From positions 1 to 64,000 of IMG/VR virus record IMGVR_UViG_3300017971_000278: 64,000 nt of DNA. One strand, written 5' to 3'. This document shows positions 1-64,000 of this stretch, one piece after another. The translations under genes were made by a program, and so were the position numbers. How positions within the stretch are numbered: the first letter of the stretch is position 1; the number at the start of each line of letters is the position of its first letter. The notes beneath the pieces were generated by a model. That model ran no database searches and was not told the origin of the DNA. It was given only the letters and a program-made list of their open reading frames with translations. The stretch comes from a virus.

Positions 1-3000
1 CTATATTATAAAATGCGCTATAAACAGAAACTTCATAGGTAACATTACCGTTATTTTGTATCGGCTGCGCGAAATGAATAGTTCCATTATTATAATCTAC
101 AGAGTATAAGCCATTAATATCTATACCTGGATCTATATTTTTAATTCTGTAACTAACTACATGGGTCACGGGAGTACTATCTAAATAAAAAGTGACTAAT
201 CCTGTAGAGCTTACATTCCATTCTCCATTAGAACCAGGTGTTCCTGTTGATGCTATAGGTGTAAGATCAAATTGACTGGCAGTTGTGGTTGCACTAGTTG
301 TACTTCTTACAGATGCAAAAGTTAAGTTGCCAGTTAGGAATTTATTATTTGTTGGGTCAACTTGTTCTAATTGGAAAGTATATAAATTAGAACCAGCACT
401 TGTAAATGTAATTGATTCACCTGTTATATTAACTATATTAGAAAATTCTGTTTCGCCATCTATAAAATTAACTTCTATTGGTTTTGTGTTAGAAGCGAAC
501 AAACTATCGTCTGGAATAACAGTACCTCTTACAATACTGTGATTGTCCCAATCGTGAGAATTAGCATTACCACTTACGAGTGTCATGCTACGATCATCTG
601 TTCCTGTGCCGCTAGAAAATGCTTTTATTCTTGGCAGCGTAAAAACAACACGTGGATCTAATACAATTTTTTGTGTATCAATTTTACCAGTAACGAGATT
701 TCTATCGAACTCCCAGAATGATTGATCTATAACCTTAAGGTCTCTTTTCTTACAAACAAGAACAGTTCTTCTGTCTGCTGCTGGAGCGATACCCAAATAC
801 ACAGTTCCAGAATCAGGATCAAAAGTATATCTAGATGCTACTTTATCCCAATTAGAATCTCTTAGTTCGGTATCTCCATCTTGGAAAGCAACCTTGGTAG
901 TGAATATACGATCCCCACCTGTAACAACCTCGTTGTCTGAGTCATACTCTACTATATCAAAAGCACCTATACCTTCAACAAATACAGGAGGATACATCCC
1001 TTCTTGTCCGTCGCCAAAGAAAGAACCATGGTATGTAGTCATGTCTTCATTTTTGTGATTTTCTTCAAGAACTAGAGGGATAAATCTATTGCTTATATTG
1101 TTAGTTGGTAAAGGTTTATTAAAGTTTTTAACTAGTTTCTTCTTATTTCTTAAAGAAGCAAAAAGTACACTTTGAGCAGTCTCTTCATATTTTGTAGCTT
1201 TTAGATGTTTTCTAGACTTAGAAAACCTACCAGGTTTTTCGTCCCCAACACCATAAAGAAACGAGCGCACATTGTAGTCTATAGGAACATTGGTTTTCTT
1301 TAAAGTACTGGTTCTAGTAGCACCTAATACTTTAGTAAAAATACGAGGATCAATTATCTTATCAGCAGCTCTATCTTCTCTTTCTCCAATACGTAAATCA
1401 TGCCTAGGATCTACTGGTTCTACATCTGGTTCATCTTTATATTTTTCAGTACCGGGTGGAATCTCCATTTCATAACTAGTAGTCTCTGCATCACTAAGAG
1501 AGTTAAGTGCAACTATACTAACACTTTCTTTTTCGCCGTCAGAAGGAGTAGATAAATTAAGTATATATCCTCTATCTGTTAGTCTAACAAAAGGATTGTC
1601 GCCATCTAAACAAACTTTAATTTTTGACCCACCAACAGGAACATACCCTCTTTGTACACCAGTATCATCTGAATATCCAAATTGTAATTCCATACCTTTT
1701 TTGTTTAAAAAATAAACCTTGCTGTCTGCATTAATAGTACTCCCGCTGTAAGAACCTGGATGATTAGCCGTATCAAATTTAGAACACCATTCTATTTGCT
1801 CACCATTAACAAAAACTCTAATCTTTTCTTCAAGATTAGGAATGTTGGCAAACGGAAGTTTATATCTTAAAGTACCTTCTGGAAGGCTATCAGATTTTCT
1901 TATTCTTTCGCCAGGAGCATCAACAGTAAACTCAATAAAATCTAAATCCATTGGAGTAGATTCACCTTTTACAGCATCTCCATATCTTGGCCTTGGGCAA
2001 CTAAAACTTCCAAAGAAAGGAAAGATAACATTAACTGATTTTCTAATAGGCTGTTCTGTAAGAGATACACTAAACTCTCCACCAGCTGGAGCAGAAGTAA
2101 TATCAGTCTTAGTGAGACGATCTTGTTTTATAACAACGTCCCCTTTAAAAGCTTTCTTGTCTCGTTTCATAGATATCTTATGTCTAAGTGTTTTTACAGC
2201 TTCTTCTGTCTCGACAGAATTTAGAGATATATTATTAAAATTAACTACTTCTGGAACTTCTATACCATCACGTCTTTGTGGTTGTATTGGTAGCCATAGA
2301 GAGCCATCATTATAAGAAATAAAATGTTCTAGATCAGCAAGAGAAGATTCCTCGGTTGGGTTTTCAGATGCCCAAATAGAAACCTTCCTAACTTCTTCTT
2401 CGGAAGTAAAGGGAGTAGAAACAATACTGCCTTCAAGTTGGAACTTACGACCGACAATACTAACATCGCGAAGACCAATGGCATATCGAAGTCTTGGGCC
2501 ATTGTTGGTTTCAATTGTATATGGAGTGTGTTGTTCAAAAACTATATGAATATATTGTGCTTTGCGCGGCAAGAAAGAATAAAAGCCTTGACCAGAAAAC
2601 TTAGATGTTGCTGGAGATAAAGAAAATTCATCATTGTCTTGTTCTGTTACATAATCTTTTATTGGAACCTCATCTTTAATAGAACTATACTCTTTACCAT
2701 TCTTAGATGTTTCAATAGTAGTAATTCTAATAGGGGTAGGTGTACCAAAATTAATTGGGTTAATATTAATATGATTAATAACAGACAATTCTTCAAGTGT
2801 AATAATTATATCTAATACAAGAGGTGTTGAAGACTCTCCACTTAGTACACGCTCATACTCATACCAAGTATTTGGTTCGTTATCACTAATAACTTCTATA
2901 TCTTCATGGCCAAAAACATTAATTTGATAATTACTTCCAGGTTCTCCGTTACTGTTTGCATTGATAGAAATAGTCTTAACTGGAGGGATATCTGGATCGC

Positions 3001-3541
3001 CATCTAACGGGAGTAAAACTACACCCTCATCATTACTAACAAAACATTCTGCTGTGTCAACCAGAGGAGATCCTACCTCTATACGGTCGTTTGTGTTGAA
3101 ACTATCACCAAAAAAATATCCTGCGCCAAGGGATGGGTCTGCATATAACAAATAATCTCCAAGTTTATTAGATACTCTTTTGCTAACTAATAAAGCTTGG
3201 TCGTACTCAGAGATAATAGAATTAAAAGAAGACGATATTATTTTATCCAGTGCATTGATTTCAGAAAACACAGCCTGTGTGTCTTTCAGAATTGACGATG
3301 TAAAGATATTATAAAACGATGGGTCGGCAGCAGCACCAGCATAAATCTCCATTACCGCACTAACAATAGACCTGTCTAATGATTCATAGAATAGATTTAA
3401 AGCCTCATGAAATGAGAATACAATATCAGACTCTAGCACCATTTTACCCGAACTATATAAATCATTTACAGATTCTAATAGTACTTTTAATCGTGCTAGC
3501 GCGATATCACTTGGGGGAGCTGTAAGATGCTTGTTAGTCAT
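1..3541 (-). CDS. Large discoidin-containing virion/appendage protein, 3' end outside window
   Basis: This frame is open without a stop from an ATG at 3541 to the left edge, giving at least 1,180 residues; the C-terminus is missing. The ATG sits about 6 bases after AGGAAG, just past the stop of the upstream gene. The first ~150 residues look helical. Next comes a region resembling an F5/8 type C (discoidin) domain, with a Thr-Trp-Tyr entry, a Leu-Asp-Ile strand and a later Ser-Lys-Asn-Gly-Lys-Glu-Tyr turn. The remainder is beta-rich with many Asp-Gly turns. The upstream neighbour at 3550 has the same order (helical N-terminus, then discoidin-like), so the two may be tandem paralogues. Discoidin folds usually bind glycans or lipids, so a baseplate-distal or fibre-like role is inferred. 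The exact function is unknown. Confidence 0.85.
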   Translation of the reverse strand, partial: MTNKHLTAPPSDIALARLKVLLESVNDLYSSGKMVLESDIVFSFHEALNLFYESLDRSIVSAVMEIYAGAAADPSFYNIFTSSILKDTQAVFSEINALDKIISSSFNSIISEYDQALLVSKRVSNKLGDYLLYADPSLGAGYFFGDSFNTNDRIEVGSPLVDTAECFVSNDEGVVLLPLDGDPDIPPVKTISINANSNGEPGSNYQINVFGHEDIEVISDNEPNTWYEYERVLSGESSTPLVLDIIITLEELSVINHININPINFGTPTPIRITTIETSKNGKEYSSIKDEVPIKDYVTEQDNDEFSLSPATSKFSGQGFYSFLPRKAQYIHIVFEQHTPYTIETNNGPRLRYAIGLRDVSIVGRKFQLEGSIVSTPFTSEEEVRKVSIWASENPTEESSLADLEHFISYNDGSLWLPIQPQRRDGIEVPEVVNFNNISLNSVETEEAVKTLRHKISMKRDKKAFKGDVVIKQDRLTKTDITSAPAGGEFSVSLTEQPIRKSVNVIFPFFGSFSCPRPRYGDAVKGESTPMDLDFIEFTVDAPGERIRKSDSLPEGTLRYKLPFANIPNLEEKIRVFVNGEQIEWCSKFDTANHPGSYSGSTINADSKVYFLNKKGMELQFGYSDDTGVQRGYVPVGGSKIKVCLDGDNPFVRLTDRGYILNLSTPSDGEKESVSIVALNSLSDAETTSYEMEIPPGTEKYKDEPDVEPVDPRHDLRIGEREDRAADKIIDPRIFTKVLGATRTSTLKKTNVPIDYNVRSFLYGVGDEKPGRFSKSRKHLKATKYEETAQSVLFASLRNKKKLVKNFNKPLPTNNISNRFIPLVLEENHKNEDMTTYHGSFFGDGQEGMYPPVFVEGIGAFDIVEYDSDNEVVTGGDRIFTTKVAFQDGDTELRDSNWDKVASRYTFDPDSGTVYLGIAPAADRRTVLVCKKRDLKVIDQSFWEFDRNLVTGKIDTQKIVLDPRVVFTLPRIKAFSSGTGTDDRSMTLVSGNANSHDWDNHSIVRGTVIPDDSLFASNTKPIEVNFIDGETEFSNIVNITGESITFTSAGSNLYTFQLEQVDPTNNKFLTGNLTFASVRSTTSATTTASQFDLTPIASTGTPGSNGEWNVSSTGLVTFYLDSTPVTHVVSYRIKNIDPGIDINGLYSVDYNNGTIHFAQPIQNNGNVTYEVSVYSAFYNI

Positions 3542-3549
3542 ATTGCTTC

Positions 3550-5538
3550 CTAATCATAACTGGTTGCCAATACTGCATATTCATACAATTCAGATGATGA
3601 TGACTGAGAGGCTTTGTTTCTGCGCAAAGTAATTTGCAAATATATATCAGATTCTATTGTAACATCTGGGTCTTTGCGCTGGAAATGCACTCGACCATCT
3701 TTATTGAGAAAAGCTGTTTTATCTTTATCTAACCACAATGTTTCTTCTTCGTTTGTGCCTGCTATATTAATATTATAATCACTTGTTCGTGGCGTATAAG
3801 CCACCATATAAACATCATTTAATGCAATGTTTTTAATCTTGATCCACATTTTTGGTGGTGTTAATGTGTATCCAGAAAAACTAGTACCATCAGAAAAAGC
3901 TATCTTCCAATCAAAAGTTACGTTAACACCAGATAACTCAGCAAAAGCATATTCCCAATCTGTACCGACAGTTAAAGCTTCTCCGTTTTTATATACAATT
4001 ATAGGATCGTCTTGGCCAGCAACCCAATCACTTGGAATATAAGGACAAAAACGTAACATAGCAACATCGTTAATAATAGTATCAGTTTCTCGTTTGGTAA
4101 AAATAAGTCTTTCGTTTATTTGAGTAGATTCACCAATCTTTAGAATAGGAAATCTAGTCTCTTTGTATTTAGGAGATTTGTCTATTTTGATTATTTCGTA
4201 TTCTATTGTATTTCTATCTATGTCAGTACTAGAAGATTCATCTGTTCTAATAGCAACCACACCAGGATTAACTACACTAAGCGGTTTTGATACAAAAATA
4301 CCAGTGTCTTGATATATACTATTACCGAACCAAACATTATCAAGCGTGAAAGTATACCTAAAAGCATTGATTTGTTTTGGTACTTTAACAGGAACATTGC
4401 AAAGATCGGCTAATTTCTTAGAAGCAAGTGCATCTCTTGATATAGGAGCTAAAGAATCTTTTCTTCTGAGACGATGAAATTTATTTTCGGCGAGAAAAGC
4501 CTCGTGAACATCTGATTCTTTTTGAATAACATAATCAGATTTATGGTATGTATAAACGGCAAATGTAACCTTGACGGTTTGTACAAAGCTCTGCGTAAAA
4601 TCGATTCTTGTTTTACCATTAACTTCATTAGACGAAGTGTCTAAGCTAATTCTGTTTCCATCTGGTGCAATCCCCTCTATGTCTTCAACAAAGAAAGGTT
4701 CTTGTGTTCCTCCTTCAATAATAATATAACTAACATCTTGTCCACTACCAAGGTCAAACTCCATGACTGTGGTAACTTTAGGAACTATAGAAGCAAGGTA
4801 TACGTTTCTAGACCAAAAAGTTCCGCGTTCACCATCAATAATATTACTAAGCTCATTGTCAATATCAACACTAATTTCTGTATTGTGAGAATTATTATCA
4901 CTGCTTAAAACAACACCAACCGGATACACGACAGGATCGTTATTAACATCAAGTATTAGTTTTTCGCCGCGCTCAGAAACAATAGCAGAGGGAAGTTCAA
5001 CTTCAGTTTGTTTTTTATATGTACGATTATCATAATATAAAGAGTCAGATCCAAATTCAGTTCTAGGAACTTGCAACAAAGAAGAAGAGGTAAAAGAATT
5101 AACTAATACCTGACTAAACTCATTTGCTTGGTTAGCTAACCATTCAAGTCTAAGGATATTATTCTCTTGTTCTTTTAGCCCTCTTTCAAGATCAGCTATC
5201 ATGTTTTTTACAAGAAGTTCATTATGTTCGTCTAGCTTATTACCTATCTCGTCAACTTGAAGGAAAGCAGCCTCTACGTCATTCTTGTAAGATTGCATCA
5301 TTACATTGTGAGCATCAGAAGAACAAAGATTCCACACTAAAGCCCTTATCTGCTCAAACGAAGGTTTTGGGGCAGAATCATTTACAATAACAGAAAGCTC
5401 TTGTAGTTTCTCTCTATACTCTTCAGCATTACGAACAGTACCTTTTGCTTGTAAGTCTTGTAGCAGGTCAGCAATTTGTCTAGCCTGCACAGCAGGCATA
5501 ACTCTTAATATGCTACTTAAGTATTTGCTTGTCCCCAT
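3550..5538 (-). CDS. Discoidin-like virion/appendage protein
   Basis: About 662 residues. I chose the ATG at 5538 (Met-Gly-Thr-Ser-Lys-Tyr) because AGAGGTG lies six bases upstream; a GTG at 5556 is the longer alternative. The N-terminal ~170 residues are helical and charged, consistent with a coiled coil or oligomerisation region. Residues roughly 210-340 resemble an F5/8 type C domain: an Ile-Ile-Asp-Gly-Glu entry, a Thr-Phe-Trp, then a Met-Glu-Phe-Asp-Leu-Gly strand. The C-terminal half is beta-rich and fibre-like. The gene overlaps the preceding one by 26 bases, so translation is probably coupled. A tail appendage or baseplate-periphery role fits the position after the fibres. No enzymatic motif was seen. 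Confidence 0.8.
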   Translation of the reverse strand: MGTSKYLSSILRVMPAVQARQIADLLQDLQAKGTVRNAEEYREKLQELSVIVNDSAPKPSFEQIRALVWNLCSSDAHNVMMQSYKNDVEAAFLQVDEIGNKLDEHNELLVKNMIADLERGLKEQENNILRLEWLANQANEFSQVLVNSFTSSSLLQVPRTEFGSDSLYYDNRTYKKQTEVELPSAIVSERGEKLILDVNNDPVVYPVGVVLSSDNNSHNTEISVDIDNELSNIIDGERGTFWSRNVYLASIVPKVTTVMEFDLGSGQDVSYIIIEGGTQEPFFVEDIEGIAPDGNRISLDTSSNEVNGKTRIDFTQSFVQTVKVTFAVYTYHKSDYVIQKESDVHEAFLAENKFHRLRRKDSLAPISRDALASKKLADLCNVPVKVPKQINAFRYTFTLDNVWFGNSIYQDTGIFVSKPLSVVNPGVVAIRTDESSSTDIDRNTIEYEIIKIDKSPKYKETRFPILKIGESTQINERLIFTKRETDTIINDVAMLRFCPYIPSDWVAGQDDPIIVYKNGEALTVGTDWEYAFAELSGVNVTFDWKIAFSDGTSFSGYTLTPPKMWIKIKNIALNDVYMVAYTPRTSDYNINIAGTNEEETLWLDKDKTAFLNKDGRVHFQRKDPDVTIESDIYLQITLRRNKASQSSSSELYEYAVLATSYD

Positions 5539-5980
5539 TGAATGCACCTCTTTCACAAAATGTTATACCAGTCTCTCCATTGGCCAGTATATACAACGTG
5601 ATCCAGAGACCAACATGTTCGCTTTTAATAGGCATGGTATCTTTTGTGGATTGATTAGTAAGTTCTATTGATATGATTCCAGTAGAATTAGTAATGATAA
5701 TATTCTTACCAAGGTGTTTGGTATTTACTTTTGCCTGGATAACTCTAGCAGACCTAAAAGATTGTTGTGGGCCAACAGACAATGATGCCATGTATCGATC
5801 ATACTGATGCCATTCTGTATCAGGAATAGACATAACGCCGCATAGAGTTCTTTGAGAAATCTGTACAGAAATAATATCGTCAAGTCTACCTTTGCTCCAA
5901 GATGCTTTCTTTTCTTCTATGTCTAAATCAGAGCCTCGTTCGGTAGTACGATCTTTAAAGAATTTTACCCAAGCTCCCAT
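5513..5980 (-). CDS. Unknown small virion-region protein
   Basis: 155 residues beginning Met-Gly-Ala-Trp-Val-Lys, ATG at 5980 with a modest AAGG-type ribosome site. The first ~45 residues are charged. The rest is predicted beta-rich, with alternating hydrophobic residues around Ile-Ile-Ile-Thr-Asn and Leu-Trp-Ile-Thr-Leu. I do not recognise the family. It sits between a 109-residue beta protein and the discoidin-like gene, overlapping the latter by 26 bases, which suggests a small partner of the appendage proteins. No signal peptide, membrane segment or catalytic motif is visible. Confidence 0.7.
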   Translation of the reverse strand: MGAWVKFFKDRTTERGSDLDIEEKKASWSKGRLDDIISVQISQRTLCGVMSIPDTEWHQYDRYMASLSVGPQQSFRSARVIQAKVNTKHLGKNIIITNSTGIISIELTNQSTKDTMPIKSEHVGLWITLYILANGETGITFCERGAFNGDKQILK

Positions 5981-5988
5981 GTAACGCC

Positions 5989-6318
5989 TTATACGGTTCC
6001 ACCAACAATAGGAAGGTCACTCATATTACACCTATAGGTAGTTCCAGCATTGCCGCCAGTCCACTCTACAAATGTGTAATTACCACTGACTGTTTCAATT
6101 GTGTCAGCATCTGTATATATCTCAATACTGGCAACAGTTCTATCTGTTCCATGATGAACTTGTGTAGATAACCTACGATAAAATGTTTTTGCATTAACAC
6201 CAGAGGTTAATTGGTTAGTTGTTGGCTCCATAAAAATAGTGTCAACACGTATAATAACGTTGGATGCATTTTTATAAACACGGGTTACATCAGATTCTTC
6301 TACAACAAATACTGACAT
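5989..6318 (-). CDS. Unknown small beta-rich virion-region protein
   Basis: 109 residues, ATG at 6318 preceded by AAGGAGTG at good spacing. The sequence alternates hydrophobic and polar residues throughout (Ser-Val-Phe-Val-Val, Thr-Val-Ala-Ser-Ile-Glu-Ile-Tyr), as expected for an all-beta fold. I recognise no family. Its place in the distal appendage cluster and its tight spacing to both neighbours suggest a minor tail or fibre-associated component. Confidence 0.7.
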   Translation of the reverse strand: MSVFVVEESDVTRVYKNASNVIIRVDTIFMEPTTNQLTSGVNAKTFYRRLSTQVHHGTDRTVASIEIYTDADTIETVSGNYTFVEWTGGNAGTTYRCNMSDLPIVGGTV

Positions 6319-6329
6319 AAAATCACTCC

Positions 6330-6827
6330 TTATTCAGTGACGAGATCGCCCAAAGCTTCAATTTGCTGGGCTGTAATATCATTAGGCAGATCATCAACTT
6401 TAATCAGATGTACCTCTACCTCAATTGATTCTTTCATAAAGTTTTGAAATTCATTATCTTTATCTTCGCGGGCTTTAATAGCAGCAGCATACACTGGCTC
6501 TTCACGCAGCTCATTAAGTGCTTTAATAAATTCAGCGTTCCTCTCAACAACTTTAAACTGATTGTTTGATGTAATCGGATTGCCATCTTCATCTTTATCT
6601 GCATATTCTTTACACAATTCAACTCTTTCTTCTTCAAATTTTCTGAGATCATCTGACATAGAACTAGCCATATGTGCTTGTTGTGCTTTCTGAATAGCAT
6701 CTTTTTCCACTTCAAGAATACGTTTGTTTTTTGCAATACCATACGCACCCTTGGCACTAGTTTTTACATTTGCCAAAGAATTTAAAGTCGCCCACATTTG
6801 AATTGAATTTTCTCGTGTTAATTCCAT
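6330..6827 (-). CDS. Helical virion-region protein (DUF1617-like character)
   Basis: 165 residues, ATG at 6827 with a strong site (AGGAG, then seven bases). The protein is almost entirely helical and highly charged: residues ~30-75 and ~90-130 are rich in Glu, Lys and Ala with heptad-like spacing. It ends in an acidic region. The size and layout recall small helical phage proteins of the DUF1617 type found near tail genes, but this is resemblance by character only. It is the first gene after one of the longest gaps in the window, which carries a possible promoter, so it may head a distal transcript covering the discoidin genes. Function unknown. Confidence 0.75.
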   Translation of the reverse strand: MELTRENSIQMWATLNSLANVKTSAKGAYGIAKNKRILEVEKDAIQKAQQAHMASSMSDDLRKFEEERVELCKEYADKDEDGNPITSNNQFKVVERNAEFIKALNELREEPVYAAAIKAREDKDNEFQNFMKESIEVEVHLIKVDDLPNDITAQQIEALGDLVTE

Positions 6828-6940
6828 TAGTTAACTCCTGTTGTTTGTTTAAAGGGTTATATTCACATCACCAAATATTGCACATTACAGACAAAAGTGC
6901 AAGTAAATATTAACCTTATTATATTTTAGCACAACTGGGG
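6828..6940 (-). promoter_or_regulatory. Intergenic spacer with possible promoter and inverted repeat
   Basis: This is one of the few real gaps. On the minus strand a perfect TATAAT lies at 6923-6918, but the region 17 bases upstream (GACTAG) is a poor -35. Nearer the gene, TTGCAC (6902-6897) and GTGCAA (6883-6878) form a perfect 6-bp inverted repeat separated by 13 bases. TTGCAC and AATATT (6879-6874) have 17-base spacing, but each match is weak. The repeat could be an operator or a small hairpin. No T-run follows, so it is not a terminator. A phage-specific promoter is possible but unproven. Confidence 0.3.
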
Positions 6941-7024
6941 CTAGTCGGGTTTGGTTGGAAAAACCTCATATGCAGGAGAAGGAGTCGTGCCAGGAGACCT
7001 TTTATTTTTATTACTAACAGCCAT
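6941..7024 (-). CDS. Candidate 27-residue coupled ORF
   Basis: A 27-codon ORF begins at an ATG that shares one base with the upstream TAA stop (TAATG), the same coupling seen at several junctions in this operon (16224, 17174, 18811, 21341). The peptide starts Met-Ala-Val-Ser-Asn-Lys-Asn-Lys and is rich in Pro, Thr and Ser, ending at TAG at 6941. The ribosome site is weak. It could be a real small protein, a chance ORF, or a relic extension of the upstream gene. There is no functional clue. Confidence 0.3.
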   Translation of the reverse strand: MAVSNKNKRSPGTTPSPAYEVFPTKPD

Positions 7025-7548
7025 TATGATGTCGCCGAATATGCAAAAACTATTGCAAATGCTCTGTCACCGGCACTACCTGGAGATGCTGGTATCTTTA
7101 CATCTATTTGTACATGGGCTTCGCCACCGACAGGTATCTGTCCATCAACAGATGGAACACTACCAACGACAATAGAGTCTTTATCTAACGGTATTTGTGA
7201 ATCAACATCACCAAGACCATTTTTAAAATAACTCCAACCGGCAGCAAACTTATTACCTGTTGTCCAAGGGCTATCTGGTGTCATACTCATTTCTACACCA
7301 GCAGATCCTGTATCTCCCCATCCCATAATAGTAGTATAATCATTGTCCTCGTCAACACCAGGATAACTACTGCCAACATATCTAGTTAGGTACACCGTAC
7401 ATGATGTTATAGGATTAACTTCCGCATCATGAGATATAAATATATCTTGGTGGCCAACATAATTACTTGGTGTTACGTCTCCCAGATCAGTTGTGTCTGA
7501 AAGTGAATATCCACCTGATGTCCCTGAAAGTGTTAAATTTATTGTCAT
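7024..7548 (-). CDS. Unknown beta-rich virion protein
   Basis: 174 residues, ATG at 7548 after TAGGAG. The sequence is poor in Lys and Arg and rich in Ser, Thr, Gly and Asp, with alternating hydrophobics, typical of a beta-sandwich appendage protein. Near residue 75 it has a Met-Gly-Trp-Gly-Asp stretch. The last ~30 residues form clear beta strands (Val-Gln-Ile-Asp-Val-Lys-Ile, then Phe-Ala-Ile-Val-Phe-Ala-Tyr). It lies just after three large fibre-like genes, so a fibre tip or small tail decoration is plausible. No family recognised. Confidence 0.75.
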   Translation of the reverse strand: MTINLTLSGTSGGYSLSDTTDLGDVTPSNYVGHQDIFISHDAEVNPITSCTVYLTRYVGSSYPGVDEDNDYTTIMGWGDTGSAGVEMSMTPDSPWTTGNKFAAGWSYFKNGLGDVDSQIPLDKDSIVVGSVPSVDGQIPVGGEAHVQIDVKIPASPGSAGDRAFAIVFAYSATS

Positions 7549-7581
7549 TATTTTATCTCCTATAAAATATTTTTACAAATA

Positions 7582-10158
7582 CTAGATTGGTGGTGTTACA
7601 TCAACGTTAAATGAAAAGTTAGCTGCATTTCCAAACGGCGAAACCGGTGCGTCTTCACTTAACCCAAGACCACCTTCTATACTATTATAGCCACTATAAC
7701 CATACCACCAGGAATAATATCTATCTTCCATAGTTATTTTTATATAGCATGATTTGTATGCATCAAGCCCAGTGACAGTAAAACTATTATATGCACCATT
7801 GCCATCAGTTAGCAAGTAGTCATTTGCTCTTGTCCATGGACCTGTTTCTGCTGATGCGTGCCATATGTCATAAGTAAATTCAGGACCTTCTTTTTGCCAT
7901 TTCACTACTGTAGACCCAATATCAAATCCAGGTGTCATACTGATAATTCTTGGCTCGTAACCATAGAACCTAATTAAAGGATACACACCATAAGTAATAT
8001 TCTCTGAAACTATTTGTCTAATGTTATCAAGAGTAAAATCATTAAGAATAGTATGTGGTAGTTTAACAACCATTACTGCATTAGATGGATATATTTGTCC
8101 GTTAAAAGATCTTTCACTATCCATCCATTGTATTTCTGGATTAAGAAGCTTAGCTTCTTCATATTTGTCAGGATCAATGCCGCCACCGTCTTCTCTAATA
8201 TCAATTACAGAAAGTTTATTTTTATCATATGGTGGGTTTACAGATAATGCGGCCAAAACAAAATACTGAGAAAATACAGATGGTAATGTAAGCCCAGATC
8301 CAAGAGCGGCAATTTCATCACTAGCAATTCTGTCAGAGTTTGTTGTACGTTCATTAATAAAATTTACCAACTCAACAGTTCTGCCGTCAGCGATATTAAT
8401 CAAACCATTTGTTGGTACTTCTGTAATACTAGATGATAATTCAAACGCAGTGTCTGTTTTGTCAACATACTTAAAGTATCTATAATGACCAGACATATCC
8501 TTAGCTCTGAGCCATCCACTTTTTGGGAATCTATCTGTTGAGGCTACAGTAAACATATGACTAGGTAAAATTTCTACAACAGTAGCTGGCGATTGAGCAC
8601 TTGCAGTGGTGGTATTATCCCATGAATAATGTAGTCCTATTACGCCATTTATAAAATATCCACTGGTACTGCTAATTACTGTATTTTGTGAAAGATTCTC
8701 ATTGCCACTAGAGCTGTCTTGGTTTGTGCTAATTATCTTACCAGAGCGAGCAACTTTAACCCACATAATAGAAGCTGTTTGTGATGTTGAGTTTCCATTT
8801 GCAGAGTTTTTAGGAACAAGATAAATTACATTTGTTTGTTTATGAACGTCCTGATTAAAGATAGGATTCATTGTTAAACCAGTTAGAAGGTAATGGTTTT
8901 CTTTATATGGATAGTCGGCATATATTTTATAAGAGTCTAAGATATCAAAATCTACATTAACAATACCAGAGGCTCTATCAAACCCAAGCAATCCAGAAGT
9001 TGACCACAGAACTTCATCCCCATTTACATCTGTCACTACACTTCCATTAAAATCATAATAATTAGTACCGTTTAAACTAGAATTTGTTGTTATTGCATGC
9101 TGAACAACACCGTCTTTTTCAAATATAATAGATATATAATTAAATGATGTTCCAGTTTGTATTTCTTGATGTGGAAACTTTAACAGTCTATCATCTATTT
9201 TTTCACATTGTACAGCAGCAATAAATTTATATGGTTCAATAGGGGTAAATGCTTGGTTGGTAAACTCTGGCATTTCATATGTGGAGGCGTATCCATTATA
9301 AGTATTTTTAAATTCACCATTAACTACACGTGGGAACCATGGTTGTGTATCAGTATAATCAGTAGGGTGTTTTACAGATATCCTTTGAGACTCAAGATAT
9401 TTAATAGCAAACTTACTAGTAGTAGGGAGTTGCACATTATAGTTTTCAAGATAATATGCATATACCCACGGCTTTAAATCGCCCGGCGTAATGTACCAAA
9501 AATCATCAGACGTTGCTGGCAAATAAGCTTTCTCATTGTTTATAATTTCTGTATATGTAGTTTCTGTACCACTTACAGATGCTGTATATTGAACAAAGTA
9601 AATTGTGTAAGTATCATTTGTTGTATCAAAAACATTAGTAAGAGAATTAAATAAATTATAGTTAGATACTGTACTTGTTGGGCTGCCAGTAGTCTCATCA
9701 TATACATATTCAGGAACAGCTTTCCATTGGTCAGAACCAACCTTATTATAATTAGAATCAAATATTTGTATTGATTCTGGAATAACAGTAGATGGTAAAT
9801 TATGCTTATAGTACAAAGGAAGATATCCAGATTCAGCTTCAACAAATTGTTGTGTAATTAAAAAATTAGAATTAGCAACGTTTACATTCTTAACACTAGT
9901 AGTTGCTATAAATTCTTGTGTTGTACTTGTTCTTGAGTTCGCTGGCAAAGAATCACTGCGATCACCAATAAATAAATTAACTTCTGGAGTTATTTCTTGT
10001 GAACCAACATATGCCAACTTAGTAGCATCTGCTGTTGGTTCTGCCAAGTAAACAATTTTAGCAATACGTTTCTTTACGTTCTGTCTAGTACTAACATTAA
10101 AAGGAGTACCAGTAACACTAGTTAATCTAAAACTAAAATTTGTAGAAATAGTTGTCAT
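7582..10158 (-). CDS. Large tail appendage/fibre-like protein with C-terminal FN3-like domain
   Basis: 858 residues, ATG at 10158 with AGGA upstream. The composition is low in charge and rich in Asn, Thr, Ser and Tyr, as in fibre and baseplate-peripheral proteins. Around residues 765-850 an FN3-like unit is visible: a Val-Val-Lys-Trp strand, a Tyr-Asp-Ile-Trp strand, and a final Ser-Cys-Tyr-Ile-Lys-Ile strand. Short repeats such as Val-Tyr-Asp-Glu-Thr and Gly-Ser-Pro suggest multiple beta domains. No collagen-like or intramolecular-chaperone end was identified. It follows two other fibre-like genes and probably belongs to the same peripheral structure. Confidence 0.8.
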   Translation of the reverse strand: MTTISTNFSFRLTSVTGTPFNVSTRQNVKKRIAKIVYLAEPTADATKLAYVGSQEITPEVNLFIGDRSDSLPANSRTSTTQEFIATTSVKNVNVANSNFLITQQFVEAESGYLPLYYKHNLPSTVIPESIQIFDSNYNKVGSDQWKAVPEYVYDETTGSPTSTVSNYNLFNSLTNVFDTTNDTYTIYFVQYTASVSGTETTYTEIINNEKAYLPATSDDFWYITPGDLKPWVYAYYLENYNVQLPTTSKFAIKYLESQRISVKHPTDYTDTQPWFPRVVNGEFKNTYNGYASTYEMPEFTNQAFTPIEPYKFIAAVQCEKIDDRLLKFPHQEIQTGTSFNYISIIFEKDGVVQHAITTNSSLNGTNYYDFNGSVVTDVNGDEVLWSTSGLLGFDRASGIVNVDFDILDSYKIYADYPYKENHYLLTGLTMNPIFNQDVHKQTNVIYLVPKNSANGNSTSQTASIMWVKVARSGKIISTNQDSSSGNENLSQNTVISSTSGYFINGVIGLHYSWDNTTTASAQSPATVVEILPSHMFTVASTDRFPKSGWLRAKDMSGHYRYFKYVDKTDTAFELSSSITEVPTNGLINIADGRTVELVNFINERTTNSDRIASDEIAALGSGLTLPSVFSQYFVLAALSVNPPYDKNKLSVIDIREDGGGIDPDKYEEAKLLNPEIQWMDSERSFNGQIYPSNAVMVVKLPHTILNDFTLDNIRQIVSENITYGVYPLIRFYGYEPRIISMTPGFDIGSTVVKWQKEGPEFTYDIWHASAETGPWTRANDYLLTDGNGAYNSFTVTGLDAYKSCYIKITMEDRYYSWWYGYSGYNSIEGGLGLSEDAPVSPFGNAANFSFNVDVTPPI

Positions 10159-10168
10159 TTAACAAATC

Positions 10169-12688
10169 CTATGATGCTGTTATTTTTAAAGTGCCGCCGC
10201 TGTTCCATACAATACCAGCACCCCCACCAGTCGGATCAACAGTAGGAAGTCCACTCATGACAAGGTTTCCAGTGCTTGTTGATGTATCTAATTTAATATT
10301 GCCACTTGTAGTAGTTTTTAAATGCAGATCACCTTGAGCAACAGTAATGTTAATACTATCGCGAGTTGAAAGCCATGCGTTTTGCCACCCAAGAATAAGT
10401 GGTCTAGAATACGTGGCACCAGTTTTTGTATTAAAAATAAATCTACTATCTGTGGCTCCAGTTTTATCTGGAGAGTAAAATATACCAGTTGGTGTGTGTG
10501 TGCCAAAAGTACCAAGTCCACCAGAATCGTTTAACCAGCCCTCTCCTTCTGTAGTAAAAGAAGTTGCTTTTCCATCGCCAGTATCAGAAAAGAAAATAGC
10601 ATTAGAATATACATTAAAAAAATCAGAACCAACAATACCAGGAGAAGTAAAATACTCTTCAAGGTCTTCAACATTATTAGCAGCTCGTAATGTAGCACCA
10701 CCAACACTATCAATAGTATTTGTTGCTCCGTCAACCCATGGAACACCACGAAACCTAAACTCTCTCATTTGCTCTGGAGCAAAACGTAAAGTTGTTCCTG
10801 GTGCATTACCATCTAGATCTGGTGTGATATCTAAAACATCTGTATGATCAGTTTGACTCATTTTTGCAGGAAGATTAAAAACATCATATGTAGCACTTAC
10901 AGTCCTGCAGCCTAAAAGCATTCTAATATAATTTGGTTCATTTCTTTGACCAAGATCAAATCCTAATACAGCACCATCCCACTTCTCATATGTTCCAGGG
11001 GCAGCTTCGTCATAATAACCTCTTAAAAATAAAGGACCGCTAGTACCAGAATATATAGAAAGAGAACCACATGCTTTTTTATCGTTTGCATAATTTGATC
11101 CATATCTTGTTGTGGCAGCACCAGTGTGTCTCAGGCCAAATCCACTTCTGTACGCTCGACCACCTGTAATAAAATCACCATCGCCCCATAGTCCAGAAAG
11201 TTTTATACATGCATTTTGATCTTCACTAAACCCATCTGTATTGCCACCACCGAAACTTACAGCAAAACTATGATGTGCATATTCTGCAAAATCACTACCA
11301 GGTCTAAGAACAAAACCACCACTTCCATCACCTAAATAATCACCAGTAAGAACAAAATCGCCTCGCATAGCATTACCAGTATTACCAGTTCCGGTACCAT
11401 AGGTGTCGTTAACATCGTTATCCATATAACCACCACGATGTAAATATTGAGAATGTGGATTTACAGGATAATTAGATTCAGTGAACATATATCTTTCAAC
11501 ATCAGCAAGACTATTGTCTATATCACCAGTATACCTATCTTCTAGATTATCGTGAGACAATGGTACAGTATACCCAAGAGTTGGGTTATCAGTTAGACCG
11601 ACATGTTCATTATTCCTAGTCATCTGCATAAGATAATTAATATTTTCTGCCACGCTACTACCAGAAACAATAACTCTATATGAAGAACTACCAACTGTTA
11701 ACCAATCTAATGGAGTTTCAAGCGTAAGAGAATTAGCATCTTTATATTTAAATGTTATTTGTGGTACTACCCTGCCTGTTGATTCTGGGCCGTCCCACAA
11801 TAAACAAAAACCTTCTGGGATCGTATCTCCAGTAGAAAGACCAGCTCCTGTTATAGCAGGTGGTAATCTATATAAAGATGTGTACCCAGGTAGGTATGCC
11901 CAAGTTGAATCGTCAGCATCAGACGATGCCAAAGATCTTTGTCCATATGCATTAACATCAGATGTACGTGTTTGATTCGCGACAGAAGGAAAGGTAAGTG
12001 TGTAGGTTGTTACACTACCAACATCTCCAACTTTAGCTACAGTACAAAGTGTTGACTCTTCCCAGTTTGGTATAACATTTTGTGTACCCCATGGAACGCC
12101 AGGGCCAAACATATTAAGATTACTTATCGTAAGTGTAATAGCAACAGAAGTAACCTCGTATGCAGTGATTACACCTTTGTAATAATCAACATAAAAATCA
12201 CCATCAGCAACAACAAGTTCTGGAGATGCTTTTTCTGAATTTAATACACTGTCTGTATCTCCAGAAACAGAAACATCTGACCATGTTAACGCACTGATAC
12301 TAGAAGACTTACTTGTTTCAGTAAGAGTAGAATCTACCTTAACCAAGGGGTAACCAAGAGTCCATGAGTTTCTATCTGCGGCCAAAACAACATTTATAGA
12401 ACTTACATTCTGTTGGTTCCAACATCCACCAGCTGGAGACATCCAATCAGATGGACCAACACACCTAGCAATACTAGCTTGACTAAGATTCTTTAAGCTT
12501 AATCTATATGCTCCACCAGAACCAGTGTGGCTAGTATAGTCCCAAGGATCTCCAATACCCAATGACATGCGCGAGAATGCGCTATCTGTATGTTTGACAA
12601 GTCCTGTAAATTTTTGTGCTGTTCCCTGTTCTCCTTTTACAAAATCAAAAGGGACCGGGAAAACATCTTGCATTTTATCTTGACTCAT
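10169..12688 (-). CDS. Tail fibre-like protein
   Basis: 839 residues, ATG at 12688 after a strong GGAGG. The protein is Gly-, Ser-, Thr- and Asp-rich with few Lys. The central region (roughly 400-600) is Gly/Asp-rich with alternating aromatics and resembles phage fibre shafts or beta-helical trimers. The last ~80 residues contain short, regular strands (Ile-Asn-Ile-Thr-Val-Ala, Leu-His-Leu-Lys-Thr, Ile-Lys-Leu-Asp-Thr) typical of triple beta-helix fibre ends. The ordered N-terminus (Gln-Asp-Val-Phe-Pro-Val-Pro) may attach to the baseplate. Host-receptor contact is inferred from position and composition, not from a recognised domain. Confidence 0.8.
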   Translation of the reverse strand: MSQDKMQDVFPVPFDFVKGEQGTAQKFTGLVKHTDSAFSRMSLGIGDPWDYTSHTGSGGAYRLSLKNLSQASIARCVGPSDWMSPAGGCWNQQNVSSINVVLAADRNSWTLGYPLVKVDSTLTETSKSSSISALTWSDVSVSGDTDSVLNSEKASPELVVADGDFYVDYYKGVITAYEVTSVAITLTISNLNMFGPGVPWGTQNVIPNWEESTLCTVAKVGDVGSVTTYTLTFPSVANQTRTSDVNAYGQRSLASSDADDSTWAYLPGYTSLYRLPPAITGAGLSTGDTIPEGFCLLWDGPESTGRVVPQITFKYKDANSLTLETPLDWLTVGSSSYRVIVSGSSVAENINYLMQMTRNNEHVGLTDNPTLGYTVPLSHDNLEDRYTGDIDNSLADVERYMFTESNYPVNPHSQYLHRGGYMDNDVNDTYGTGTGNTGNAMRGDFVLTGDYLGDGSGGFVLRPGSDFAEYAHHSFAVSFGGGNTDGFSEDQNACIKLSGLWGDGDFITGGRAYRSGFGLRHTGAATTRYGSNYANDKKACGSLSIYSGTSGPLFLRGYYDEAAPGTYEKWDGAVLGFDLGQRNEPNYIRMLLGCRTVSATYDVFNLPAKMSQTDHTDVLDITPDLDGNAPGTTLRFAPEQMREFRFRGVPWVDGATNTIDSVGGATLRAANNVEDLEEYFTSPGIVGSDFFNVYSNAIFFSDTGDGKATSFTTEGEGWLNDSGGLGTFGTHTPTGIFYSPDKTGATDSRFIFNTKTGATYSRPLILGWQNAWLSTRDSINITVAQGDLHLKTTTSGNIKLDTSTSTGNLVMSGLPTVDPTGGGAGIVWNSGGTLKITAS

Positions 12689-12696
12689 AATACCTC

Positions 12697-15600
12697 CTAC
12701 GGAGTAGTAATCTCAAAAGTAAAACCTAATGTTCTAAAAGGAGCAGATGCCCATTCATCAGTTTCACCTGTTCCACCAACTAGATCAATTACATTGTACG
12801 GTCCAGAGTGTGGATTAATTGTAATAAAAGTTGCTCCGTCTATACCGGAAGCAACAGTGTCGTTGTCACCAACTAACTTCCATCCAAATGGAACTTTCTG
12901 GTCAGACGTATTTATATATTCACCAAGCATATATTCAGGAAGGGATATTCTTCCAATTACCGAGTCACTATATATATATTGATTATAGTATGGACTCCAG
13001 CAGTGTGCTTGGAATGTAACTAGTTTACTGGATACCAACCAGTATCCACCTATTTCATAAGAAGAACCTACTCCACAATCTGGTGCAGAACCAGCAGGAA
13101 CTACAACTCTCCAAAACCCATCATATGGGTCGCTAGCATCATCAATTTGTTCCACTAGATATGGCCGCACAGGGACATAAGCGCCTAAAGAACCAGTTAC
13201 TGGATTAACAGCTGTACTATCAAGAAGTGGACCGGTTGTTTCGTAGTTTATTAGTAGTACATCATCAAATTCTACGTATTCAGTTCCACCTGTCGCAATT
13301 GATGAAGTAAATGCAAGATAGATACCAGTAGCCGTAGCAGTAAAAGTAACATCAAATTGTTCCCAGGCTCCTGTAGTTCCACCAGTCCACAATGTTGTAG
13401 CATCATTTGTAACCAATGGTGCTTGGGTGCCATCACTTCTAGCCCAACCAGTAATTCTGTATTTTACACCAATAGTAGTTACTGCTAATTGATGAGCCTC
13501 CACTTGCACAGGAGGAGTTATGTCTATAGGAGCAGTAATCTTTAAACATTGACTTCCTTCATATGGTGTTATTGTGCTTTTTTCTATAGTTGTACTAGTA
13601 GATGTATCCCAAGCGCCGTTTTGCTCTATAACTGTTATGTTGTCGTATTCACTATATTCGCCAGCAGCATTTGCAAATGTTGCTAACGTAAAGTCTGTAG
13701 CTGTAGCAATAAAAGTAAATGATATATCTTGCCAACTAGAGGAAATTGTTCCAGTCCACATAGTTGACCCATCATGTGTAATTAATGGATACTCATTTCC
13801 AGTACCAGAACTTCTTGCTTTTCCAGAAACTTTATATGATTTTCCAATTGTTAAAACGTTTTGATATGCTGTAGCATATGTATTATGTAATCTTAAACAG
13901 TACGTACTGCCAGCTATGTCAGAAGATTCTCTAGATATCTTTTTAGAACTTAACCAAGAACCATTTTGTTCTAAAACTTCAATGTCGTCAAATTCGACAT
14001 ACTCACTTCCACCTGGGCCAGAACAGGTAAATCCAAGATCCACATCTGTACCACCAGATAAAAATGTTAGATTAAACTGCTCCCAGGTTCCTGTAGTGCC
14101 ACCTGTCCATATTAAACTGCCACTACCAACCCATATTTTTGGGGCTTCAGTCCCATCACTTCTAGCCCATCCAGTAATCCTATATGACTTACCAGAAGTT
14201 AAAACGCTTTGCGTAACAGTACATGTGCCAGCGCCAACATCAGCTGTTAATCTTAAGTGCTGTGTTCCTTCTTGTAGCGGAGGTGTTGTATCTTTTGTTG
14301 GTGTACAGTCCCATTCTGACCAAGCAGCAACTCCAACAGCCTCCATGTCTCCATCAACAATTACATCAGTTAATGTTGCTTCAAAATTACCATCCACAAT
14401 AGGATCTGTAGAGGGAACAGTTTCCATATCACCATCAGTAAGCAGGTTTACAGTACTCATTCCGTACTGTTGATAAACAACTACCTTCCTGCCATTAATA
14501 GGATCACCTTCAGAAACAGTAGCACCATCCCATGCTTCTAAGTCATGCTCAAGAATCATTTCTTGTGACCATTGTGCATAATCAGCAGCATCTTGCACCC
14601 AAGATGGAGTATCGGCTTGATACATAGAAAGTAAAAGAGCATCAAGATCTTCATGACCCATAATAGGATCGTCTTTTAAAATTTGGTATAAATATATTTC
14701 ATCTTCTTTTCCAGTAAGCCCGGTTTCAGAAACACTAAGAATAAGCTCCCTGTCATCTGGATAACTTGCATGAGTAGAATTTCTTACAATAGTTGTATAA
14801 AAACCAAGCTCATCAGAAGACACGGGTGGTTGGTATGTAGTATAAGCGTCACCAGAAGAATCAGTTACAGATATAGAAGCACTATCACCGTCTAAATAAC
14901 CCAAATCTACTGGGCTTATTGTAAATCCAACTTCCACATCACTTACAGGCACACTGCTAGCAGAAAGCACATTGGCCTTTAAAATACCGTAATCAGAACC
15001 TACAGTGATTGGACCATATTCAATTGGAGAAGCAGTCCCTAAAATCTTTTGTTTGTTTATTTCTAATGTAATAGTAGCAGCTTCAAGATCACTGTGTGAT
15101 ATACAAACAAACCCTTGATTCGTAGATTGTGTTACGGGATTAACATCAGCATCTATAGCAACAATACTCTGATCTCTATTAAGTTCTTCGTATTCTATTC
15201 TTGGCACTGTTGTGTAAGCAGCAACAATGTGTGTTCCTGAAGTTGGAACTCCACTTCCAGCGGCACTACCAAAATAAACAATACCTAAATCTTTATCTAA
15301 AAAGTATCTTTTGGTATTCGGATAAGACCAGCTTCCAGTAATTAAATCCCACCAAGAATCCATTCTAGTCCATTCTTCCCATGTTGTACTATTAGCAACA
15401 TAAAGATGAAATGAACTATCAGCAAGAACAGGAAAATTCTCTAAATAAAACACCTGATAGTCTGAGCCGGTGGACAAACCAAGATACTCACATGCAGCTA
15501 GATCATTATATTGTGTTGGTATAACACCATACTGTTCTGAGTAGTCACGATTAAACCAAAGTCTTGTTGTGCCATCTATGGTGTTGCTATCAACTACAAA

Positions 15601-16224
15601 TTCTCTTTTGGTAGTATCTACATTGGCCCATGTAATAGTGCCCAAATCAGAAACTGTTTCTAATTGAGTTCCGCTTGAGTATATCCCGGTAAATCTGTAT
15701 CGTTGATTAATGCGTGTTTTATAAGTATTCTCTTTTAAAGAATCACGCTTAAAAGTAGCAGCAAGGATTGGCGTTGTGATATCTGGGGTGGTAGAAAGTT
15801 CAATATAATTTCTACCGTCGCGATTATCGCTTGTATTGATGTACTGAACTACGCTGTTGTCGCTGTAATAAAAATAATCAACATTATAACGATAGTAAAA
15901 ACCATTACTTACAAACGGGTACCAGTGTTTTTCGCCGTCTTGCAATACCTCAGTAAAGTCACTAACATAAAGATCATCTAAATTTGCTGCGCCAACTCCA
16001 GAGCGAAAATAACTAGAAGCACTAACACCTTGTATAGATGGATCTGATAATCTCGGAAGAGATGGAAGTTTAAGATCAAAAGGACTTCCCCATCTCTTTA
16101 TATCAAATGTCCAACCTTCAGGTATATCAAGAGGGTGTTCGAATCCAACATATGGTCTCATACTGGCTTCTCTGACAACTATTTGTTCAGTAGTTACTTT
16201 AATACTTGATCTAGTAAGCGTCAT
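12697..16224 (-). CDS. Tail fibre/appendage protein with three CBM-like jelly-roll repeats
   Basis: 1,175 residues, ATG at 16224 overlapping the upstream stop by one base, with GGGGTGAA upstream. The N-terminal half is beta-rich and carries many Tyr/Trp/Asp turns. Residues ~420-510 look Ig-like. From about residue 620 to 1000 there are three tandem copies of a ~120-residue unit: a Lys-Ser-Tyr-(Arg/Lys)-(Ile/Val) strand, a Gly-(Trp/Lys)-Ala-Arg-Ser turn, a Trp-Thr-Gly, a Trp-Glu-Gln/Trp-Gln-Asp strand, and a Glu-Tyr-x-Glu-(Phe/Tyr)-Asp end. That layout matches CBM_4_9-type carbohydrate-binding jelly rolls. Binding of host surface polysaccharide is inferred. The C-terminal ~170 residues are distinct. 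Confidence 0.85.
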   Translation of the reverse strand: MTLTRSSIKVTTEQIVVREASMRPYVGFEHPLDIPEGWTFDIKRWGSPFDLKLPSLPRLSDPSIQGVSASSYFRSGVGAANLDDLYVSDFTEVLQDGEKHWYPFVSNGFYYRYNVDYFYYSDNSVVQYINTSDNRDGRNYIELSTTPDITTPILAATFKRDSLKENTYKTRINQRYRFTGIYSSGTQLETVSDLGTITWANVDTTKREFVVDSNTIDGTTRLWFNRDYSEQYGVIPTQYNDLAACEYLGLSTGSDYQVFYLENFPVLADSSFHLYVANSTTWEEWTRMDSWWDLITGSWSYPNTKRYFLDKDLGIVYFGSAAGSGVPTSGTHIVAAYTTVPRIEYEELNRDQSIVAIDADVNPVTQSTNQGFVCISHSDLEAATITLEINKQKILGTASPIEYGPITVGSDYGILKANVLSASSVPVSDVEVGFTISPVDLGYLDGDSASISVTDSSGDAYTTYQPPVSSDELGFYTTIVRNSTHASYPDDRELILSVSETGLTGKEDEIYLYQILKDDPIMGHEDLDALLLSMYQADTPSWVQDAADYAQWSQEMILEHDLEAWDGATVSEGDPINGRKVVVYQQYGMSTVNLLTDGDMETVPSTDPIVDGNFEATLTDVIVDGDMEAVGVAAWSEWDCTPTKDTTPPLQEGTQHLRLTADVGAGTCTVTQSVLTSGKSYRITGWARSDGTEAPKIWVGSGSLIWTGGTTGTWEQFNLTFLSGGTDVDLGFTCSGPGGSEYVEFDDIEVLEQNGSWLSSKKISRESSDIAGSTYCLRLHNTYATAYQNVLTIGKSYKVSGKARSSGTGNEYPLITHDGSTMWTGTISSSWQDISFTFIATATDFTLATFANAAGEYSEYDNITVIEQNGAWDTSTSTTIEKSTITPYEGSQCLKITAPIDITPPVQVEAHQLAVTTIGVKYRITGWARSDGTQAPLVTNDATTLWTGGTTGAWEQFDVTFTATATGIYLAFTSSIATGGTEYVEFDDVLLINYETTGPLLDSTAVNPVTGSLGAYVPVRPYLVEQIDDASDPYDGFWRVVVPAGSAPDCGVGSSYEIGGYWLVSSKLVTFQAHCWSPYYNQYIYSDSVIGRISLPEYMLGEYINTSDQKVPFGWKLVGDNDTVASGIDGATFITINPHSGPYNVIDLVGGTGETDEWASAPFRTLGFTFEITTP
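13225..14350 (-). repeat. Three tandem CBM-like protein repeats
   Basis: Within the 1,175-residue fibre protein, units at about residues 625-755, 755-872 and 872-1000 share the Ala-Arg-Ser-(Asp/Ser)-Gly-Thr turn, a Trp-Thr-Gly, and an acidic Tyr-Asp end. Units one and three are most alike (both have Ile-Thr-Gly-Trp-Ala-Arg-Ser-Asp-Gly-Thr). Unit two has drifted (Val-Ser-Gly-Lys-Ala-Arg). Intragenic duplication is the simplest reading. Boundaries are approximate. Confidence 0.75.
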
Positions 16225-17174
16225 TATTCACCCCAAAATACCTTTGTTTCTGTAAATAGCTGATGATATGTTTCTGACCCTTCTGTGTTAAGAACAGTAT
16301 TTATTTCAGTACCAGAGTCGTCTGTCTCGTGATTAAAAAGTTCATATTGAAAATCGTCATCTTGAAAAGTATATATCTTTATTGGAGTATAGTCTACTTC
16401 AAAAGGAAAAACAGATCCATGATAAGACACAGCTAAATCTCCTTGTGGAACAGAGTATACATATATTTTTCCATTTACGCGGTCAACCATATATTCTCCT
16501 TTTGCAGAAGGAGTGCCAGTAACCTCTGTTTTAAAAGTTTCAGTCTCATCAAAAACAAGACTTGTTTCAACGATATGTTGTGCTGATAATACAGTTAGCG
16601 AGTCAGTATCAATTGGATCACCCTGTACATAAATATCAGTATTGCCGTTAATAAGATTAGTAGAGTGTGTATTTGGTCTCATTCCAGATTCTATCGTTGC
16701 AGAAAAACATTGAGACGTATTGATAGCGGCAACCAAATCATCCAGAAAATACCCAGTATCTGTTGGTTGGTATGTCCTAATTGTAGAATCTATTACTCTT
16801 GTTCCGTCTGTACGATAATCACTATACAAAACAACCTTGTTTGCAAGAATATCAACTCTTGGATTTCTGGCTATTGGATTGCCAGCACTATTTAACTTAA
16901 GAGAAATAGTCATTGCTTTTTGTCTAGAATACCCAAGCTCTCTAGTAATACCATTGATAGCACCTTCGTATGTGCCACCATCAGGATGTACAGCAACGTC
17001 CATAATCCTTTGTTTAAATTCAGCATTTGTTTCTTCATCGAGACGATTTAAAGACACTAGATCTGAAATCAAATCAAGATGACTAACTATATTTTTACTT
17101 GTAGGTGTGCCAGTATATTCATTTATACTAGTGATTCTAAAAGCAAAACTTTGAAATTTCATATTGTTGCCCAT
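16224..17174 (-). CDS. Baseplate/tail protein of unknown family
   Basis: 316 residues, ATG at 17174 sharing a base with the upstream stop (TAATG), so translation is coupled. Residues ~40-85 contain an acidic helix with Glu-Glu-Thr-Asn-Ala-Glu-Phe-Lys-Gln-Arg followed by Gly-Thr-Tyr-Glu-Gly-Ala-Ile. That pattern resembles the region in baseplate J-type proteins where a repeat unit precedes a helical bundle. The remainder is beta-rich and ends Val-Phe-Trp-Gly-Glu. Position between the 545-residue baseplate gene and the CBM fibre suggests an adaptor linking fibres to the baseplate. No confident family match. Confidence 0.75.
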   Translation of the reverse strand: MGNNMKFQSFAFRITSINEYTGTPTSKNIVSHLDLISDLVSLNRLDEETNAEFKQRIMDVAVHPDGGTYEGAINGITRELGYSRQKAMTISLKLNSAGNPIARNPRVDILANKVVLYSDYRTDGTRVIDSTIRTYQPTDTGYFLDDLVAAINTSQCFSATIESGMRPNTHSTNLINGNTDIYVQGDPIDTDSLTVLSAQHIVETSLVFDETETFKTEVTGTPSAKGEYMVDRVNGKIYVYSVPQGDLAVSYHGSVFPFEVDYTPIKIYTFQDDDFQYELFNHETDDSGTEINTVLNTEGSETYHQLFTETKVFWGE

Positions 17175-18811
17175 TAAACAGTTACCCTAAGTGATGAATA
17201 TTCTTCGTTACACCAAACTATCTTCTTCTCATAGTCTACCAGAAAGTAATCATGATATGTTTCAAGTAAATATATTCTTCCGTATTTTTTTAACCAAACA
17301 CGCAAATCAGAATCTAAACCAATATCCTCTGGTGACCTTAATGCAGTAGGCAAAGATAGTTGTATTTCTGGTGTGATAGCAGGAACGAAGAACATAAATT
17401 TTGTTTTAAGTATTTCTGTTGTTTGAAATTTGTCATCAACATATTGAGCTTCCAGTGTAACTATATATTCTCCATTCTTAAGAAAAGTAATTGGAATCTT
17501 CATTTCGTCAAATAACCCATCATACCATTTGATGTTTTCAATCCAAGCAGTTGTAGTAGTTGGAAACAATGTACCATCTTCTGCTATATAATACTCAATA
17601 CCATCAGGATCTCTTAGCGTCCACTGTGTTCTAGATGGAGGATCTAAGATAGCATTATTTCTAGTTCGTATTTCTGTAGTAGCTCCGCGTGTATATATCC
17701 ATGTCTCTGCCCATAGATCAATTTTGGTTTCAGAACTTTCTCCATCCATGTTTTGACAATTGGGAAACTCTAAAGAAGTATCATATACATAAAAGTTATT
17801 GTCATCTACACCATACATAAATTTACTATTTGGTTTTAATACAAAACCATTAAGGTTTACATTTAAGTTATTCTCATCTAAAAGTTCTATCTCATAAAAT
17901 GTATCTTTTTCGTCTACGCCAGCTCTGATAATATCAAAATTACTTACAGTAAAACTTTTACCCAATAAGGTAGAGCCCCATGATCTAGTACCAAGATCAA
18001 TATAGAGTGGTCGCTCTCCACCTTCTGCTGGAACAAAAATATTTTGTGTATCTAAATGTCCATCTTGTGCAAAGGGGAATAGTTCAATTGTGAGATAAGC
18101 AGTAGAATCAACATAGCTAACCATGAAACTTTCTACAGACTCCCATTCGTTTACTGTTTTAAAAGTGCCATTGTATCTTAAAGGAACTGCTTCGGTAAGA
18201 GTTGTACCTTTTCTTGTCGTTCCTGTTATATAACATTTGGGATAATATATTTTGTCAACTGAGCGCTTTTCCCATGTATCATTGTTAGAAATGGTTATAT
18301 ACAAGTGACCATTTATCGGCATTGAGTTAGGGGAAAGACTACTAATATTAGACACAAGAGTTGTAGGTAATACAGACGAGTAGGAATAGGATGTTTCACC
18401 GTTGCGAATCCGTGATGTAATACAATTGTAAGCCAATGTTTCAATATCGTTATTTTCAGCTTGAGTTATTTGTTGTTCTGAACCTTGTATGGTTGCATAA
18501 ACATTCGGTGGTACGTATGTTTTCTCCCCAGAAGAATCTTCTGTGTAAGAGAAAGACATGTCGTCTGGTAGCTGTAGCCAGTGTAATATATCTAAATCAT
18601 TTAAATCTACAGTAGAGGCAAACATATTAAAACGCTCTTGAGTAAGCATTTGTATTGTCTCTTGTATGTATCCAGCAATAGGATTATATAATTGTTGTCC
18701 AACAGACACTGGGCTTTTACGTATCTGTGACCACGGCGGCGCACGATTAAAAAGTCTCTGGGTGACCCATGAACGAGCATATCTATTGCTAGGATAAGTA
18801 CCTAATACCAT
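17174..18811 (-). CDS. Baseplate-associated protein
   Basis: 545 residues, ATG at 18811 overlapping the stop of the J-like gene by one base, with GAGGTAA upstream. The N-terminus has a recognisable pattern: Arg-Ser-Trp-Val-Thr-Gln-Arg-Leu-Phe-Asn-Arg, then Pro-Pro-Trp-Ser and Val-Gly-Gln-Gln-Leu-Tyr-Asn-Pro, then helices ending Asp-Leu-Asp-Ile-Leu. I believe this N-terminal arrangement recurs in baseplate proteins of other large phages, but I cannot name a family. From ~residue 110 onwards it is beta-rich with possible Ig-like domains (~380-480). Coupling to the J-like gene supports a role next to the wedge, probably attaching peripheral structures. Confidence 0.8.
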   Translation of the reverse strand: MVLGTYPSNRYARSWVTQRLFNRAPPWSQIRKSPVSVGQQLYNPIAGYIQETIQMLTQERFNMFASTVDLNDLDILHWLQLPDDMSFSYTEDSSGEKTYVPPNVYATIQGSEQQITQAENNDIETLAYNCITSRIRNGETSYSYSSVLPTTLVSNISSLSPNSMPINGHLYITISNNDTWEKRSVDKIYYPKCYITGTTRKGTTLTEAVPLRYNGTFKTVNEWESVESFMVSYVDSTAYLTIELFPFAQDGHLDTQNIFVPAEGGERPLYIDLGTRSWGSTLLGKSFTVSNFDIIRAGVDEKDTFYEIELLDENNLNVNLNGFVLKPNSKFMYGVDDNNFYVYDTSLEFPNCQNMDGESSETKIDLWAETWIYTRGATTEIRTRNNAILDPPSRTQWTLRDPDGIEYYIAEDGTLFPTTTTAWIENIKWYDGLFDEMKIPITFLKNGEYIVTLEAQYVDDKFQTTEILKTKFMFFVPAITPEIQLSLPTALRSPEDIGLDSDLRVWLKKYGRIYLLETYHDYFLVDYEKKIVWCNEEYSSLRVTV

Positions 18812-20070
18812 TACTGATTACCTCTTGTAAGAAATTGAATACCTCTATGCCTACCACTAGTTTCTAAAATAACTCTTTCGTTGTATAAAGGTTCTACTTC
18901 ATCACCTGTAAGTATATTCCTAACTGTTCCTTCTGATACAGGATCAGTCCTATATCCATATATTTCTTCAAACTTATTAACCGTGCTTGCTCCAATACTA
19001 AAAGCATAAGGTGTAGAGTTCAACATTTTATCTATAAGATCAGAGAATATAACAGTTTCGCCAATGTCAGTTTGATTCAAGTAACTCTCAACTGCATTCC
19101 TCATGTCTTTATATCCTTGTGCTATTTGTGTAGAAGTAGCTTTTGGATTCCAAGAAACCGAAGCTATTAATTCTATTCCTATTGGCAGCGGCGCTAAAAC
19201 AAAAGGACGTATACCATAGCCACTAACCAGTTGAATTGCACTAGCAACTTCTTGTAGTAACCTTGGGCTCGTTGTTGGAGTAAAACCTTTAACATAAATA
19301 GAGTATGTTCCAGGTCCCTGTTCACACATAACTTCAGTAATATCATTAACACCAGGAATACTAAGAGCAGCTAGTCTAATTGCAGCAAATACAGCAAGAT
19401 TCTTTGCCGCGAAAACTTGTGATAATCTATAGCGGTAAGAAGAATCACTTTCTCTATCTTCACCGTTGGAAATAGCGTATCTATTTGTGCATTTTAATTT
19501 AGACAAATCATTTAATGTATAATTGGTAAAAGAATGTTGGTTCAAAACATTCCTTGGAACGTCAGATCCAAGCCCTTCAATGACTGCCCTTACCGGGGCA
19601 TATACGAAAGACTGACCAGCGAGACAAACCACATCTGCAGTGGTGTTGTATTGTATTACAGGTTGGGACTCAATACCTGGAGTAATAACAGTGCCATCAT
19701 AGGGGACTGTTTGAACTGTAGTTCCGGAAGGTATACGTATGTCATTGGCATTGTTTATGTCACCAAACGTACCAGTAGCAACATAAAACATAAAGTTGCC
19801 ACCTTCTGATTCTGCATGTGTAGACTCATGTCTTGGCAGATTCATCATGTCGCCAAAGAAATCTAAGAATTTACCATCAGCATATTTAATAAATGCTTGC
19901 ATGAGATTGATGTCGAAGATCCTGTGTTGGCCTTCTTGCTCTTGCGCGGCAGTATCAAGTAGAAATCTTGTTTTAGATCCAGGAGCAAGTTGCGTTATAT
20001 TTGTTTCAGCGCTTAATCGCTCTAAAGAATCCGATACAATTTCTCTTCGTGTTCTTTCGAAAAATACCAT
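18811..20070 (-). CDS. Baseplate J-like protein
   Basis: 419 residues, ATG at 20070 with GTAGGAG upstream. Baseplate_J proteins (P2 gpJ, T4 gp6 core) form the wedge ring of contractile tails. Supporting features: an N-terminal helical region with Ala-Asp-Gly-Lys-Phe-Leu-Asp-Phe-Phe-Gly, a Pro-Ser-Gly-Thr-Thr-Val strand near residue 120, a middle Ala-Pro-Val-Arg-Ala-Val and Gly-Ser-Asp-Val-Pro-Asn-like turn, then Glu-Asp-Arg-Glu-Ser-Asp-Ser-Ser-Tyr-Arg-Tyr-Arg with Ile-Pro-Gly-Val-Asn-Asp. The order matches the gpJ family. It directly follows the gp25/W-like gene, as in P2-like and SPO1-like baseplate operons. Confidence 0.92.
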   Translation of the reverse strand: MVFFERTRREIVSDSLERLSAETNITQLAPGSKTRFLLDTAAQEQEGQHRIFDINLMQAFIKYADGKFLDFFGDMMNLPRHESTHAESEGGNFMFYVATGTFGDINNANDIRIPSGTTVQTVPYDGTVITPGIESQPVIQYNTTADVVCLAGQSFVYAPVRAVIEGLGSDVPRNVLNQHSFTNYTLNDLSKLKCTNRYAISNGEDRESDSSYRYRLSQVFAAKNLAVFAAIRLAALSIPGVNDITEVMCEQGPGTYSIYVKGFTPTTSPRLLQEVASAIQLVSGYGIRPFVLAPLPIGIELIASVSWNPKATSTQIAQGYKDMRNAVESYLNQTDIGETVIFSDLIDKMLNSTPYAFSIGASTVNKFEEIYGYRTDPVSEGTVRNILTGDEVEPLYNERVILETSGRHRGIQFLTRGNQ

Positions 20071-20080
20071 TTGTCAACTC

Positions 20081-20521
20081 CTACTGTATAAAATATGCGT
20101 GATTTTCAGAATAATTATACAAAATATTAATACCAAGATATTCACTGCCAGCGTTTTGCGCAGTAGCAATTACCTTGATAGTTATTCTCAACATAAGTTT
20201 GTCATTCTCAATTGGTGCATATCTTACTTGTACATCAGCATTATGAACAAGACCGTTTCTTGTAATAGAAGATATGATTCTAGTTTTAACAGCTTCTGCG
20301 GTAACCTTGTTGTTTGGTTCTCCAACATAATCTGACAAGCTAGCTGATATATCAGGGTACAATCTCCAATCGCCAACTTCTGATTTAATACGACTACGTA
20401 TCTCTTGATAGATAGATCTTAGTGGGTCTGCATAAGTATCCATAATATCGCCATCATGGCCAATAACTAAGTCTCCTCGTCCAGTCCACATAAGGTCTGT
20501 TCTGTCATAGATTTGTGGCAT
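20081..20521 (-). CDS. gp25/W-like baseplate wedge protein
   Basis: 146 residues, ATG at 20521. The family (T4 gp25, P2 gpW) is a small lysozyme-like-fold wedge component that initiates sheath assembly. The protein shows an Asp-Leu-Val-Ile-Gly-His-Asp-Gly-Asp start, a helix Leu-Arg-Ser-Ile-Tyr-Gln-Glu-Ile-Arg, a Trp-Arg-Leu-Tyr-Pro turn, and a helix Thr-Ala-Glu-Ala-Val-Lys-Thr-Arg-Ile before the terminal strands. Length and order fit gp25/W/DUF2634-like proteins. The next gene is baseplate J, the usual partner. Confidence 0.85.
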   Translation of the reverse strand: MPQIYDRTDLMWTGRGDLVIGHDGDIMDTYADPLRSIYQEIRSRIKSEVGDWRLYPDISASLSDYVGEPNNKVTAEAVKTRIISSITRNGLVHNADVQVRYAPIENDKLMLRITIKVIATAQNAGSEYLGINILYNYSENHAYFIQ

Positions 20522-20523
20522 AT

Positions 20524-20871
20524 TTACGCAGCTCCAGCAGCAATCGTTCCACCAATTATAGCACCCATCATAGCAACTTGCTTAACAAGATTAACTACTT
20601 GTTTAACAGGAGGATCGATCATATACATTGCACTAGGCGTTGCCATTGTTGATGGCAAGATACCCATTACAGAAGTTTGAAATGTGAATAAACCACCTAT
20701 GCGAACCTGATTAGGACTCGAAACAATACTCATTGGTCCTGCTATAGAGGTACCACGTTCGTCTACCATTATTCCATTATCTTCAGCTGCTGTTAATCTG
20801 ACTGATTTTTCAGATACAACAATACCCGAATCAGAGGACGGATGTGATTTTATAGTTTTTGGATCTGCCAT
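20524..20871 (-). CDS. Small baseplate-region protein of unknown function
   Basis: 115 residues, ATG at 20871 after GAAGGAG. The N-terminal half is beta-rich (Gly-Ile-Val-Val-Ser-Glu, Gly-Ile-Met-Val-Asp-Glu, Gly-Thr-Ser-Ile-Ala-Gly), suggesting short repeating strands. The C-terminal ~35 residues are hydrophobic and Gly/Ala-rich (Val-Asn-Leu-Val-Lys, then Gly-Ala-Ile-Ile-Gly-Gly-Thr-Ile-Ala-Ala-Gly), which could be a membrane-active or hydrophobic-core segment. It could act near the spike, like PAAR-type tips, but no PAAR motif is visible. Function unknown. Confidence 0.75.
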   Translation of the reverse strand: MADPKTIKSHPSSDSGIVVSEKSVRLTAAEDNGIMVDERGTSIAGPMSIVSSPNQVRIGGLFTFQTSVMGILPSTMATPSAMYMIDPPVKQVVNLVKQVAMMGAIIGGTIAAGAA

Positions 20872-20900
20872 ATTTATTTTCTCCTTCTAATATTATACCA

Positions 20901-21341
20901 TTACATCATGCCAGAGCCTGGAGGGGCATACGCAACGCCCTTCGCAACAAGCTCATTTGCCGTAGCAACAGCTTCGTATCTACCACTTTTTAATTGTTGC
21001 AATCTTCTAGTTATCAAAGCAACACCATTACTTACACTAGTGCCGTGATAAAACACTATAACTTCCCATGACTCTGTTTCTCCACCTGTCATGTTGGCAG
21101 GAGAACCATAAAACATAGCAAGCTGATCTTCTGTACCTATAACAGGAATAGGACCAGTTTCACCAACAATATTACCATTGTTATCTAGTAGACTCATAGT
21201 GAAGACATATAAATCTTGGTATGATTTTTTAATAATAGCTCTTGCTGTTTTAAAACGATCTACATCTAAATGATCAGTCTTGCTGATTACTTGATTAATC
21301 TTTTTGCCAAATTGTGTATGTCCACCAATCTTACCAGGCAT
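20901..21341 (-). CDS. Small baseplate-region protein of unknown function
   Basis: 146 residues, ATG at 21341 overlapping the stop of the giant hub gene (TAATG), with GGAGG seven bases upstream. The first half is basic with a helix (Phe-Lys-Thr-Ala-Arg-Ala-Ile-Ile-Lys-Lys). A central beta hairpin follows (Tyr-Val-Phe-Thr-Met-Ser-Leu-Leu-Asp-Asn-Asn-Gly-Asn-Ile-Val-Gly), and the C-terminus is helical. It lies between the hub and a 115-residue protein, as small hub-completion proteins do. Coupled translation with the hub supports partnership. No family recognised. Confidence 0.75.
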   Translation of the reverse strand: MPGKIGGHTQFGKKINQVISKTDHLDVDRFKTARAIIKKSYQDLYVFTMSLLDNNGNIVGETGPIPVIGTEDQLAMFYGSPANMTGGETESWEVIVFYHGTSVSNGVALITRRLQQLKSGRYEAVATANELVAKGVAYAPPGSGMM

Positions 21342-24300
21342 TATGCTTCCTCCAGTCCACCAGTTGCGTCTGCGCCAAATAACTCATAAAAACCTTTTTG
21401 AGTATTAACAGAGGTTTCAAATATTTTCTCTGAAAGATCAAACCTATCCCATGCATCACTAAGATCATCCCAGTATTGATTCCATTTACCCTCGTATTGT
21501 AAGATCAATGAAGTATGATTAGGACCAAGAGAATTACTTAAGAATGGTTTACCACCAAGAGTTAATGGGGTTGCTAATACAGGAGCACCATCTTGTGTCC
21601 ACATTGCAAATTTAACGCCCGCACTCAAAGCAAGAAAACTAACAGTCTTAAGGGCATTGTATCCAGGGATTACAGCGCCAAGTGCAAAGTCTCCATAAGT
21701 ATACGACATTGCAGATGCTGCGACATCAAATACACTGGCAGTATAATAATCATTTGTTTCAACACAAAGGTCTGGTTTTATTACAGAAACATATCCTGTA
21801 TCACGATTAAATATATGGGTAACAGCTCCTACTTCGACAGGTCCAGTCATATTAATAGATGCGTCATTAATAAAACAAACATCATAAGGTTTAATATTTT
21901 CATCACCTATAACAATTAATTCACCTTTATAGGCGTCTCTTAATGTTGTTGCGAAAATACCTTGGGCATATTTTCTTGCCATATCAGTAGTAACACAAGA
22001 AGGGTATTCTGCAACATAAGATCTAATTGAAGACTCTGGTATATTCTCATCAAGCTTAACAGCAAAAACACCTGCTCCACCCCTGTGAACTTTCTCAACA
22101 TGCTCTACCACATCATCAGCATCATCATCAGTTATACTTCCTTCTTCTTCTGTGTAGTATATTTCTACTTCATTGTATGTACCATCAACAGATGTGCTAA
22201 TCTCATTCTTTAAGATATGGTGATAACTGTCAAAATAGTGATAATTTCTAAACGGTACATATCTACCAAACAACTCACCAAGTGCAAATCCAGTGTCGTA
22301 TCTAGAACCAGAGGTAAGAATATCGTTTACAAAAGCAGCTCCAAGAGTTGGAGAGCCACTAACAAATTTTTGTAAGTCATTAAGAAGACCTTTTTCTAAT
22401 AGTCCATCGCCAGTAAAAATATTCCAAACATTATTGCGTAGTTTTGTTATTTCATTTTTTGCGCCACGAGACAAAGCAACTTCCATTTCACTTGGTGGTC
22501 TACTCCAATAGTGTTGCATTTTACTACCAAAAAACATTGTCATTCTTGGTTCGTGACCATAAGGAACTGCCATAGATATATATCCAGGATGACGAAGTTC
22601 ATGTTCCTTAAATATTTCCCAAGGTGTTTGTTTTAATGGACGATACGCACAGGCGTTGTTCCAAAATGTATCCCAAGTTGAAGCATAGGTAGCAGGAGAT
22701 GGAGCATATATATTGTCATCTTGTGGATAGTTTAAGAATTGGTATCTATTAAACACACTTTCTAATCCTCTTGTAGACCATTCTGAAAGTATATTCCTTG
22801 GTGTTAATCCAGCAAGCAGACTATCTCCTCTTCCGCCTGTCCATGAGTGTCTTGCAGATGCAGGGTTTGCGCGATGATATCTATCTTGTCTACCAAAGTT
22901 TGCTATGGAATCTTGTATGATCGCGCCGGATAAAGCTTGCTGAGATGAATAGAAAACAGGACCATCCTCTAAAGGACCAAGCTGAACAGATTCTAATTCA
23001 GCACCATATCCTTGACAATGAATTTCAATAATCTTACCGTTCTCTGCGAGAGCAACTTCAACAACTTGTCCTAGAAACCTTGTTTTTAAATGGTTTGGAT
23101 TGGCTGCATACCCAAGACGAATTTGTACTTTAACACCATCTTGTAGGATCATTTTCTCAAAAGGGTGTTCTTGATCAGTGTCAGCAAAAATACCTTGTCG
23201 TTCTGCATCTTTGCCATACTTATTGACATCTTTGTCACTCTCACCAAATCTTCTTCGTAACAACAAACCACCTATATTGGTCATTCGTATTACAGCCATA
23301 GATGCAGCTATCTCTCTATCTTCGTGTATTTTGATTTCTTGTATAGCAGAGTAACTATAAAAATCATGAAAGGCTTTTAAGTGGCCACCACCAGCAAAGT
23401 CTGACTGTGCAGTGTCATCCTCTATAAAGAAGATTCTAAAAGTAGGGAAAGCCCTACGCATAGATAAGTCATTACGTTTTTTAGCTAGTGCAGTTTTAGA
23501 TGCTACTTGAGCTATACGTTTCTTTTCTTCTTTTTCTGCGTTTTCGGTAATAAAATGAGAATATTTTAACGCTCTCGTGTCTGAAAATATTGCCTCAGCA
23601 GTATTGCCTATTGCTTCTGCGTTATCAGTAATATCTGCGATAGCATTTAAGGCAGCAGTTGCTCCAGGAACAAGAAAAGCCATAGCACCCAAAGCACGTG
23701 CACCAAAGCCAAACAGATCAACTGCAGATACACCAGGAATAATATCTTTAATATCATACCTATCTTTTTCTCGTTCTTCAGCTGTAGAGCTAAAAGTAGC
23801 CCCACCATCTTTTGTAGTGGCTAAACGATTATTGCCTTTAGTAGAATCACCAGGTACAGAAGTACCTTCTAGATCATTTCTTGCTTCTATATTATTAGCA
23901 AGTCTGTCTTTTGCAGGGTCAAGTGCTTTGCCAGCATAAGCTGCATCAACAGGTTCCAGAAGTGGATTTGGACCAAATGCAAGAAGCTTATTCGCTTCAC
24001 CATACAGTGACTCTATAAGATTTGCATTGTACTTCTCGCCTACTCCTGAATCCCACTGTCTGTTTTCACGTATATATGGAGACAGTCTAGTGATAGCATC
24101 TAGGTATTTAAAGTTAGCACCTGATTTACTGTCTGCTCCATATTCTGTTGATACTTTCTTTTCCCATGAAGAGTAGCCATTGTTTACTGTATCAATGTCA
24201 TCCCTACGTGTATATATTGGTTCCCAAGCTTTTCCACCATTTTGAAAATAATTCCAATAATAACTAAGGTTTCTTTCGCCTTCTGATCTTTTGTGTTCTG

Positions 24301-27300
24301 ATGCTCTCTGTTCTAATATCTTTGGTAAGTTCTTTGACAAATAAGAACCACCAAGAAAAGATCCTTCTATGTATCTTTCTACAGATGCATAGGTATTGTT
24401 TACGTGATTCTCAAGACGCAACTCCATATTTTGACTATCTGTCATATTGGCAATTAATGGATCTTCACTAGAGTCATCATACACATAGTATTCTGGTGGC
24501 AAAGCAACTAGCGTACCAGGAAGATTTGGCATATGCATATCTTCATAGCATGAATTGATATTAGAAGCTACGAAGCCTATTGTGTCTTCTAGTACACCAG
24601 GAAAGAATCTACGCATATTCTCTTCGTCATTCATATATGTTTTAAACCTACGATAGATAGCATTCATTTCAGATGTCCATCTACGGAACACTTTACCGTG
24701 TGTTACATTTGTTTTTTGACCACCGTTATATCTAAAATCACCCCTGGTTTCTTTTAGTTTTTCTTCTGATATATTAATGGTATCTATTGGGTTTTCATGA
24801 TGATATGGATTAGAAGCATCATAATAATCACGAGCAATATTACGTTCGTCACTATGAATGTTTTCTACTCTACCATTCATAACGTGATCAGCGCCCCACT
24901 TCTTATATACGTCTTGCCACGTGAGTTCGCCTTTTGTACTTCTCTTCCATGCTATTGGTGGCATTTCTTCGTCAAGTCTTTTACAAATATCAACTGTATC
25001 AACAAGTAGTTTACCTAACCATTCTGGAGTGCCATTGACAGTCGTATAAGTTTTACCTGCAGAATCCGGATTGTATTGTACTAGGTTAGAATCCACACTA
25101 ATATTTGAAGTTATTTTATTAGAACCAATTTTAATATGTCTCATAAGCGCTCTAATGATTTTTTGCTTCTCACTTATAGTGGTGGCAAATTTATCTTCAA
25201 ACTGCTCACTAGCAAAATCTTGTGCAATAAACTCTATAATCAATTGATGTTTGTCTACACTCTCAGGAGCACTAACGTCTGCTGCATCAACAATGATTAC
25301 ATTTTTTATACCAGAAAGAGCTAGTATTGTATTTTGTCCACCGCGCCGGAAGAACGTATTAACTAATTCTATTGCACCAGATCCTTTTATAATAGAAGTG
25401 AATTGATTAGAATTATTAACAGCTTTTGAGAATAACTCTTTAAGAATATTAGCAGAGCGTTTTCCTTCTTTGCCAGCAAAGGTTAATACTATTTGACCAG
25501 TTTTATTACCCGCTCCGAGGAATTGGTAAGTATAATATGGCTGGCTTGTGAGTTTCATAGGAGCAATCCTATGTCCAAATGTTGTAGATATACTAGAACA
25601 AACTATATTTTTTAGTGCATTGCCAAAATTCTGAACTTCAGGATCACTGGAAATATTTAATTGTATATCCCTGTAAAATACATTTCTTACCTTTTGGTCG
25701 TCATAATAATAATGCCAACCATCGGCAGCCTGTTTATCTATCCATTTTTCTCTTGCTAATGGATCGTGTTTACTTGTGTTGTTTAACTTTGCTTGTAACG
25801 CTTTATACTCGGCTTCAGTTTTTGCTTCTTTGAGTATACGTTGTTTCTCTACCTGCTCAAAAACACTACCTTTATAGCTGGCAGTTTCTTCTTGTTGGGT
25901 GCGACGATCAGACTTTATATCATTTTCGTTGTGAATAGTATCAACGTCATCATCTATTTCTGTACTAGTACTTTGTTCAATGCCATATTTTTTTGTAAAG
26001 TAATTATGTAAGTAAGATTGATCACCTTTTATATATTGTGATTTCTTATTTGGGTAAGAAAGATCTATCCATATAGCATCAGTTGGGCGAGTATCAATAT
26101 GAACGAATTTAGAATTTGGATAAAAACCCTTTCCTGATCTTTTTAAGTTGTCTTTTGCCCAGGCAAAAAGATCTTCATTCGGCACGCCTTTGATAGTAAG
26201 ATCCATAGCATCCCCAATTACATGTTTGCGCACTTTGTTTGGCTTAGGGTCTTTTGTATAAAATTTATTTGTTGCAGGGTTAATTTTTCTCATCCAACCA
26301 GGGTCTCGTATACCAGAAACAAATGTAATAGTACGACCAGGATAATGATTAGCTATTTTTGCAAACAGCTTAATAAGTTCTTTTGATAAAAAGATAGACT
26401 TATTAGCTGTAAGCTTTCTTTTGTCTGCAAGCTTTGAAAGCTGATAAATTGTATCTGTCGGTATTTCTCCTTTTTCGTTTAACAAAGGAACAGAAATTGT
26501 TTTGCCAGATGCTTTATTTTTGAATCTTATTTTTCTCGTAGGGTCTACAGTGCCAGTATTTTTAGTCAAAGCTTCAATTTGTTTATCTTGCTCAGTCTGG
26601 CTATCGTGTGTTCTAAGTGTATCATCTAATGTTTTTTGGCCAATTAACTTTCTCCAATTCTTAGGAGAATAAAGTTCATCAACATCTTTGTATTTGTAGT
26701 CAATAAGATCTTGTAATGTAGCAGGGCTTTCCGCAAATTGACTATCCGGCGGCATAATTATTTTATATTCTCTGAATTTAAAACCAAGAGAATCTTTGGC
26801 GTCGTCAGTAATAGGTGCAGACATTGACTCTAAATGATTAGCAAAATACATCCAAGCGTCTGACTGTATTGGTAAATTTACAGGAACATGGTGGTTTTCT
26901 GCTGCATAAGTATTTAATATTTTATCTCTAATTTCATTATTTGCCTGATTTGATATTTTAGATAACACAAAATCAGATGACTCATACCCAGACAACTCAT
27001 CTAAATCAATCTGCTCAACTATTGCAGTAGATACTTGTGATTCATCAGATGGTTGAGTGTAACCAGGTAATTTTGCATTGTAATAAAAATGCTTACTAAA
27101 TGGTTTGTAATTAAAATAATGTAATTGTAAATCAAGCACAACCAATCCAACTGTTTCCATTGTGCTACGCAAACTACCTGCTTCTAAAATAAAGATAGTA
27201 GTTTCAAATTCATCAACACCTAATTTTTGTTTTATTGCATTGTTATGTACAAATACCAATGGATGTTTTGTTATCTCTGCCATCAAACGTCTAAGTTTAA

Positions 27301-27733
27301 CAACTTGTGATTCGCCCGGAGGAAAAGGAATGCTTAAATTCAAAGTAACATCTTGTCGGCCTTCTGAATCAATAATAGGAGCAGATGAACGTAGGGTTTC
27401 TCCAATAAATACATCAGTTTGTGTGGAAAGTGATATTCCAGTTATAGGTACATTGTACAAATGTATATCGTTTAATATTAAAAAACTATCAGGGAATGCA
27501 TAAAAGTGTGACGACGCTTTAAATATTTCTTCTGGCTTTTTGGATTTTTCAATTATCTCTTGTTGAAGGTCTGGTCTATTAGTTCCATCTGGAAAGTTTT
27601 CGCTAGACACACCATCAGACCATGGGTCAAATAAATCTTTATTGCGCTCGTAGTCTTCAAACTCGTTATTATTATTACGTTTTATAGGATCTTGTCCTTG
27701 TGTCCAATCTCCTTGCTTCCCATAATTTTTCAT
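21341..27733 (-). CDS. Giant baseplate hub protein with embedded M15-type peptidase
   Basis: 2,130 residues, ATG at 27733 four bases from the upstream stop. Residues ~70-225 and ~690-845 look like related beta-rich domains. Between them, at ~395-575, lies a peptidase M15/YcbK-like domain: Ser-Gly-Ile-Arg-Asp, then His504-x6-Asp511 (Lys-His-Val-Ile-Gly-Asp-Ala-Met-Asp), then His545-x-Asp547 (Phe-Val-His-Ile-Asp) as zinc ligands. M15 enzymes cleave D-amino-acid bonds in peptidoglycan cross-links, fitting local wall penetration. Residues ~1425-1560 resemble a gp27/gpD-type hub (Phe-Arg-Ile-Phe-Phe, Gly-Val-Lys-Val-Gln-Ile-Arg-Leu-Gly-Tyr). Residues 1240-1330 include an Ala/Val-rich, probably hydrophobic segment. 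It follows the tape-measure-position genes, as hub/lysin genes usually do. Confidence 0.88.
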   Translation of the reverse strand: MKNYGKQGDWTQGQDPIKRNNNNEFEDYERNKDLFDPWSDGVSSENFPDGTNRPDLQQEIIEKSKKPEEIFKASSHFYAFPDSFLILNDIHLYNVPITGISLSTQTDVFIGETLRSSAPIIDSEGRQDVTLNLSIPFPPGESQVVKLRRLMAEITKHPLVFVHNNAIKQKLGVDEFETTIFILEAGSLRSTMETVGLVVLDLQLHYFNYKPFSKHFYYNAKLPGYTQPSDESQVSTAIVEQIDLDELSGYESSDFVLSKISNQANNEIRDKILNTYAAENHHVPVNLPIQSDAWMYFANHLESMSAPITDDAKDSLGFKFREYKIIMPPDSQFAESPATLQDLIDYKYKDVDELYSPKNWRKLIGQKTLDDTLRTHDSQTEQDKQIEALTKNTGTVDPTRKIRFKNKASGKTISVPLLNEKGEIPTDTIYQLSKLADKRKLTANKSIFLSKELIKLFAKIANHYPGRTITFVSGIRDPGWMRKINPATNKFYTKDPKPNKVRKHVIGDAMDLTIKGVPNEDLFAWAKDNLKRSGKGFYPNSKFVHIDTRPTDAIWIDLSYPNKKSQYIKGDQSYLHNYFTKKYGIEQSTSTEIDDDVDTIHNENDIKSDRRTQQEETASYKGSVFEQVEKQRILKEAKTEAEYKALQAKLNNTSKHDPLAREKWIDKQAADGWHYYYDDQKVRNVFYRDIQLNISSDPEVQNFGNALKNIVCSSISTTFGHRIAPMKLTSQPYYTYQFLGAGNKTGQIVLTFAGKEGKRSANILKELFSKAVNNSNQFTSIIKGSGAIELVNTFFRRGGQNTILALSGIKNVIIVDAADVSAPESVDKHQLIIEFIAQDFASEQFEDKFATTISEKQKIIRALMRHIKIGSNKITSNISVDSNLVQYNPDSAGKTYTTVNGTPEWLGKLLVDTVDICKRLDEEMPPIAWKRSTKGELTWQDVYKKWGADHVMNGRVENIHSDERNIARDYYDASNPYHHENPIDTINISEEKLKETRGDFRYNGGQKTNVTHGKVFRRWTSEMNAIYRRFKTYMNDEENMRRFFPGVLEDTIGFVASNINSCYEDMHMPNLPGTLVALPPEYYVYDDSSEDPLIANMTDSQNMELRLENHVNNTYASVERYIEGSFLGGSYLSKNLPKILEQRASEHKRSEGERNLSYYWNYFQNGGKAWEPIYTRRDDIDTVNNGYSSWEKKVSTEYGADSKSGANFKYLDAITRLSPYIRENRQWDSGVGEKYNANLIESLYGEANKLLAFGPNPLLEPVDAAYAGKALDPAKDRLANNIEARNDLEGTSVPGDSTKGNNRLATTKDGGATFSSTAEEREKDRYDIKDIIPGVSAVDLFGFGARALGAMAFLVPGATAALNAIADITDNAEAIGNTAEAIFSDTRALKYSHFITENAEKEEKKRIAQVASKTALAKKRNDLSMRRAFPTFRIFFIEDDTAQSDFAGGGHLKAFHDFYSYSAIQEIKIHEDREIAASMAVIRMTNIGGLLLRRRFGESDKDVNKYGKDAERQGIFADTDQEHPFEKMILQDGVKVQIRLGYAANPNHLKTRFLGQVVEVALAENGKIIEIHCQGYGAELESVQLGPLEDGPVFYSSQQALSGAIIQDSIANFGRQDRYHRANPASARHSWTGGRGDSLLAGLTPRNILSEWSTRGLESVFNRYQFLNYPQDDNIYAPSPATYASTWDTFWNNACAYRPLKQTPWEIFKEHELRHPGYISMAVPYGHEPRMTMFFGSKMQHYWSRPPSEMEVALSRGAKNEITKLRNNVWNIFTGDGLLEKGLLNDLQKFVSGSPTLGAAFVNDILTSGSRYDTGFALGELFGRYVPFRNYHYFDSYHHILKNEISTSVDGTYNEVEIYYTEEEGSITDDDADDVVEHVEKVHRGGAGVFAVKLDENIPESSIRSYVAEYPSCVTTDMARKYAQGIFATTLRDAYKGELIVIGDENIKPYDVCFINDASINMTGPVEVGAVTHIFNRDTGYVSVIKPDLCVETNDYYTASVFDVAASAMSYTYGDFALGAVIPGYNALKTVSFLALSAGVKFAMWTQDGAPVLATPLTLGGKPFLSNSLGPNHTSLILQYEGKWNQYWDDLSDAWDRFDLSEKIFETSVNTQKGFYELFGADATGGLEEA

Positions 27734-27736
27734 TAA

Positions 27737-30700
27737 TTAAAGCCTCTCGTGAATTTTTCTCGCCAAAGAATTAGCATCTAATATAGATCTGTCATCTTTA
27801 GTTCTTATGTTCACACTGCCTCCGTTAGAGAGTTGTCGTGCGCTCCTCATTAGATCATCAGAGGAAGAATTCAGGTCATCAGTACGCATTCTTATATTAG
27901 CATGCGAGGTTCTTCTTCCGCCACCCATATCATATATTTTAGGTGACATATTCATACCAGGACTTGGTGGATTCATAGGATGACCGCCAACATAATCTGG
28001 ATTCTCAAAATCTACATTTCTTCCACTATTTGCGCCTTCTGGATTTCTCATAACACCAGCAGTACTAGGGGCCATAAGCATAATGCCAGCGGCAACCCCA
28101 AGTCCAGCAAGTAAAGGTTTCTTTGCTCTGCCAGCTGCACTAAGTAAACTTCTGGCTTTTACTTGCCCTCTCATAACAGCTCTTGATGCACGCATAGTGA
28201 ATTTGTTAATGTTACCAGCATTAGCTTGCATCATAGTTTTTGTAACATCTACAGATCCAGTGCGGCGAGAATGAAACATTCTAACAGCCTCTTCTAACGC
28301 AATGCCTCCACCATGTCTACCTCTAGATGCAGCATTAGCTTTCATTGCAGTATCTATTTCTTTGCTTACCGAGTCATAAGAACTAATTGCAGTCTCTGCC
28401 CATTTGCGTGGTTCATATTTTAAACTATGTTGAGTAACTCTTCCGCTAGCGTCAGTCATGGTTCCAGTAATAGTTCTTGGTTTGTCACCCATAATGGTTT
28501 TAATAACACCCTCTAGTCTGGCAGTACCTTTCTCTCCACCCTCATCAACAGCTTGTGTAATAGATTTATAAAAGTCACCTTCTAAAACACCATGTTTGCC
28601 ACCAATAGCAGCTTCTTCAAGATGCCAGAATAACTCAGCCATAGGTCTATATTGTTCAGCTTTGCTATATTGAACACCAAGTTTAAGTTTCTGTAGTGCT
28701 ATATTTACTTCACCAGTTGTGGTTTTTGCGGTAGATAATTTTCTATAGCCTTCTACCATGGGGTCTAACCCAGCACCCTTGCTAACGTTACCCTCAACCA
28801 TATCTTTCATGGCATAGTGATTAAACAAATACTGTGTATACCCTTCTCTAATATCTTTGTTCATAGCACGACGAGCTTGGTCAGAGGTTCTTCTATCTGA
28901 GATTAGCGATAATGTAAATTGATCCTTATCAAAGTCACCCTTCATACCAACCATTTCAGACACGTCAACATCTAAAACTCTGCTATCTTGAAATGATATT
29001 TTTCCAAATTTAGTAGGCGCGGCCAACATACCATCGACCATATTTGCATCTTTCTTAAAATTAACAAACTGAAATGACTCAGGCCCAGATGTAGGATGTC
29101 TCCATATGCCACCAGTAATAGATTCGCCTTTTCTAAAAGCTTCTCTTTGTTGTTGTAAGAATTGTATTTGGTCATCTGCTTGTGCGCGGCTTATTAGGTC
29201 ACCAAACATATCTTCACCAGTTGCACTTGAGATTCTGAACACACCAGGATCTTTAGCAAAAGTTTTTCTTTGGCCAGTAAGATATTTTGATCCAATAATC
29301 TTGCCTCTGGCTGAAGCTTGTGACTCTGCTTGTTGTACTACAGATGTTCTAAGTCCAGCAGCAGCCTCTTCTAGTTGCTCTGTAGTTATTTTGCCCATTT
29401 CTGCATCACGCATAGCACGTCTAAAACCACCTAGTTCTTTTACTAGTGGAGTGTCTATAAGTTCTCCTTTTGCCATTTTTGCTTGCATAAGTTCTGGAGC
29501 TTCTAATGTTCCAGGTATATACATAACATCAGACCCACCAAGAGCACCTAGTTTTCTACCAAGTTTTACGTACCTGCCTTCTGATTGTGCAATATCTCCA
29601 GACATAAAAGATTCTAATGGTCTACCTTGTCTGGCTAATTTATCAAACAACGACTCTTGACCTAATACAGTTGCAGCCATTTTGTCAGCAGCAGCAAGTT
29701 CACCTTTGCCAGCAATTCTTGTAGTTAGTTCAGCAGCATAACGCTGTCCTATTTCACCCTTCATAGACAATGCTCTAAATCCACTAGGCTCAAATGTTCC
29801 CCATTTGCCGGACCCACCTTCTGTTGCAATGTCACCAAGCATACCTTTGGTCAGCCCAACAACACCAGGTGAACGAGCAATATGACCAGCTTCTCTCCAT
29901 GACAATGTTCCAGATTTTGCAAAGTCAGACAATGTATCTCTACTCATAAGACCAAATGTAAGTTGCATTTCGTCTCTATTGAACTGCCAATTCTTTGCTA
30001 ATCCAACAAGATTTCTTTGTATTTGTGTGTGTGCTGAACTACCAGCAGACCTAACTAGTTGTTTAACATTCATAGCAGCAGTGGGGTTTTCTAAAAATGC
30101 TATTACTTCTGGTGTTGGTTGCATTGAACCAGATTGTATTTTTTGTGCAACAAACATAGAGGTAGCTTCAATTTGTTGGGTAAGTAGTGCCATTTTGTTT
30201 CTACCAACAAGCTTACCAGAGAACACAGCTTCTATTGGTTGGCCAGCTATATTAACTCTATCTCCCATTCCAGCGGCTTTAAGTACACCTCTCATTTTTG
30301 TTTCGTCGGCAGCAGAAGCCATATATTTACTTTCTTCGGAAAAATACTTCCACATCTCTGTAGAAGAAAGTTTTCTTCTTTCCCTAAGGTAAACATTTGC
30401 TTCGTTCTTGCCAGTTAATTCTGCACCAATAGCAGTAACACCAGCGTTACTATCTAATCCAGTTAAAATATCCTTACCCGTCCCTCGTTCTATACCGACA
30501 AATCCTTCTTTAGCACCTATATTTAAAGGTACTGTTTCGCCTATCTTTTTACCTTCAAGACTACTAGCAAGATTTTGGTTAACCATAAAACCTTTATCTA
30601 AAGCTACCTTCTTTTGCATGATACGTTCATATTCCATCATACCAGTAACACTCTTAGAAATAACTCCTTCTTCGGCAGCAAGCATTTGATTAAGTGCTCT

Positions 30701-32140
30701 GGACTGATAACCAATACCATATCCACTACGTGAAGGTTTTGCATAGAAAGTTGTTAATTGTGGTGCTGAATATGCCTGTCCAGACAATGGCGACTTGTCA
30801 CCATACATAAATTGCTTATACATTGGACCTTGTATTTTTCTATCTAACCTGTTGTAGTATTGTCCAAATAATCCTTTAAACCCTGTTGCTCTAGATTTTG
30901 CTTCTCCTGTAATTCCCCATTCTGGACGAACAAATTGTGTTGGTCTATCACTTGGAGATGCAAATGCACCAAGTGGACCAAAAAGATCTTCAGCTAAGTT
31001 TCTTGTTGATAATGTGCCTTTGCTCGCTGCGCCAGGAGATGTAAAAGGATATAGACCTTTCCCAAAAAGATTAATGATATCGTCCTCTTCCATTGCTCCA
31101 TACATAACAGCTTCTTGTGTTGTAAGTCTAGCTCTGGCCATTCCGCCAGAAGTCATATAAGGACTTGCCCATATTGCAGCAGCTCTATTGCCAGAGTCTC
31201 GCATATTCATATGATCAATAAGCCTTTGATTGGCATCTAAAACATTTTGTTTTAAATGTGCTTTTGTTTTCGACTGCTGTATGGCATCTATTAAACTTTC
31301 TTCGTACATTTCTGGGAAAGACATTTTTCTGCCAGTAACATCATACCCTTGTCTTGTCACATATCTTGTATTAAGGTTCTTACTACTGTATGTAACTCCA
31401 GTTTGTGCCAATGGCATAGCAGCTAATCTATCTTCACCAACTTGTCCAATCATCATAGGGGTACTTACAGGCTTCCCAGCAACAACATCATCTATATTTT
31501 GATACGACCATTCTATTGCTCCCTCAAGACCAAACGCATCGGCAGCTCTCTTTTGAATTCTAAGAGCATGTTCTCTAGCCTTTGCTGGTAATAAATTTAT
31601 ATCAGAAAAACCTTTACGAGCTGCGCCTCCAAAGCCACCTGGGGATATAGCACTCATAACACTTTGTTCAGTAGATAATTTTTGTATATTTGCTTGAAAA
31701 GAACTTATGTCTCCAGAGTATTTTTGAACAGCAGCAAGTCCAGCTTTATATGCGCCAAGAGCAGAAGTTTGTCTATTAATAGATGACATTGCACCCAGCG
31801 CTTGTTTATGTGTTAAAGCACCACCAGACATTAAAGATTGATATGTAGAAGCGTGGATGTTTGCTATTGATTCAACAGCACCAGCTCTTCTTTCAAAAGC
31901 AGATACACTAGCCTGTACCGCTTCGTCAAAAATATCAGCACCTGGCATACTATTTTTAAGAGAATTAAAACCAGTAAGACTTTGTGACTGTGCAACTGTT
32001 TGGCCGATAATATCTGTATTTGCAGTGTTCCATGCTTCTTGAAAAAGTTTTTTGTTTTTTAAAAAAGCATATCCTGCGCCGCCAGTAAAGGCAGTTCCAG
32101 CAGCTAGATTCCAAGGCATATTTTTATCATCATCAAACAT
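27737..32140 (-). CDS. Giant virion protein with two-barrel RNA polymerase-like motifs
   Basis: 1,467 residues, ATG at 32140 after GGGAG. It occupies a tape-measure position between a 1,390-residue protein and the hub. Motifs match two-double-psi-barrel RNA polymerases (beta/beta', YonO, crAss-like phage virion polymerase) in order: a Glu-Glu-Gly-Val-Ile-Ser entry near residue 488; Lys643-x-x-Gly-Arg-Asn-Lys649, like the beta-subunit Lys pair; Arg1014-His-Pro-Thr, like Asn-Arg-Ala-Pro-Thr; Gly-Asp1069-Phe-Asp1071-Lys-Asp1073-Gln, like Ala-Asp-Phe-Asp-Gly-Asp-Gln; then Thr-Gly-Glu-Val-Asn (~1142) and Ala-Ile-Gly-Gly-Lys1182-His-Gly. The C-terminus has one hydrophobic segment (~1345-1362) and a Gly/Ser/Asn-rich tail. 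The motifs are seen; activity and injection are inferred. It could instead be an inactive relative or a plain tape measure. Confidence 0.75.
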   Translation of the reverse strand: MFDDDKNMPWNLAAGTAFTGGAGYAFLKNKKLFQEAWNTANTDIIGQTVAQSQSLTGFNSLKNSMPGADIFDEAVQASVSAFERRAGAVESIANIHASTYQSLMSGGALTHKQALGAMSSINRQTSALGAYKAGLAAVQKYSGDISSFQANIQKLSTEQSVMSAISPGGFGGAARKGFSDINLLPAKAREHALRIQKRAADAFGLEGAIEWSYQNIDDVVAGKPVSTPMMIGQVGEDRLAAMPLAQTGVTYSSKNLNTRYVTRQGYDVTGRKMSFPEMYEESLIDAIQQSKTKAHLKQNVLDANQRLIDHMNMRDSGNRAAAIWASPYMTSGGMARARLTTQEAVMYGAMEEDDIINLFGKGLYPFTSPGAASKGTLSTRNLAEDLFGPLGAFASPSDRPTQFVRPEWGITGEAKSRATGFKGLFGQYYNRLDRKIQGPMYKQFMYGDKSPLSGQAYSAPQLTTFYAKPSRSGYGIGYQSRALNQMLAAEEGVISKSVTGMMEYERIMQKKVALDKGFMVNQNLASSLEGKKIGETVPLNIGAKEGFVGIERGTGKDILTGLDSNAGVTAIGAELTGKNEANVYLRERRKLSSTEMWKYFSEESKYMASAADETKMRGVLKAAGMGDRVNIAGQPIEAVFSGKLVGRNKMALLTQQIEATSMFVAQKIQSGSMQPTPEVIAFLENPTAAMNVKQLVRSAGSSAHTQIQRNLVGLAKNWQFNRDEMQLTFGLMSRDTLSDFAKSGTLSWREAGHIARSPGVVGLTKGMLGDIATEGGSGKWGTFEPSGFRALSMKGEIGQRYAAELTTRIAGKGELAAADKMAATVLGQESLFDKLARQGRPLESFMSGDIAQSEGRYVKLGRKLGALGGSDVMYIPGTLEAPELMQAKMAKGELIDTPLVKELGGFRRAMRDAEMGKITTEQLEEAAAGLRTSVVQQAESQASARGKIIGSKYLTGQRKTFAKDPGVFRISSATGEDMFGDLISRAQADDQIQFLQQQREAFRKGESITGGIWRHPTSGPESFQFVNFKKDANMVDGMLAAPTKFGKISFQDSRVLDVDVSEMVGMKGDFDKDQFTLSLISDRRTSDQARRAMNKDIREGYTQYLFNHYAMKDMVEGNVSKGAGLDPMVEGYRKLSTAKTTTGEVNIALQKLKLGVQYSKAEQYRPMAELFWHLEEAAIGGKHGVLEGDFYKSITQAVDEGGEKGTARLEGVIKTIMGDKPRTITGTMTDASGRVTQHSLKYEPRKWAETAISSYDSVSKEIDTAMKANAASRGRHGGGIALEEAVRMFHSRRTGSVDVTKTMMQANAGNINKFTMRASRAVMRGQVKARSLLSAAGRAKKPLLAGLGVAAGIMLMAPSTAGVMRNPEGANSGRNVDFENPDYVGGHPMNPPSPGMNMSPKIYDMGGGRRTSHANIRMRTDDLNSSSDDLMRSARQLSNGGSVNIRTKDDRSILDANSLARKIHERL

Positions 32141-32143
32141 TTG

Positions 32144-35100
32144 TTATGCTCCCACTCCCTTAATAGCTTTATCAATTAATTCTTTTCGACCGTCGTAAAT
32201 CTGCACATTATATTTATCTTTACCTAAACTCCCACCTAGTTGAGATTGAGTAATTTCTGCTTTGTATTGGCTAAACATTTTACTAAGCGCTTTAGAGTTC
32301 TGAGCAACATTACTATATGTATTGTACTCAACATCATTTTCCATTTGTGATATTAACTGATTATTTATATATGGTTTATTAGCAAGGGATCTTTTACGTT
32401 TTTCCCACAAGTCAAAATCATGAAAATCTAATCCAGCGTTCTCTACATATTTCAGTTTAACATCTTCTAGGTCAACAGATGGGTGCCATCCTAACCAATC
32501 GGCTCCGGGTAAAGAATGTGTGTCAAAATATTCAGCTGCTTTCTGTTCTCTGAGCCACTCATCAAAATCTTGATTACCACGAGTTTCTTGCTCCCATTGT
32601 TTTCTCATATCTGGTGAATAATCGTATCCTTCACCTGCACGCATTTTTGCAGTAGTCGCAATAATATCATTATCTTGTTCTGTTGCAATTTTAGCATCTC
32701 GTTTTGCGTAGGCAGCTTGTTCTTTCTGTCTCATCCATTGAGAATGATACAGTCTCTTCTCGTTATCTGGAATTAATTCTAAGATTTGTTTTCTGTCTTT
32801 CTCGGTCTTAGCATTAAGGAATTCATTAAAGAAATCCTTTTCTCTCCTTGGTAAAGCCCTCATAACTTTTGCAGGACTTTGAAATACATCCACACCGAAC
32901 ACAGTAGATTCTTTACGCTTTTTAAATTCCTTTGCAGTATCCCTATCTCCAACTTCTCTAGCTTTTGCTTCTATTCTAGATGACTTAACCCATTTGAGCA
33001 TATCGAAATATTCTTGTATATCTCTACGTTCTTGTACTTGTTCTGGGATATCAGTAAAACCAAGTTTATATTTTGCCATATCTATGGCTGGAATAATAAA
33101 ATTCTCTAATGGTTTATCCCAGAAAGAAGCACCTGTGCCAACTGCTTCTGTTGCAATATATTCTTCAATAGGAGATCTATGTCTAATTAATTTTGATGCA
33201 GGAGATACTGGTGTTAAATATTCTAACGGAGTCTCTATGCTATGTGTAATTTTTTCCCATATGCCGCCAGCCAAACGTTCTCTAAAAGAAAAATCAAGTT
33301 GTTGGAACTCGTCTTGTGCTTTTTCTGCTCGTGCAACACCAGCTTCTGCAGCCATAGAGCTATACGTTTTACCATCTAAAACAGCTGCTGCTTTCATTAC
33401 AGGACCAGCTTTGCTTTTAGAATATCTTCTAGATTCTAATGATGGAGTTTGTATTGTAATATTTTGCCCAAGTAGATTTCTTTTAGCAAATTCCATGGCA
33501 GCAGCTTCGTCTTTTGTTTCACCCATACCAGGAATTTCAATGATCATATCACCAAATTCTTTTGTACGAAACTGAGTCGGAGAAATGATATCAGATACAG
33601 TGACATTATATTGCTGCAACTGCTCTTCTTGAAACTTATAATCTACAAATGTTCTACGTTGTTTTTTCTCTCTTACTTGTCTTTCTGTTTCAAGTACTAG
33701 TTGTTTTTCAGCAGAACTCATGTTTTTAAGATTACGTTTTGCTTCAGACATTGCAGATCTATATTCATTACTATACATTGCTATGTCACCAAGTATTTTT
33801 ACTCTGTGTGCCAAAGGATACTCTTCTGGAGACAACCCAGCAACATCCCTATGTAGTGCTGCATAACCAGCACCAGGAAGACGTATTTCTGCTTCTGGTA
33901 TTTTATCAAATGGATTACCATGCTTAAGATCAATAAAATAATCATCTGGCATCCACGATGGCATAGTATTTCTCAATGGATTATACGTATCAAGATAACT
34001 TCTTGTGCGCGGAATAAATCTTCTTATTGCTTCTGTTGTTCCTGCGCCGCCACCAATGTTTAAATGCTTCCAAAGCCAATACTCAGCACCAGTTTCTTTC
34101 CCCATAACACCTAATGTTTTTTGATTAGGTAAAAACTCTTCTCTTCCAATTACTTTTTTAGTTATTGCACCTTCCATAAATCCAACAAGACCGACAGCTT
34201 CTCTACGCCTGTAGTTTAGTTCATTTATTAAAGTTGCAGGACTATCCGGATCTACTGGGTCACCAGGACCTATTCCACCAAGAGCCTTAGATATTTTTTC
34301 TTCTCCACGTGTGTCTAGGCGATGTACGTATCCGCCACCGGGACGTTTCCATTCTTCTGGTCTAATTTCTTTACGAGGCTTAAAAAGTTTACCAAATGTT
34401 GAAGCAATAAGAGGACCTATAAACGGTATTTCATCACCATAAGTACCAGTCATTGGTGCTGGTCGTTCATATTTGTATTTCTCTTCGTAATGATATTTCC
34501 ATTCGTCAGAACCAAACATTGCTTTAAGTGGATGTAGCATAGGATCATAATCCCACTTCTCTTGCTCGTCTCCATATAAACCTTTTTGATATGCTCTAGT
34601 TCTTAAACGTGCTGCAAAGTGCGGTCTAAAATATTCAATGCGTCCACCTTCGTATCCAGTCGATCGGCCAAATTCCCACCATCGCCCTTTACGTACAGCA
34701 ACTTCTTTCTCTCCAGAATATATAGCCTCTAACTCTTCTGGAGAGTCAGTTGTGCCTAATATTCCAGCAAGCAGCGCACTAGGTCTACCAGATAATGTAC
34801 TAAGGCCAAGTGCAGTTATTCCATATGCTGCTATACCTGCTGTAAACCCAAGAGCCATTGGATTTTTTATTTTAGCAAGATGCTTAAGGCCAGGTGTTTT
34901 TAACATCTTCTGCCCAATTCTAGAAGACCACATTTTATCTAGAACTTTACCAGGACCTTTTTCTCTCATATGCTCAAATACCTGAGCAAGAGGTTTCCCG
35001 GTTTTTATGCTTTCTGCAATAGATACACCAGCGAATGAAGAGTAACTTGCTAATCCACTGGCAAGCGCACCCACTCCACCAAAACCTAATGCAGTTTTCA

Positions 35101-36316
35101 TTGATATTAAGCCAGGTGTTATTTGTTCTTGTTCGCGCAAGGTTTCAGTAAACCCAAGCCCCCTAGATAATTTAGCCCTAGCAACACTTATATCAGTACC
35201 AACAGATACAACACCAGACAATATACCTTCATCAAATCTAGGCGCTACTCCAGCAACTAATCCTGCGGCAGCACCAATCGCAAGACCAGTAGTAGAGAAT
35301 TTCATACCAGCTTGTCGGCCAAGTATTGCACCTAACCCAGCGCCTCCTGCTGTAGATAAAGCAGCGGCCCAAGGTGAACCTTCAGATCTTAAATAATCTG
35401 TATATTCTATACCCTTCCATACTGCTCCAGCCAACATAGCCTTACCTGTATACCTGCCAAGAAATTGTAATGCAGTACCAGGTTTAACAGCCAAACTTCT
35501 CATTCCAGGTATTTTCTCTACATACTTACCAATACCAGGAATCTCTAGTGGTGATCTTAATAAGATATTCAGACGACTTGCAGTAGATGCAGCTTTTGCT
35601 CTAAGCAACTTACCTGTTGTTTCTGCACGGGCTACATTTTTAGCCATGCCTTCAGACAGGGCAATGTCTTTACCAAGCACACGAACCTTCTCGCGCAAAC
35701 GAGAACCAATAATCAATCTCTGTCGTCTAAGGTGTGGCTCTATTCTGTCAATCCATTCACTGTAAGGAAGTGGAGATTTGGATTGTTTCCATCTATTGCG
35801 AAGGATAGCATCATTTAAAGACTCGTATTGTGATAATTGCACTCCTTGTATACGAGCATAGAAGTCTGCAATAGCTGCGCCCTTTTGGGTTCCAGCTTCA
35901 ATATTAAGACCCATTCCAAGAAGCTTGCCGTTGGTATCACGCACTTCTCCAAAAATAGAGCCGGTTCTTGTTAATGAATACCCTTTGGCTTGGCCGAAAG
36001 AAGCCTTAAGGTGTTTACCGTAAACACCTGATCTTATATCAGCAGGATATGCACTAACTGTACTCCAACTTTCAAGTGGTGATAAAAATTCAGATGTACG
36101 AAATGTACGTAGAACTCCCCCAGGAGACCCTGCTTCTACTGCGCGGATAGTAGATAAATACTTATCCCATACTCTTCCGGTGCTTGTTGAAATAAATCCA
36201 GACGCAGCAACACCTGCAGAAGATGCTGCTAGAATAGCTAAGTTCTGTTGACGCTCACTAATACTCTCTTCGGGTACTTTTGGGCGCGTATCAAATCCAA
36301 TAAGTGGATTAACCAA
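32144..36316 (-). CDS. Giant tail protein, candidate tape measure
   Basis: 1,390 residues. The start is a TTG at 36316, supported by AGGAGG nine bases upstream and by no better in-frame start; the upstream stop is at 36322. The N-terminal third is helical and basic. Residues ~290-375 and ~480-520 carry Gly/Ala-rich hydrophobic segments (for example Gly-Gly-Ala-Gly-Leu-Gly-Ala-Ile-Leu-Gly), common in tape measures. Around residues 900-960 is a possible SNase-like beta unit (Val-Thr-Val-Ser-Asp-Ile-Ile-Ser-Pro, then Ala-Ala-Ala-Met-Glu-Phe-Ala-Lys-Arg). The last ~350 residues are charged and helical. It directly follows two chaperone-like genes, the classic position of a tape measure. Confidence 0.75.
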   Translation of the reverse strand: MVNPLIGFDTRPKVPEESISERQQNLAILAASSAGVAASGFISTSTGRVWDKYLSTIRAVEAGSPGGVLRTFRTSEFLSPLESWSTVSAYPADIRSGVYGKHLKASFGQAKGYSLTRTGSIFGEVRDTNGKLLGMGLNIEAGTQKGAAIADFYARIQGVQLSQYESLNDAILRNRWKQSKSPLPYSEWIDRIEPHLRRQRLIIGSRLREKVRVLGKDIALSEGMAKNVARAETTGKLLRAKAASTASRLNILLRSPLEIPGIGKYVEKIPGMRSLAVKPGTALQFLGRYTGKAMLAGAVWKGIEYTDYLRSEGSPWAAALSTAGGAGLGAILGRQAGMKFSTTGLAIGAAAGLVAGVAPRFDEGILSGVVSVGTDISVARAKLSRGLGFTETLREQEQITPGLISMKTALGFGGVGALASGLASYSSFAGVSIAESIKTGKPLAQVFEHMREKGPGKVLDKMWSSRIGQKMLKTPGLKHLAKIKNPMALGFTAGIAAYGITALGLSTLSGRPSALLAGILGTTDSPEELEAIYSGEKEVAVRKGRWWEFGRSTGYEGGRIEYFRPHFAARLRTRAYQKGLYGDEQEKWDYDPMLHPLKAMFGSDEWKYHYEEKYKYERPAPMTGTYGDEIPFIGPLIASTFGKLFKPRKEIRPEEWKRPGGGYVHRLDTRGEEKISKALGGIGPGDPVDPDSPATLINELNYRRREAVGLVGFMEGAITKKVIGREEFLPNQKTLGVMGKETGAEYWLWKHLNIGGGAGTTEAIRRFIPRTRSYLDTYNPLRNTMPSWMPDDYFIDLKHGNPFDKIPEAEIRLPGAGYAALHRDVAGLSPEEYPLAHRVKILGDIAMYSNEYRSAMSEAKRNLKNMSSAEKQLVLETERQVREKKQRRTFVDYKFQEEQLQQYNVTVSDIISPTQFRTKEFGDMIIEIPGMGETKDEAAAMEFAKRNLLGQNITIQTPSLESRRYSKSKAGPVMKAAAVLDGKTYSSMAAEAGVARAEKAQDEFQQLDFSFRERLAGGIWEKITHSIETPLEYLTPVSPASKLIRHRSPIEEYIATEAVGTGASFWDKPLENFIIPAIDMAKYKLGFTDIPEQVQERRDIQEYFDMLKWVKSSRIEAKAREVGDRDTAKEFKKRKESTVFGVDVFQSPAKVMRALPRREKDFFNEFLNAKTEKDRKQILELIPDNEKRLYHSQWMRQKEQAAYAKRDAKIATEQDNDIIATTAKMRAGEGYDYSPDMRKQWEQETRGNQDFDEWLREQKAAEYFDTHSLPGADWLGWHPSVDLEDVKLKYVENAGLDFHDFDLWEKRKRSLANKPYINNQLISQMENDVEYNTYSNVAQNSKALSKMFSQYKAEITQSQLGGSLGKDKYNVQIYDGRKELIDKAIKGVGA

Positions 36317-36321
36317 AACAC

Positions 36322-37002
36322 TTAGCCTCCTCTTTTCATCTTTTGTCTAAAAGCAAACTCTTCCATCTTTGCTTTATATGCAGGATCTTCAGTAAGTCTA
36401 GGTCCTTGTTCATCATGATCAAACATACGATAATCTTTAGCGTCTTGTTTAATAACATCTTCGACTCTAAATGGCTTAACAACTTCTGGTTCTTTGAATT
36501 TTAAGCCTTCTTCTATTATACCGTTATCTAACATGACTTTCTCTGCCTGTATATATATCTGTATTAATTGTTGGAAATTTAAATCTTCTAAATCAGACAT
36601 CTTATACCCGCCGAATACGCTACATATAGAACGCTTAACAATAGATATTATACTTTCTGTTTGAGACCTATAAACTTCCATTAAAGAATTTGTATAATCT
36701 TTAAAGTCTTGGTCTGCACCAGACATATATAATATTGTTTTTGCTATTGTTTCTGGGATACCAGCTTTAATTTCAGTGTCGTGCACAGCCATATATTCAT
36801 CAACAACAAAGTTTTGAAAAATATGTTCATATACTAATGACTGGAGGCTATAGTTATCTTCGGCGAAACCAAGTATTTGAGCGTACTGTGAAGCTTGTCT
36901 AAAAGACGGTAGGCGAAAGATTACTTCTGTACCGTCTAAATCAACAGCGAACAAATCATTGTTGATTGTTTTTACCGCCTCAAGTGCGTCAATAAGGCTC
37001 AT
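36322..37002 (-). CDS. Tail assembly chaperone-like protein
   Basis: 226 residues, ATG at 37002 two bases after the upstream stop, with a weak ribosome site that suggests coupling. After ~15 residues it has a beta hairpin (Phe-Ala-Val-Asp-Leu-Asp-Gly-Thr-Glu-Val-Ile-Phe) and then a helix (Phe-Arg-Gln-Ala-Ser-Gln-Tyr). The rest is helical, ending in a charged tail. The upstream gene has a similar hairpin/helix near its C-terminus. Two small chaperones just before the tape measure are standard in long-tailed phages, where they coat the tape measure. Here they are separate genes rather than a frameshift product. Confidence 0.6.
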   Translation of the reverse strand: MSLIDALEAVKTINNDLFAVDLDGTEVIFRLPSFRQASQYAQILGFAEDNYSLQSLVYEHIFQNFVVDEYMAVHDTEIKAGIPETIAKTILYMSGADQDFKDYTNSLMEVYRSQTESIISIVKRSICSVFGGYKMSDLEDLNFQQLIQIYIQAEKVMLDNGIIEEGLKFKEPEVVKPFRVEDVIKQDAKDYRMFDHDEQGPRLTEDPAYKAKMEEFAFRQKMKRGG

Positions 37003-37004
37003 TA

Positions 37005-37835
37005 TTACAGCTTAATCGTAATGCTTGCCACTGCAGATGCATCAAGAAACAAAGACTGAATCTTTACTTGTTCTGCGATAAGAGGAGCAGCTCCAGCAGG
37101 TAATCCACCTTGAGTAGTAGCTGAAAATGCTGGCCACAATGTACATTTTGTAGCAAGAAAATCTTCTCGCTTGTCTTCTGACATATTATTCCACTGCTCA
37201 TTAGCCAACAATTGTTTCCACTCTTGTCTCTTAAGGTACCTATACAGAAATACGCGTTCATCAATCCTTAAAACGAATACGTTTCCATGCATTGCTTTCC
37301 ATTGCTTCAAATGTTGCAAAGTAGGCGCATTCGCCCCAAACAATTCTTTAAGAGTATCAGCAACAGACTGCATCATCTCTTCAGGAGTAGGAGGTTTTTC
37401 TTCCTCTTTACTCTCTTCTTTGGGTTGTTCTTCTTGAACTGGTGCAGGTGGCTGTACCTGGGGGGCTGGGATAGCCGGTACTGCGTCTTGTGTAATTGGT
37501 TCAAGCGGAGGTGTACCCAACTCAGGTTGGTCCATTTGAACGGCATCTAGAGCGTTCTTGATCATGTTCTCTTTTTCTGGCATTGGTGGTAATTCTCCTT
37601 TTTGTTGTTGATCATTTTTAAGTGCTTCTGCAAAACTTCCATCAATAATATTATTTGCTTCTAATGTTTGCATTTCTTCATTAAGATCAAACTTAACAGT
37701 CTTTGGTCCATAGACAGCTTCATTAAGTTCTTTAGTCTCTGGGTTGTAACCCATCTGCGCCATCTTACCGGCTTGAGACAACTCTTCGCCGTATCTAGCC
37801 GCTACTTGCGGCTTCAAAGGTCTTTTAACTCCCAT
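37005..37835 (-). CDS. Tail assembly chaperone-like protein with Pro/Glu linker
   Basis: 276 residues, ATG at 37835 after CAAGGAG. The N-terminal ~90 residues are charged. Residues ~95-150 form a low-complexity linker rich in Pro, Glu, Gln and Lys. The C-terminal ~120 residues are folded: a helix, then Val-Phe-Val-Leu-Arg-Ile-Asp-Glu-Arg-Val-Phe-Leu-Tyr and a helix with Trp-Lys-Gln-Leu-Leu. That hairpin/helix resembles the start of the next gene, suggesting duplication. Position between tube-like genes and the tape-measure candidates supports a chaperone role, inferred from context. Confidence 0.6.
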   Translation of the reverse strand: MGVKRPLKPQVAARYGEELSQAGKMAQMGYNPETKELNEAVYGPKTVKFDLNEEMQTLEANNIIDGSFAEALKNDQQQKGELPPMPEKENMIKNALDAVQMDQPELGTPPLEPITQDAVPAIPAPQVQPPAPVQEEQPKEESKEEEKPPTPEEMMQSVADTLKELFGANAPTLQHLKQWKAMHGNVFVLRIDERVFLYRYLKRQEWKQLLANEQWNNMSEDKREDFLATKCTLWPAFSATTQGGLPAGAAPLIAEQVKIQSLFLDASAVASITIKL

Positions 37836-37851
37836 TTGTTTTCTCCTTGTT

Positions 37852-38769
37852 TTATACTAGGTTTCTTCCAATAAAACTATACGTTTCAAAAATTGGCTGA
37901 CCTGAAACCTCTATTGTTTGAGTTTGGCCAGTAAAGGATAGTTCTAAAATTTTCTTTACGGTATGATTTGCTGGTTGGCGGGACATATCACCGTAAACTA
38001 TCCAAACATCCATTGGTGGATATTGGTCTGCACGTCTATGACTAAAAACTTGTTCATCTGATATTGCATCTTGCCAAGGTAGATTTTTAGAAAATAGTTT
38101 ATCGCGCACTGTTGGGTTGGCTTTATCAGAACCATACCATATTGCATCTTCAAAAGCTTCTGCCCAGTCCTCAAATGCATTATCTGGTAACGCACCTAAT
38201 TCTTTCCAGAATCTATTGAAACTTTTATTTTGTCTGTTGTTATCAGCGCTTTGTTGCCAATCAAACATCTGCTCTACATTTGCCTCCAGTACCCTTTTAT
38301 TACTAGCTGCTTTTGCAGCTGCTGTCAAGGTATTTCCTGCTTTTGTAGTGTCATAGTAATTGACTTTATTGCCATTAGAATCTAAAGAGTATCTTGGAGA
38401 GGTCCATATTTCATTATGTGCCTTATTCCAATCTTCTTCTGTTTGTATACGGCTGCTACTAATGTTAGCTACTTTCTCTTGAAACCTTTGCATTGGCCAT
38501 AACAAATAACCTGCTTCTTTAAAAGCTATTGTGAGTGTGCCTTGAACTATGACATGTCCGTCAGCAACAAAACTATAATATTGACTTGAGTAACCATATA
38601 CTGGAGTTTTAGTTTGACCAACACTAAAATTTATAGCTGCGGCGCTATCAATTAAAACATCGCCCATCATGATACCGATCTGAGAACCAGAGTACCAGTC
38701 GTACTCATAGGCGTTATTACCTATATTATTAGGTGTAATAAAATTACCGTTTTGATCTCTTAGTGGCAT
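37852..38769 (-). CDS. Tail tube-like paralogue (divergent)
   Basis: 305 residues, ATG at 38769 overlapping the upstream stop by one base. Residues ~45-85 carry the tube-family pattern in drifted form: Val-Gly-Gln-Thr-Lys-Thr-Pro-Val-Tyr-Gly-Tyr, then Gly-His-Val-Ile-Val-Gln-Gly-Thr-Leu-Thr-Ile-Ala-Phe. This aligns with the Lys-Ala-Pro-Ile-Tyr / Ile-Ala-Gly-Ser-Leu region of the tube gene at 39754. A long helical insertion (~90-210) separates this from the C-terminal strands. It could be a tube-initiator or tail-completion ring. The tube-fold assignment is inference from the motif. Confidence 0.65.
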   Translation of the reverse strand: MPLRDQNGNFITPNNIGNNAYEYDWYSGSQIGIMMGDVLIDSAAAINFSVGQTKTPVYGYSSQYYSFVADGHVIVQGTLTIAFKEAGYLLWPMQRFQEKVANISSSRIQTEEDWNKAHNEIWTSPRYSLDSNGNKVNYYDTTKAGNTLTAAAKAASNKRVLEANVEQMFDWQQSADNNRQNKSFNRFWKELGALPDNAFEDWAEAFEDAIWYGSDKANPTVRDKLFSKNLPWQDAISDEQVFSHRRADQYPPMDVWIVYGDMSRQPANHTVKKILELSFTGQTQTIEVSGQPIFETYSFIGRNLV

Positions 38770-39692
38770 TATATAAACTGATTCCTTCTATATATGTGAT
38801 TGTTAAGAAAGTTTTTATGTCTTGATAACTTATCTGCAGTCATTGTCCACTCTTCTTTTATACCTTGACCGTCAATTGCACGCTTGTCAACAATTCGCAT
38901 AGGATCTAAATCCCTTGCTACATACTGTACTACATTTTCAGAAAAAATGTCTTCAATTGAAAAAGTGGAACCTTCTGATACAAACTCAACGCCCCATATT
39001 CCCATATGTGATAAAGCGCCATATTCATTTGCAAAAACCAAACTTATATCAAGAGGTGGCAACTGATCAGGTAAATTAGTTGTGTAAGTATATTTATCAT
39101 GATCACTAGTGCCTGTATTATAAAATTTAAGATTAAGAGCTAATATTTCATGTAGTACATGTTGGTGGAAAACGGTAAAAATCATACTACCAGCAATTGT
39201 TCTTGGACCGCGAGTATAGGCTCTAGGATAAACAGACCCCAGTGTTCTAACTGGAGCTTTATCTCTATGTATTTGCCAGGAAATAGTTTGTAGTTCTGCG
39301 AGCACTTTAGATGTAGGTATTTTAGAAAGCTGTTCTAACTCTTCCTCCATGTTTGTTAAAGACGTGCTGTATTGTTCTAAGTTTTCTTGTAGTATTGCAA
39401 CAGTATTAGTTTTGTTTGCATATTCTTGGCTGGCCATAATACGATCAAGTTCTGCAGCAGATTCATTAAAAAGCCTTTGGTCTTCCGCTATATTACTTTT
39501 TATCATATCTAAAAAAGCTTTATCTGGATGCGGATAATGAACCACTACTTTTATATCCGCACCGGAGAAACTACCAAACCCAAGGTAGTCAGATACATTA
39601 GCATAAGACGCAACCTCATCAGGATCGCCTGCAATTTTTAATGCTTGAGTGGGTGGTATGATAGTACCAGCTTTGGTTCCAATATTCGCCAT
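38769..39692 (-). CDS. Tail tube-like paralogue with coiled-coil insertion
   Basis: 307 residues, ATG at 39692. Residues ~41-50 (Ser-Phe-Ser-Gly-Ala-Asp-Ile-Lys-Val-Val) match the tube gene's Ser-Phe-Ser-Gly-Val-Asp-Ile. Residues ~143-170 match the next tube motif (Arg-Asp-Lys-Ala-Pro-Val-Arg-Thr-Leu-Gly-Ser, then Pro-Arg-Ala-Tyr, then Thr-Ile-Ala-Gly-Ser-Met). Between them, residues ~58-128 are a charged helical insertion not present in the tube protein. It looks like a tube paralogue adapted as a distal ring or hub adaptor. It is transcribed after the tube terminator, so probably at a lower level. Confidence 0.75.
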   Translation of the reverse strand: MANIGTKAGTIIPPTQALKIAGDPDEVASYANVSDYLGFGSFSGADIKVVVHYPHPDKAFLDMIKSNIAEDQRLFNESAAELDRIMASQEYANKTNTVAILQENLEQYSTSLTNMEEELEQLSKIPTSKVLAELQTISWQIHRDKAPVRTLGSVYPRAYTRGPRTIAGSMIFTVFHQHVLHEILALNLKFYNTGTSDHDKYTYTTNLPDQLPPLDISLVFANEYGALSHMGIWGVEFVSEGSTFSIEDIFSENVVQYVARDLDPMRIVDKRAIDGQGIKEEWTMTADKLSRHKNFLNNHIYRRNQFI

Positions 39693-39710
39693 ATCTATTC
39701 CTAACTGATA

Positions 39711-39738
39711 AAGAAAGGGCTAGATCTCTCTAGCCCTT
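39711..39738 (-). terminator. Rho-independent terminator after the tail tube gene
   Basis: On the minus strand a perfect 10-bp stem (AAGGGCTAGA / TCTAGCCCTT, 39738-39729 and 39724-39715) closes a four-base loop and is followed by TCTTTAT. It lies between the tube stop and the next gene. A partial terminator would raise tube mRNA relative to downstream genes. Confidence 0.75.
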
Positions 39739-39753
39739 ATATTAGGTGTGTGA

Positions 39754-40425
39754 TTAACCTGCCATGTCTGGGTGAAGCCCCTGGCTTACCCAAGGAATGA
39801 GACCATGTGCAATATAGGTATAACTATGTTCAGATACAATATCATCAATAGAAACACCGTAGCCAGAATTCATTAATTCCAGGCCGAGAATTTTCATAAT
39901 AGCGAGTGCGCCGTATTCGTTCGCAGCAGAAAGAACAACATCAAACGGAGGAATCTGATCTGCATACCAAGGTAATGCTTTCTCTTGATCAGAGCCTGCA
40001 GAAGTAAGATTTTGTTCTTGGTTTCCTATCGCGGCTCCAGGCGTATTTTGACTAGTACCAGAAGAAGTTACAGTGGTATCAGATACGGAAATCTGTTCTC
40101 CTGCTTTGTATTCTGGACGAAGATCATCTTGGTCAGACAAGAAATATAATCTACGACTTTCTTCTTTTGGGTCTATGTTTGCCAATTCATACATAATTGG
40201 TTCATGGTCAAACTGAATAAATACTAAAGAACCTGCAATTGCACGCTTACCACGAGCAAATGCTCTAGGATCTGCACTACCCATCGTATAGATAGGAGCT
40301 TTCTCACGTGACACTTGATAACTGATGCCCTGGATACTACCAATAGTGTTAGCACCAATAACAGCAGTAATGTCTACGCCGCTGAAGCTATTATAGCCTC
40401 TTGTAAATGCGGATTGTAATGCCAT
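39754..40425 (-). CDS. Tail tube protein
   Basis: 223 residues, ATG at 40425 with a strong GGAGG. Residues ~36-67 show a tube-type pattern: Ser-Tyr-Gln-Val-Ser-Arg-Glu-Lys-Ala-Pro-Ile-Tyr, then Pro-Arg-Ala-Phe-Ala-Arg-Gly, then Ala-Ile-Ala-Gly-Ser-Leu-Val-Phe. Tube proteins stack in hexameric rings inside the sheath and polymerise from the baseplate. It is immediately downstream of the sheath gene, the usual pair in myoviruses, and is followed by a terminator, consistent with high copy number. Two further genes downstream share its motif. Confidence 0.88.
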   Translation of the reverse strand: MALQSAFTRGYNSFSGVDITAVIGANTIGSIQGISYQVSREKAPIYTMGSADPRAFARGKRAIAGSLVFIQFDHEPIMYELANIDPKEESRRLYFLSDQDDLRPEYKAGEQISVSDTTVTSSGTSQNTPGAAIGNQEQNLTSAGSDQEKALPWYADQIPPFDVVLSAANEYGALAIMKILGLELMNSGYGVSIDDIVSEHSYTYIAHGLIPWVSQGLHPDMAG

Positions 40426-40440
40426 TGTTCATTAACCTCC

Positions 40441-42330
40441 TTATGAGCCAGATTTGCTTAGTGCAATTGTTATATTAATCTGACGTACTTCAAATGCTGG
40501 AATCAACGTTAAGCTGACTACAACAACGCCCTGTACTTCTTGTTGAGGAGTTTGAGTGACACTAAACCCCTTATAATCTTGCAGATAACCGTCTGTCTTT
40601 GCAGGCAGAAGGACCTGGTTTTCAACTGCAGTTTCCATCGATGTTCTTTTGGCACTACCAGTACCTTCACCAATAAATGGATCAAGAACTAAACGACAAC
40701 CATCAATAATAGCCTTAACTATACGAACAGTAGATAACCGTCTCCAGTCAGAGTTAGGCATTGTAGCAGTAGGAGCATCTGTGATTTTAACACCAGTTCC
40801 TTTTTTGCGGAGCGTAACATATCCAGCACCAGTAAGGTCATCATACACACCAAGTTTATAATTATAAATTATTGATGCGCCACTAACCGACTTGTTGGTC
40901 GGTGCAGAATCCGGTGGAAGACCTACATAAAAACCTGCATAAGATGCAGCATACGGTCCGAGATAACCAGCATTGTACCAGTTGTTTCTCAAGAAAACAG
41001 TATCAGCGACAACACTAATATACTTGCCAAGATCAACAGGAATATCATTATCGTCTACTTGCTCTGTACCATCCATGAACTCAGAATCAGTAAGAATAAA
41101 ACCTCCACCGAAAATACCAGAGCGATGAGAACTCATACCAACCATAAACTTATTACCAAGTAATCCACTACCGTCATCACCAGAAGAAGCAATAGATTCT
41201 AACCCAGTAGTTGTATCTAATGTCCACGTAGGGGCAGTTCCATACCAGCGTGCTCTGTCGCGAAGACTATTAGAAGCAGGCGGAAGAGTTCCAATGGTAC
41301 CAGTTGCATCAACAATATCAGTGCTGTAATCATAAAGAAAACGTCCAAGCTGATATGCGAAGTTAACCTCATGAAAGTCTGCAGTACTAAGACTAGTTCC
41401 ATCTATTTTTGCACTTGCAGAAGAAGAACCAACGGCTGGATTCGGAAAGATTTCAGCAACTCCGTCACCATTAATATCCCACCAAAAGTAATACTCTCCT
41501 TCGTATTCTTCTACATAAACCTTACCTAAAGAGTCAACGTCAATACCAAGCCGATAAGAACCAGCAGTCGGATATGTGTTTGTGCCAGGCAACACTGGAG
41601 TAACAGCACCAATAAAGTGTCCTTGATCTACAACATTATAGTCATCAAGAAAAGTATCCATAGGTACAATTACGTCAAATTCTTCTGCCAACAGAAACTT
41701 ATAGGCTTTATAAAGCTCTTCGTAAAGTTCCATTCTGGACAAACTAAGACCATCAGTTCCAGCGGTAAAACTAGTACCAGCATAAGTTGAAGGATCAACA
41801 GCATCCAAGTCGATAAAAGCAGACGCAGATCCAATGTCAACTCCGCCGCCAACAGCGCGATAACCACTTACGGTTACCTCAAATAATTCAATTGGTGAAG
41901 TTTGGCTGTTATCATAAACAACCAGATTGTCACTATTTCTACGCACAACAAGACGATCCTCAGAATCATCATAGTACATAGAGTAGTTGCCACCAGCGTC
42001 AGCATCTTGTTCTACTGTTTCAATAATATAACCAGCAACACCAGTAGAGTCACCAACACCAGATAGTTTAGCAGCAGTAGAACCAATCCTAAACAGAGCA
42101 ACTTCTTCTGCTCCTGTTTTGAGTGCTTCCCACATACCGCGCATTAATGTTCCTTCGTTACCAAATTCCGACCTAGCCTGTGTGGTTGTAGGCACGAGAT
42201 AAAACGAATCCCCTGCGCCTTTAGCTGACGTACCAACTATCAAAACACGGGGTGCTCTAGATCCAGCTTCTGGAGCCAAATTACCATCATTTTTATAGGC
42301 TTTTACACCTGGAAGATTAGCAAATACCAT
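40441..42330 (-). CDS. Tail sheath protein
   Basis: 629 residues, ATG at 42330 with AGGAGGGG upstream. The N-terminus (Pro-Gly-Val-Lys-Ala-Tyr, then Pro-Arg-Val-Leu-Ile-Val-Gly-Thr-Ser) is typical of contractile sheath proteins. The C-terminal ~130 residues show the conserved domain: Arg-Leu-Ser-Thr-Val-Arg-Ile, a long helix with Cys-Arg-Leu-Val-Leu, Gly-Tyr-Leu-Gln-Asp-Tyr, and final strands Ile-Pro-Ala-Phe-Glu-Val-Arg-Gln-Ile-Asn-Ile. A large beta-rich region sits between, as in long sheath proteins. Contraction of the assembled sheath drives the tube into the host envelope. Its presence fixes the morphology as myovirus. Confidence 0.95.
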   Translation of the reverse strand: MVFANLPGVKAYKNDGNLAPEAGSRAPRVLIVGTSAKGAGDSFYLVPTTTQARSEFGNEGTLMRGMWEALKTGAEEVALFRIGSTAAKLSGVGDSTGVAGYIIETVEQDADAGGNYSMYYDDSEDRLVVRRNSDNLVVYDNSQTSPIELFEVTVSGYRAVGGGVDIGSASAFIDLDAVDPSTYAGTSFTAGTDGLSLSRMELYEELYKAYKFLLAEEFDVIVPMDTFLDDYNVVDQGHFIGAVTPVLPGTNTYPTAGSYRLGIDVDSLGKVYVEEYEGEYYFWWDINGDGVAEIFPNPAVGSSSASAKIDGTSLSTADFHEVNFAYQLGRFLYDYSTDIVDATGTIGTLPPASNSLRDRARWYGTAPTWTLDTTTGLESIASSGDDGSGLLGNKFMVGMSSHRSGIFGGGFILTDSEFMDGTEQVDDNDIPVDLGKYISVVADTVFLRNNWYNAGYLGPYAASYAGFYVGLPPDSAPTNKSVSGASIIYNYKLGVYDDLTGAGYVTLRKKGTGVKITDAPTATMPNSDWRRLSTVRIVKAIIDGCRLVLDPFIGEGTGSAKRTSMETAVENQVLLPAKTDGYLQDYKGFSVTQTPQQEVQGVVVVSLTLIPAFEVRQINITIALSKSGS

Positions 42331-42345
42331 CTTATAAAACCCCTC

Positions 42346-43062
42346 CTAATTCCTTGAAAGTTCCACTTCAAGAATAATATCTTTAAGTTCTTGCGAACTA
42401 AAGTGGAACGTATCGTCTGTTCTCACCATATAGGTGATAGGGTATTTAGTTGTTTTTAATTCATCTATTATTGGCCTTTCGCGATCTTCTGTTTGTATTT
42501 CTACAACTACAAAACCGAAAAGTTTAAAGTACCAATTATAAATATCCATTGTTCTCTCAAACCATAAAAGTCTCTCTCTAGCTACTTTGTTAGTTCGAGC
42601 ATAAATATTAAAAGTAATCCAGTTATCATAAAATCTACCCATAGTAGTTAATTTTTGCCCAGGTGCTTCTGGGTGGTCTATAGTAGCTCTATGATGTGGA
42701 CTAAGTTCTCTTACTTGTGCTTTCCCTGGAGCGCCCTGGCCAAAAGCACCAGGAAGCCTTGATTTAAGGAAAAACGTTATACACTCAGTATCAATTGTTT
42801 CAGGAGGATCTTCTTCTACAACTAAAATCCTCATTTCTTCTGGGACACCTTCGTATGCTTGTTTAGAAAAAATAGCTTTTTGCACTAATGCAAAAAAATC
42901 GTCTAGTTCAGCACCAGAAGCTGGAGTTCGTTTATCTGTATGTAAAGTCTCTAAATATCTATCAACAAGTAACTCTACCTGTGATTCGTTATAACGAACA
43001 CGGGTACCGGTCGATTCTATCGACGGTATTTTAGTTATGTTGTCAAGTTTAGTTGTCATCAT
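42346..43062 (-). CDS. Neck/tail-completion protein
   Basis: 238 residues. Two adjacent ATGs at 43062; the gene overlaps the upstream gene by 14 bases. Residues ~150-190 have an amphipathic stretch (Trp-Ile-Thr-Phe-Asn-Ile-Tyr-Ala-Arg-Thr, then Leu-Leu-Trp-Phe-Glu-Arg-Thr) like tail-terminator or completion proteins, with beta strands after it. It lies between the zinc-like neck gene and the sheath, where tail terminators are usually found. Naming is by position and pattern; no diagnostic motif. Confidence 0.65.
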   Translation of the reverse strand: MMTTKLDNITKIPSIESTGTRVRYNESQVELLVDRYLETLHTDKRTPASGAELDDFFALVQKAIFSKQAYEGVPEEMRILVVEEDPPETIDTECITFFLKSRLPGAFGQGAPGKAQVRELSPHHRATIDHPEAPGQKLTTMGRFYDNWITFNIYARTNKVARERLLWFERTMDIYNWYFKLFGFVVVEIQTEDRERPIIDELKTTKYPITYMVRTDDTFHFSSQELKDIILEVELSRN

Positions 43063-43633
43063 ACATTCCTAATTGCCTATTTTGAACGCCATAGTGTACA
43101 CTCCACTTACGTTCTTCTACAGCACGAATACTCCAGAATTCAATTCTACCATTATCTGACCTAAAAGACGTCGCATCTACTATCTTAAAATAAATATCTC
43201 TAGCAACAGGAACAGCAGGAGTACCATCTGGATTAAGTTTTACTGTAATAATATAATCATCGTCTGTTATTATATTGTCATATTCTATATAAAAATTATC
43301 TCCAACAAACTCGTTATTGTTACCTTGTTTTTTTCTAAAAGATGTTTTATCTCTATAGTGCAAAACAGTAACTTCGTCCCAGTAATATCCCATACCAAGA
43401 CAATATCTACAGTAATAATCTTTATCTGGTTCGTCTGTTACATCGCTTCTACATGCACATCTTACTCTATTGCCATTAGAGTCTCTTCTCATTCTGCGGA
43501 TTAAACCATAACGTCCTTTTGCTTCTTCATCTATTGCACCATGTAACAGACGATAAATCTCAACACGCAAATCTAATTCTTTTCCACTTGTAGTAGTTGG
43601 ATAAAGATTAGTATATGGATTAGTTCCGCCCAT
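43049..43633 (-). CDS. Neck/connector protein with four-Cys motif
   Basis: 194 residues, ATG at 43633 after GGAGAAAT. Cys59-x-Cys61 and Cys75-x-x-Cys78 (Cys-Ala-Cys-Arg, Tyr-Cys-Arg-Tyr-Cys) could bind a zinc ion. A basic stretch (Arg-Arg-Met-Arg-Arg) precedes the motif. The C-terminal half is beta-rich (Asp-Tyr-Ile-Ile-Thr-Val-Lys-Leu). It sits among neck genes and probably joins the portal to the tail. The Cys arrangement is direct observation; metal binding is inferred. Confidence 0.7.
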   Translation of the reverse strand: MGGTNPYTNLYPTTTSGKELDLRVEIYRLLHGAIDEEAKGRYGLIRRMRRDSNGNRVRCACRSDVTDEPDKDYYCRYCLGMGYYWDEVTVLHYRDKTSFRKKQGNNNEFVGDNFYIEYDNIITDDDYIITVKLNPDGTPAVPVARDIYFKIVDATSFRSDNGRIEFWSIRAVEERKWSVHYGVQNRQLGMYDDN

Positions 43634-45435
43634 TATTTATTTCTCCAACTGGTATTTCTCCATGTTTTTAACTTCTTACGACTACTATATGTGTTTACTT
43701 TTGTATTTGCAGCCGGGCGATAATATCCCAACCCATTTGTTGGCTCCCATTGTCTACCAACAACAATAGCATCTTCTGAATATTTACCTTTTACAGCGTA
43801 AGTTGGTTTTAAAGATGCATCAGGTGTAATTTCTCCACCTGTTTGTACTGCTATTTTCCAATATTCCATACATGCCAGAAGATCATCTATTAGACCATCA
43901 ATTGCTTCTCGTCCGCCAGCTCTATAAACTTTTAAGTCACCAAGCTGTTTAGACATTCTGTCTGTAAACTGACCGTCAGATGATATACCTTTTACTAGAA
44001 TTAACTCAGCTTTACATGTCGTAAATTCGCGCCGAGCTAGATCATAATATGTAGCATCACTTATTGTATTTGTAAAAGAGATTCCATCTGTAAAAATAGA
44101 AGCCTCTAATATAGCAAACATAATAGTCTCATCGTTTACATCAGCAACCAAAGAACCAAGATCAAGCCTAATCCTTCTCATGCTTGTATAAATTGGAGTA
44201 TATTCTGTTGAAAAATATGTTACATAATCAGAACCTAATGTGTTGCCACTTGTATCTGCTATATCTTGATCTAAGGTGATTATGACTATATTGTTTACAT
44301 ATAGTTGCGCCGGATCTAAATCTATATATATTTGATGGTCACCAACAGCAGATACTGTAAAATCTAAATCTCCCGTGTATGTAATTTGATTTAAAGAATC
44401 AATACCAATAGCAGGTTCAGACCTAACAGCGATATTGTCAACAAGAGTAGTAGTGTCAAGAGCAACCGTATCACTAAAAGTAACAATTATTCTTTCACCC
44501 ACATAGGCACTCGTAGAAATAGCAACACCATATTCTCCACCGGCAGGATCAACTTCAGAAACAGAGAAAGAAGAGGTAGCTACACTTGTAGAAGAAGCAG
44601 CTGTGAGTGTATCAATTCCACTTGCACTAGAAGTAGATGGCGGTGTAACAATAGATCCACTGCCAGTAGAAAATGACCATCTATATGTACTTGCCATAGA
44701 AACAAATGGAATACATTTTATACTCCATTTATCGCCAGTTACAAATGTTCCATCTGGATCACAAGTAATATAAACACCATTTTCAAGTTCTCTTTTGCCA
44801 GTTACAGTAATACCAGTATAAGTAGTAAGTGGATCTGTTTGTCTCCACCAACTATAAGTTGCACTGCCTGTCTGACCACCGTTAGTTATCTCAATAATAT
44901 AAGTGACTTCAGAGTCACCGGTATATCCGCCGCCAGGATAAATAACACCAGTGCCAGATACAGATACCGGCAAGGCGTCAAATACAGTTCTAGAGCGAAC
45001 ACCAGAATCAAAAGCATTAGTGGTGTCTTCATCACCAGCAACTAAAGCTTGATATTCTTTGTTGGGAGCAAGTGGGGCTTCAGGAACAAGTGTAGCTACT
45101 GTACGCCATAATGTTCCATCGCCAGTATAATCAACTGCAGAATCAGATACAGTAGCACCAGAAGCGTCTACTCTGCTAAAGGTAATACTGCACTGTACAA
45201 ATCCAGGGAAGTATGGTGAGTCTAATATATCGTCTGCATTAAGACCAGGTTCTTCAAACGGATTCATTTCGCCGCCAAAGAAAACACCCTGATCAGGACC
45301 GGTTAATATAAATGTACCAGTATTGATAGAATCTTCATCCATCTCCTGGTCAAATGTTACGGTGAAGTTATCACCAATTGGTATACCTATTGAACCATTA
45401 GCTGGATATACATTTACTACAGTCGGTGCAGCCAC
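43633..45435 (-). CDS. Virion protein with Ig-like (Big_5/SbsA-type) domains and connector-like C-terminus
   Basis: 600 residues, GTG start at 45435 supported by GAGGAG. Residues 1-110 and ~285-405 each begin with a Pro-x-x-Gly pattern and a Val-Thr-Phe-Asp-Gln-Glu or Ile-Val-Thr-Phe-Ser-Asp strand, characteristic of the Big_5/SbsA Ig fold found in bacterial and phage surface proteins. The last ~190 residues are different: a helix with Asp-Glu-Thr-Ile-Met-Phe-Ala-Ile, then Arg-Arg-Glu-Phe-Thr-Thr-Cys, and a basic end. That part resembles a head-tail adaptor. A neck protein with Ig-like outer domains is the likely reading. Confidence 0.75.
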   Translation of the reverse strand: MAAPTVVNVYPANGSIGIPIGDNFTVTFDQEMDEDSINTGTFILTGPDQGVFFGGEMNPFEEPGLNADDILDSPYFPGFVQCSITFSRVDASGATVSDSAVDYTGDGTLWRTVATLVPEAPLAPNKEYQALVAGDEDTTNAFDSGVRSRTVFDALPVSVSGTGVIYPGGGYTGDSEVTYIIEITNGGQTGSATYSWWRQTDPLTTYTGITVTGKRELENGVYITCDPDGTFVTGDKWSIKCIPFVSMASTYRWSFSTGSGSIVTPPSTSSASGIDTLTAASSTSVATSSFSVSEVDPAGGEYGVAISTSAYVGERIIVTFSDTVALDTTTLVDNIAVRSEPAIGIDSLNQITYTGDLDFTVSAVGDHQIYIDLDPAQLYVNNIVIITLDQDIADTSGNTLGSDYVTYFSTEYTPIYTSMRRIRLDLGSLVADVNDETIMFAILEASIFTDGISFTNTISDATYYDLARREFTTCKAELILVKGISSDGQFTDRMSKQLGDLKVYRAGGREAIDGLIDDLLACMEYWKIAVQTGGEITPDASLKPTYAVKGKYSEDAIVVGRQWEPTNGLGYYRPAANTKVNTYSSRKKLKTWRNTSWRNK

Positions 45436-45442
45436 TTAGAAT

Positions 45443-45700
45443 CTACTCCTCTTCGATGTCAAATTCAAATTCATCAGCTAGTCTGTTTATTTCACATTGT
45501 TCAGCTGTTGGTTTTGGTACATCTAAACCATTATTGCCAAGAATCTCAGCTAAACCCTTAGCGGAACTTTGTGCTTTTTGTAGCTTTGCTAATGCTTTAA
45601 ATTCATTTATCAATTTATGTGATGCTTTAAATTCTTTTTCTTCTTCTTCAAATTCAAACTTAATTTCTACTTTTGTTTTTACTTCTACTTTTTCGCTCAT
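45443..45700 (-). CDS. Small acidic helical protein
   Basis: 85 residues, ATG at 45700 overlapping the upstream stop. The N-terminus is charged with a Glu-rich strand or helix (Val-Lys-Thr-Lys-Val-Glu-Ile-Lys-Phe, then four consecutive Glu). The middle is helical and the end is acidic (Glu-Phe-Glu-Phe-Asp-Ile-Glu-Glu-Glu). It is unrecognised. It lies between the 179-residue acidic protein and the connector genes, and is probably a minor neck or assembly factor. Confidence 0.65.
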   Translation of the reverse strand: MSEKVEVKTKVEIKFEFEEEEKEFKASHKLINEFKALAKLQKAQSSAKGLAEILGNNGLDVPKPTAEQCEINRLADEFEFDIEEE

Positions 45701-46240
45701 TTAAAACTCCGCAATTTTATTTTGTATAGTTTGTATAACACCAGATCTATTTAGTTTTTCTTCTTCTATCATTAAACATGCATGTAAAAAAACTAATTGT
45801 TCATTACTTGCCTTCATTTGTTTAATGGTTTTCTTTATGGTATTACCATTTTTACTTAAGAATATTTTAGCATTTTCTATATCAGATTCGCTAGGAGTAT
45901 TATCTTCTTCTAGCTCATCTTCTTCATCTTCATCATTGTCAATAGTAACAGAAAACACTTCTGGCATAAGACTAGATTCATCTTCTTTTACATCTTCTGT
46001 ATTTACAGAAAAGTTACCATTAAAATATCCAAGTTCATTTAGATTTTTAACTCTATTGTTTTCAGAATCAAATATTTTAATTTCTATTCTACTCGCAGAT
46101 TTGTTAATGGTTTCAATTTCTTCGAAAGACAAAGACTCAATATCTAAAAGACCACTAACAGTATCATTCATAGTTAAATTTATAATATTATTTAAAAACC
46201 AAAAAGGACTGTCTCCTAATTTGACTTTAAACAGTTTCAT
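45701..46240 (-). CDS. Small acidic protein after the capsid terminator
   Basis: 179 residues, ATG at 46240 with AAGGAG eight bases upstream. The N-terminal ~95 residues look folded (Leu-Phe-Lys-Val-Lys-Leu-Gly-Asp, then Ile-Glu-Ile-Lys-Ile-Phe). Residues ~100-120 are a very acidic linker (Asp-Asn-Asp-Glu-Asp-Glu-Glu-Asp-Glu). The C-terminus is helical (Ile-Lys-Gln-Met-Lys-Ala-Ser). It is the first gene after the capsid terminator, so its expression is probably reduced relative to the capsid gene. No family recognised. Confidence 0.7.
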   Translation of the reverse strand: MKLFKVKLGDSPFWFLNNIINLTMNDTVSGLLDIESLSFEEIETINKSASRIEIKIFDSENNRVKNLNELGYFNGNFSVNTEDVKEDESSLMPEVFSVTIDNDEDEEDELEEDNTPSESDIENAKIFLSKNGNTIKKTIKQMKASNEQLVFLHACLMIEEEKLNRSGVIQTIQNKIAEF

Positions 46241-46261
46241 TTTGTTTTCTCCTTGTTAAAG

Positions 46262-46298
46262 AAAAAAGGGAGAAGGAGACCGACTGCTCCTTCTCCCT
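46262..46298 (-). terminator. Strong rho-independent terminator after the major capsid gene
   Basis: On the minus strand a perfect 12-bp stem (AGGGAGAAGGAG at 46298-46287 with CTCCTTCTCCCT at 46278-46267) encloses an eight-base loop and is followed by TTTTTCTTT. It starts 33 bases after the capsid stop. It should end most transcripts there, favouring capsid expression over the neck genes that follow. Confidence 0.93.
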
Positions 46299-46330
46299 AT
46301 GAAACATTACGCCTTAAAAGACGCTACGAT

Positions 46331-47584
46331 TTACAGACCAGAGATTGCCGTAGTAGTATCAAGCTCGCTGATACTTCCGCTAGAAGAAATAGTTGCAGTA
46401 AGTGGCATAGCAATTTCATTAGCTTTAACAGGCACATTACGAAGAACACCAATGCCAAGACCGTCTTCATAAATAGCAAAACCATAACGCTCTTTGAGCT
46501 TCATCTTGCTACTATCAGTAGACATATCTTCCCATTTGTCCATCACTACGTCGTGGTCAACAACAAGCGCACCGAGGTTATTAGAATCAAAGATCATAAT
46601 ATCAGCAGTGTTATTGTTAACGTTAAACGGAGCAAAAGGAGTAACGAGAACGTTCAGCGGGTGCGGAAAGTAATCCGGAATAACTGCGGCAGAATTCAGA
46701 TTCTGATCAAGTTCAGAAACAGAAGTAGGAGTCTCAGTTGCAGCATTTCCACTAGGAGTAAACTGTCCATATCCACTTGGCAGACCTTGGCCATTCTGCG
46801 AAGAAGCAGACCATGGGTTACCAGACTTAGGCATATTATGCCTCTGGAACCATTGACCGTTGCCAGTGTTTTTAACGATAGTCTGAAGCAGAGGATCAGC
46901 CATCCACATAGACCAGGTTAAGGGGTGCATCATAAGAGTGTTAGGAATAAAACCCTGCATCATAATATGAGCATACGCCTTCAAAAGGTCTTCCATCCGA
47001 CAAGAACCGTTTCCGGCACCAGAGAGGGAGCGACCAGTGCATGTACCATACACAGAAGATGTTGGGGTAATATTATCAAAAAGGGTAACACCCATGGCAG
47101 TAATAAACTGCATACCTTTTTGTTCTTTTTTACGAGCAAGCGCCGTTCTTGCGGCCCGGATGTGCATATTGATAACGTCAAACTGAGAGTAGCGTTGCAT
47201 CTCTTCAGTAATTTTAAAAGCAAGACCAGTCTTTGCTACGTTAATCGTCACGGTTCCAGGTGCAATCTGCAGTTGCTGTTCTGGGTAGGTTTGGTTTTCA
47301 CCAAGGTCATAGGCGACCAATGAACCAATTGTCGGGAAAGTAATTCTAGCAGCAGCAGAGTACTGTACCCTATCCAAGAGAGCGGGGATGATCATCATAG
47401 GCTCTACAGGTTCGCGCATAATATCTTCAACAACTTTTGGCATCCAAGCAGCTGCATTAGGTGTAGCAATTGCATCATCATAAGTCAATTGTTTTTGAGA
47501 AGCCGAATTAAAGCCGTTATTCATCCAAGTGTCTCGGAATAGTTCATAACTGTCGCCGAAGGTTGTTTTGTTCTTAGTATTCAT
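46331..47584 (-). CDS. Major capsid protein (HK97-fold)
   Basis: 417 residues, ATG at 47584 after a strong GAAGGAGG. It shows the HK97-fold layout: an N-terminal arm, then a spine region with Thr-Phe-Pro-Thr-Ile-Gly, Tyr-Pro-Glu-Gln, and Val-Ala-Lys-Thr-Gly-Leu-Ala-Phe-Lys-Ile-Thr. A long helix follows (Arg-Ala-Ala-Arg-Thr-Ala-Leu-Ala-Arg-Lys), and near the C-terminus Tyr-Gly-Phe-Ala-Ile-Tyr-Glu-Asp. Such capsomers form the icosahedral shell after scaffold removal. A strong terminator directly follows, and the gene looks more GC-rich by eye than neighbours, both fitting high expression. Protease/scaffold two genes upstream supports the assignment. Confidence 0.93.
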   Translation of the reverse strand: MNTKNKTTFGDSYELFRDTWMNNGFNSASQKQLTYDDAIATPNAAAWMPKVVEDIMREPVEPMMIIPALLDRVQYSAAARITFPTIGSLVAYDLGENQTYPEQQLQIAPGTVTINVAKTGLAFKITEEMQRYSQFDVINMHIRAARTALARKKEQKGMQFITAMGVTLFDNITPTSSVYGTCTGRSLSGAGNGSCRMEDLLKAYAHIMMQGFIPNTLMMHPLTWSMWMADPLLQTIVKNTGNGQWFQRHNMPKSGNPWSASSQNGQGLPSGYGQFTPSGNAATETPTSVSELDQNLNSAAVIPDYFPHPLNVLVTPFAPFNVNNNTADIMIFDSNNLGALVVDHDVVMDKWEDMSTDSSKMKLKERYGFAIYEDGLGIGVLRNVPVKANEIAMPLTATISSSGSISELDTTTAISGL

Positions 47585-47606
47585 TATATTATCCTCCTTC
47601 GACTTT

Positions 47607-49028
47607 TTATCGTAAGATCAGGTTAACGATGATCATTCGCTCTGCAGCGTTAGCATACGTCAACTGATCGGTTCGTCCACCAGTAGCAGTACCAGGAGTC
47701 TGCAAGTTAGCAGCAGTCTGGCCCATATAACTAGTATGAACTCTATCTAAATAATCTTTGGACCAACGACCTTCTCCAAAGGTGAAAGTTCCAATGACCT
47801 GACCAACTACGCCAAAGACGTGGTTGTCAACAATTTGCTCAATCTGATTAGAGATAATGCTATTATCAGTTTGAGTGTCATACTCCGGATCGGCAGCCCA
47901 TGGATCTCCAGAAGCGTCGTATCCGTCTCCACCAGCCAAATTAAGTTCAGCCTTAATAAGGTTACTGTGATCATCAAACGTAACAAAGTCACCATAGTCG
48001 AGATTACCAGTAGCACAAGCATACGTACTAAGAGTGTTAGTAGCGCTACCTTCTGCCATGTAATGGTAATAGGTGATCGTTCCAAGTACCGTAAACGGAC
48101 TAGGAATAGCGTCTCCACCATCTTCATACACGAAAAGCATTCCAACTTCATAATCCATGAAGAAGTCACCAGCAGCACTAAGGCTACTAATAGAATCAAC
48201 TTCGCGGGTCAATCCGCCGAGAGACGAAGTGATCGGGCTATCTTCAGTAATGTGAGCTACTGGGTAATTCACAAACATATAACCTACAACACTGTCGCCA
48301 GCAGTAACACCAGAATAACGGGTTACTTCTGCAATCTGAGTAGAATTAAACCAACCAGCAACACGAGGAGTAGTAGTTCCGTCGAAGAAATCTTCAAGCG
48401 CACCATTAGCTCCAGCAGTATTATCATTGGCCATTGTTTCGGTAGTTGCCAGAGCCGGAAGCACTGGGAAAGTACCTACATAGTCACAAGTAACGGCGCA
48501 AAGAGCTTGCGGGCGAAAGTTGTGTTCAATGAGATTTGCCGGATTGTAATGATCTGTTCCAGCAGCTTTGTAATAATTGTAAGACGCGAAACCAATCGGC
48601 CTGGAAATAAAATCCATGGCGTGCTCAGTATGGCGAATCAAACCACGTTCACGAAGACCAGCTGTAAGTTCTGCCCTTGTATAAGATACACCAGCAGCAA
48701 CAACGGTTGTACCAGTAACAAGATCAATTACGCCTTCGCTGGCATCTGTAGTAGTATAAGTAAGAGCAGTAGCGCCAGAAGCGATATTCCAAGCTTTTCG
48801 CAGACCAGCAGGAACTAACTTACCTTCGCGGTCTTCTGCAACAACCTTACCCGAAGAAACCACGTAATAAGTTTCATATTCTTGCTCGTAACGAACAGTT
48901 GGCAGCCACGATGCAGGCGTGCTCTCAAAGTGCGGACGATGAGATTCAGACCACTCGAAATTAGGAGTGATTCGTCCCATACGATCCCAAAATTTGTGAT
49001 TACTAACATATCCTCTAGGAATTGTCAT
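47607..49028 (-). CDS. Abundant virion protein beside the capsid gene (probable decoration or second shell protein)
   Basis: 473 residues, ATG at 49028 preceded by GGGAGG. Like the capsid gene, it looks more GC-rich than its neighbours. The N-terminus has Pro-Thr-Val-Arg-Tyr-Glu-Gln-Glu and then Tyr-Val-Val-Ser-Ser-Gly-Lys-Val-Val-Ala-Glu-Asp, followed by Leu-Val-Pro-Ala-Gly-Leu. I believe this pattern occurs in other large-phage head proteins next to the capsid gene. The middle is beta-rich. It is placed between the protease/scaffold and the capsid protein, so a cement or decoration role is likely, though its precise job is not shown. Confidence 0.75.
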   Translation of the reverse strand: MTIPRGYVSNHKFWDRMGRITPNFEWSESHRPHFESTPASWLPTVRYEQEYETYYVVSSGKVVAEDREGKLVPAGLRKAWNIASGATALTYTTTDASEGVIDLVTGTTVVAAGVSYTRAELTAGLRERGLIRHTEHAMDFISRPIGFASYNYYKAAGTDHYNPANLIEHNFRPQALCAVTCDYVGTFPVLPALATTETMANDNTAGANGALEDFFDGTTTPRVAGWFNSTQIAEVTRYSGVTAGDSVVGYMFVNYPVAHITEDSPITSSLGGLTREVDSISSLSAAGDFFMDYEVGMLFVYEDGGDAIPSPFTVLGTITYYHYMAEGSATNTLSTYACATGNLDYGDFVTFDDHSNLIKAELNLAGGDGYDASGDPWAADPEYDTQTDNSIISNQIEQIVDNHVFGVVGQVIGTFTFGEGRWSKDYLDRVHTSYMGQTAANLQTPGTATGGRTDQLTYANAAERMIIVNLILR

Positions 49029-49048
49029 ATTTATTTACCTCCCTTAAT

Positions 49049-50143
49049 CTATTCAGCAGTTTTATCTTCTTTTTTTGCTGAAAGACTATCAAATGGTACG
49101 ATTTTTGGATCAATAACTTTTAGCCCTACCATTTTACCATAAAGTCTTTTTGCGTTTAGTATTTTATCGTCATTGATAAAATCACGAATATTTTCAATAG
49201 CCGAGATAGCAGATTGAGACAGACCATCAGCAAGTTGCTTATTATCGATATCATTATTATCGGTAGGGTCATCTACTGTTTCGCTCGGGTCTGGAGTGTT
49301 TGGCATGCCATCATTCATTTTAGACATAACATCTTCGATTTTAAAATCTGCCATAATAACAGGTTTCTGTTCTTCAATATTAGCATCTTTCAAAGAATCA
49401 TTAGCAATTTCAACACTTTCAAACTTACCATTAAGTACTCCAACTAACGCCAAATGATCTTTTTGGGCGGCAGTCAAAGATGCTCCAAGTTCTACATATT
49501 TGTCAACTTGTGCCATGTAATCAGCAATTTGAAATCTAAGTTCTTCACGCAATACATTTAGTTGATTATTAAGTTCTTCATTTTGTTTAATAGAGTCATC
49601 TAAAGCTTGTTTGTTCTTTTTAGCTTCGTCTTCATGTGCAGCGCATTTACCACAAGGTCTATCTAATTTCAAGTTTCTTGAAATCATTTCTGCTTCTGCC
49701 ATGTTAAACAACTCTTTAGTTTCGTCGTCATTCAATTTACCAACCAGTTCACATGTAGGTAATTCAAACTTATCTTCTTGTGGGTCTTCTACAACAGCTT
49801 TATCTTCTTTTTTACTGTCGCAACCAAGAGCTTTAGCCTTGCGATCAACACAAGCAAGAATTTCGTCTTTATTACCAGGTCCTTCGTAACGACCAATTAA
49901 ACGACGTGCCGCAGTAACATGTGCACAATCAGGAACCGGAAAAGAACGATCAGGACCACAAAAAGTTGATTTAGACAGTTTTTTACGCTGTTCTGTACTC
50001 AATTTTGCATCTGCCGCTTCCCACTCTTCCGAGGTAATAAGCTCTTCATCAAGCATTGCTTTAAGCTCAACTTGCATCTCATCACATATAAGATCTGAAT
50101 CAATTTCCTGATTGGCAGGTTTTTCTACTTTAGGATCTGCCAT
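49049..50143 (-). CDS. Probable nested scaffold protein (internal start in the protease gene)
   Basis: 364 residues in frame with the protease gene, from the ATG encoding Met292. It is preceded at ideal spacing by AAGGAGGA (50158-50151), itself encoded by in-frame Lys-Glu-Glu-Glu codons. The product would contain the Cys-rich central domain and the C-terminal coiled coil, without the protease. Phage lambda makes its scaffold Nu3 from an internal start within protease gene C in this way. The start signal is seen; production of the short form is inferred. Confidence 0.7.
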   Translation of the reverse strand: MADPKVEKPANQEIDSDLICDEMQVELKAMLDEELITSEEWEAADAKLSTEQRKKLSKSTFCGPDRSFPVPDCAHVTAARRLIGRYEGPGNKDEILACVDRKAKALGCDSKKEDKAVVEDPQEDKFELPTCELVGKLNDDETKELFNMAEAEMISRNLKLDRPCGKCAAHEDEAKKNKQALDDSIKQNEELNNQLNVLREELRFQIADYMAQVDKYVELGASLTAAQKDHLALVGVLNGKFESVEIANDSLKDANIEEQKPVIMADFKIEDVMSKMNDGMPNTPDPSETVDDPTDNNDIDNKQLADGLSQSAISAIENIRDFINDDKILNAKRLYGKMVGLKVIDPKIVPFDSLSAKKEDKTAE

Positions 50144-51016
50144 ATTTTCTTCCTCCTTAAAGTCTCTAAAAGAATAAGCAATATTACTTGGTCGTTCTTC
50201 AGAGGTTTTATTCCAATTGTCCATTGAAATTTTAAATTCTTTGTTTGAGTCTTGGTGTCCAATAGCAATCTGAGTGAGTGGATCGCCATCAAAAACAACA
50301 AGACTTACTTCGTCATAATTATGGACACCTGGAATGATGCCACAAATTACTCCATTGTCATCTTCTTCTCCGTCAGTATATTTGCCGCCAGGAGAGTGAT
50401 CACAAAATCCTTCTTTCGCAAGATTTTGACGACATTCAGAACAATAGGCTTCGCCAGGAGACCTAAAAGAAGTAGACACTGCGTCAAATCTTCCGTCTTG
50501 GATCTGTTCTATTGTTTCTTTGTCATATATAATACCTTTAAGTTTAATATAACCGAGTCCTCTCCAGTTATCCTCAAAAGGTATACCAGATTTTAATAGT
50601 TTTCTAGATGCTTTGATTTGGTCATTGATAGAATTAGAACTATCAAGCAAAGTAAGAACATCTTTGTTGTTAGCTAAACCCTCAGGAATGGTAGATATAT
50701 ATTCTGCACCTATGATAACACCAACAGGATCAGCACTTGAGTCGTGATGTTTTAATATTTTTGCTGGTTTATTGCGTTGTATAAAAGTTTTAGCGCCATC
50801 TTCCATTCGAGACGGAAGATAAAAACGCAAATTGTCATTAAACAAAGCAGAGTGTGTAGCTTCAAAAGTAACTTCTAATCCTTGCCGAACCCGACCTTGC
50901 GAAGAAAGATCATCGCTAGAAGTTTCAATTAAAGAGTCTTTCCATTCTGTGATTTCTTTATCTGTAGGCTTTACAACCTTAAAATAATCTCTAAAGAGAC
51001 TAAGATCTTTAGGCAT
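49049..51016 (-). CDS. Prohead protease-scaffold fusion
   Basis: 655 residues, ATG at 51016. The N-terminal ~290 residues look like a prohead (assemblin-type) protease: His90-His91 as a candidate catalytic His, Ser181/Ser183 (Ala-Val-Ser-Thr-Ser-Phe) as nucleophile candidates, and Tyr-Asp-Glu-Val-Ser-Leu-Val-Val near 235. Cys192, Cys195, Cys205 and His207 could form a zinc knuckle. Residues ~340-400 carry a Cys-rich DUF6582-like unit (Ser-Thr-Phe-Cys-Gly-Pro, then Asp-Cys-Ala-His-Val). Residues ~455-515 are coiled coil, with Cys-Gly-Lys-Cys before it. The C-terminus is acidic. The protease should mature the prohead, removing its own scaffold. Confidence 0.85.
   Translation of the reverse strand: MPKDLSLFRDYFKVVKPTDKEITEWKDSLIETSSDDLSSQGRVRQGLEVTFEATHSALFNDNLRFYLPSRMEDGAKTFIQRNKPAKILKHHDSSADPVGVIIGAEYISTIPEGLANNKDVLTLLDSSNSINDQIKASRKLLKSGIPFEDNWRGLGYIKLKGIIYDKETIEQIQDGRFDAVSTSFRSPGEAYCSECRQNLAKEGFCDHSPGGKYTDGEEDDNGVICGIIPGVHNYDEVSLVVFDGDPLTQIAIGHQDSNKEFKISMDNWNKTSEERPSNIAYSFRDFKEEENMADPKVEKPANQEIDSDLICDEMQVELKAMLDEELITSEEWEAADAKLSTEQRKKLSKSTFCGPDRSFPVPDCAHVTAARRLIGRYEGPGNKDEILACVDRKAKALGCDSKKEDKAVVEDPQEDKFELPTCELVGKLNDDETKELFNMAEAEMISRNLKLDRPCGKCAAHEDEAKKNKQALDDSIKQNEELNNQLNVLREELRFQIADYMAQVDKYVELGASLTAAQKDHLALVGVLNGKFESVEIANDSLKDANIEEQKPVIMADFKIEDVMSKMNDGMPNTPDPSETVDDPTDNNDIDNKQLADGLSQSAISAIENIRDFINDDKILNAKRLYGKMVGLKVIDPKIVPFDSLSAKKEDKTAE
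50151..50158 (-). promoter_or_regulatory. Internal ribosome binding site inside the protease gene
   Basis: AAGGAGGA lies eight bases before the ATG at 50143. It is formed by codons for Lys-Glu-Glu, so it is constrained by the protein too. It is one of the best Shine-Dalgarno matches in the window, although it lies inside a gene. Confidence 0.75.
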
Positions 51017-51036
51017 AATTGTACAATCCTCCTATT

Positions 51037-53208
51037 TTATTTAGTTACCTGCATAGTACAAGTACAATGTGGATGCAATGGTGGCAACTCTTCGTAAATT
51101 ATAGCATCAGTAGATTTGTATTTCAAAGCGCCGCCATCACAAATATTACATGGATGGTCACTATTTCTAATAGAACTAATCTCTTCGAAGTTATTTAATC
51201 TATATCCACTACATAGTCCATAGTTATATGCGCGCATTATTTCACTATTGTCAATCATATGAGTTCTGTGTTCTAATGCATCAAAAACCAGACCAACAAA
51301 TACTGCATCTTCGGCTTTTAAATTCTTGTTTTTTGTAGTATGTGATTTTATATTTTTAATTAAATGGTCTCTAAGTTTGTATGTGTATTTTTCAACATGA
51401 TCTTGAATTCTGCCATCAATCTTACTTATGTTTACCTCATAAACAATATGACCAGTCTCTCTTAAGCCAGCCCTGTATGCCTGTTTACATAAACTAAAAA
51501 GCCTGTCTCTTGCTTCTAAGAACGACATATTTATAGAAAGAATAAGGTTATCCAAAGACACCCCATTAGTACGTACAGTATCTACTATATCTGTTTTAAT
51601 ACTTGAATATATAGATCCAAGTGGAGATTGTTGTTTATAGACAAAATCCAGTGCATCTTTGTTAACTTTGGCAGTTGGTCTTTTCCCGTGTTGGTTTGCC
51701 GGTTGGCTTTTATTGCTTATAGAATTACCACCAGAAGATGTATTTTGTTTTGCACGAGAAGCAGATTCTGCTTTTGCAACTTCTGTATGTGGCTCATCAA
51801 CAGCTTGAATAAGAGCTTTGTCTCTTTCTATTAGGCCATAGTTGGTATTTGCCCAGTCGCCATCACCTGCTGTAAACATAGTGCTTTTGTCTTTGCTAGT
51901 TGGCCAACCATCTCCTTGAAAAGGTTCTCTTCCAAGTTCTTGTCTAAGTTCAGAATGCGTAATTGCGTTTTTAAGGAATAAATCTACATAATGATTTTCT
52001 TTAGCTTGTCTAGCCTCAAAATCTATCTCTTTAAATTTAAGGGTAACTTTAAATTCTTTGTCAAACAAAGTAGATTCTGGAAACGAAGACTCAAGTAATA
52101 ACTCTTGTAATACATGAGAGTAAAACTGAGAGCCAAATTCTTTTTGATTAGCCTTTGTGTCGTCAATAAGGTTTCTTGACATTGTTTGAGCAGTAGAACG
52201 ATTAGCTGTTCCACCCTCTCCCATGTCTACAGAAGAAACACCAAGACCAGTAAAAATTCTTTGTTTAAAATGCTCAATTACTTTATCAACAGCAATAGGT
52301 GGAGATGAACCCTGTAGCGGAGTAATAGCGTGTCTTTCTGGAGTCACCCAACAGCCATCAGATGGCATAGCCTGAACAGCAGCTTTTACTATATCAATTT
52401 CACTCTGGCCATCTGAAAACATAGCAGCAGGTGCATCAGATGTACCAACCTGATAATGAAACAAAGGGAAAAGGTGTTGGTATACAAGAAGCTCAACATT
52501 TTCTTCTATTCTGCGCAATGCACGAATATCATCTTTAACAGGGACAACATCTGGAGTTCCAACAGAATAACCTGGACGTTTTTCAAAGTGAAAATGAACA
52601 ACATCTTCTGGCTTGAACTCTTTTGTTACTTTTCCATATACTTCTTGTTGGTACTTATGTATTTTGCCATACTCATCTCTTTTAAACCTTACAGTTTCAG
52701 ACGGCATTAAGAAATATCCAGCAATTGGATTAAGTTTCTTGCCAGACGGAAGCACACGAACTTTTCCACCAGAAGCAGATTGTTTACGTACTTTTACCCA
52801 AAAAGCGTTGTTAGTTCTTATCAAAGAAGCTACAGTATCGGAAATTAACATAGGAAATGGAACACCAGTTGCGTGCTCCATTTGTTGAAATCTTTGTTTA
52901 ATATATCTAATTCTATTAATATCAGAACTAGAAAAAGAATAACCCTCTTTAAGGAATAGGTTCTTTTTTACTTTGAGTGCACGTTTATAATAAGATTCAG
53001 TATCTAAAATACGACCAGTTTCAACTAAGTCCCATTCTGAATTTTCCCATCTTAAAGTAGGTGCTCTTCCTCTTCCAATATTTGAGGTGTATACTTTTGT
53101 TGGTGGCGGCAAAGCCACTGGAATAATAGATCTTTTCTCTGGAACCTTAAAACCATTATTTTCACTCTTGGGAGCGTCCTGGTTTTGTTCAGGTTTGTTG
53201 TTATCCAT
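51037..53208 (-). CDS. Portal protein with C-terminal MuF-like domain
   Basis: About 723 residues. I chose the ATG at 53208 because AGAGGAG lies upstream; an ATG at 53229 is possible but lacks a good site. The N-terminal ~500 residues resemble a portal: Leu-Ile-Ser-Asp-Thr-Val-Ala-Ser, a Met-Pro-Ser-Glu-Thr-Val-Arg strand, Val-Val-His-Phe-His, and later Gly-Gly-Thr-Ala-Asn-Arg-Ser-Thr-Ala. The C-terminus ends with His-Pro-Cys-Asn-Ile-Cys and Leu-His-Pro-His-Cys-Thr-Cys, the mark of the MuF/minor head protein family. Portals form the dodecameric DNA gate. Fusion with MuF is uncommon but known, and here joins two head genes. Confidence 0.9.
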   Translation of the reverse strand: MDNNKPEQNQDAPKSENNGFKVPEKRSIIPVALPPPTKVYTSNIGRGRAPTLRWENSEWDLVETGRILDTESYYKRALKVKKNLFLKEGYSFSSSDINRIRYIKQRFQQMEHATGVPFPMLISDTVASLIRTNNAFWVKVRKQSASGGKVRVLPSGKKLNPIAGYFLMPSETVRFKRDEYGKIHKYQQEVYGKVTKEFKPEDVVHFHFEKRPGYSVGTPDVVPVKDDIRALRRIEENVELLVYQHLFPLFHYQVGTSDAPAAMFSDGQSEIDIVKAAVQAMPSDGCWVTPERHAITPLQGSSPPIAVDKVIEHFKQRIFTGLGVSSVDMGEGGTANRSTAQTMSRNLIDDTKANQKEFGSQFYSHVLQELLLESSFPESTLFDKEFKVTLKFKEIDFEARQAKENHYVDLFLKNAITHSELRQELGREPFQGDGWPTSKDKSTMFTAGDGDWANTNYGLIERDKALIQAVDEPHTEVAKAESASRAKQNTSSGGNSISNKSQPANQHGKRPTAKVNKDALDFVYKQQSPLGSIYSSIKTDIVDTVRTNGVSLDNLILSINMSFLEARDRLFSLCKQAYRAGLRETGHIVYEVNISKIDGRIQDHVEKYTYKLRDHLIKNIKSHTTKNKNLKAEDAVFVGLVFDALEHRTHMIDNSEIMRAYNYGLCSGYRLNNFEEISSIRNSDHPCNICDGGALKYKSTDAIIYEELPPLHPHCTCTMQVTK

Positions 53209-55186
53209 TACCGCCAGTTCTCCTCTCATATTCAGCTATAAATTCTCTGGCACTTGACAAGTCTTCAGCTGTCATATCTTGCAAACAATTCTTAATAATA
53301 ATACCTGATTCGACAGTTTTTTGCTTAACTTCATTTGTTTTTGCGCTGTTATCAATAGTTCCAATCCCACTATTAATTCCACTGTTACTGTTTTCTTTTG
53401 AGCCAACTGTTTGTTTTGTATCTATTTTCTTATTACCGTTGGGTGGAATAACTCTTATATCACCATTATCTAGTACTTCAAATTGTGTAGCGCTTTGTTT
53501 GTTCATCGTGTCTTCTAGGATAAATTTCATTTGTTGCACATCTAAATTACTATTAGTGCCACACTTTAGGCCATTTTTAGAAATTGCTTTAAGGATAGAT
53601 TTTATTACTAAAATCAACTGAATAATGCGAGACCTAATAACAGAACTATCTGATTTTTTGCTCATCCACCCAAAGTCAGTACCTAAAAGGTCATAGATCA
53701 TTTGAATAGCATAATCAAACCAATCTTGAACATACCTAATAGCACCCTGAGAAATGTTGCGCATCTGAACTATAGAATTAACAAGTGGTTCTGGATCAAA
53801 ATATCTTTTAGCTTCTTTTACAGTGCTTTGTTTTTCTGGAGGATTGTTCTCATTGCCTATAGAAAATTCTTTGCTCCATTTTTCTGATTGTGGAATATCA
53901 TCTTTACTCCACCTTGTGCCGTCACGTGGATTACCACGCTTTAAAGGCGGTGGAACTTTGTTTCTTTTGTTTCTATCTTTTCGTTTAAGATCGGCCCACT
54001 TCTGATCTCTTTGTTCTCTTTCTGCTGTAGATATAGATGGTTTCACAGATTCTTTCATTTCATCAACAGCAAGATCTGTTTCTTCTTCTGGCCACTCTGG
54101 TATTGTTGGATTATATTTTTGACCATCAGGAGTATTGAATCGCTCCATCTCACCATTGGCCCATTGTCTTTCTGTGGGTTCTACGCCAGCGCCAACATCA
54201 CTAGAAAAGTTTTTATGTGTTGGAAGTGCAACACCAATATCTGCTTCTGCAGAAACAGATGCCTGGCTGAATGGGATCTTTGCGTTTTGTGCTAGTATAA
54301 TAACTTCATTAATATGATCTACAACACAAAGCATTGGAGCAATAAGCATTTGTACTAGTTTATCTAACCATTGTGCTAGAGCATCTAAAAATGGGCTTAA
54401 TATTGCGCCGACAAGATTAATAATGAAATCAACATTAAATTTAACATCTAAGTTTAATTTTGCTAGATAATTTGTTAATAGCGCTAACATTGCAAGAAGA
54501 TCTTGTGGACACAATCCAGACAACAAATTCAATAGTTCACAAATATCTAAATACATTCCAGGATCTTTAAAAAGATCACGTATCTGATCTAGGATATCTG
54601 TGCGCATTTTAATATTTAAAAGATGAACCTCTAAAAGATCACCATCTGGAAGCAACCCATCAAGATCCAATAATCTATCAAAACAAGGTATACATTCTGT
54701 AAGAAGCTTTCCTACTTGCTCACCTTTTGTTTTTGCAGATGTGTCAGACCCAAAAATCTTTCTATAGTCAAAATCTTGTTCTCTAGATCGTAATCCATTC
54801 ATAAAAGCGTCTGGATTATCCATAGAGTTATTCCAGAAGTTCAATCTATCATTTGCTTTATTATTGGCTGTTGTGTATGCAGGGTCTTCTTTCTTAACTC
54901 CAGAAGCCTGATGCATACCTGGATAATACCCCATCTGCTCTCTTACTCGTGTAGAAAAATTCCTAGTGGAGTAAACATCTTTATAGTGATAAGCAAGGGC
55001 GTAATCTTCTTCTGCCCAATTGGCAGCTTCTACTTCAAAAGCCCTAACTATTAAAGCATAATCTTGTTGTGCCAACGGATTCTTTTTGTTAACTCTAAGT
55101 TTAACTTTTACTGTTTGACCATCAGAAGAAGCAATAACTTTCTTCTCGTTGGTGCGCACAACATTTTTATCATCAGTAAAACCCAT
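53201..55186 (-). CDS. Large virion structural protein, unknown family
   Basis: 661 residues, ATG at 55186, overlapping the upstream stop by one base. The N-terminal ~150 residues are charged. Residues ~160-310 are hydrophobic and helical (Leu-Leu-Ser-Gly-Leu-Cys-Pro-Gln-Asp, then Val-Gly-Ala-Ile-Leu-Ser-Pro-Phe, then Met-Leu-Ile-Ala-Pro-Met-Leu-Cys), and may pack into a membrane or a buried core. The C-terminal third is charged with Asn- and Lys-rich linkers. It sits between small terminase-proximal genes and the portal. I believe similar proteins occur in other large phages, but I cannot name the family. Confidence 0.75.
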   Translation of the reverse strand: MGFTDDKNVVRTNEKKVIASSDGQTVKVKLRVNKKNPLAQQDYALIVRAFEVEAANWAEEDYALAYHYKDVYSTRNFSTRVREQMGYYPGMHQASGVKKEDPAYTTANNKANDRLNFWNNSMDNPDAFMNGLRSREQDFDYRKIFGSDTSAKTKGEQVGKLLTECIPCFDRLLDLDGLLPDGDLLEVHLLNIKMRTDILDQIRDLFKDPGMYLDICELLNLLSGLCPQDLLAMLALLTNYLAKLNLDVKFNVDFIINLVGAILSPFLDALAQWLDKLVQMLIAPMLCVVDHINEVIILAQNAKIPFSQASVSAEADIGVALPTHKNFSSDVGAGVEPTERQWANGEMERFNTPDGQKYNPTIPEWPEEETDLAVDEMKESVKPSISTAEREQRDQKWADLKRKDRNKRNKVPPPLKRGNPRDGTRWSKDDIPQSEKWSKEFSIGNENNPPEKQSTVKEAKRYFDPEPLVNSIVQMRNISQGAIRYVQDWFDYAIQMIYDLLGTDFGWMSKKSDSSVIRSRIIQLILVIKSILKAISKNGLKCGTNSNLDVQQMKFILEDTMNKQSATQFEVLDNGDIRVIPPNGNKKIDTKQTVGSKENSNSGINSGIGTIDNSAKTNEVKQKTVESGIIIKNCLQDMTAEDLSSAREFIAEYERRTGGNG

Positions 55187-55569
55187 TATTCGGTAGCTTT
55201 CTTAACTGGTTCTGTAAGGCTATCTACTGCTACTCCACCAGCACGTTTTTTAGCTTCTATCTCAGCTTTTAAAACTTGAGATTCAGCATGAGGTGTACTT
55301 CCATTATATGTAGGCTGTACGGTACCCTGTCCATTCCCAGCAGCAGGAGAGGTGGTTGACCCGGTTCCAGCAGGAACGGCAACCTGGACAGCCTGACCTG
55401 GATTAACAGTTACTGAGGTCTGTACTGGTAAGTTACTAGGCAACATCATTTGCTTTGCGTCTTTACGTGTGACAAAATCACCAAGCAACAAAGGAAACAA
55501 TTTATAGTAGCCTATTTCTACCTGATAGGTATCATACGCCTCTTGGTTAATTTCATCTATTACCATCAT
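55186..55569 (-). CDS. Small protein with Gly/Pro/Thr-rich linker
   Basis: 127 residues using the ATG at 55569, preceded by CAGGAG nine bases upstream (a TTG at 55596 is the longer option). It overlaps the upstream gene by 17 bases. The first ~45 residues are folded with a helix. The middle is a low-complexity linker rich in Gly, Thr, Pro and Ser. The last ~35 residues are a charged helix. Function unknown. Confidence 0.65.
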   Translation of the reverse strand: MMVIDEINQEAYDTYQVEIGYYKLFPLLLGDFVTRKDAKQMMLPSNLPVQTSVTVNPGQAVQVAVPAGTGSTTSPAAGNGQGTVQPTYNGSTPHAESQVLKAEIEAKKRAGGVAVDSLTEPVKKATE

Positions 55570-55966
55570 TATTAGGTTCTCCTGTGTTATTTGCAATTTT
55601 ACCTAATTCTTTAACACATATTTTATACATATCAAAAGTAACTTCTTCGGACCGTATGCCAAATACTCTACCTATTGCTTCTATAACGCTTAAATGTTGC
55701 CCTGTATTAAGAGGTACTTTTACATTTTTACATCTTTCTTCTATTTCACCCTCAAGTACTTTTGAGTCTTCAATTATTTTAGTATAACCATCAACAACTT
55801 CTTTTGCTTTTCTTCTCCTAGTGTCCAAACCCTCTTCTTCTTCGTTGGGAACATTAGACATATAAGGTAATAATACTTCACGTGGATTCTCTGGAACCCA
55901 CTGAACACCAGCATTTTCACTTAATAGATTTTGATCATCTGTATTCAATAATTTTTTAATATCCAT
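55553..55966 (-). CDS. Small helical protein, unknown function
   Basis: 137 residues from the ATG at 55966 (Met-Asp-Ile-Lys-Lys), chosen over a TTG at 55996 because the upstream stop is at 55971. The ribosome site is weak, suggesting coupling. The protein is charged and helical: Arg-Arg-Arg-Lys-Ala-Lys-Glu, then Ile-Glu-Glu-Arg-Cys-Lys, ending in Asn/Gly. It lies between an unknown beta-rich gene and another small gene on the portal side of the terminase. No family recognised. Confidence 0.65.
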   Translation of the reverse strand: MDIKKLLNTDDQNLLSENAGVQWVPENPREVLLPYMSNVPNEEEEGLDTRRRKAKEVVDGYTKIIEDSKVLEGEIEERCKNVKVPLNTGQHLSVIEAIGRVFGIRSEEVTFDMYKICVKELGKIANNTGEPNNDGNR

Positions 55967-55970
55967 TAGA

Positions 55971-56432
55971 TTATACCGCGTTCTCTGTAAACTCAACCTT
56001 AAGAACTATATCGCTTTTGTTTTGTGCTGGGCTATTCGGCGGGCAAGAAATTAAATACCAAAACGGATAATAAGTAGCATTATCACCAGCAACACTAGAT
56101 CCGATGTTATCCATATGAATATGATCTCCCCAGTCAACATCTCCCCATTCAGCATCTGTAGGTTGATCTCCACCTTTATTTATCTTTACGCCCCATCCAG
56201 TTTCTGTGTATCCAACATCACCATAAGGATTAGCATCTACCAAATCAACAGGAGTAATAACAATATTTGAATACCATTTGGTTAAATCATCATTACGCAA
56301 ATACAACGTGACAGTCTTTTCGTCTCCATCTTTACCATCGTGCGTTGTTGTTATGGGATTTGTAGTGTCTCCATCAGCTGTAGCTAATGACATATTTCCA
56401 TCGGAATCTCTAAAATATATTCCCAAGCTCAT
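55971..56432 (-). CDS. Small beta-rich virion protein
   Basis: 153 residues, ATG at 56432 with a strong TAGGAGG. It looks beta-rich: Val-Thr-Leu-Tyr-Leu-Arg-Asn-Asp, then Gly-Trp-Gly-Val-Lys-Ile, then Pro-Phe-Trp-Tyr-Leu-Ile-Ser. Asp and Gly are frequent and Lys is low, like head-surface or neck beta proteins. The gene follows the terminase and precedes small genes leading to the portal. The role is not shown by any motif. Confidence 0.7.
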   Translation of the reverse strand: MSLGIYFRDSDGNMSLATADGDTTNPITTTHDGKDGDEKTVTLYLRNDDLTKWYSNIVITPVDLVDANPYGDVGYTETGWGVKINKGGDQPTDAEWGDVDWGDHIHMDNIGSSVAGDNATYYPFWYLISCPPNSPAQNKSDIVLKVEFTENAV

Positions 56433-56441
56433 GTTATCCTC

Positions 56442-58376
56442 CTAGATATTAGAACGTGTAGGTCTATTACTGTGTATTTTTCTTCTGCTTTTTCTACGCT
56501 GTAAATATTCTTTCATTCTCTCTTCTTCTTGGTCAGTGTCCCAACCTAAACGGTTTGTATTCATTCCTAAATGATTATCCACTCTTCTGGCTTGATTTGC
56601 AAGTATATGTTTTTCTAAATCTGTTTGTTCTACTCCACCATCAAGTCTTCTTTCTTCTGGTCTGGATAATCTTTCTTTTCTTTCCTCCGCAGTAGAGGCT
56701 TTTTGGTTTCTCTTTGTACGCGGATCAAGAACTGCACCAACCTGTGTATTGACAACAGTAGCATGTAAGTCACTAAATTCCAACTGAAAAGCAACAATTG
56801 CCAAGTTAAGAGCGTCAAGCCTATGATCCATAACTTTTGGATCTTCAGTGGCATAAACAGGATTACCATTTGGAGAAATACGATCAACAATATAACTTCT
56901 AAGTTGTTTTTCTAATTTGTTGTCATATGATGATATTCTAATTAGGTTTTGTTCAAACAACCTAACAGAGCAGTTAACCATAAAAGGTTTAGCTGGTTTT
57001 TTGGTTTTTTCGTGTGTGATAGGATCTTTGATTTCAAGGGCAGCACCAGCATCATATTTCTTTAATATTCTTAATAAGTTAGCAGTATTTCTATCACCGT
57101 TTTTATGTGTGTGTGTCCATGCTGTTTTTCTAAGTAACTCATAATTAGTGCTTCCGTTGCCAGCATCGATATAAATATAATTGGGCATCCACTTTTTGTT
57201 CATCTCTAAAAGTTTAGAAATACCAGAAAGCTGTGTAAACTCTGACTTTTCAATATGTTGTGATTCAACAACTTGATATGTGTTTGTAAATGGATTAAAC
57301 CCAAGTACTATAATTTCAGTACCATATTTTTCATTCCAATCAGTGCCAATAGTATATTTCCAAGAAGCATTTCTTTTTATTGAGTCATATTCATATTTAA
57401 CAAGCGCACGATCAATATAAGAAGGTTTATAAACACCACCTTCAGATGTTCCCCATTCGGCTAAATATTCATGCTTCCAATCTTCTTCTGTAAACTGTGG
57501 CTTCTCTGCCTCTACTTGTTTCCAATGAGGAAGCACCTTGTAAGTAAAATGAAACTCTTTATATCCAGGACTTTCTTCACAAAGAGTATAATATGGTGTT
57601 TTAAATCCAGTAGGAGTAGAAAACCCACAAAGACTAGTATTTGGTGTTGTATGTAGAATAGGAAAAATACCACCTCGAAGAGCGGTACCATCTACATAAT
57701 CCATTTCCTCCACATAAATATCATCAGCGTCCTGACCTCGACCAGCGAGACCTTCCTTCTTGCCTTTCGCTCCTGCGGGCACACCACGAACACGAGAACC
57801 ATTGCGAATCTTTATTTCATAATAAGGAGCTTTTACGTCTCTTACAACAGAATCTCTTAACATTGGATGTGCAGCAATAAAAGACCTAAGTCTAATAAAT
57901 ATTTCTTCTACGTGAATCTTTTGAGGACCAGTAACAAAAATCTTTTTATCTTTATTAGTAAAAAGCTTATATAGAATTTCAACACACACGCTGTCAGTTT
58001 TTCCTGTCCTTCGACCAATACGCAAAACTTTCCTACGTGAAGTGCAACGTAAAACATTCTCTTGGTACCAGCGTGCAATCCAAGGTATATCACCAGGTAA
58101 CCTAATGAATTGTTTAGCGAATTCTACTTTGTCACGGGTAGCCTTTAACATGTCAAGCTGCTCGTCTGTCATAGTAGCTTCCTCCATAGGAGAAACTAAG
58201 CTCTTTTTAATGCCTTTACAAAGTACCATAAACTTTTCGCCAACAGCCTTACCATCAAAAACAAACTTTTCATATTTTTTTAATTGCGTGCGAACACACT
58301 CGTGACACTGAGGGATTACCTCATCTACATTAAAGGGTAGTTCTAATTTTCTAAGATCTGATAATTCATCAACCAT
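56442..58376 (-). CDS. terL: Terminase large subunit
   Basis: 644 residues, ATG at 58376 with TAGGTG upstream. The packaging ATPase shows Walker A Gly121-Arg-Arg-Thr-Gly-Lys-Thr127, Walker B Asp219-Ile-Tyr-Val-Glu-Glu224, and motif III Gly-Phe-Ser-Thr-Pro-Thr-Gly (251-257). The RNase H-like nuclease shows Asp346 (Gly-Thr-Asp-Trp-Asn), Asp404 (Ile-Tyr-Ile-Asp-Ala) and Asp517/Asp521 (Asp-His-Arg-Leu-Asp-Ala-Leu). So both catalytic cores look intact. The C-terminal ~110 residues form a basic, Arg-rich tail. It would cut and pump genomic DNA through the portal. No small terminase subunit is recognised nearby. Confidence 0.95.
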   Translation of the reverse strand: MVDELSDLRKLELPFNVDEVIPQCHECVRTQLKKYEKFVFDGKAVGEKFMVLCKGIKKSLVSPMEEATMTDEQLDMLKATRDKVEFAKQFIRLPGDIPWIARWYQENVLRCTSRRKVLRIGRRTGKTDSVCVEILYKLFTNKDKKIFVTGPQKIHVEEIFIRLRSFIAAHPMLRDSVVRDVKAPYYEIKIRNGSRVRGVPAGAKGKKEGLAGRGQDADDIYVEEMDYVDGTALRGGIFPILHTTPNTSLCGFSTPTGFKTPYYTLCEESPGYKEFHFTYKVLPHWKQVEAEKPQFTEEDWKHEYLAEWGTSEGGVYKPSYIDRALVKYEYDSIKRNASWKYTIGTDWNEKYGTEIIVLGFNPFTNTYQVVESQHIEKSEFTQLSGISKLLEMNKKWMPNYIYIDAGNGSTNYELLRKTAWTHTHKNGDRNTANLLRILKKYDAGAALEIKDPITHEKTKKPAKPFMVNCSVRLFEQNLIRISSYDNKLEKQLRSYIVDRISPNGNPVYATEDPKVMDHRLDALNLAIVAFQLEFSDLHATVVNTQVGAVLDPRTKRNQKASTAEERKERLSRPEERRLDGGVEQTDLEKHILANQARRVDNHLGMNTNRLGWDTDQEEERMKEYLQRRKSRRKIHSNRPTRSNI

Positions 58377-58383
58377 AAATCAC

Positions 58384-59178
58384 CTATTGGTGCAACATCA
58401 TACCTTCTTTACCAAGCATAGATCTAGCACTCATCATGCCTCTATTCATTGCTTGTAAAGATTGTTGTCTCATTGTATGTGCACCTTCCGTCATAAATGC
58501 AGTTTGATCTCCAACCCAACCAAGTTGTCTTCTATTTCGTTCGTTTTGTACTGCCTGATCAGCAGTAGCAAATGTTGCATCTGTAGCACCACTAAGTGCA
58601 GCACTACCAGCAAGACCACCACCGAAAAACCCAACTGCTCCACCAATAAGTCCACCTGCTACTGCCCCTACTGGGCCTAAGAAAGCACCAAGAGCAGCAC
58701 CAGCTGCAGCACCAGCTCCAAGTCCTGCCTTACTACCTATTTCAAATCCAACAAGCCCAGCAGCGCCAGAAATCATTGCTTTGCCTTTCTCGTAAGGGCC
58801 ACCAGGTGTTGTAAAGGCAGGGGCCACTACAAATGCGGCACTCATTGCTGGGCCTGCAACTTTACCAAGTTTTCCAAGCATTCCGGCTTTTGCGGCACCT
58901 TGTTCTGCTGATACAAGTGCTTTGGCTATTTTCTTATTGCCAGGATATTGCATTTGCATTTTTCTTAAGTTGGCAATATGTTGTGTGCTTCCAGGTTTAT
59001 GTGTTCTGCGCCAAGGAGACTTTAATGCCTCTCCAGTAGTAGGAGCAAATATAGTTGCAGCGAGCCCGCCTCTAGCGTAACTAGACGAAAAATGTCGCTT
59101 TCCAAAATCTTGTGCCTTATATCTAGGATCAACTAAACCAGAAGGACTTGAGCCAAAATTTTCTTTAAACCATTGCAT
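58384..59178 (-). CDS. Glycine-zipper hydrophobic virion-region protein
   Basis: 264 residues, ATG at 59178 after AGGAAT. Residues ~138-197 form a long Gly/Ala-rich, hydrophobic zipper (Gly-x3-Gly spacing, Gly-Ala-Val-Ala-Gly-Gly-Leu-Ile-Gly-Gly), the kind that packs membrane helices in pore-forming or ejection proteins. The N-terminus is basic with aromatic residues. The neighbour at 59181 has similar composition. A membrane-active injected protein is a reasonable guess, but no signal peptide is present and localisation is not shown. Confidence 0.7.
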   Translation of the reverse strand: MQWFKENFGSSPSGLVDPRYKAQDFGKRHFSSSYARGGLAATIFAPTTGEALKSPWRRTHKPGSTQHIANLRKMQMQYPGNKKIAKALVSAEQGAAKAGMLGKLGKVAGPAMSAAFVVAPAFTTPGGPYEKGKAMISGAAGLVGFEIGSKAGLGAGAAAGAALGAFLGPVGAVAGGLIGGAVGFFGGGLAGSAALSGATDATFATADQAVQNERNRRQLGWVGDQTAFMTEGAHTMRQQSLQAMNRGMMSARSMLGKEGMMLHQ

Positions 59179-59180
59179 AA

Positions 59181-59699
59181 TTATTTATTCCTGTTGCTTC
59201 GTAGCATAGAGCCACCTATATATGCAGCAGAACCAGCGCCAATTGCACCCATTGCATATCCACCATATTTATTAACAGCTGCTACGTTATTTCCAATAAA
59301 TCTATTAGTTGCTACCAGTCCAGCACCGACAGCATTACTTGCTCTAAAGATAGAACCTCCACCAACACCACCAGCAGCATATCTTCTTGCTCCCATACGA
59401 GATCCAGCGCTAGCCATTCTAATTCCGGCTCCGGTTGCTTTACGTGCCAAATGAGCAATGCTAGTTCTTTGGTTAGCAGTACGTGCAGTATTTCGAATAC
59501 CGCGACCAGCAGAAACAGTAGCACTGCGAGCAGCAGAAGCACCACGTCTTGCTAGTTTTCCAGCGTAATAACCGCCTACTCCACCAGCAAGAGCACCAGC
59601 TGTGGCACCACCAAGGATATCTCTCATATCCCCGCCTTCCCAGGCTTTATAGGCACCTCCAGCAGTACCACCGATCATCATTCTTCTCATAAAACCCAT
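59181..59699 (-). CDS. Gly/Ala/Arg-rich small protein
   Basis: 172 residues, ATG at 59699 with AAGGGGTG upstream. It is unusually rich in Gly, Ala and Arg with very few acidic residues, giving a strongly basic protein. Residues ~20-50 and ~105-165 contain Gly-x3-Gly patterns (Gly-Gly-Val-Gly-Gly-Tyr-Tyr-Ala-Gly). It pairs with the glycine-zipper protein downstream, from which it is two bases away. Possible roles include DNA-binding core protein or membrane partner. It may be the first gene of a transcript if the possible promoter at 59740 is used. Confidence 0.65.
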   Translation of the reverse strand: MGFMRRMMIGGTAGGAYKAWEGGDMRDILGGATAGALAGGVGGYYAGKLARRGASAARSATVSAGRGIRNTARTANQRTSIAHLARKATGAGIRMASAGSRMGARRYAAGGVGGGSIFRASNAVGAGLVATNRFIGNNVAAVNKYGGYAMGAIGAGSAAYIGGSMLRSNRNK

Positions 59700-59739
59700 A
59701 TATAAACACCCCTTATTTAAAGATACATATACATATTGT

Positions 59740-59768
59740 ATTATACACTATTTTGTAGTAGCACTAAA
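59740..59768 (-). promoter_or_regulatory. Possible promoter for the Gly-rich and terminase genes
   Basis: On the minus strand TATAAT lies at 59745-59740 with TTTAGT (59768-59763) 17 bases upstream. The -10 is a perfect match and the -35 is three of six. It overlaps the end of the kinase gene and lies ~40 bases before the ATG at 59699. A 48-base gap follows the stop, larger than most here. Could be chance in AT-rich DNA. Confidence 0.3.
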
Positions 59769-62700
59769 TCTACGGTGTTTTCTACCACCGTTATGGGCAG
59801 TACGGTAGCCAATACCAACAGCCTCTGTGCTAATCTTACGGAATTTTTTTATCCTTGCTGTGCGGCGAGGATCTTTAATATGTTTACCAACTGCTGTCTT
59901 CTGAGATATCATCTCAGCAGCTTGTGGTTTAATATTACCAGCTACCTTTGTTTTTGCAAAAGCATCAGCGATTACTTCTGTCCTAGCAGTAGCATTAATA
60001 GCAAAATCTGTTTTTGCCATAGAACTAGCGGCCAGTTCAGTTTTACCAACAAGATTAAAATCTATTTCAGTTTTTCCAGCTATGTTGAAATCAGGTTTTG
60101 TTCTAGCAAAATTCAGTGCATCACTTTTGGCCACGCCGGGATTATTTTTATTATAGTGGCTTATGGCATCTCGTCTTACTTGAATAAGTTTATCAAACTG
60201 ATTATCTACAGATTGCATTGCATTTTTAACCCATTCAGTATTGGGATTTTTAACAACATCAGAAACACCAAGGTCGATAATAGCAACTCTTCCTTTGCCT
60301 TTGTCCCACATGATATTTCTATGCGCTATATCTTTATGCAGCACACCTTTCTTAGCCATCTCTTTTGCTTCTCGACGCGCTTCTGCAATAGCAGAATCAG
60401 GTAAACTTATACCTTGTTTATTAATTAACTGAAACGCATCTTTGCCAGACATTAGCTCCATGTATAATATATCTTTATCAGAACCATACGCTGTAGGAGT
60501 AATACCATGTCTACCAGTTTGTTTTAATGCCTTAACTTCTGTTATGAAACTTTTTTCAATCGGTTCCATAATCATTGGTATGTCCCCAAAATTCTTTCTT
60601 GTACTTTCTAGTATTTCTTTTCGGGCATATGAAAACTTCTGACCACCTACAACTGTTTCATATTGCCAAGTCTCTCCAAAACCACCTTCACCAAGTTTTT
60701 TGACTCTTTTGCCTTGTCTAAGAGATTCTTGAAACATTTTGCTTTTAATAAGATCGTCTGTATTTTGCCCAAGAGCTTTGGCTAATCCTTTGACGGCATC
60801 ATATTTAGAACCAAAATCGCTTATGTCTTTTATTGATCTAGCACCAAGGCTATTTTTTGCTCCAGGATGTAATCCAGGTTTAGAATTATAACTATCGCCT
60901 TTCTTTAATCCTTTGTTAATAGACTTGTTGGATTTTAATTTAACATTGTTAAATACTTCACCATAGATCATAGCTGTTTTCTGTTGGTAATATTGTTTTT
61001 TTAAAGCACGTTGTTGTTCAACAAGAACACCACCGCCACCTTTACGTATTTTACTTTGTACTCTCCGCAATTCTTTCACGGTATTCATCATTTGTTCTGG
61101 TCTTACAGGTCCATAAACATCAATACCTTCACTCTTGCGAAGCAATGCAGCTACTTCCATTCCTTCTTTGCCAAGCTGTTTCGCGTATTTAGCTTCTTCT
61201 TTGATTACTTGTGGCGACCAGTGTGAACCAAATTTCATCTTTGCTAACTCTGCAGGATCAGAGCCGAATGCTTTCTTGACACGAGTACCATATTTTACTT
61301 CTGCAATTTCATGATAGAGACCTATTTCTTCAAGCGTTTTAGTATATCTACTATATTTCTTGCTGCCATATTTAATTCCGCCTTCCTTAAGGACATCGAA
61401 CGCAAACATTTTTACATTACCAGGATATACAGTTCTGCCTTCGACAAAAGACAATGGTCCAGCTAATCTCAAACGCTCGGCGTGTGTGGCGATAGCTTCT
61501 TTAGAGGCTCCTTTACCAGCAACAGCCGAAACATACTCTTCAATTGTTTTAACGACAGTAATATCCTCTTGTTTGATAATATTTTTTAAAGAAGGTTTTT
61601 TCTTTCTAAATACTTTTCCTACTGTATTAAGCAGTCTACGCCAACCAGAACCAAACTCAGTTAATTTTTTCCTTGTGTTTTCAGCCATCCCTCCATGGCG
61701 AAGACCTTCAATAGTATTGTGCTCATCGTCAGATCCAGAAAATATATTATATCCGAGTACTGCTGCAACACCAGCTGTTAGTCCTGCTACTGCCATACTT
61801 AGTTTGCTCTTTTTATTTGTTAGTGCATATTTAAGCCTGCTTCCAACAAGAGGATTTGAAATATTCCCAAATGATCTTTGGGCTTCAACTATTTTTAATT
61901 CTCCTTGTTTTGTAAGTGCAATGTCCAATGCGCTGATTTCATATGGCAAATATACGGAAGCTTTTGAGGCGAATTTCTCTAGTCTTTGTTTCATTTTTTT
62001 ATCAAAGACAGGTTCTATAATTTCAAAAGGATTACCTTTAAATTCACCTTTGTCGGCCAAATCTTTCATTGCAGTATAGCCAAACTTCTTTATTGTTTCT
62101 CGTGTTTTTGGACTGCCGAATCTATATGTTGTATGTATGGGTAGGCCACCCGCTGTAACTACACGATACTCTTCAGCAATATCTATTTTTGGTTGAACTA
62201 AATATTTTGTTGGGTTCCAGGCAACCTCTTCTTGGATGTCCATAGGAACTTTATCCATGTTAAGCCATACACCTTTTCCAAGTGCAGCATAATTTTTCTT
62301 TAAGACTATATTCTCTAGGCTACCCCCAGCTCTTTCTAAAAATTCCTCTGCCGCTTCGTCTCCTATAAAAAATTCACCAGCTGGCATTGTTTCTATATGT
62401 AGATTGCTAATTCCACGTTTTTTTAACAGTTCCCAGGTAGCTAACTTGTCATTGCCAATATCCCAGTTACCAACGTTTAATCCATGTTTTGCAATCTCTT
62501 CTATTTTTTCAGATCCAGAATGGACGTATGTAAGACCCTTGAATCCCTTAACATCACCTAAAGAAGAAGTTGGGTTGATTGGTCCGAAAAGAAGATTCAT
62601 TGTGCCCCTGGCAACTGGTTTAAGTTTTTTCCTATTTATTCCGGTAAAATCTTTAAATGCAAATGGGTCGTATGTCCTAAGTCCATGTTTCGTTCCAATC

Positions 62701-63617
62701 TTTCTCATTCTTTTAAGTTCTGGATACCGTGACATCTCTTTCTTGCTAAATGGATATATTAACTTTGAAATGCCTTTGTATGCGCCAAAACCACTAATAC
62801 CTGCGGCACCCGCACCAACAAAAGAAAACTGTTTAGTTTTTTCTTTATTTTCTCCTTGATACCCAGAACCAAAATCAGTTAGCTTTTTCCTAGTGTGTTC
62901 AGCCATCCCTCCGTGGCGCAAACCCTCTATAGTATTATATATATTGTCAAATCCAGTTTTTGCGACTTTTACTGTAGAGTCATATCTGTCTTTTAAAGTA
63001 TTTTGTACTTCTGTAGAATACTCATCTATATAATCTAAATATTCATATGGAAGTTCGCCCATGAGACGTTCTTCCATTGTAGCTGTCTTTCCTTGAATTT
63101 TTCCTTTTGCGTAGTAATAAAGCCCAGGTATGCCTTCTGTAATAACATGTGGTAAGCCTGCAATAAATTTACCAGCAGTATCGACAAAATCAGATTTTTG
63201 TCTTTTGGCTTTTTCAACAAGCATAGTAGAAGAATGATGCTCATCTTCGTGTATTGTCCAGTTCTCTTTAAATTCATGAAGATGATGTTTTAAATCTAAA
63301 TGCCTAAAACTTTCTGAAGAAAGCTGGCCAGTTTCTGGGATTGCTATTTGTACAGGAAGAAAACCTAATTGACCAAGTTCTTCTTTGTTTATTATTTTTT
63401 TAGGTATTAAAATACGTTTGTGGCCGGTACCACTATATACACCATATTTATCTAGTGCTTCAGTAAACCATTCAAATTGTTTTTCTAATTTTGCTTTTTT
63501 GTCTTCGGCGCTGGCAAATACTGAATCTTCTTCGAATAGACCAGAAGATACAGGTTCACTGAATTTATTGGAATAAGATCTTATTGAAGATTTGACTAGG
63601 CTTGCAATTGTTGCCAC
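59748..63617 (-). CDS. ATP-grasp/protein kinase fusion virion-region protein
   Basis: 1,289 residues, GTG start at 63617 overlapping the upstream TAG. Residues ~385-600 form an ATP-grasp domain: Lys440 and Lys448 (Leu-Gly-Lys-Gly-Val), Glu483-x-Arg485, Asp565, Glu578 and Asn585. Residues ~770-810 have His-Glu-x-x-Glu and later Ser-His-Trp-Ser-Pro, possibly metal-binding. Residues ~975-1130 are a Hanks-type kinase: Leu975-Gly-Glu-Gly-Gly-Phe-Gly, Lys1000, Glu1027, His1094-x-Asp1096-x4-Asn1101 and Asp1115-Leu-Gly. A repeated Ile-Glu-Gly-Leu-Arg-His-Gly-Gly motif flanks the ATP-grasp region, and six decapeptides follow the kinase. Catalytic residues are all present. Substrates are unknown; packaging into virions is inferred from position. 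Confidence 0.88.
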   Translation of the reverse strand: MATIASLVKSSIRSYSNKFSEPVSSGLFEEDSVFASAEDKKAKLEKQFEWFTEALDKYGVYSGTGHKRILIPKKIINKEELGQLGFLPVQIAIPETGQLSSESFRHLDLKHHLHEFKENWTIHEDEHHSSTMLVEKAKRQKSDFVDTAGKFIAGLPHVITEGIPGLYYYAKGKIQGKTATMEERLMGELPYEYLDYIDEYSTEVQNTLKDRYDSTVKVAKTGFDNIYNTIEGLRHGGMAEHTRKKLTDFGSGYQGENKEKTKQFSFVGAGAAGISGFGAYKGISKLIYPFSKKEMSRYPELKRMRKIGTKHGLRTYDPFAFKDFTGINRKKLKPVARGTMNLLFGPINPTSSLGDVKGFKGLTYVHSGSEKIEEIAKHGLNVGNWDIGNDKLATWELLKKRGISNLHIETMPAGEFFIGDEAAEEFLERAGGSLENIVLKKNYAALGKGVWLNMDKVPMDIQEEVAWNPTKYLVQPKIDIAEEYRVVTAGGLPIHTTYRFGSPKTRETIKKFGYTAMKDLADKGEFKGNPFEIIEPVFDKKMKQRLEKFASKASVYLPYEISALDIALTKQGELKIVEAQRSFGNISNPLVGSRLKYALTNKKSKLSMAVAGLTAGVAAVLGYNIFSGSDDEHNTIEGLRHGGMAENTRKKLTEFGSGWRRLLNTVGKVFRKKKPSLKNIIKQEDITVVKTIEEYVSAVAGKGASKEAIATHAERLRLAGPLSFVEGRTVYPGNVKMFAFDVLKEGGIKYGSKKYSRYTKTLEEIGLYHEIAEVKYGTRVKKAFGSDPAELAKMKFGSHWSPQVIKEEAKYAKQLGKEGMEVAALLRKSEGIDVYGPVRPEQMMNTVKELRRVQSKIRKGGGGVLVEQQRALKKQYYQQKTAMIYGEVFNNVKLKSNKSINKGLKKGDSYNSKPGLHPGAKNSLGARSIKDISDFGSKYDAVKGLAKALGQNTDDLIKSKMFQESLRQGKRVKKLGEGGFGETWQYETVVGGQKFSYARKEILESTRKNFGDIPMIMEPIEKSFITEVKALKQTGRHGITPTAYGSDKDILYMELMSGKDAFQLINKQGISLPDSAIAEARREAKEMAKKGVLHKDIAHRNIMWDKGKGRVAIIDLGVSDVVKNPNTEWVKNAMQSVDNQFDKLIQVRRDAISHYNKNNPGVAKSDALNFARTKPDFNIAGKTEIDFNLVGKTELAASSMAKTDFAINATARTEVIADAFAKTKVAGNIKPQAAEMISQKTAVGKHIKDPRRTARIKKFRKISTEAVGIGYRTAHNGGRKHRRFSATTK
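59931..60110 (-). repeat. Six decapeptide repeats downstream of the kinase domain
   Basis: Residues 1170-1229 read as six units of ten, each with (Ala/Gly)-(Lys/Arg)-Thr at positions 2-4 (for example Phe-Ala-Arg-Thr-Lys-Pro-Asp-Phe-Asn-Ile, then Ala-Gly-Lys-Thr-Glu-Ile-Asp-Phe-Asn-Leu). There is no insertion or deletion between units. Regular spacing suggests a beta-solenoid-like or surface-exposed repeat. The recurrent Thr could be a phosphoacceptor, but that is speculation. Confidence 0.8.
61638..61718 (-). repeat. Second copy of IEGLRHGG-type motif
   Basis: Residues 634-660: Asn-Thr-Ile-Glu-Gly-Leu-Arg-His-Gly-Gly-Met-Ala-Glu, then Phe-Gly-Ser-Gly-Trp. It differs from the first copy at residues 228-254 at only a few positions, while the DNA differs at many silent sites, indicating protein-level conservation. 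It lies just after the ATP-grasp domain. Confidence 0.85.
62856..62936 (-). repeat. First copy of IEGLRHGG-type motif
   Basis: Residues 228-254 of the ATP-grasp/kinase protein: Ile-Glu-Gly-Leu-Arg-His-Gly-Gly-Met-Ala-Glu, then Arg-Lys-Lys-Leu-Thr-Asp-Phe-Gly-Ser-Gly-Tyr. It lies between the helical N-terminal region and the ATP-grasp domain. Confidence 0.85.
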
Positions 63618-64000
63618 TATTCATCACTGGTCCAATCAGCGTCTATAATTGAAAGGTCTTCTGATACTTTTTCTGCATCAGCTTTAATTTTATCAAGTGA
63701 TGAGGTATTTTGCGGGAGTTGTTCGTCGCTAAACTTGTCTTTTAGGTCTGCCAAGAAGGTGGAAGCATCTGTTTCTTCTGACTTTTTAAGGGCTGCAGCT
63801 TTTTTCCATTTTTCTCTTCTAGTGGCAGACATTGCTTCTAGAATTGACATTCTGTTACGATGGGCTGTTTCTTTTGCGGCCAGCAAAGGATGGAGACTTA
63901 CTGTCTCTGTGATATTACCATCGCGCTCAATTATGGTACTAGCCAACAATGAGGCGTCTTCTGGGTCTCTCGCGCCAGACAAACCAAGATTAGCTCTATA
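63617..64000 (-). CDS. Small charged helical protein, 5' end outside window
   Basis: At least 127 residues. The frame stays open to the right edge, so the true start lies outside. A TTG at 63982 is the only plausible internal start and lacks a good site. The protein is charged and helical (Glu-Lys-Trp-Lys-Lys-Ala-Ala-Ala-Leu-Lys-Lys, then Ile-Lys-Ala-Asp-Ala-Glu-Lys-Val), ending acidic (Asp-Ala-Asp-Trp-Thr-Ser-Asp-Glu). Its TAG overlaps the GTG of the kinase gene, so translation of the two is probably coupled. It may assist that protein. No family recognised. Confidence 0.65.
   Translation of the reverse strand, partial: YRANLGLSGARDPEDASLLASTIIERDGNITETVSLHPLLAAKETAHRNRMSILEAMSATRREKWKKAAALKKSEETDASTFLADLKDKFSDEQLPQNTSSLDKIKADAEKVSEDLSIIDADWTSDE

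Follow-up and report, generated by a model that had tools for sequence, protein, structure and literature searches.

A predicted single-chain two-barrel RNA polymerase encoded beside the tail hub of contractile-tailed phages

How could large contractile-tailed phages begin transcription ahead of any new protein synthesis? The question is raised by a gene of the IMG/VR virus record IMGVR_UViG_3300017971_000278, of which positions 1 to 64,000 form the window analysed here. A sequence-only reading of this window had proposed that the product of positions 27737 to 32140 is a virion RNA polymerase in the tape-measure position of a myovirus tail. The coordinates were correct, and the strand, left unstated, is the minus strand: a single open reading frame, P0001, runs from an ATG at 32140 to a stop at 27737 and codes for 1467 residues. 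We find it likely that P0001 is a two-barrel RNA polymerase made as a single chain, which travels in the tail, is delivered with the DNA and starts early transcription.

P0001 belongs to a tail module and is separated from each neighbour by 3 bases. Directly upstream lies P0003 (32144 to 36316, minus strand; 1390 residues), named tape-measure-like for its position and size, no family match having been found for it. Directly downstream comes P0002 (21341 to 27733, minus strand; 2130 residues), a gp27-type hub with an M15 peptidase domain (Pfam Peptidase_M15_2, 3.2e-10), which resembles the hub/baseplate proteins of phages KLEB27-3 and ME3. The gene is lodged between a tape-measure-like gene and the hub, as the tape-measure position implied, but it is not the only candidate for the tape-measure role, since the separate gene that precedes it is another. 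A tail sheath gene in the same module (40441 to 42330, minus strand; PHROG 16991, 7.3e-64) indicates that the tail is contractile. The order tape-measure-like gene, slot protein (as we call P0001 and its counterparts) and hub is found in the window and in full-length relatives. Two relatives, L070 and L071, have kept the tape-measure-like gene and the hub while lacking the slot polymerase, so that this gene is not obligatory for the tail; in L070 the homologue of P0003 directly precedes the hub.

The sequence of P0001 matched nothing in Pfam, PHROGs or the PDB, single- and two-sequence searches included. Its relatives, which are very diverged, were retrieved by scans with the hub sequence and not with a polymerase motif. 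The same gene occupies the same place in at least 33 further viral genome fragments; an alignment was made of 34 slot proteins, of which 24 had come to light solely through the neighbouring hub gene. Mean identity in a core alignment of 30 rows is 25%, active-site residues being among the few invariant columns; since most of the proteins were reached through the hub, conservation of the motifs is far beyond chance. GTDB genomes yielded neither a relative of P0001 nor one of the hub core, hence no host or prophage was identified. The contigs of nine relatives, which may be incomplete, gave no Pfam beta or beta-prime match for a second polymerase. DxDxD was absent from the part of the tail region of MTATph1 that was examined.

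What, then, has been conserved? The strings quoted by the sequence-only reading are all literally present (K643-LVGRN-K649, W1013-RHPT-1017, G1068-DFDKDQ-1074, QARRAM and AIGGK1182HG), and part of them withstood comparison. The metal-binding DxDxD (D1069-F-D1071-K-D1073; 28922 to 28936, minus strand) is kept in 34/34 diverged slot proteins and aligns with ADFDGDQ of Escherichia coli rpoC (hhalign); no other gene of the window encodes a DxDxD in which the second position is F, Y or H. Upstream in the chain, R1014-H-P-T-x6-Q1024 (29069 to 29101, minus strand) is the counterpart, in barrel A, of the beta-prime NRxPTLHRxxIQ, as had been proposed for its first four residues: R1014 is present in all 34 proteins, P1016 in 33 and Q1024 in 28, the last at exactly +10 from R1014, which is the beta-prime spacing, and the element aligns in register with rpoC NRAPT of E. 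coli (hhalign). The N of the beta-prime NR is not conserved in slot proteins. The beta-type catalytic lysines had been sought at Lys643 and Lys649, where K occurs in only 13/34 and 7/34 slot proteins, and this assignment was rejected. The conserved pair lies instead in K598-x-F-S-x3-K605 of barrel B (30326 to 30349, minus strand), with K598 in 32/34 and K605 in 31/34 (Arg in two others), and an unsupervised profile alignment (hhalign) places the two residues on K1065 and K1073 of the E. coli beta subunit. The segment that follows barrel B, K643-LVG-R647 (30200 to 30214, minus strand), has R or K at position 647 in 28 of the 34 proteins; on a weak comparison by eye, R647 is possibly the counterpart of beta R1106. 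After barrel A comes E1175-E-A-A-I-G-G-K1182-H1183 (28592 to 28618, minus strand), already noticed as Ala-Ile-x-x-Lys-His-Gly, in which E1175 (29/34), I1179 (26/34), K1182 (29/34, and Arg in four more) and H1183 (26/34) are conserved, and which we consider a candidate trigger-loop element. By contrast, the QARRAM string, read as a helix, is conserved in close relatives only.

The structure prediction and fold search that had been suggested as a check were run on the polymerase core, residues 488-1235 (28436 to 30679, minus strand). From 11 close relatives AlphaFold2 at first gave a poor model (pLDDT 54.5, pTM 0.32), whose weak PDB matches were already mostly RNA polymerase. Adding the diverged relatives retrieved with the hub sequence cured this: with the alignment of 30 sequences mean pLDDT rose to 83.2 and pTM to 0.70. 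Foldseek then matched the model to 59 PDB chains at E<=1e-3 (best E 1.9e-5); every one of the 50 matches listed is the largest subunit of an RNA polymerase, the phage enzymes of PhiKZ and AR9 among them. At about 0.15 to PDB chains the TM-scores are low, since the similarity is confined to part of the chain and the insertions are not the same. Among viral models, the matches included phage DNA-directed RNA polymerases and one phage protein of RdRP type, as well as weaker ones to beta-class subunits of poxvirus and Moumouvirus (E about 2e-3 and 6e-2); as beta-class proteins are thus matched besides the beta-prime class of the PDB, both barrels are represented. Taken one by one, the profile alignments to rpoC and rpoB are weak (P 0.011 and 0.35, respectively); among the 104 long proteins tested, rpoC scored best outside the slot-protein family. 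The proposal of a single-chain two-barrel enzyme accordingly stands, on the structure search, the conserved active-site set and the rpoB/rpoC profile alignment, with its lysine pair moved; its fold and its set of active-site residues are well supported.

Beyond the core, the C-terminal part of the protein has features of its own. Hydropathy reveals a single membrane-like segment at residues 1343-1361 (28058 to 28114, minus strand), the most hydrophobic 19-residue stretch of P0001 (1.71), and full-length relatives have a similar one 109-184 residues from the C-terminus. The very end, ...DDRS-L---LA-KIHERL (27740 to 27820, minus strand), is conserved across full-length slot proteins and likely serves as attachment to the hub; together, segment and tail are as expected for a tail-lumen protein. 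We therefore picture a double-psi beta-barrel polymerase with the fold of the cellular beta and beta-prime subunits, set between an N-terminal region and a C-terminal membrane-like helix with a hub-facing tail. It would be produced late, together with the tail, and would sit in the tail tube with the tape measure on one side and the hub on the other. Delivered before or together with the DNA, it would bind Mg through D1069, D1071 and D1073, with K598 and K605 acting as beta-type lysines, and would transcribe the first phage genes, presumably from early-gene promoters, while the genome enters.

Other accounts of the same gene deserve to be weighed. A two-barrel protein of polymerase descent might have become a structural component of the tail lumen, devoid of enzyme function, which would suit a gene in a structural slot whose product has a conserved, perhaps hub-facing tail. 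Yet the Asp triad and R1014 are invariant and K598 nearly so, against an average column identity of 25% in the core, and a scaffold would not retain exactly the catalytic residues; moreover, the tail module occurs in two relatives that have no slot protein. We hold this account to be unlikely. That the enzyme is active but makes another product, being a DNA polymerase or primase akin to PolD or an RNA-templated enzyme, seems more improbable still. To be sure, two-barrel folds are also used by PolD and by RNA-dependent RNA polymerases (PMC7824862; PMC10770324), and the viral structure matches include a phage protein that bears the name RdRP; but each of the 50 PDB matches listed is a largest subunit of a DNA-dependent RNA polymerase, with no PolD chain among them, the relatives' contigs, possibly incomplete, have no RdRP Pfam match, and RNA is what the tail polymerase already known produces (PMC10770324).

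There is a similarly slim chance that the gene, though part of the tail operon, gives an active RNA polymerase that is never packaged and instead works within the cell after late synthesis. Presence of P0001 in the virion is deduced from its context, which leaves room for this account, but the hydrophobic segment, the conserved C-terminal tail and a position next to the hub gene that stays fixed even between very diverged phages speak against it, as does the label 'structural protein' (an annotation whose basis we did not see) given to the slot protein of KLEB27-3. A tail-carried RNA polymerase remains the preferred reading.

Was such an arrangement already known? The sequence-only reading held it to be new, and this seems to hold for a stand-alone gene in contractile-tailed phages, while a polymerase fused to a tape measure was described in P23-45 in 2024 (PMC10770324). 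In the literature covered, which takes in few subscription journals, we found no stand-alone polymerase described in this slot, and no paper on KLEB27-3; provisionally, then, what is new is a widespread, unannotated, stand-alone tail-slot polymerase of contractile-tailed phages. The single tail-carried two-barrel polymerase described so far thus becomes one of a broad class, whose members keep the same genomic location in 34 diverged viral records, and the family that includes all cellular RNA polymerases gains a very diverged branch. The class offers an answer to the question of how large contractile-tailed phages could begin transcription ahead of new protein synthesis, and provides a rule for finding such enzymes: inspect the gene preceding the hub. 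Many phages may bring their transcription enzyme inside the tail, and injection of slot enzymes, as well as a role in driving DNA entry, become testable. A wider reading, for which the balance is even, is that large contractile-tailed phages commonly carry a single-chain two-barrel polymerase in the tail tube, attached to the hub, which has escaped notice since no family matches these proteins; that some proteins traditionally described as tape measures, such as gp146 of 0305phi8-36, are polymerases of this kind; and that the enzyme may assist in drawing the genome inwards during transcription.

Possible counterparts occur in named phages. One of the top viral structure matches is a protein of Acinetobacter phage ME3 whose two halves together equal ME3_36 in length; the latter, annotated as hypothetical, occupies the slot before the hub and has KFFSVGSK and GGDHDQDQ. 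In Bacillus phage KLEB27-3 the slot before the hub is that of gp034, which has NRYPT and ADYDGD, is longer than P0001 and displays, by eye, an exonuclease-like region near its start. Both are too diverged for the family profile (HMM search). The tail proteins of ME3 are annotated as homologous to those of Bacillus phage 0305phi8-36, where gp146 lies directly before the hub gp147 and was called a tape measure mainly from its length (PMC2147016). That phage also has an RNAi-type RNA polymerase, gp99, encoded in the right arm, outside the tail region, unlike the slot protein (PMC2147016). The PhiKZ and AR9 multisubunit polymerases, which the beta-prime barrel matches structurally (8que_A, 7s01_d), are split into several chains, unlike P0001, and the PhiKZ virion polymerase is a head protein (PMC13282480). 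Protein gp66 of the crAss-like phage phi14:2 (6VR4) is a single-chain two-barrel enzyme present in the virion, but it belongs to a different phage order, has no such hub neighbour and shows negligible sequence match to P0001. Closest in arrangement is gp96 of the Thermus siphophage P23-45, a virion RNA polymerase fused to the tape measure: it is likewise a single-chain two-barrel enzyme, with DFDGD, from a tail tape-measure gene, and is proposed to act during DNA entry, as we propose for the slot protein (PMC10770324). No sequence alignment between the two extends beyond DxDxD. In P23-45 the polymerase lies in the N-terminal part of a tape measure of 5,002 residues, in a long non-contractile tail (PMC10770324); P0001 does not join the two functions in one chain, and the slot protein, found with contractile tails, is the product of a separate gene, 3 bases from the tape-measure-like one.

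The gene found at 27737-32140 (minus strand) codes for a slot protein, the product of the gene directly before the hub gene, of 1467 residues; Pfam, PHROGs and the sequences of PDB contain nothing that it matches. A tape-measure-like gene (32144-36316, minus, 1390 aa) lies three bases upstream and the hub gene (21341-27733, minus, 2130 aa) three bases downstream. The source record is a virus contig of 72,247 bases, and the window covers a complete set of structural genes: those for terminase (56442-58376), portal (51037-53229) and major head protein (46331-47584), a tail sheath gene (40441-42330), which makes the tail contractile, and genes of the baseplate. Three adjoining genes at 37852-40425 each match phrog_9206, 'major head protein'; the candidate at 46331-47584 is the better one, and the three are perhaps tail-tube or decoration paralogues. 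In the baseplate/fibre region (7582-16224), three large proteins (858, 839 and 1175 aa) lack a convincing PHROG match.

Because a motif search would itself produce motif conservation, a motif-free route to relatives was required. Peptide patterns from other parts of the protein and from close to the motif gave the first ones; later the far better conserved hub served as bait, and the gene before it was read at each locus. Wherever such a slot protein was present at full length in these hub-retrieved loci, it had DxDxD in its last third, frequently in canonical form: GDYDGD (contigs L072, L115), ADFDAD (L068) or GDFDAD (L075, L102). Across 34 slot proteins (33 other contigs contributed one each, in addition to that of the window), R1014, D1069, D1071 and D1073 are universal, the four making up most of the only seven invariant columns of a 30-row core alignment; P1016 is found in 33, K598 in 32, K605 in 31 (two others have Arg), K1182 in 29 (four have Arg) and Q1024 in 28, ten residues after R1014 as in the beta-prime NRxPTLHRxxIQ. 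The Arg-His-Pro-Thr and GDFDKDQ (1068-1074) elements of the sequence-only reading are borne out at R1014, P1016 and the three Asp. Its beta-type Lys643/Lys649 pair is not (13/34 and 7/34): the conserved pair is K598/K605. Slot proteins of L101, L103, L105 and L106 are longer (1758-1820 aa versus 1420-1630 aa in the others), the core between the barrels being clearly longer in the last three.

In unguided hhalign of the core profile against E. coli rpoC and rpoB, the best rpoC alignment paired R1014-H-P-T with N-R-A-P-T and GDFDKDQ with ADFDGDQ (P 0.011, low score), and the rpoB alignment placed K598/K605 on K1065/K1073 of rpoB (P 0.35, low score). In a comparison with 104 long proteins, nothing outside the family itself scored better than rpoC. 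P23-45 gp96 and gp64 and the KLEB27-3 slot protein align best at DxDxD, the ME3 slot protein at the Lys-pair region, with DxDxD second.

AlphaFold2 gave a poor model with 11 close relatives; with the diverged 30-row alignment, core residues 488-1235 reached a mean pLDDT of 83.2 (pTM 0.70), with strands grouped at the expected places of both barrels, K598/K605 on strands and DxDxD in a loop preceding a strand. The fold search proposed by the earlier reading, run on this model with Foldseek, returned 59 matches at E<=1e-3 among 350,542 PDB chains, the best 50 all being largest-subunit chains of RNA polymerases (beta-prime, RPA1 or RPB1); the phage enzymes of PhiKZ and AR9 are among the matches listed, and the local nature of the matches keeps TM-scores low. 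Among viral models, the second match was an ME3 protein as long as its slot protein ME3_36; RNA polymerases of phages came next, and further down the list were subunits of the beta class from a poxvirus and a relative of mimivirus. By computation, the slot protein has the predicted fold and active-site residues of a polymerase.

The matches to viral models also include an ME3 protein of 798 aa. ME3_309 (798 aa; L134:16000-21850, ME3 record 221000-226849) ends directly after an RNPS motif, and SDVDGDHS lies in a downstream frame, beyond ME3_308 (endonuclease-like by eye); this has the look of another two-barrel polymerase gene, interrupted by the insertion of a gene. KLEB27-3 gp034 (L003:3055-10359), near the start of this polymerase-like slot protein, and MTATph1 CDS0027 (L004:3904-7833) both carry, by eye, a DnaQ-like exonuclease-type segment (24% mutual match).

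A single membrane-like segment and a conserved tail are present at the C-terminus, which, with the position against the hub, suggests a tail-lumen protein delivered early. The model is P23-45, whose polymerase, fused to the tape measure, transcribes pre-early genes; it has been proposed to work during DNA passage (PMC10770324). On that model, the slot protein would be an active polymerase, packaged in the virion and with promoters to act on. Contigs L070 (94,548 bases) and L071 (67,196 bases) share the window's tail module, a homologue of the tape-measure-like gene standing before the hub, and a polymerase-like slot protein was not found anywhere on either, which makes them a natural comparison for its role.

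Phage single-chain two-barrel enzymes are already known (YonO, phi14:2 gp66, P23-45 gp96 and gp64), as is one tail-fused case. The claim of a new arrangement hence has to be narrowed to a separate gene that stands by itself between the tape-measure-like and hub genes of contractile-tailed phages. No description of it was found in the literature searched; it is conserved across a very broad range and appears to be what is new here. In P23-45 the polymerase is fused to the tape measure, whereas in the window the predicted one has a gene of its own. Phage 0305phi8-36 is linked to the slot family through the ME3 lineage, and the slot is occupied there by orf146, called a tape measure mainly on its length (PMC2147016).
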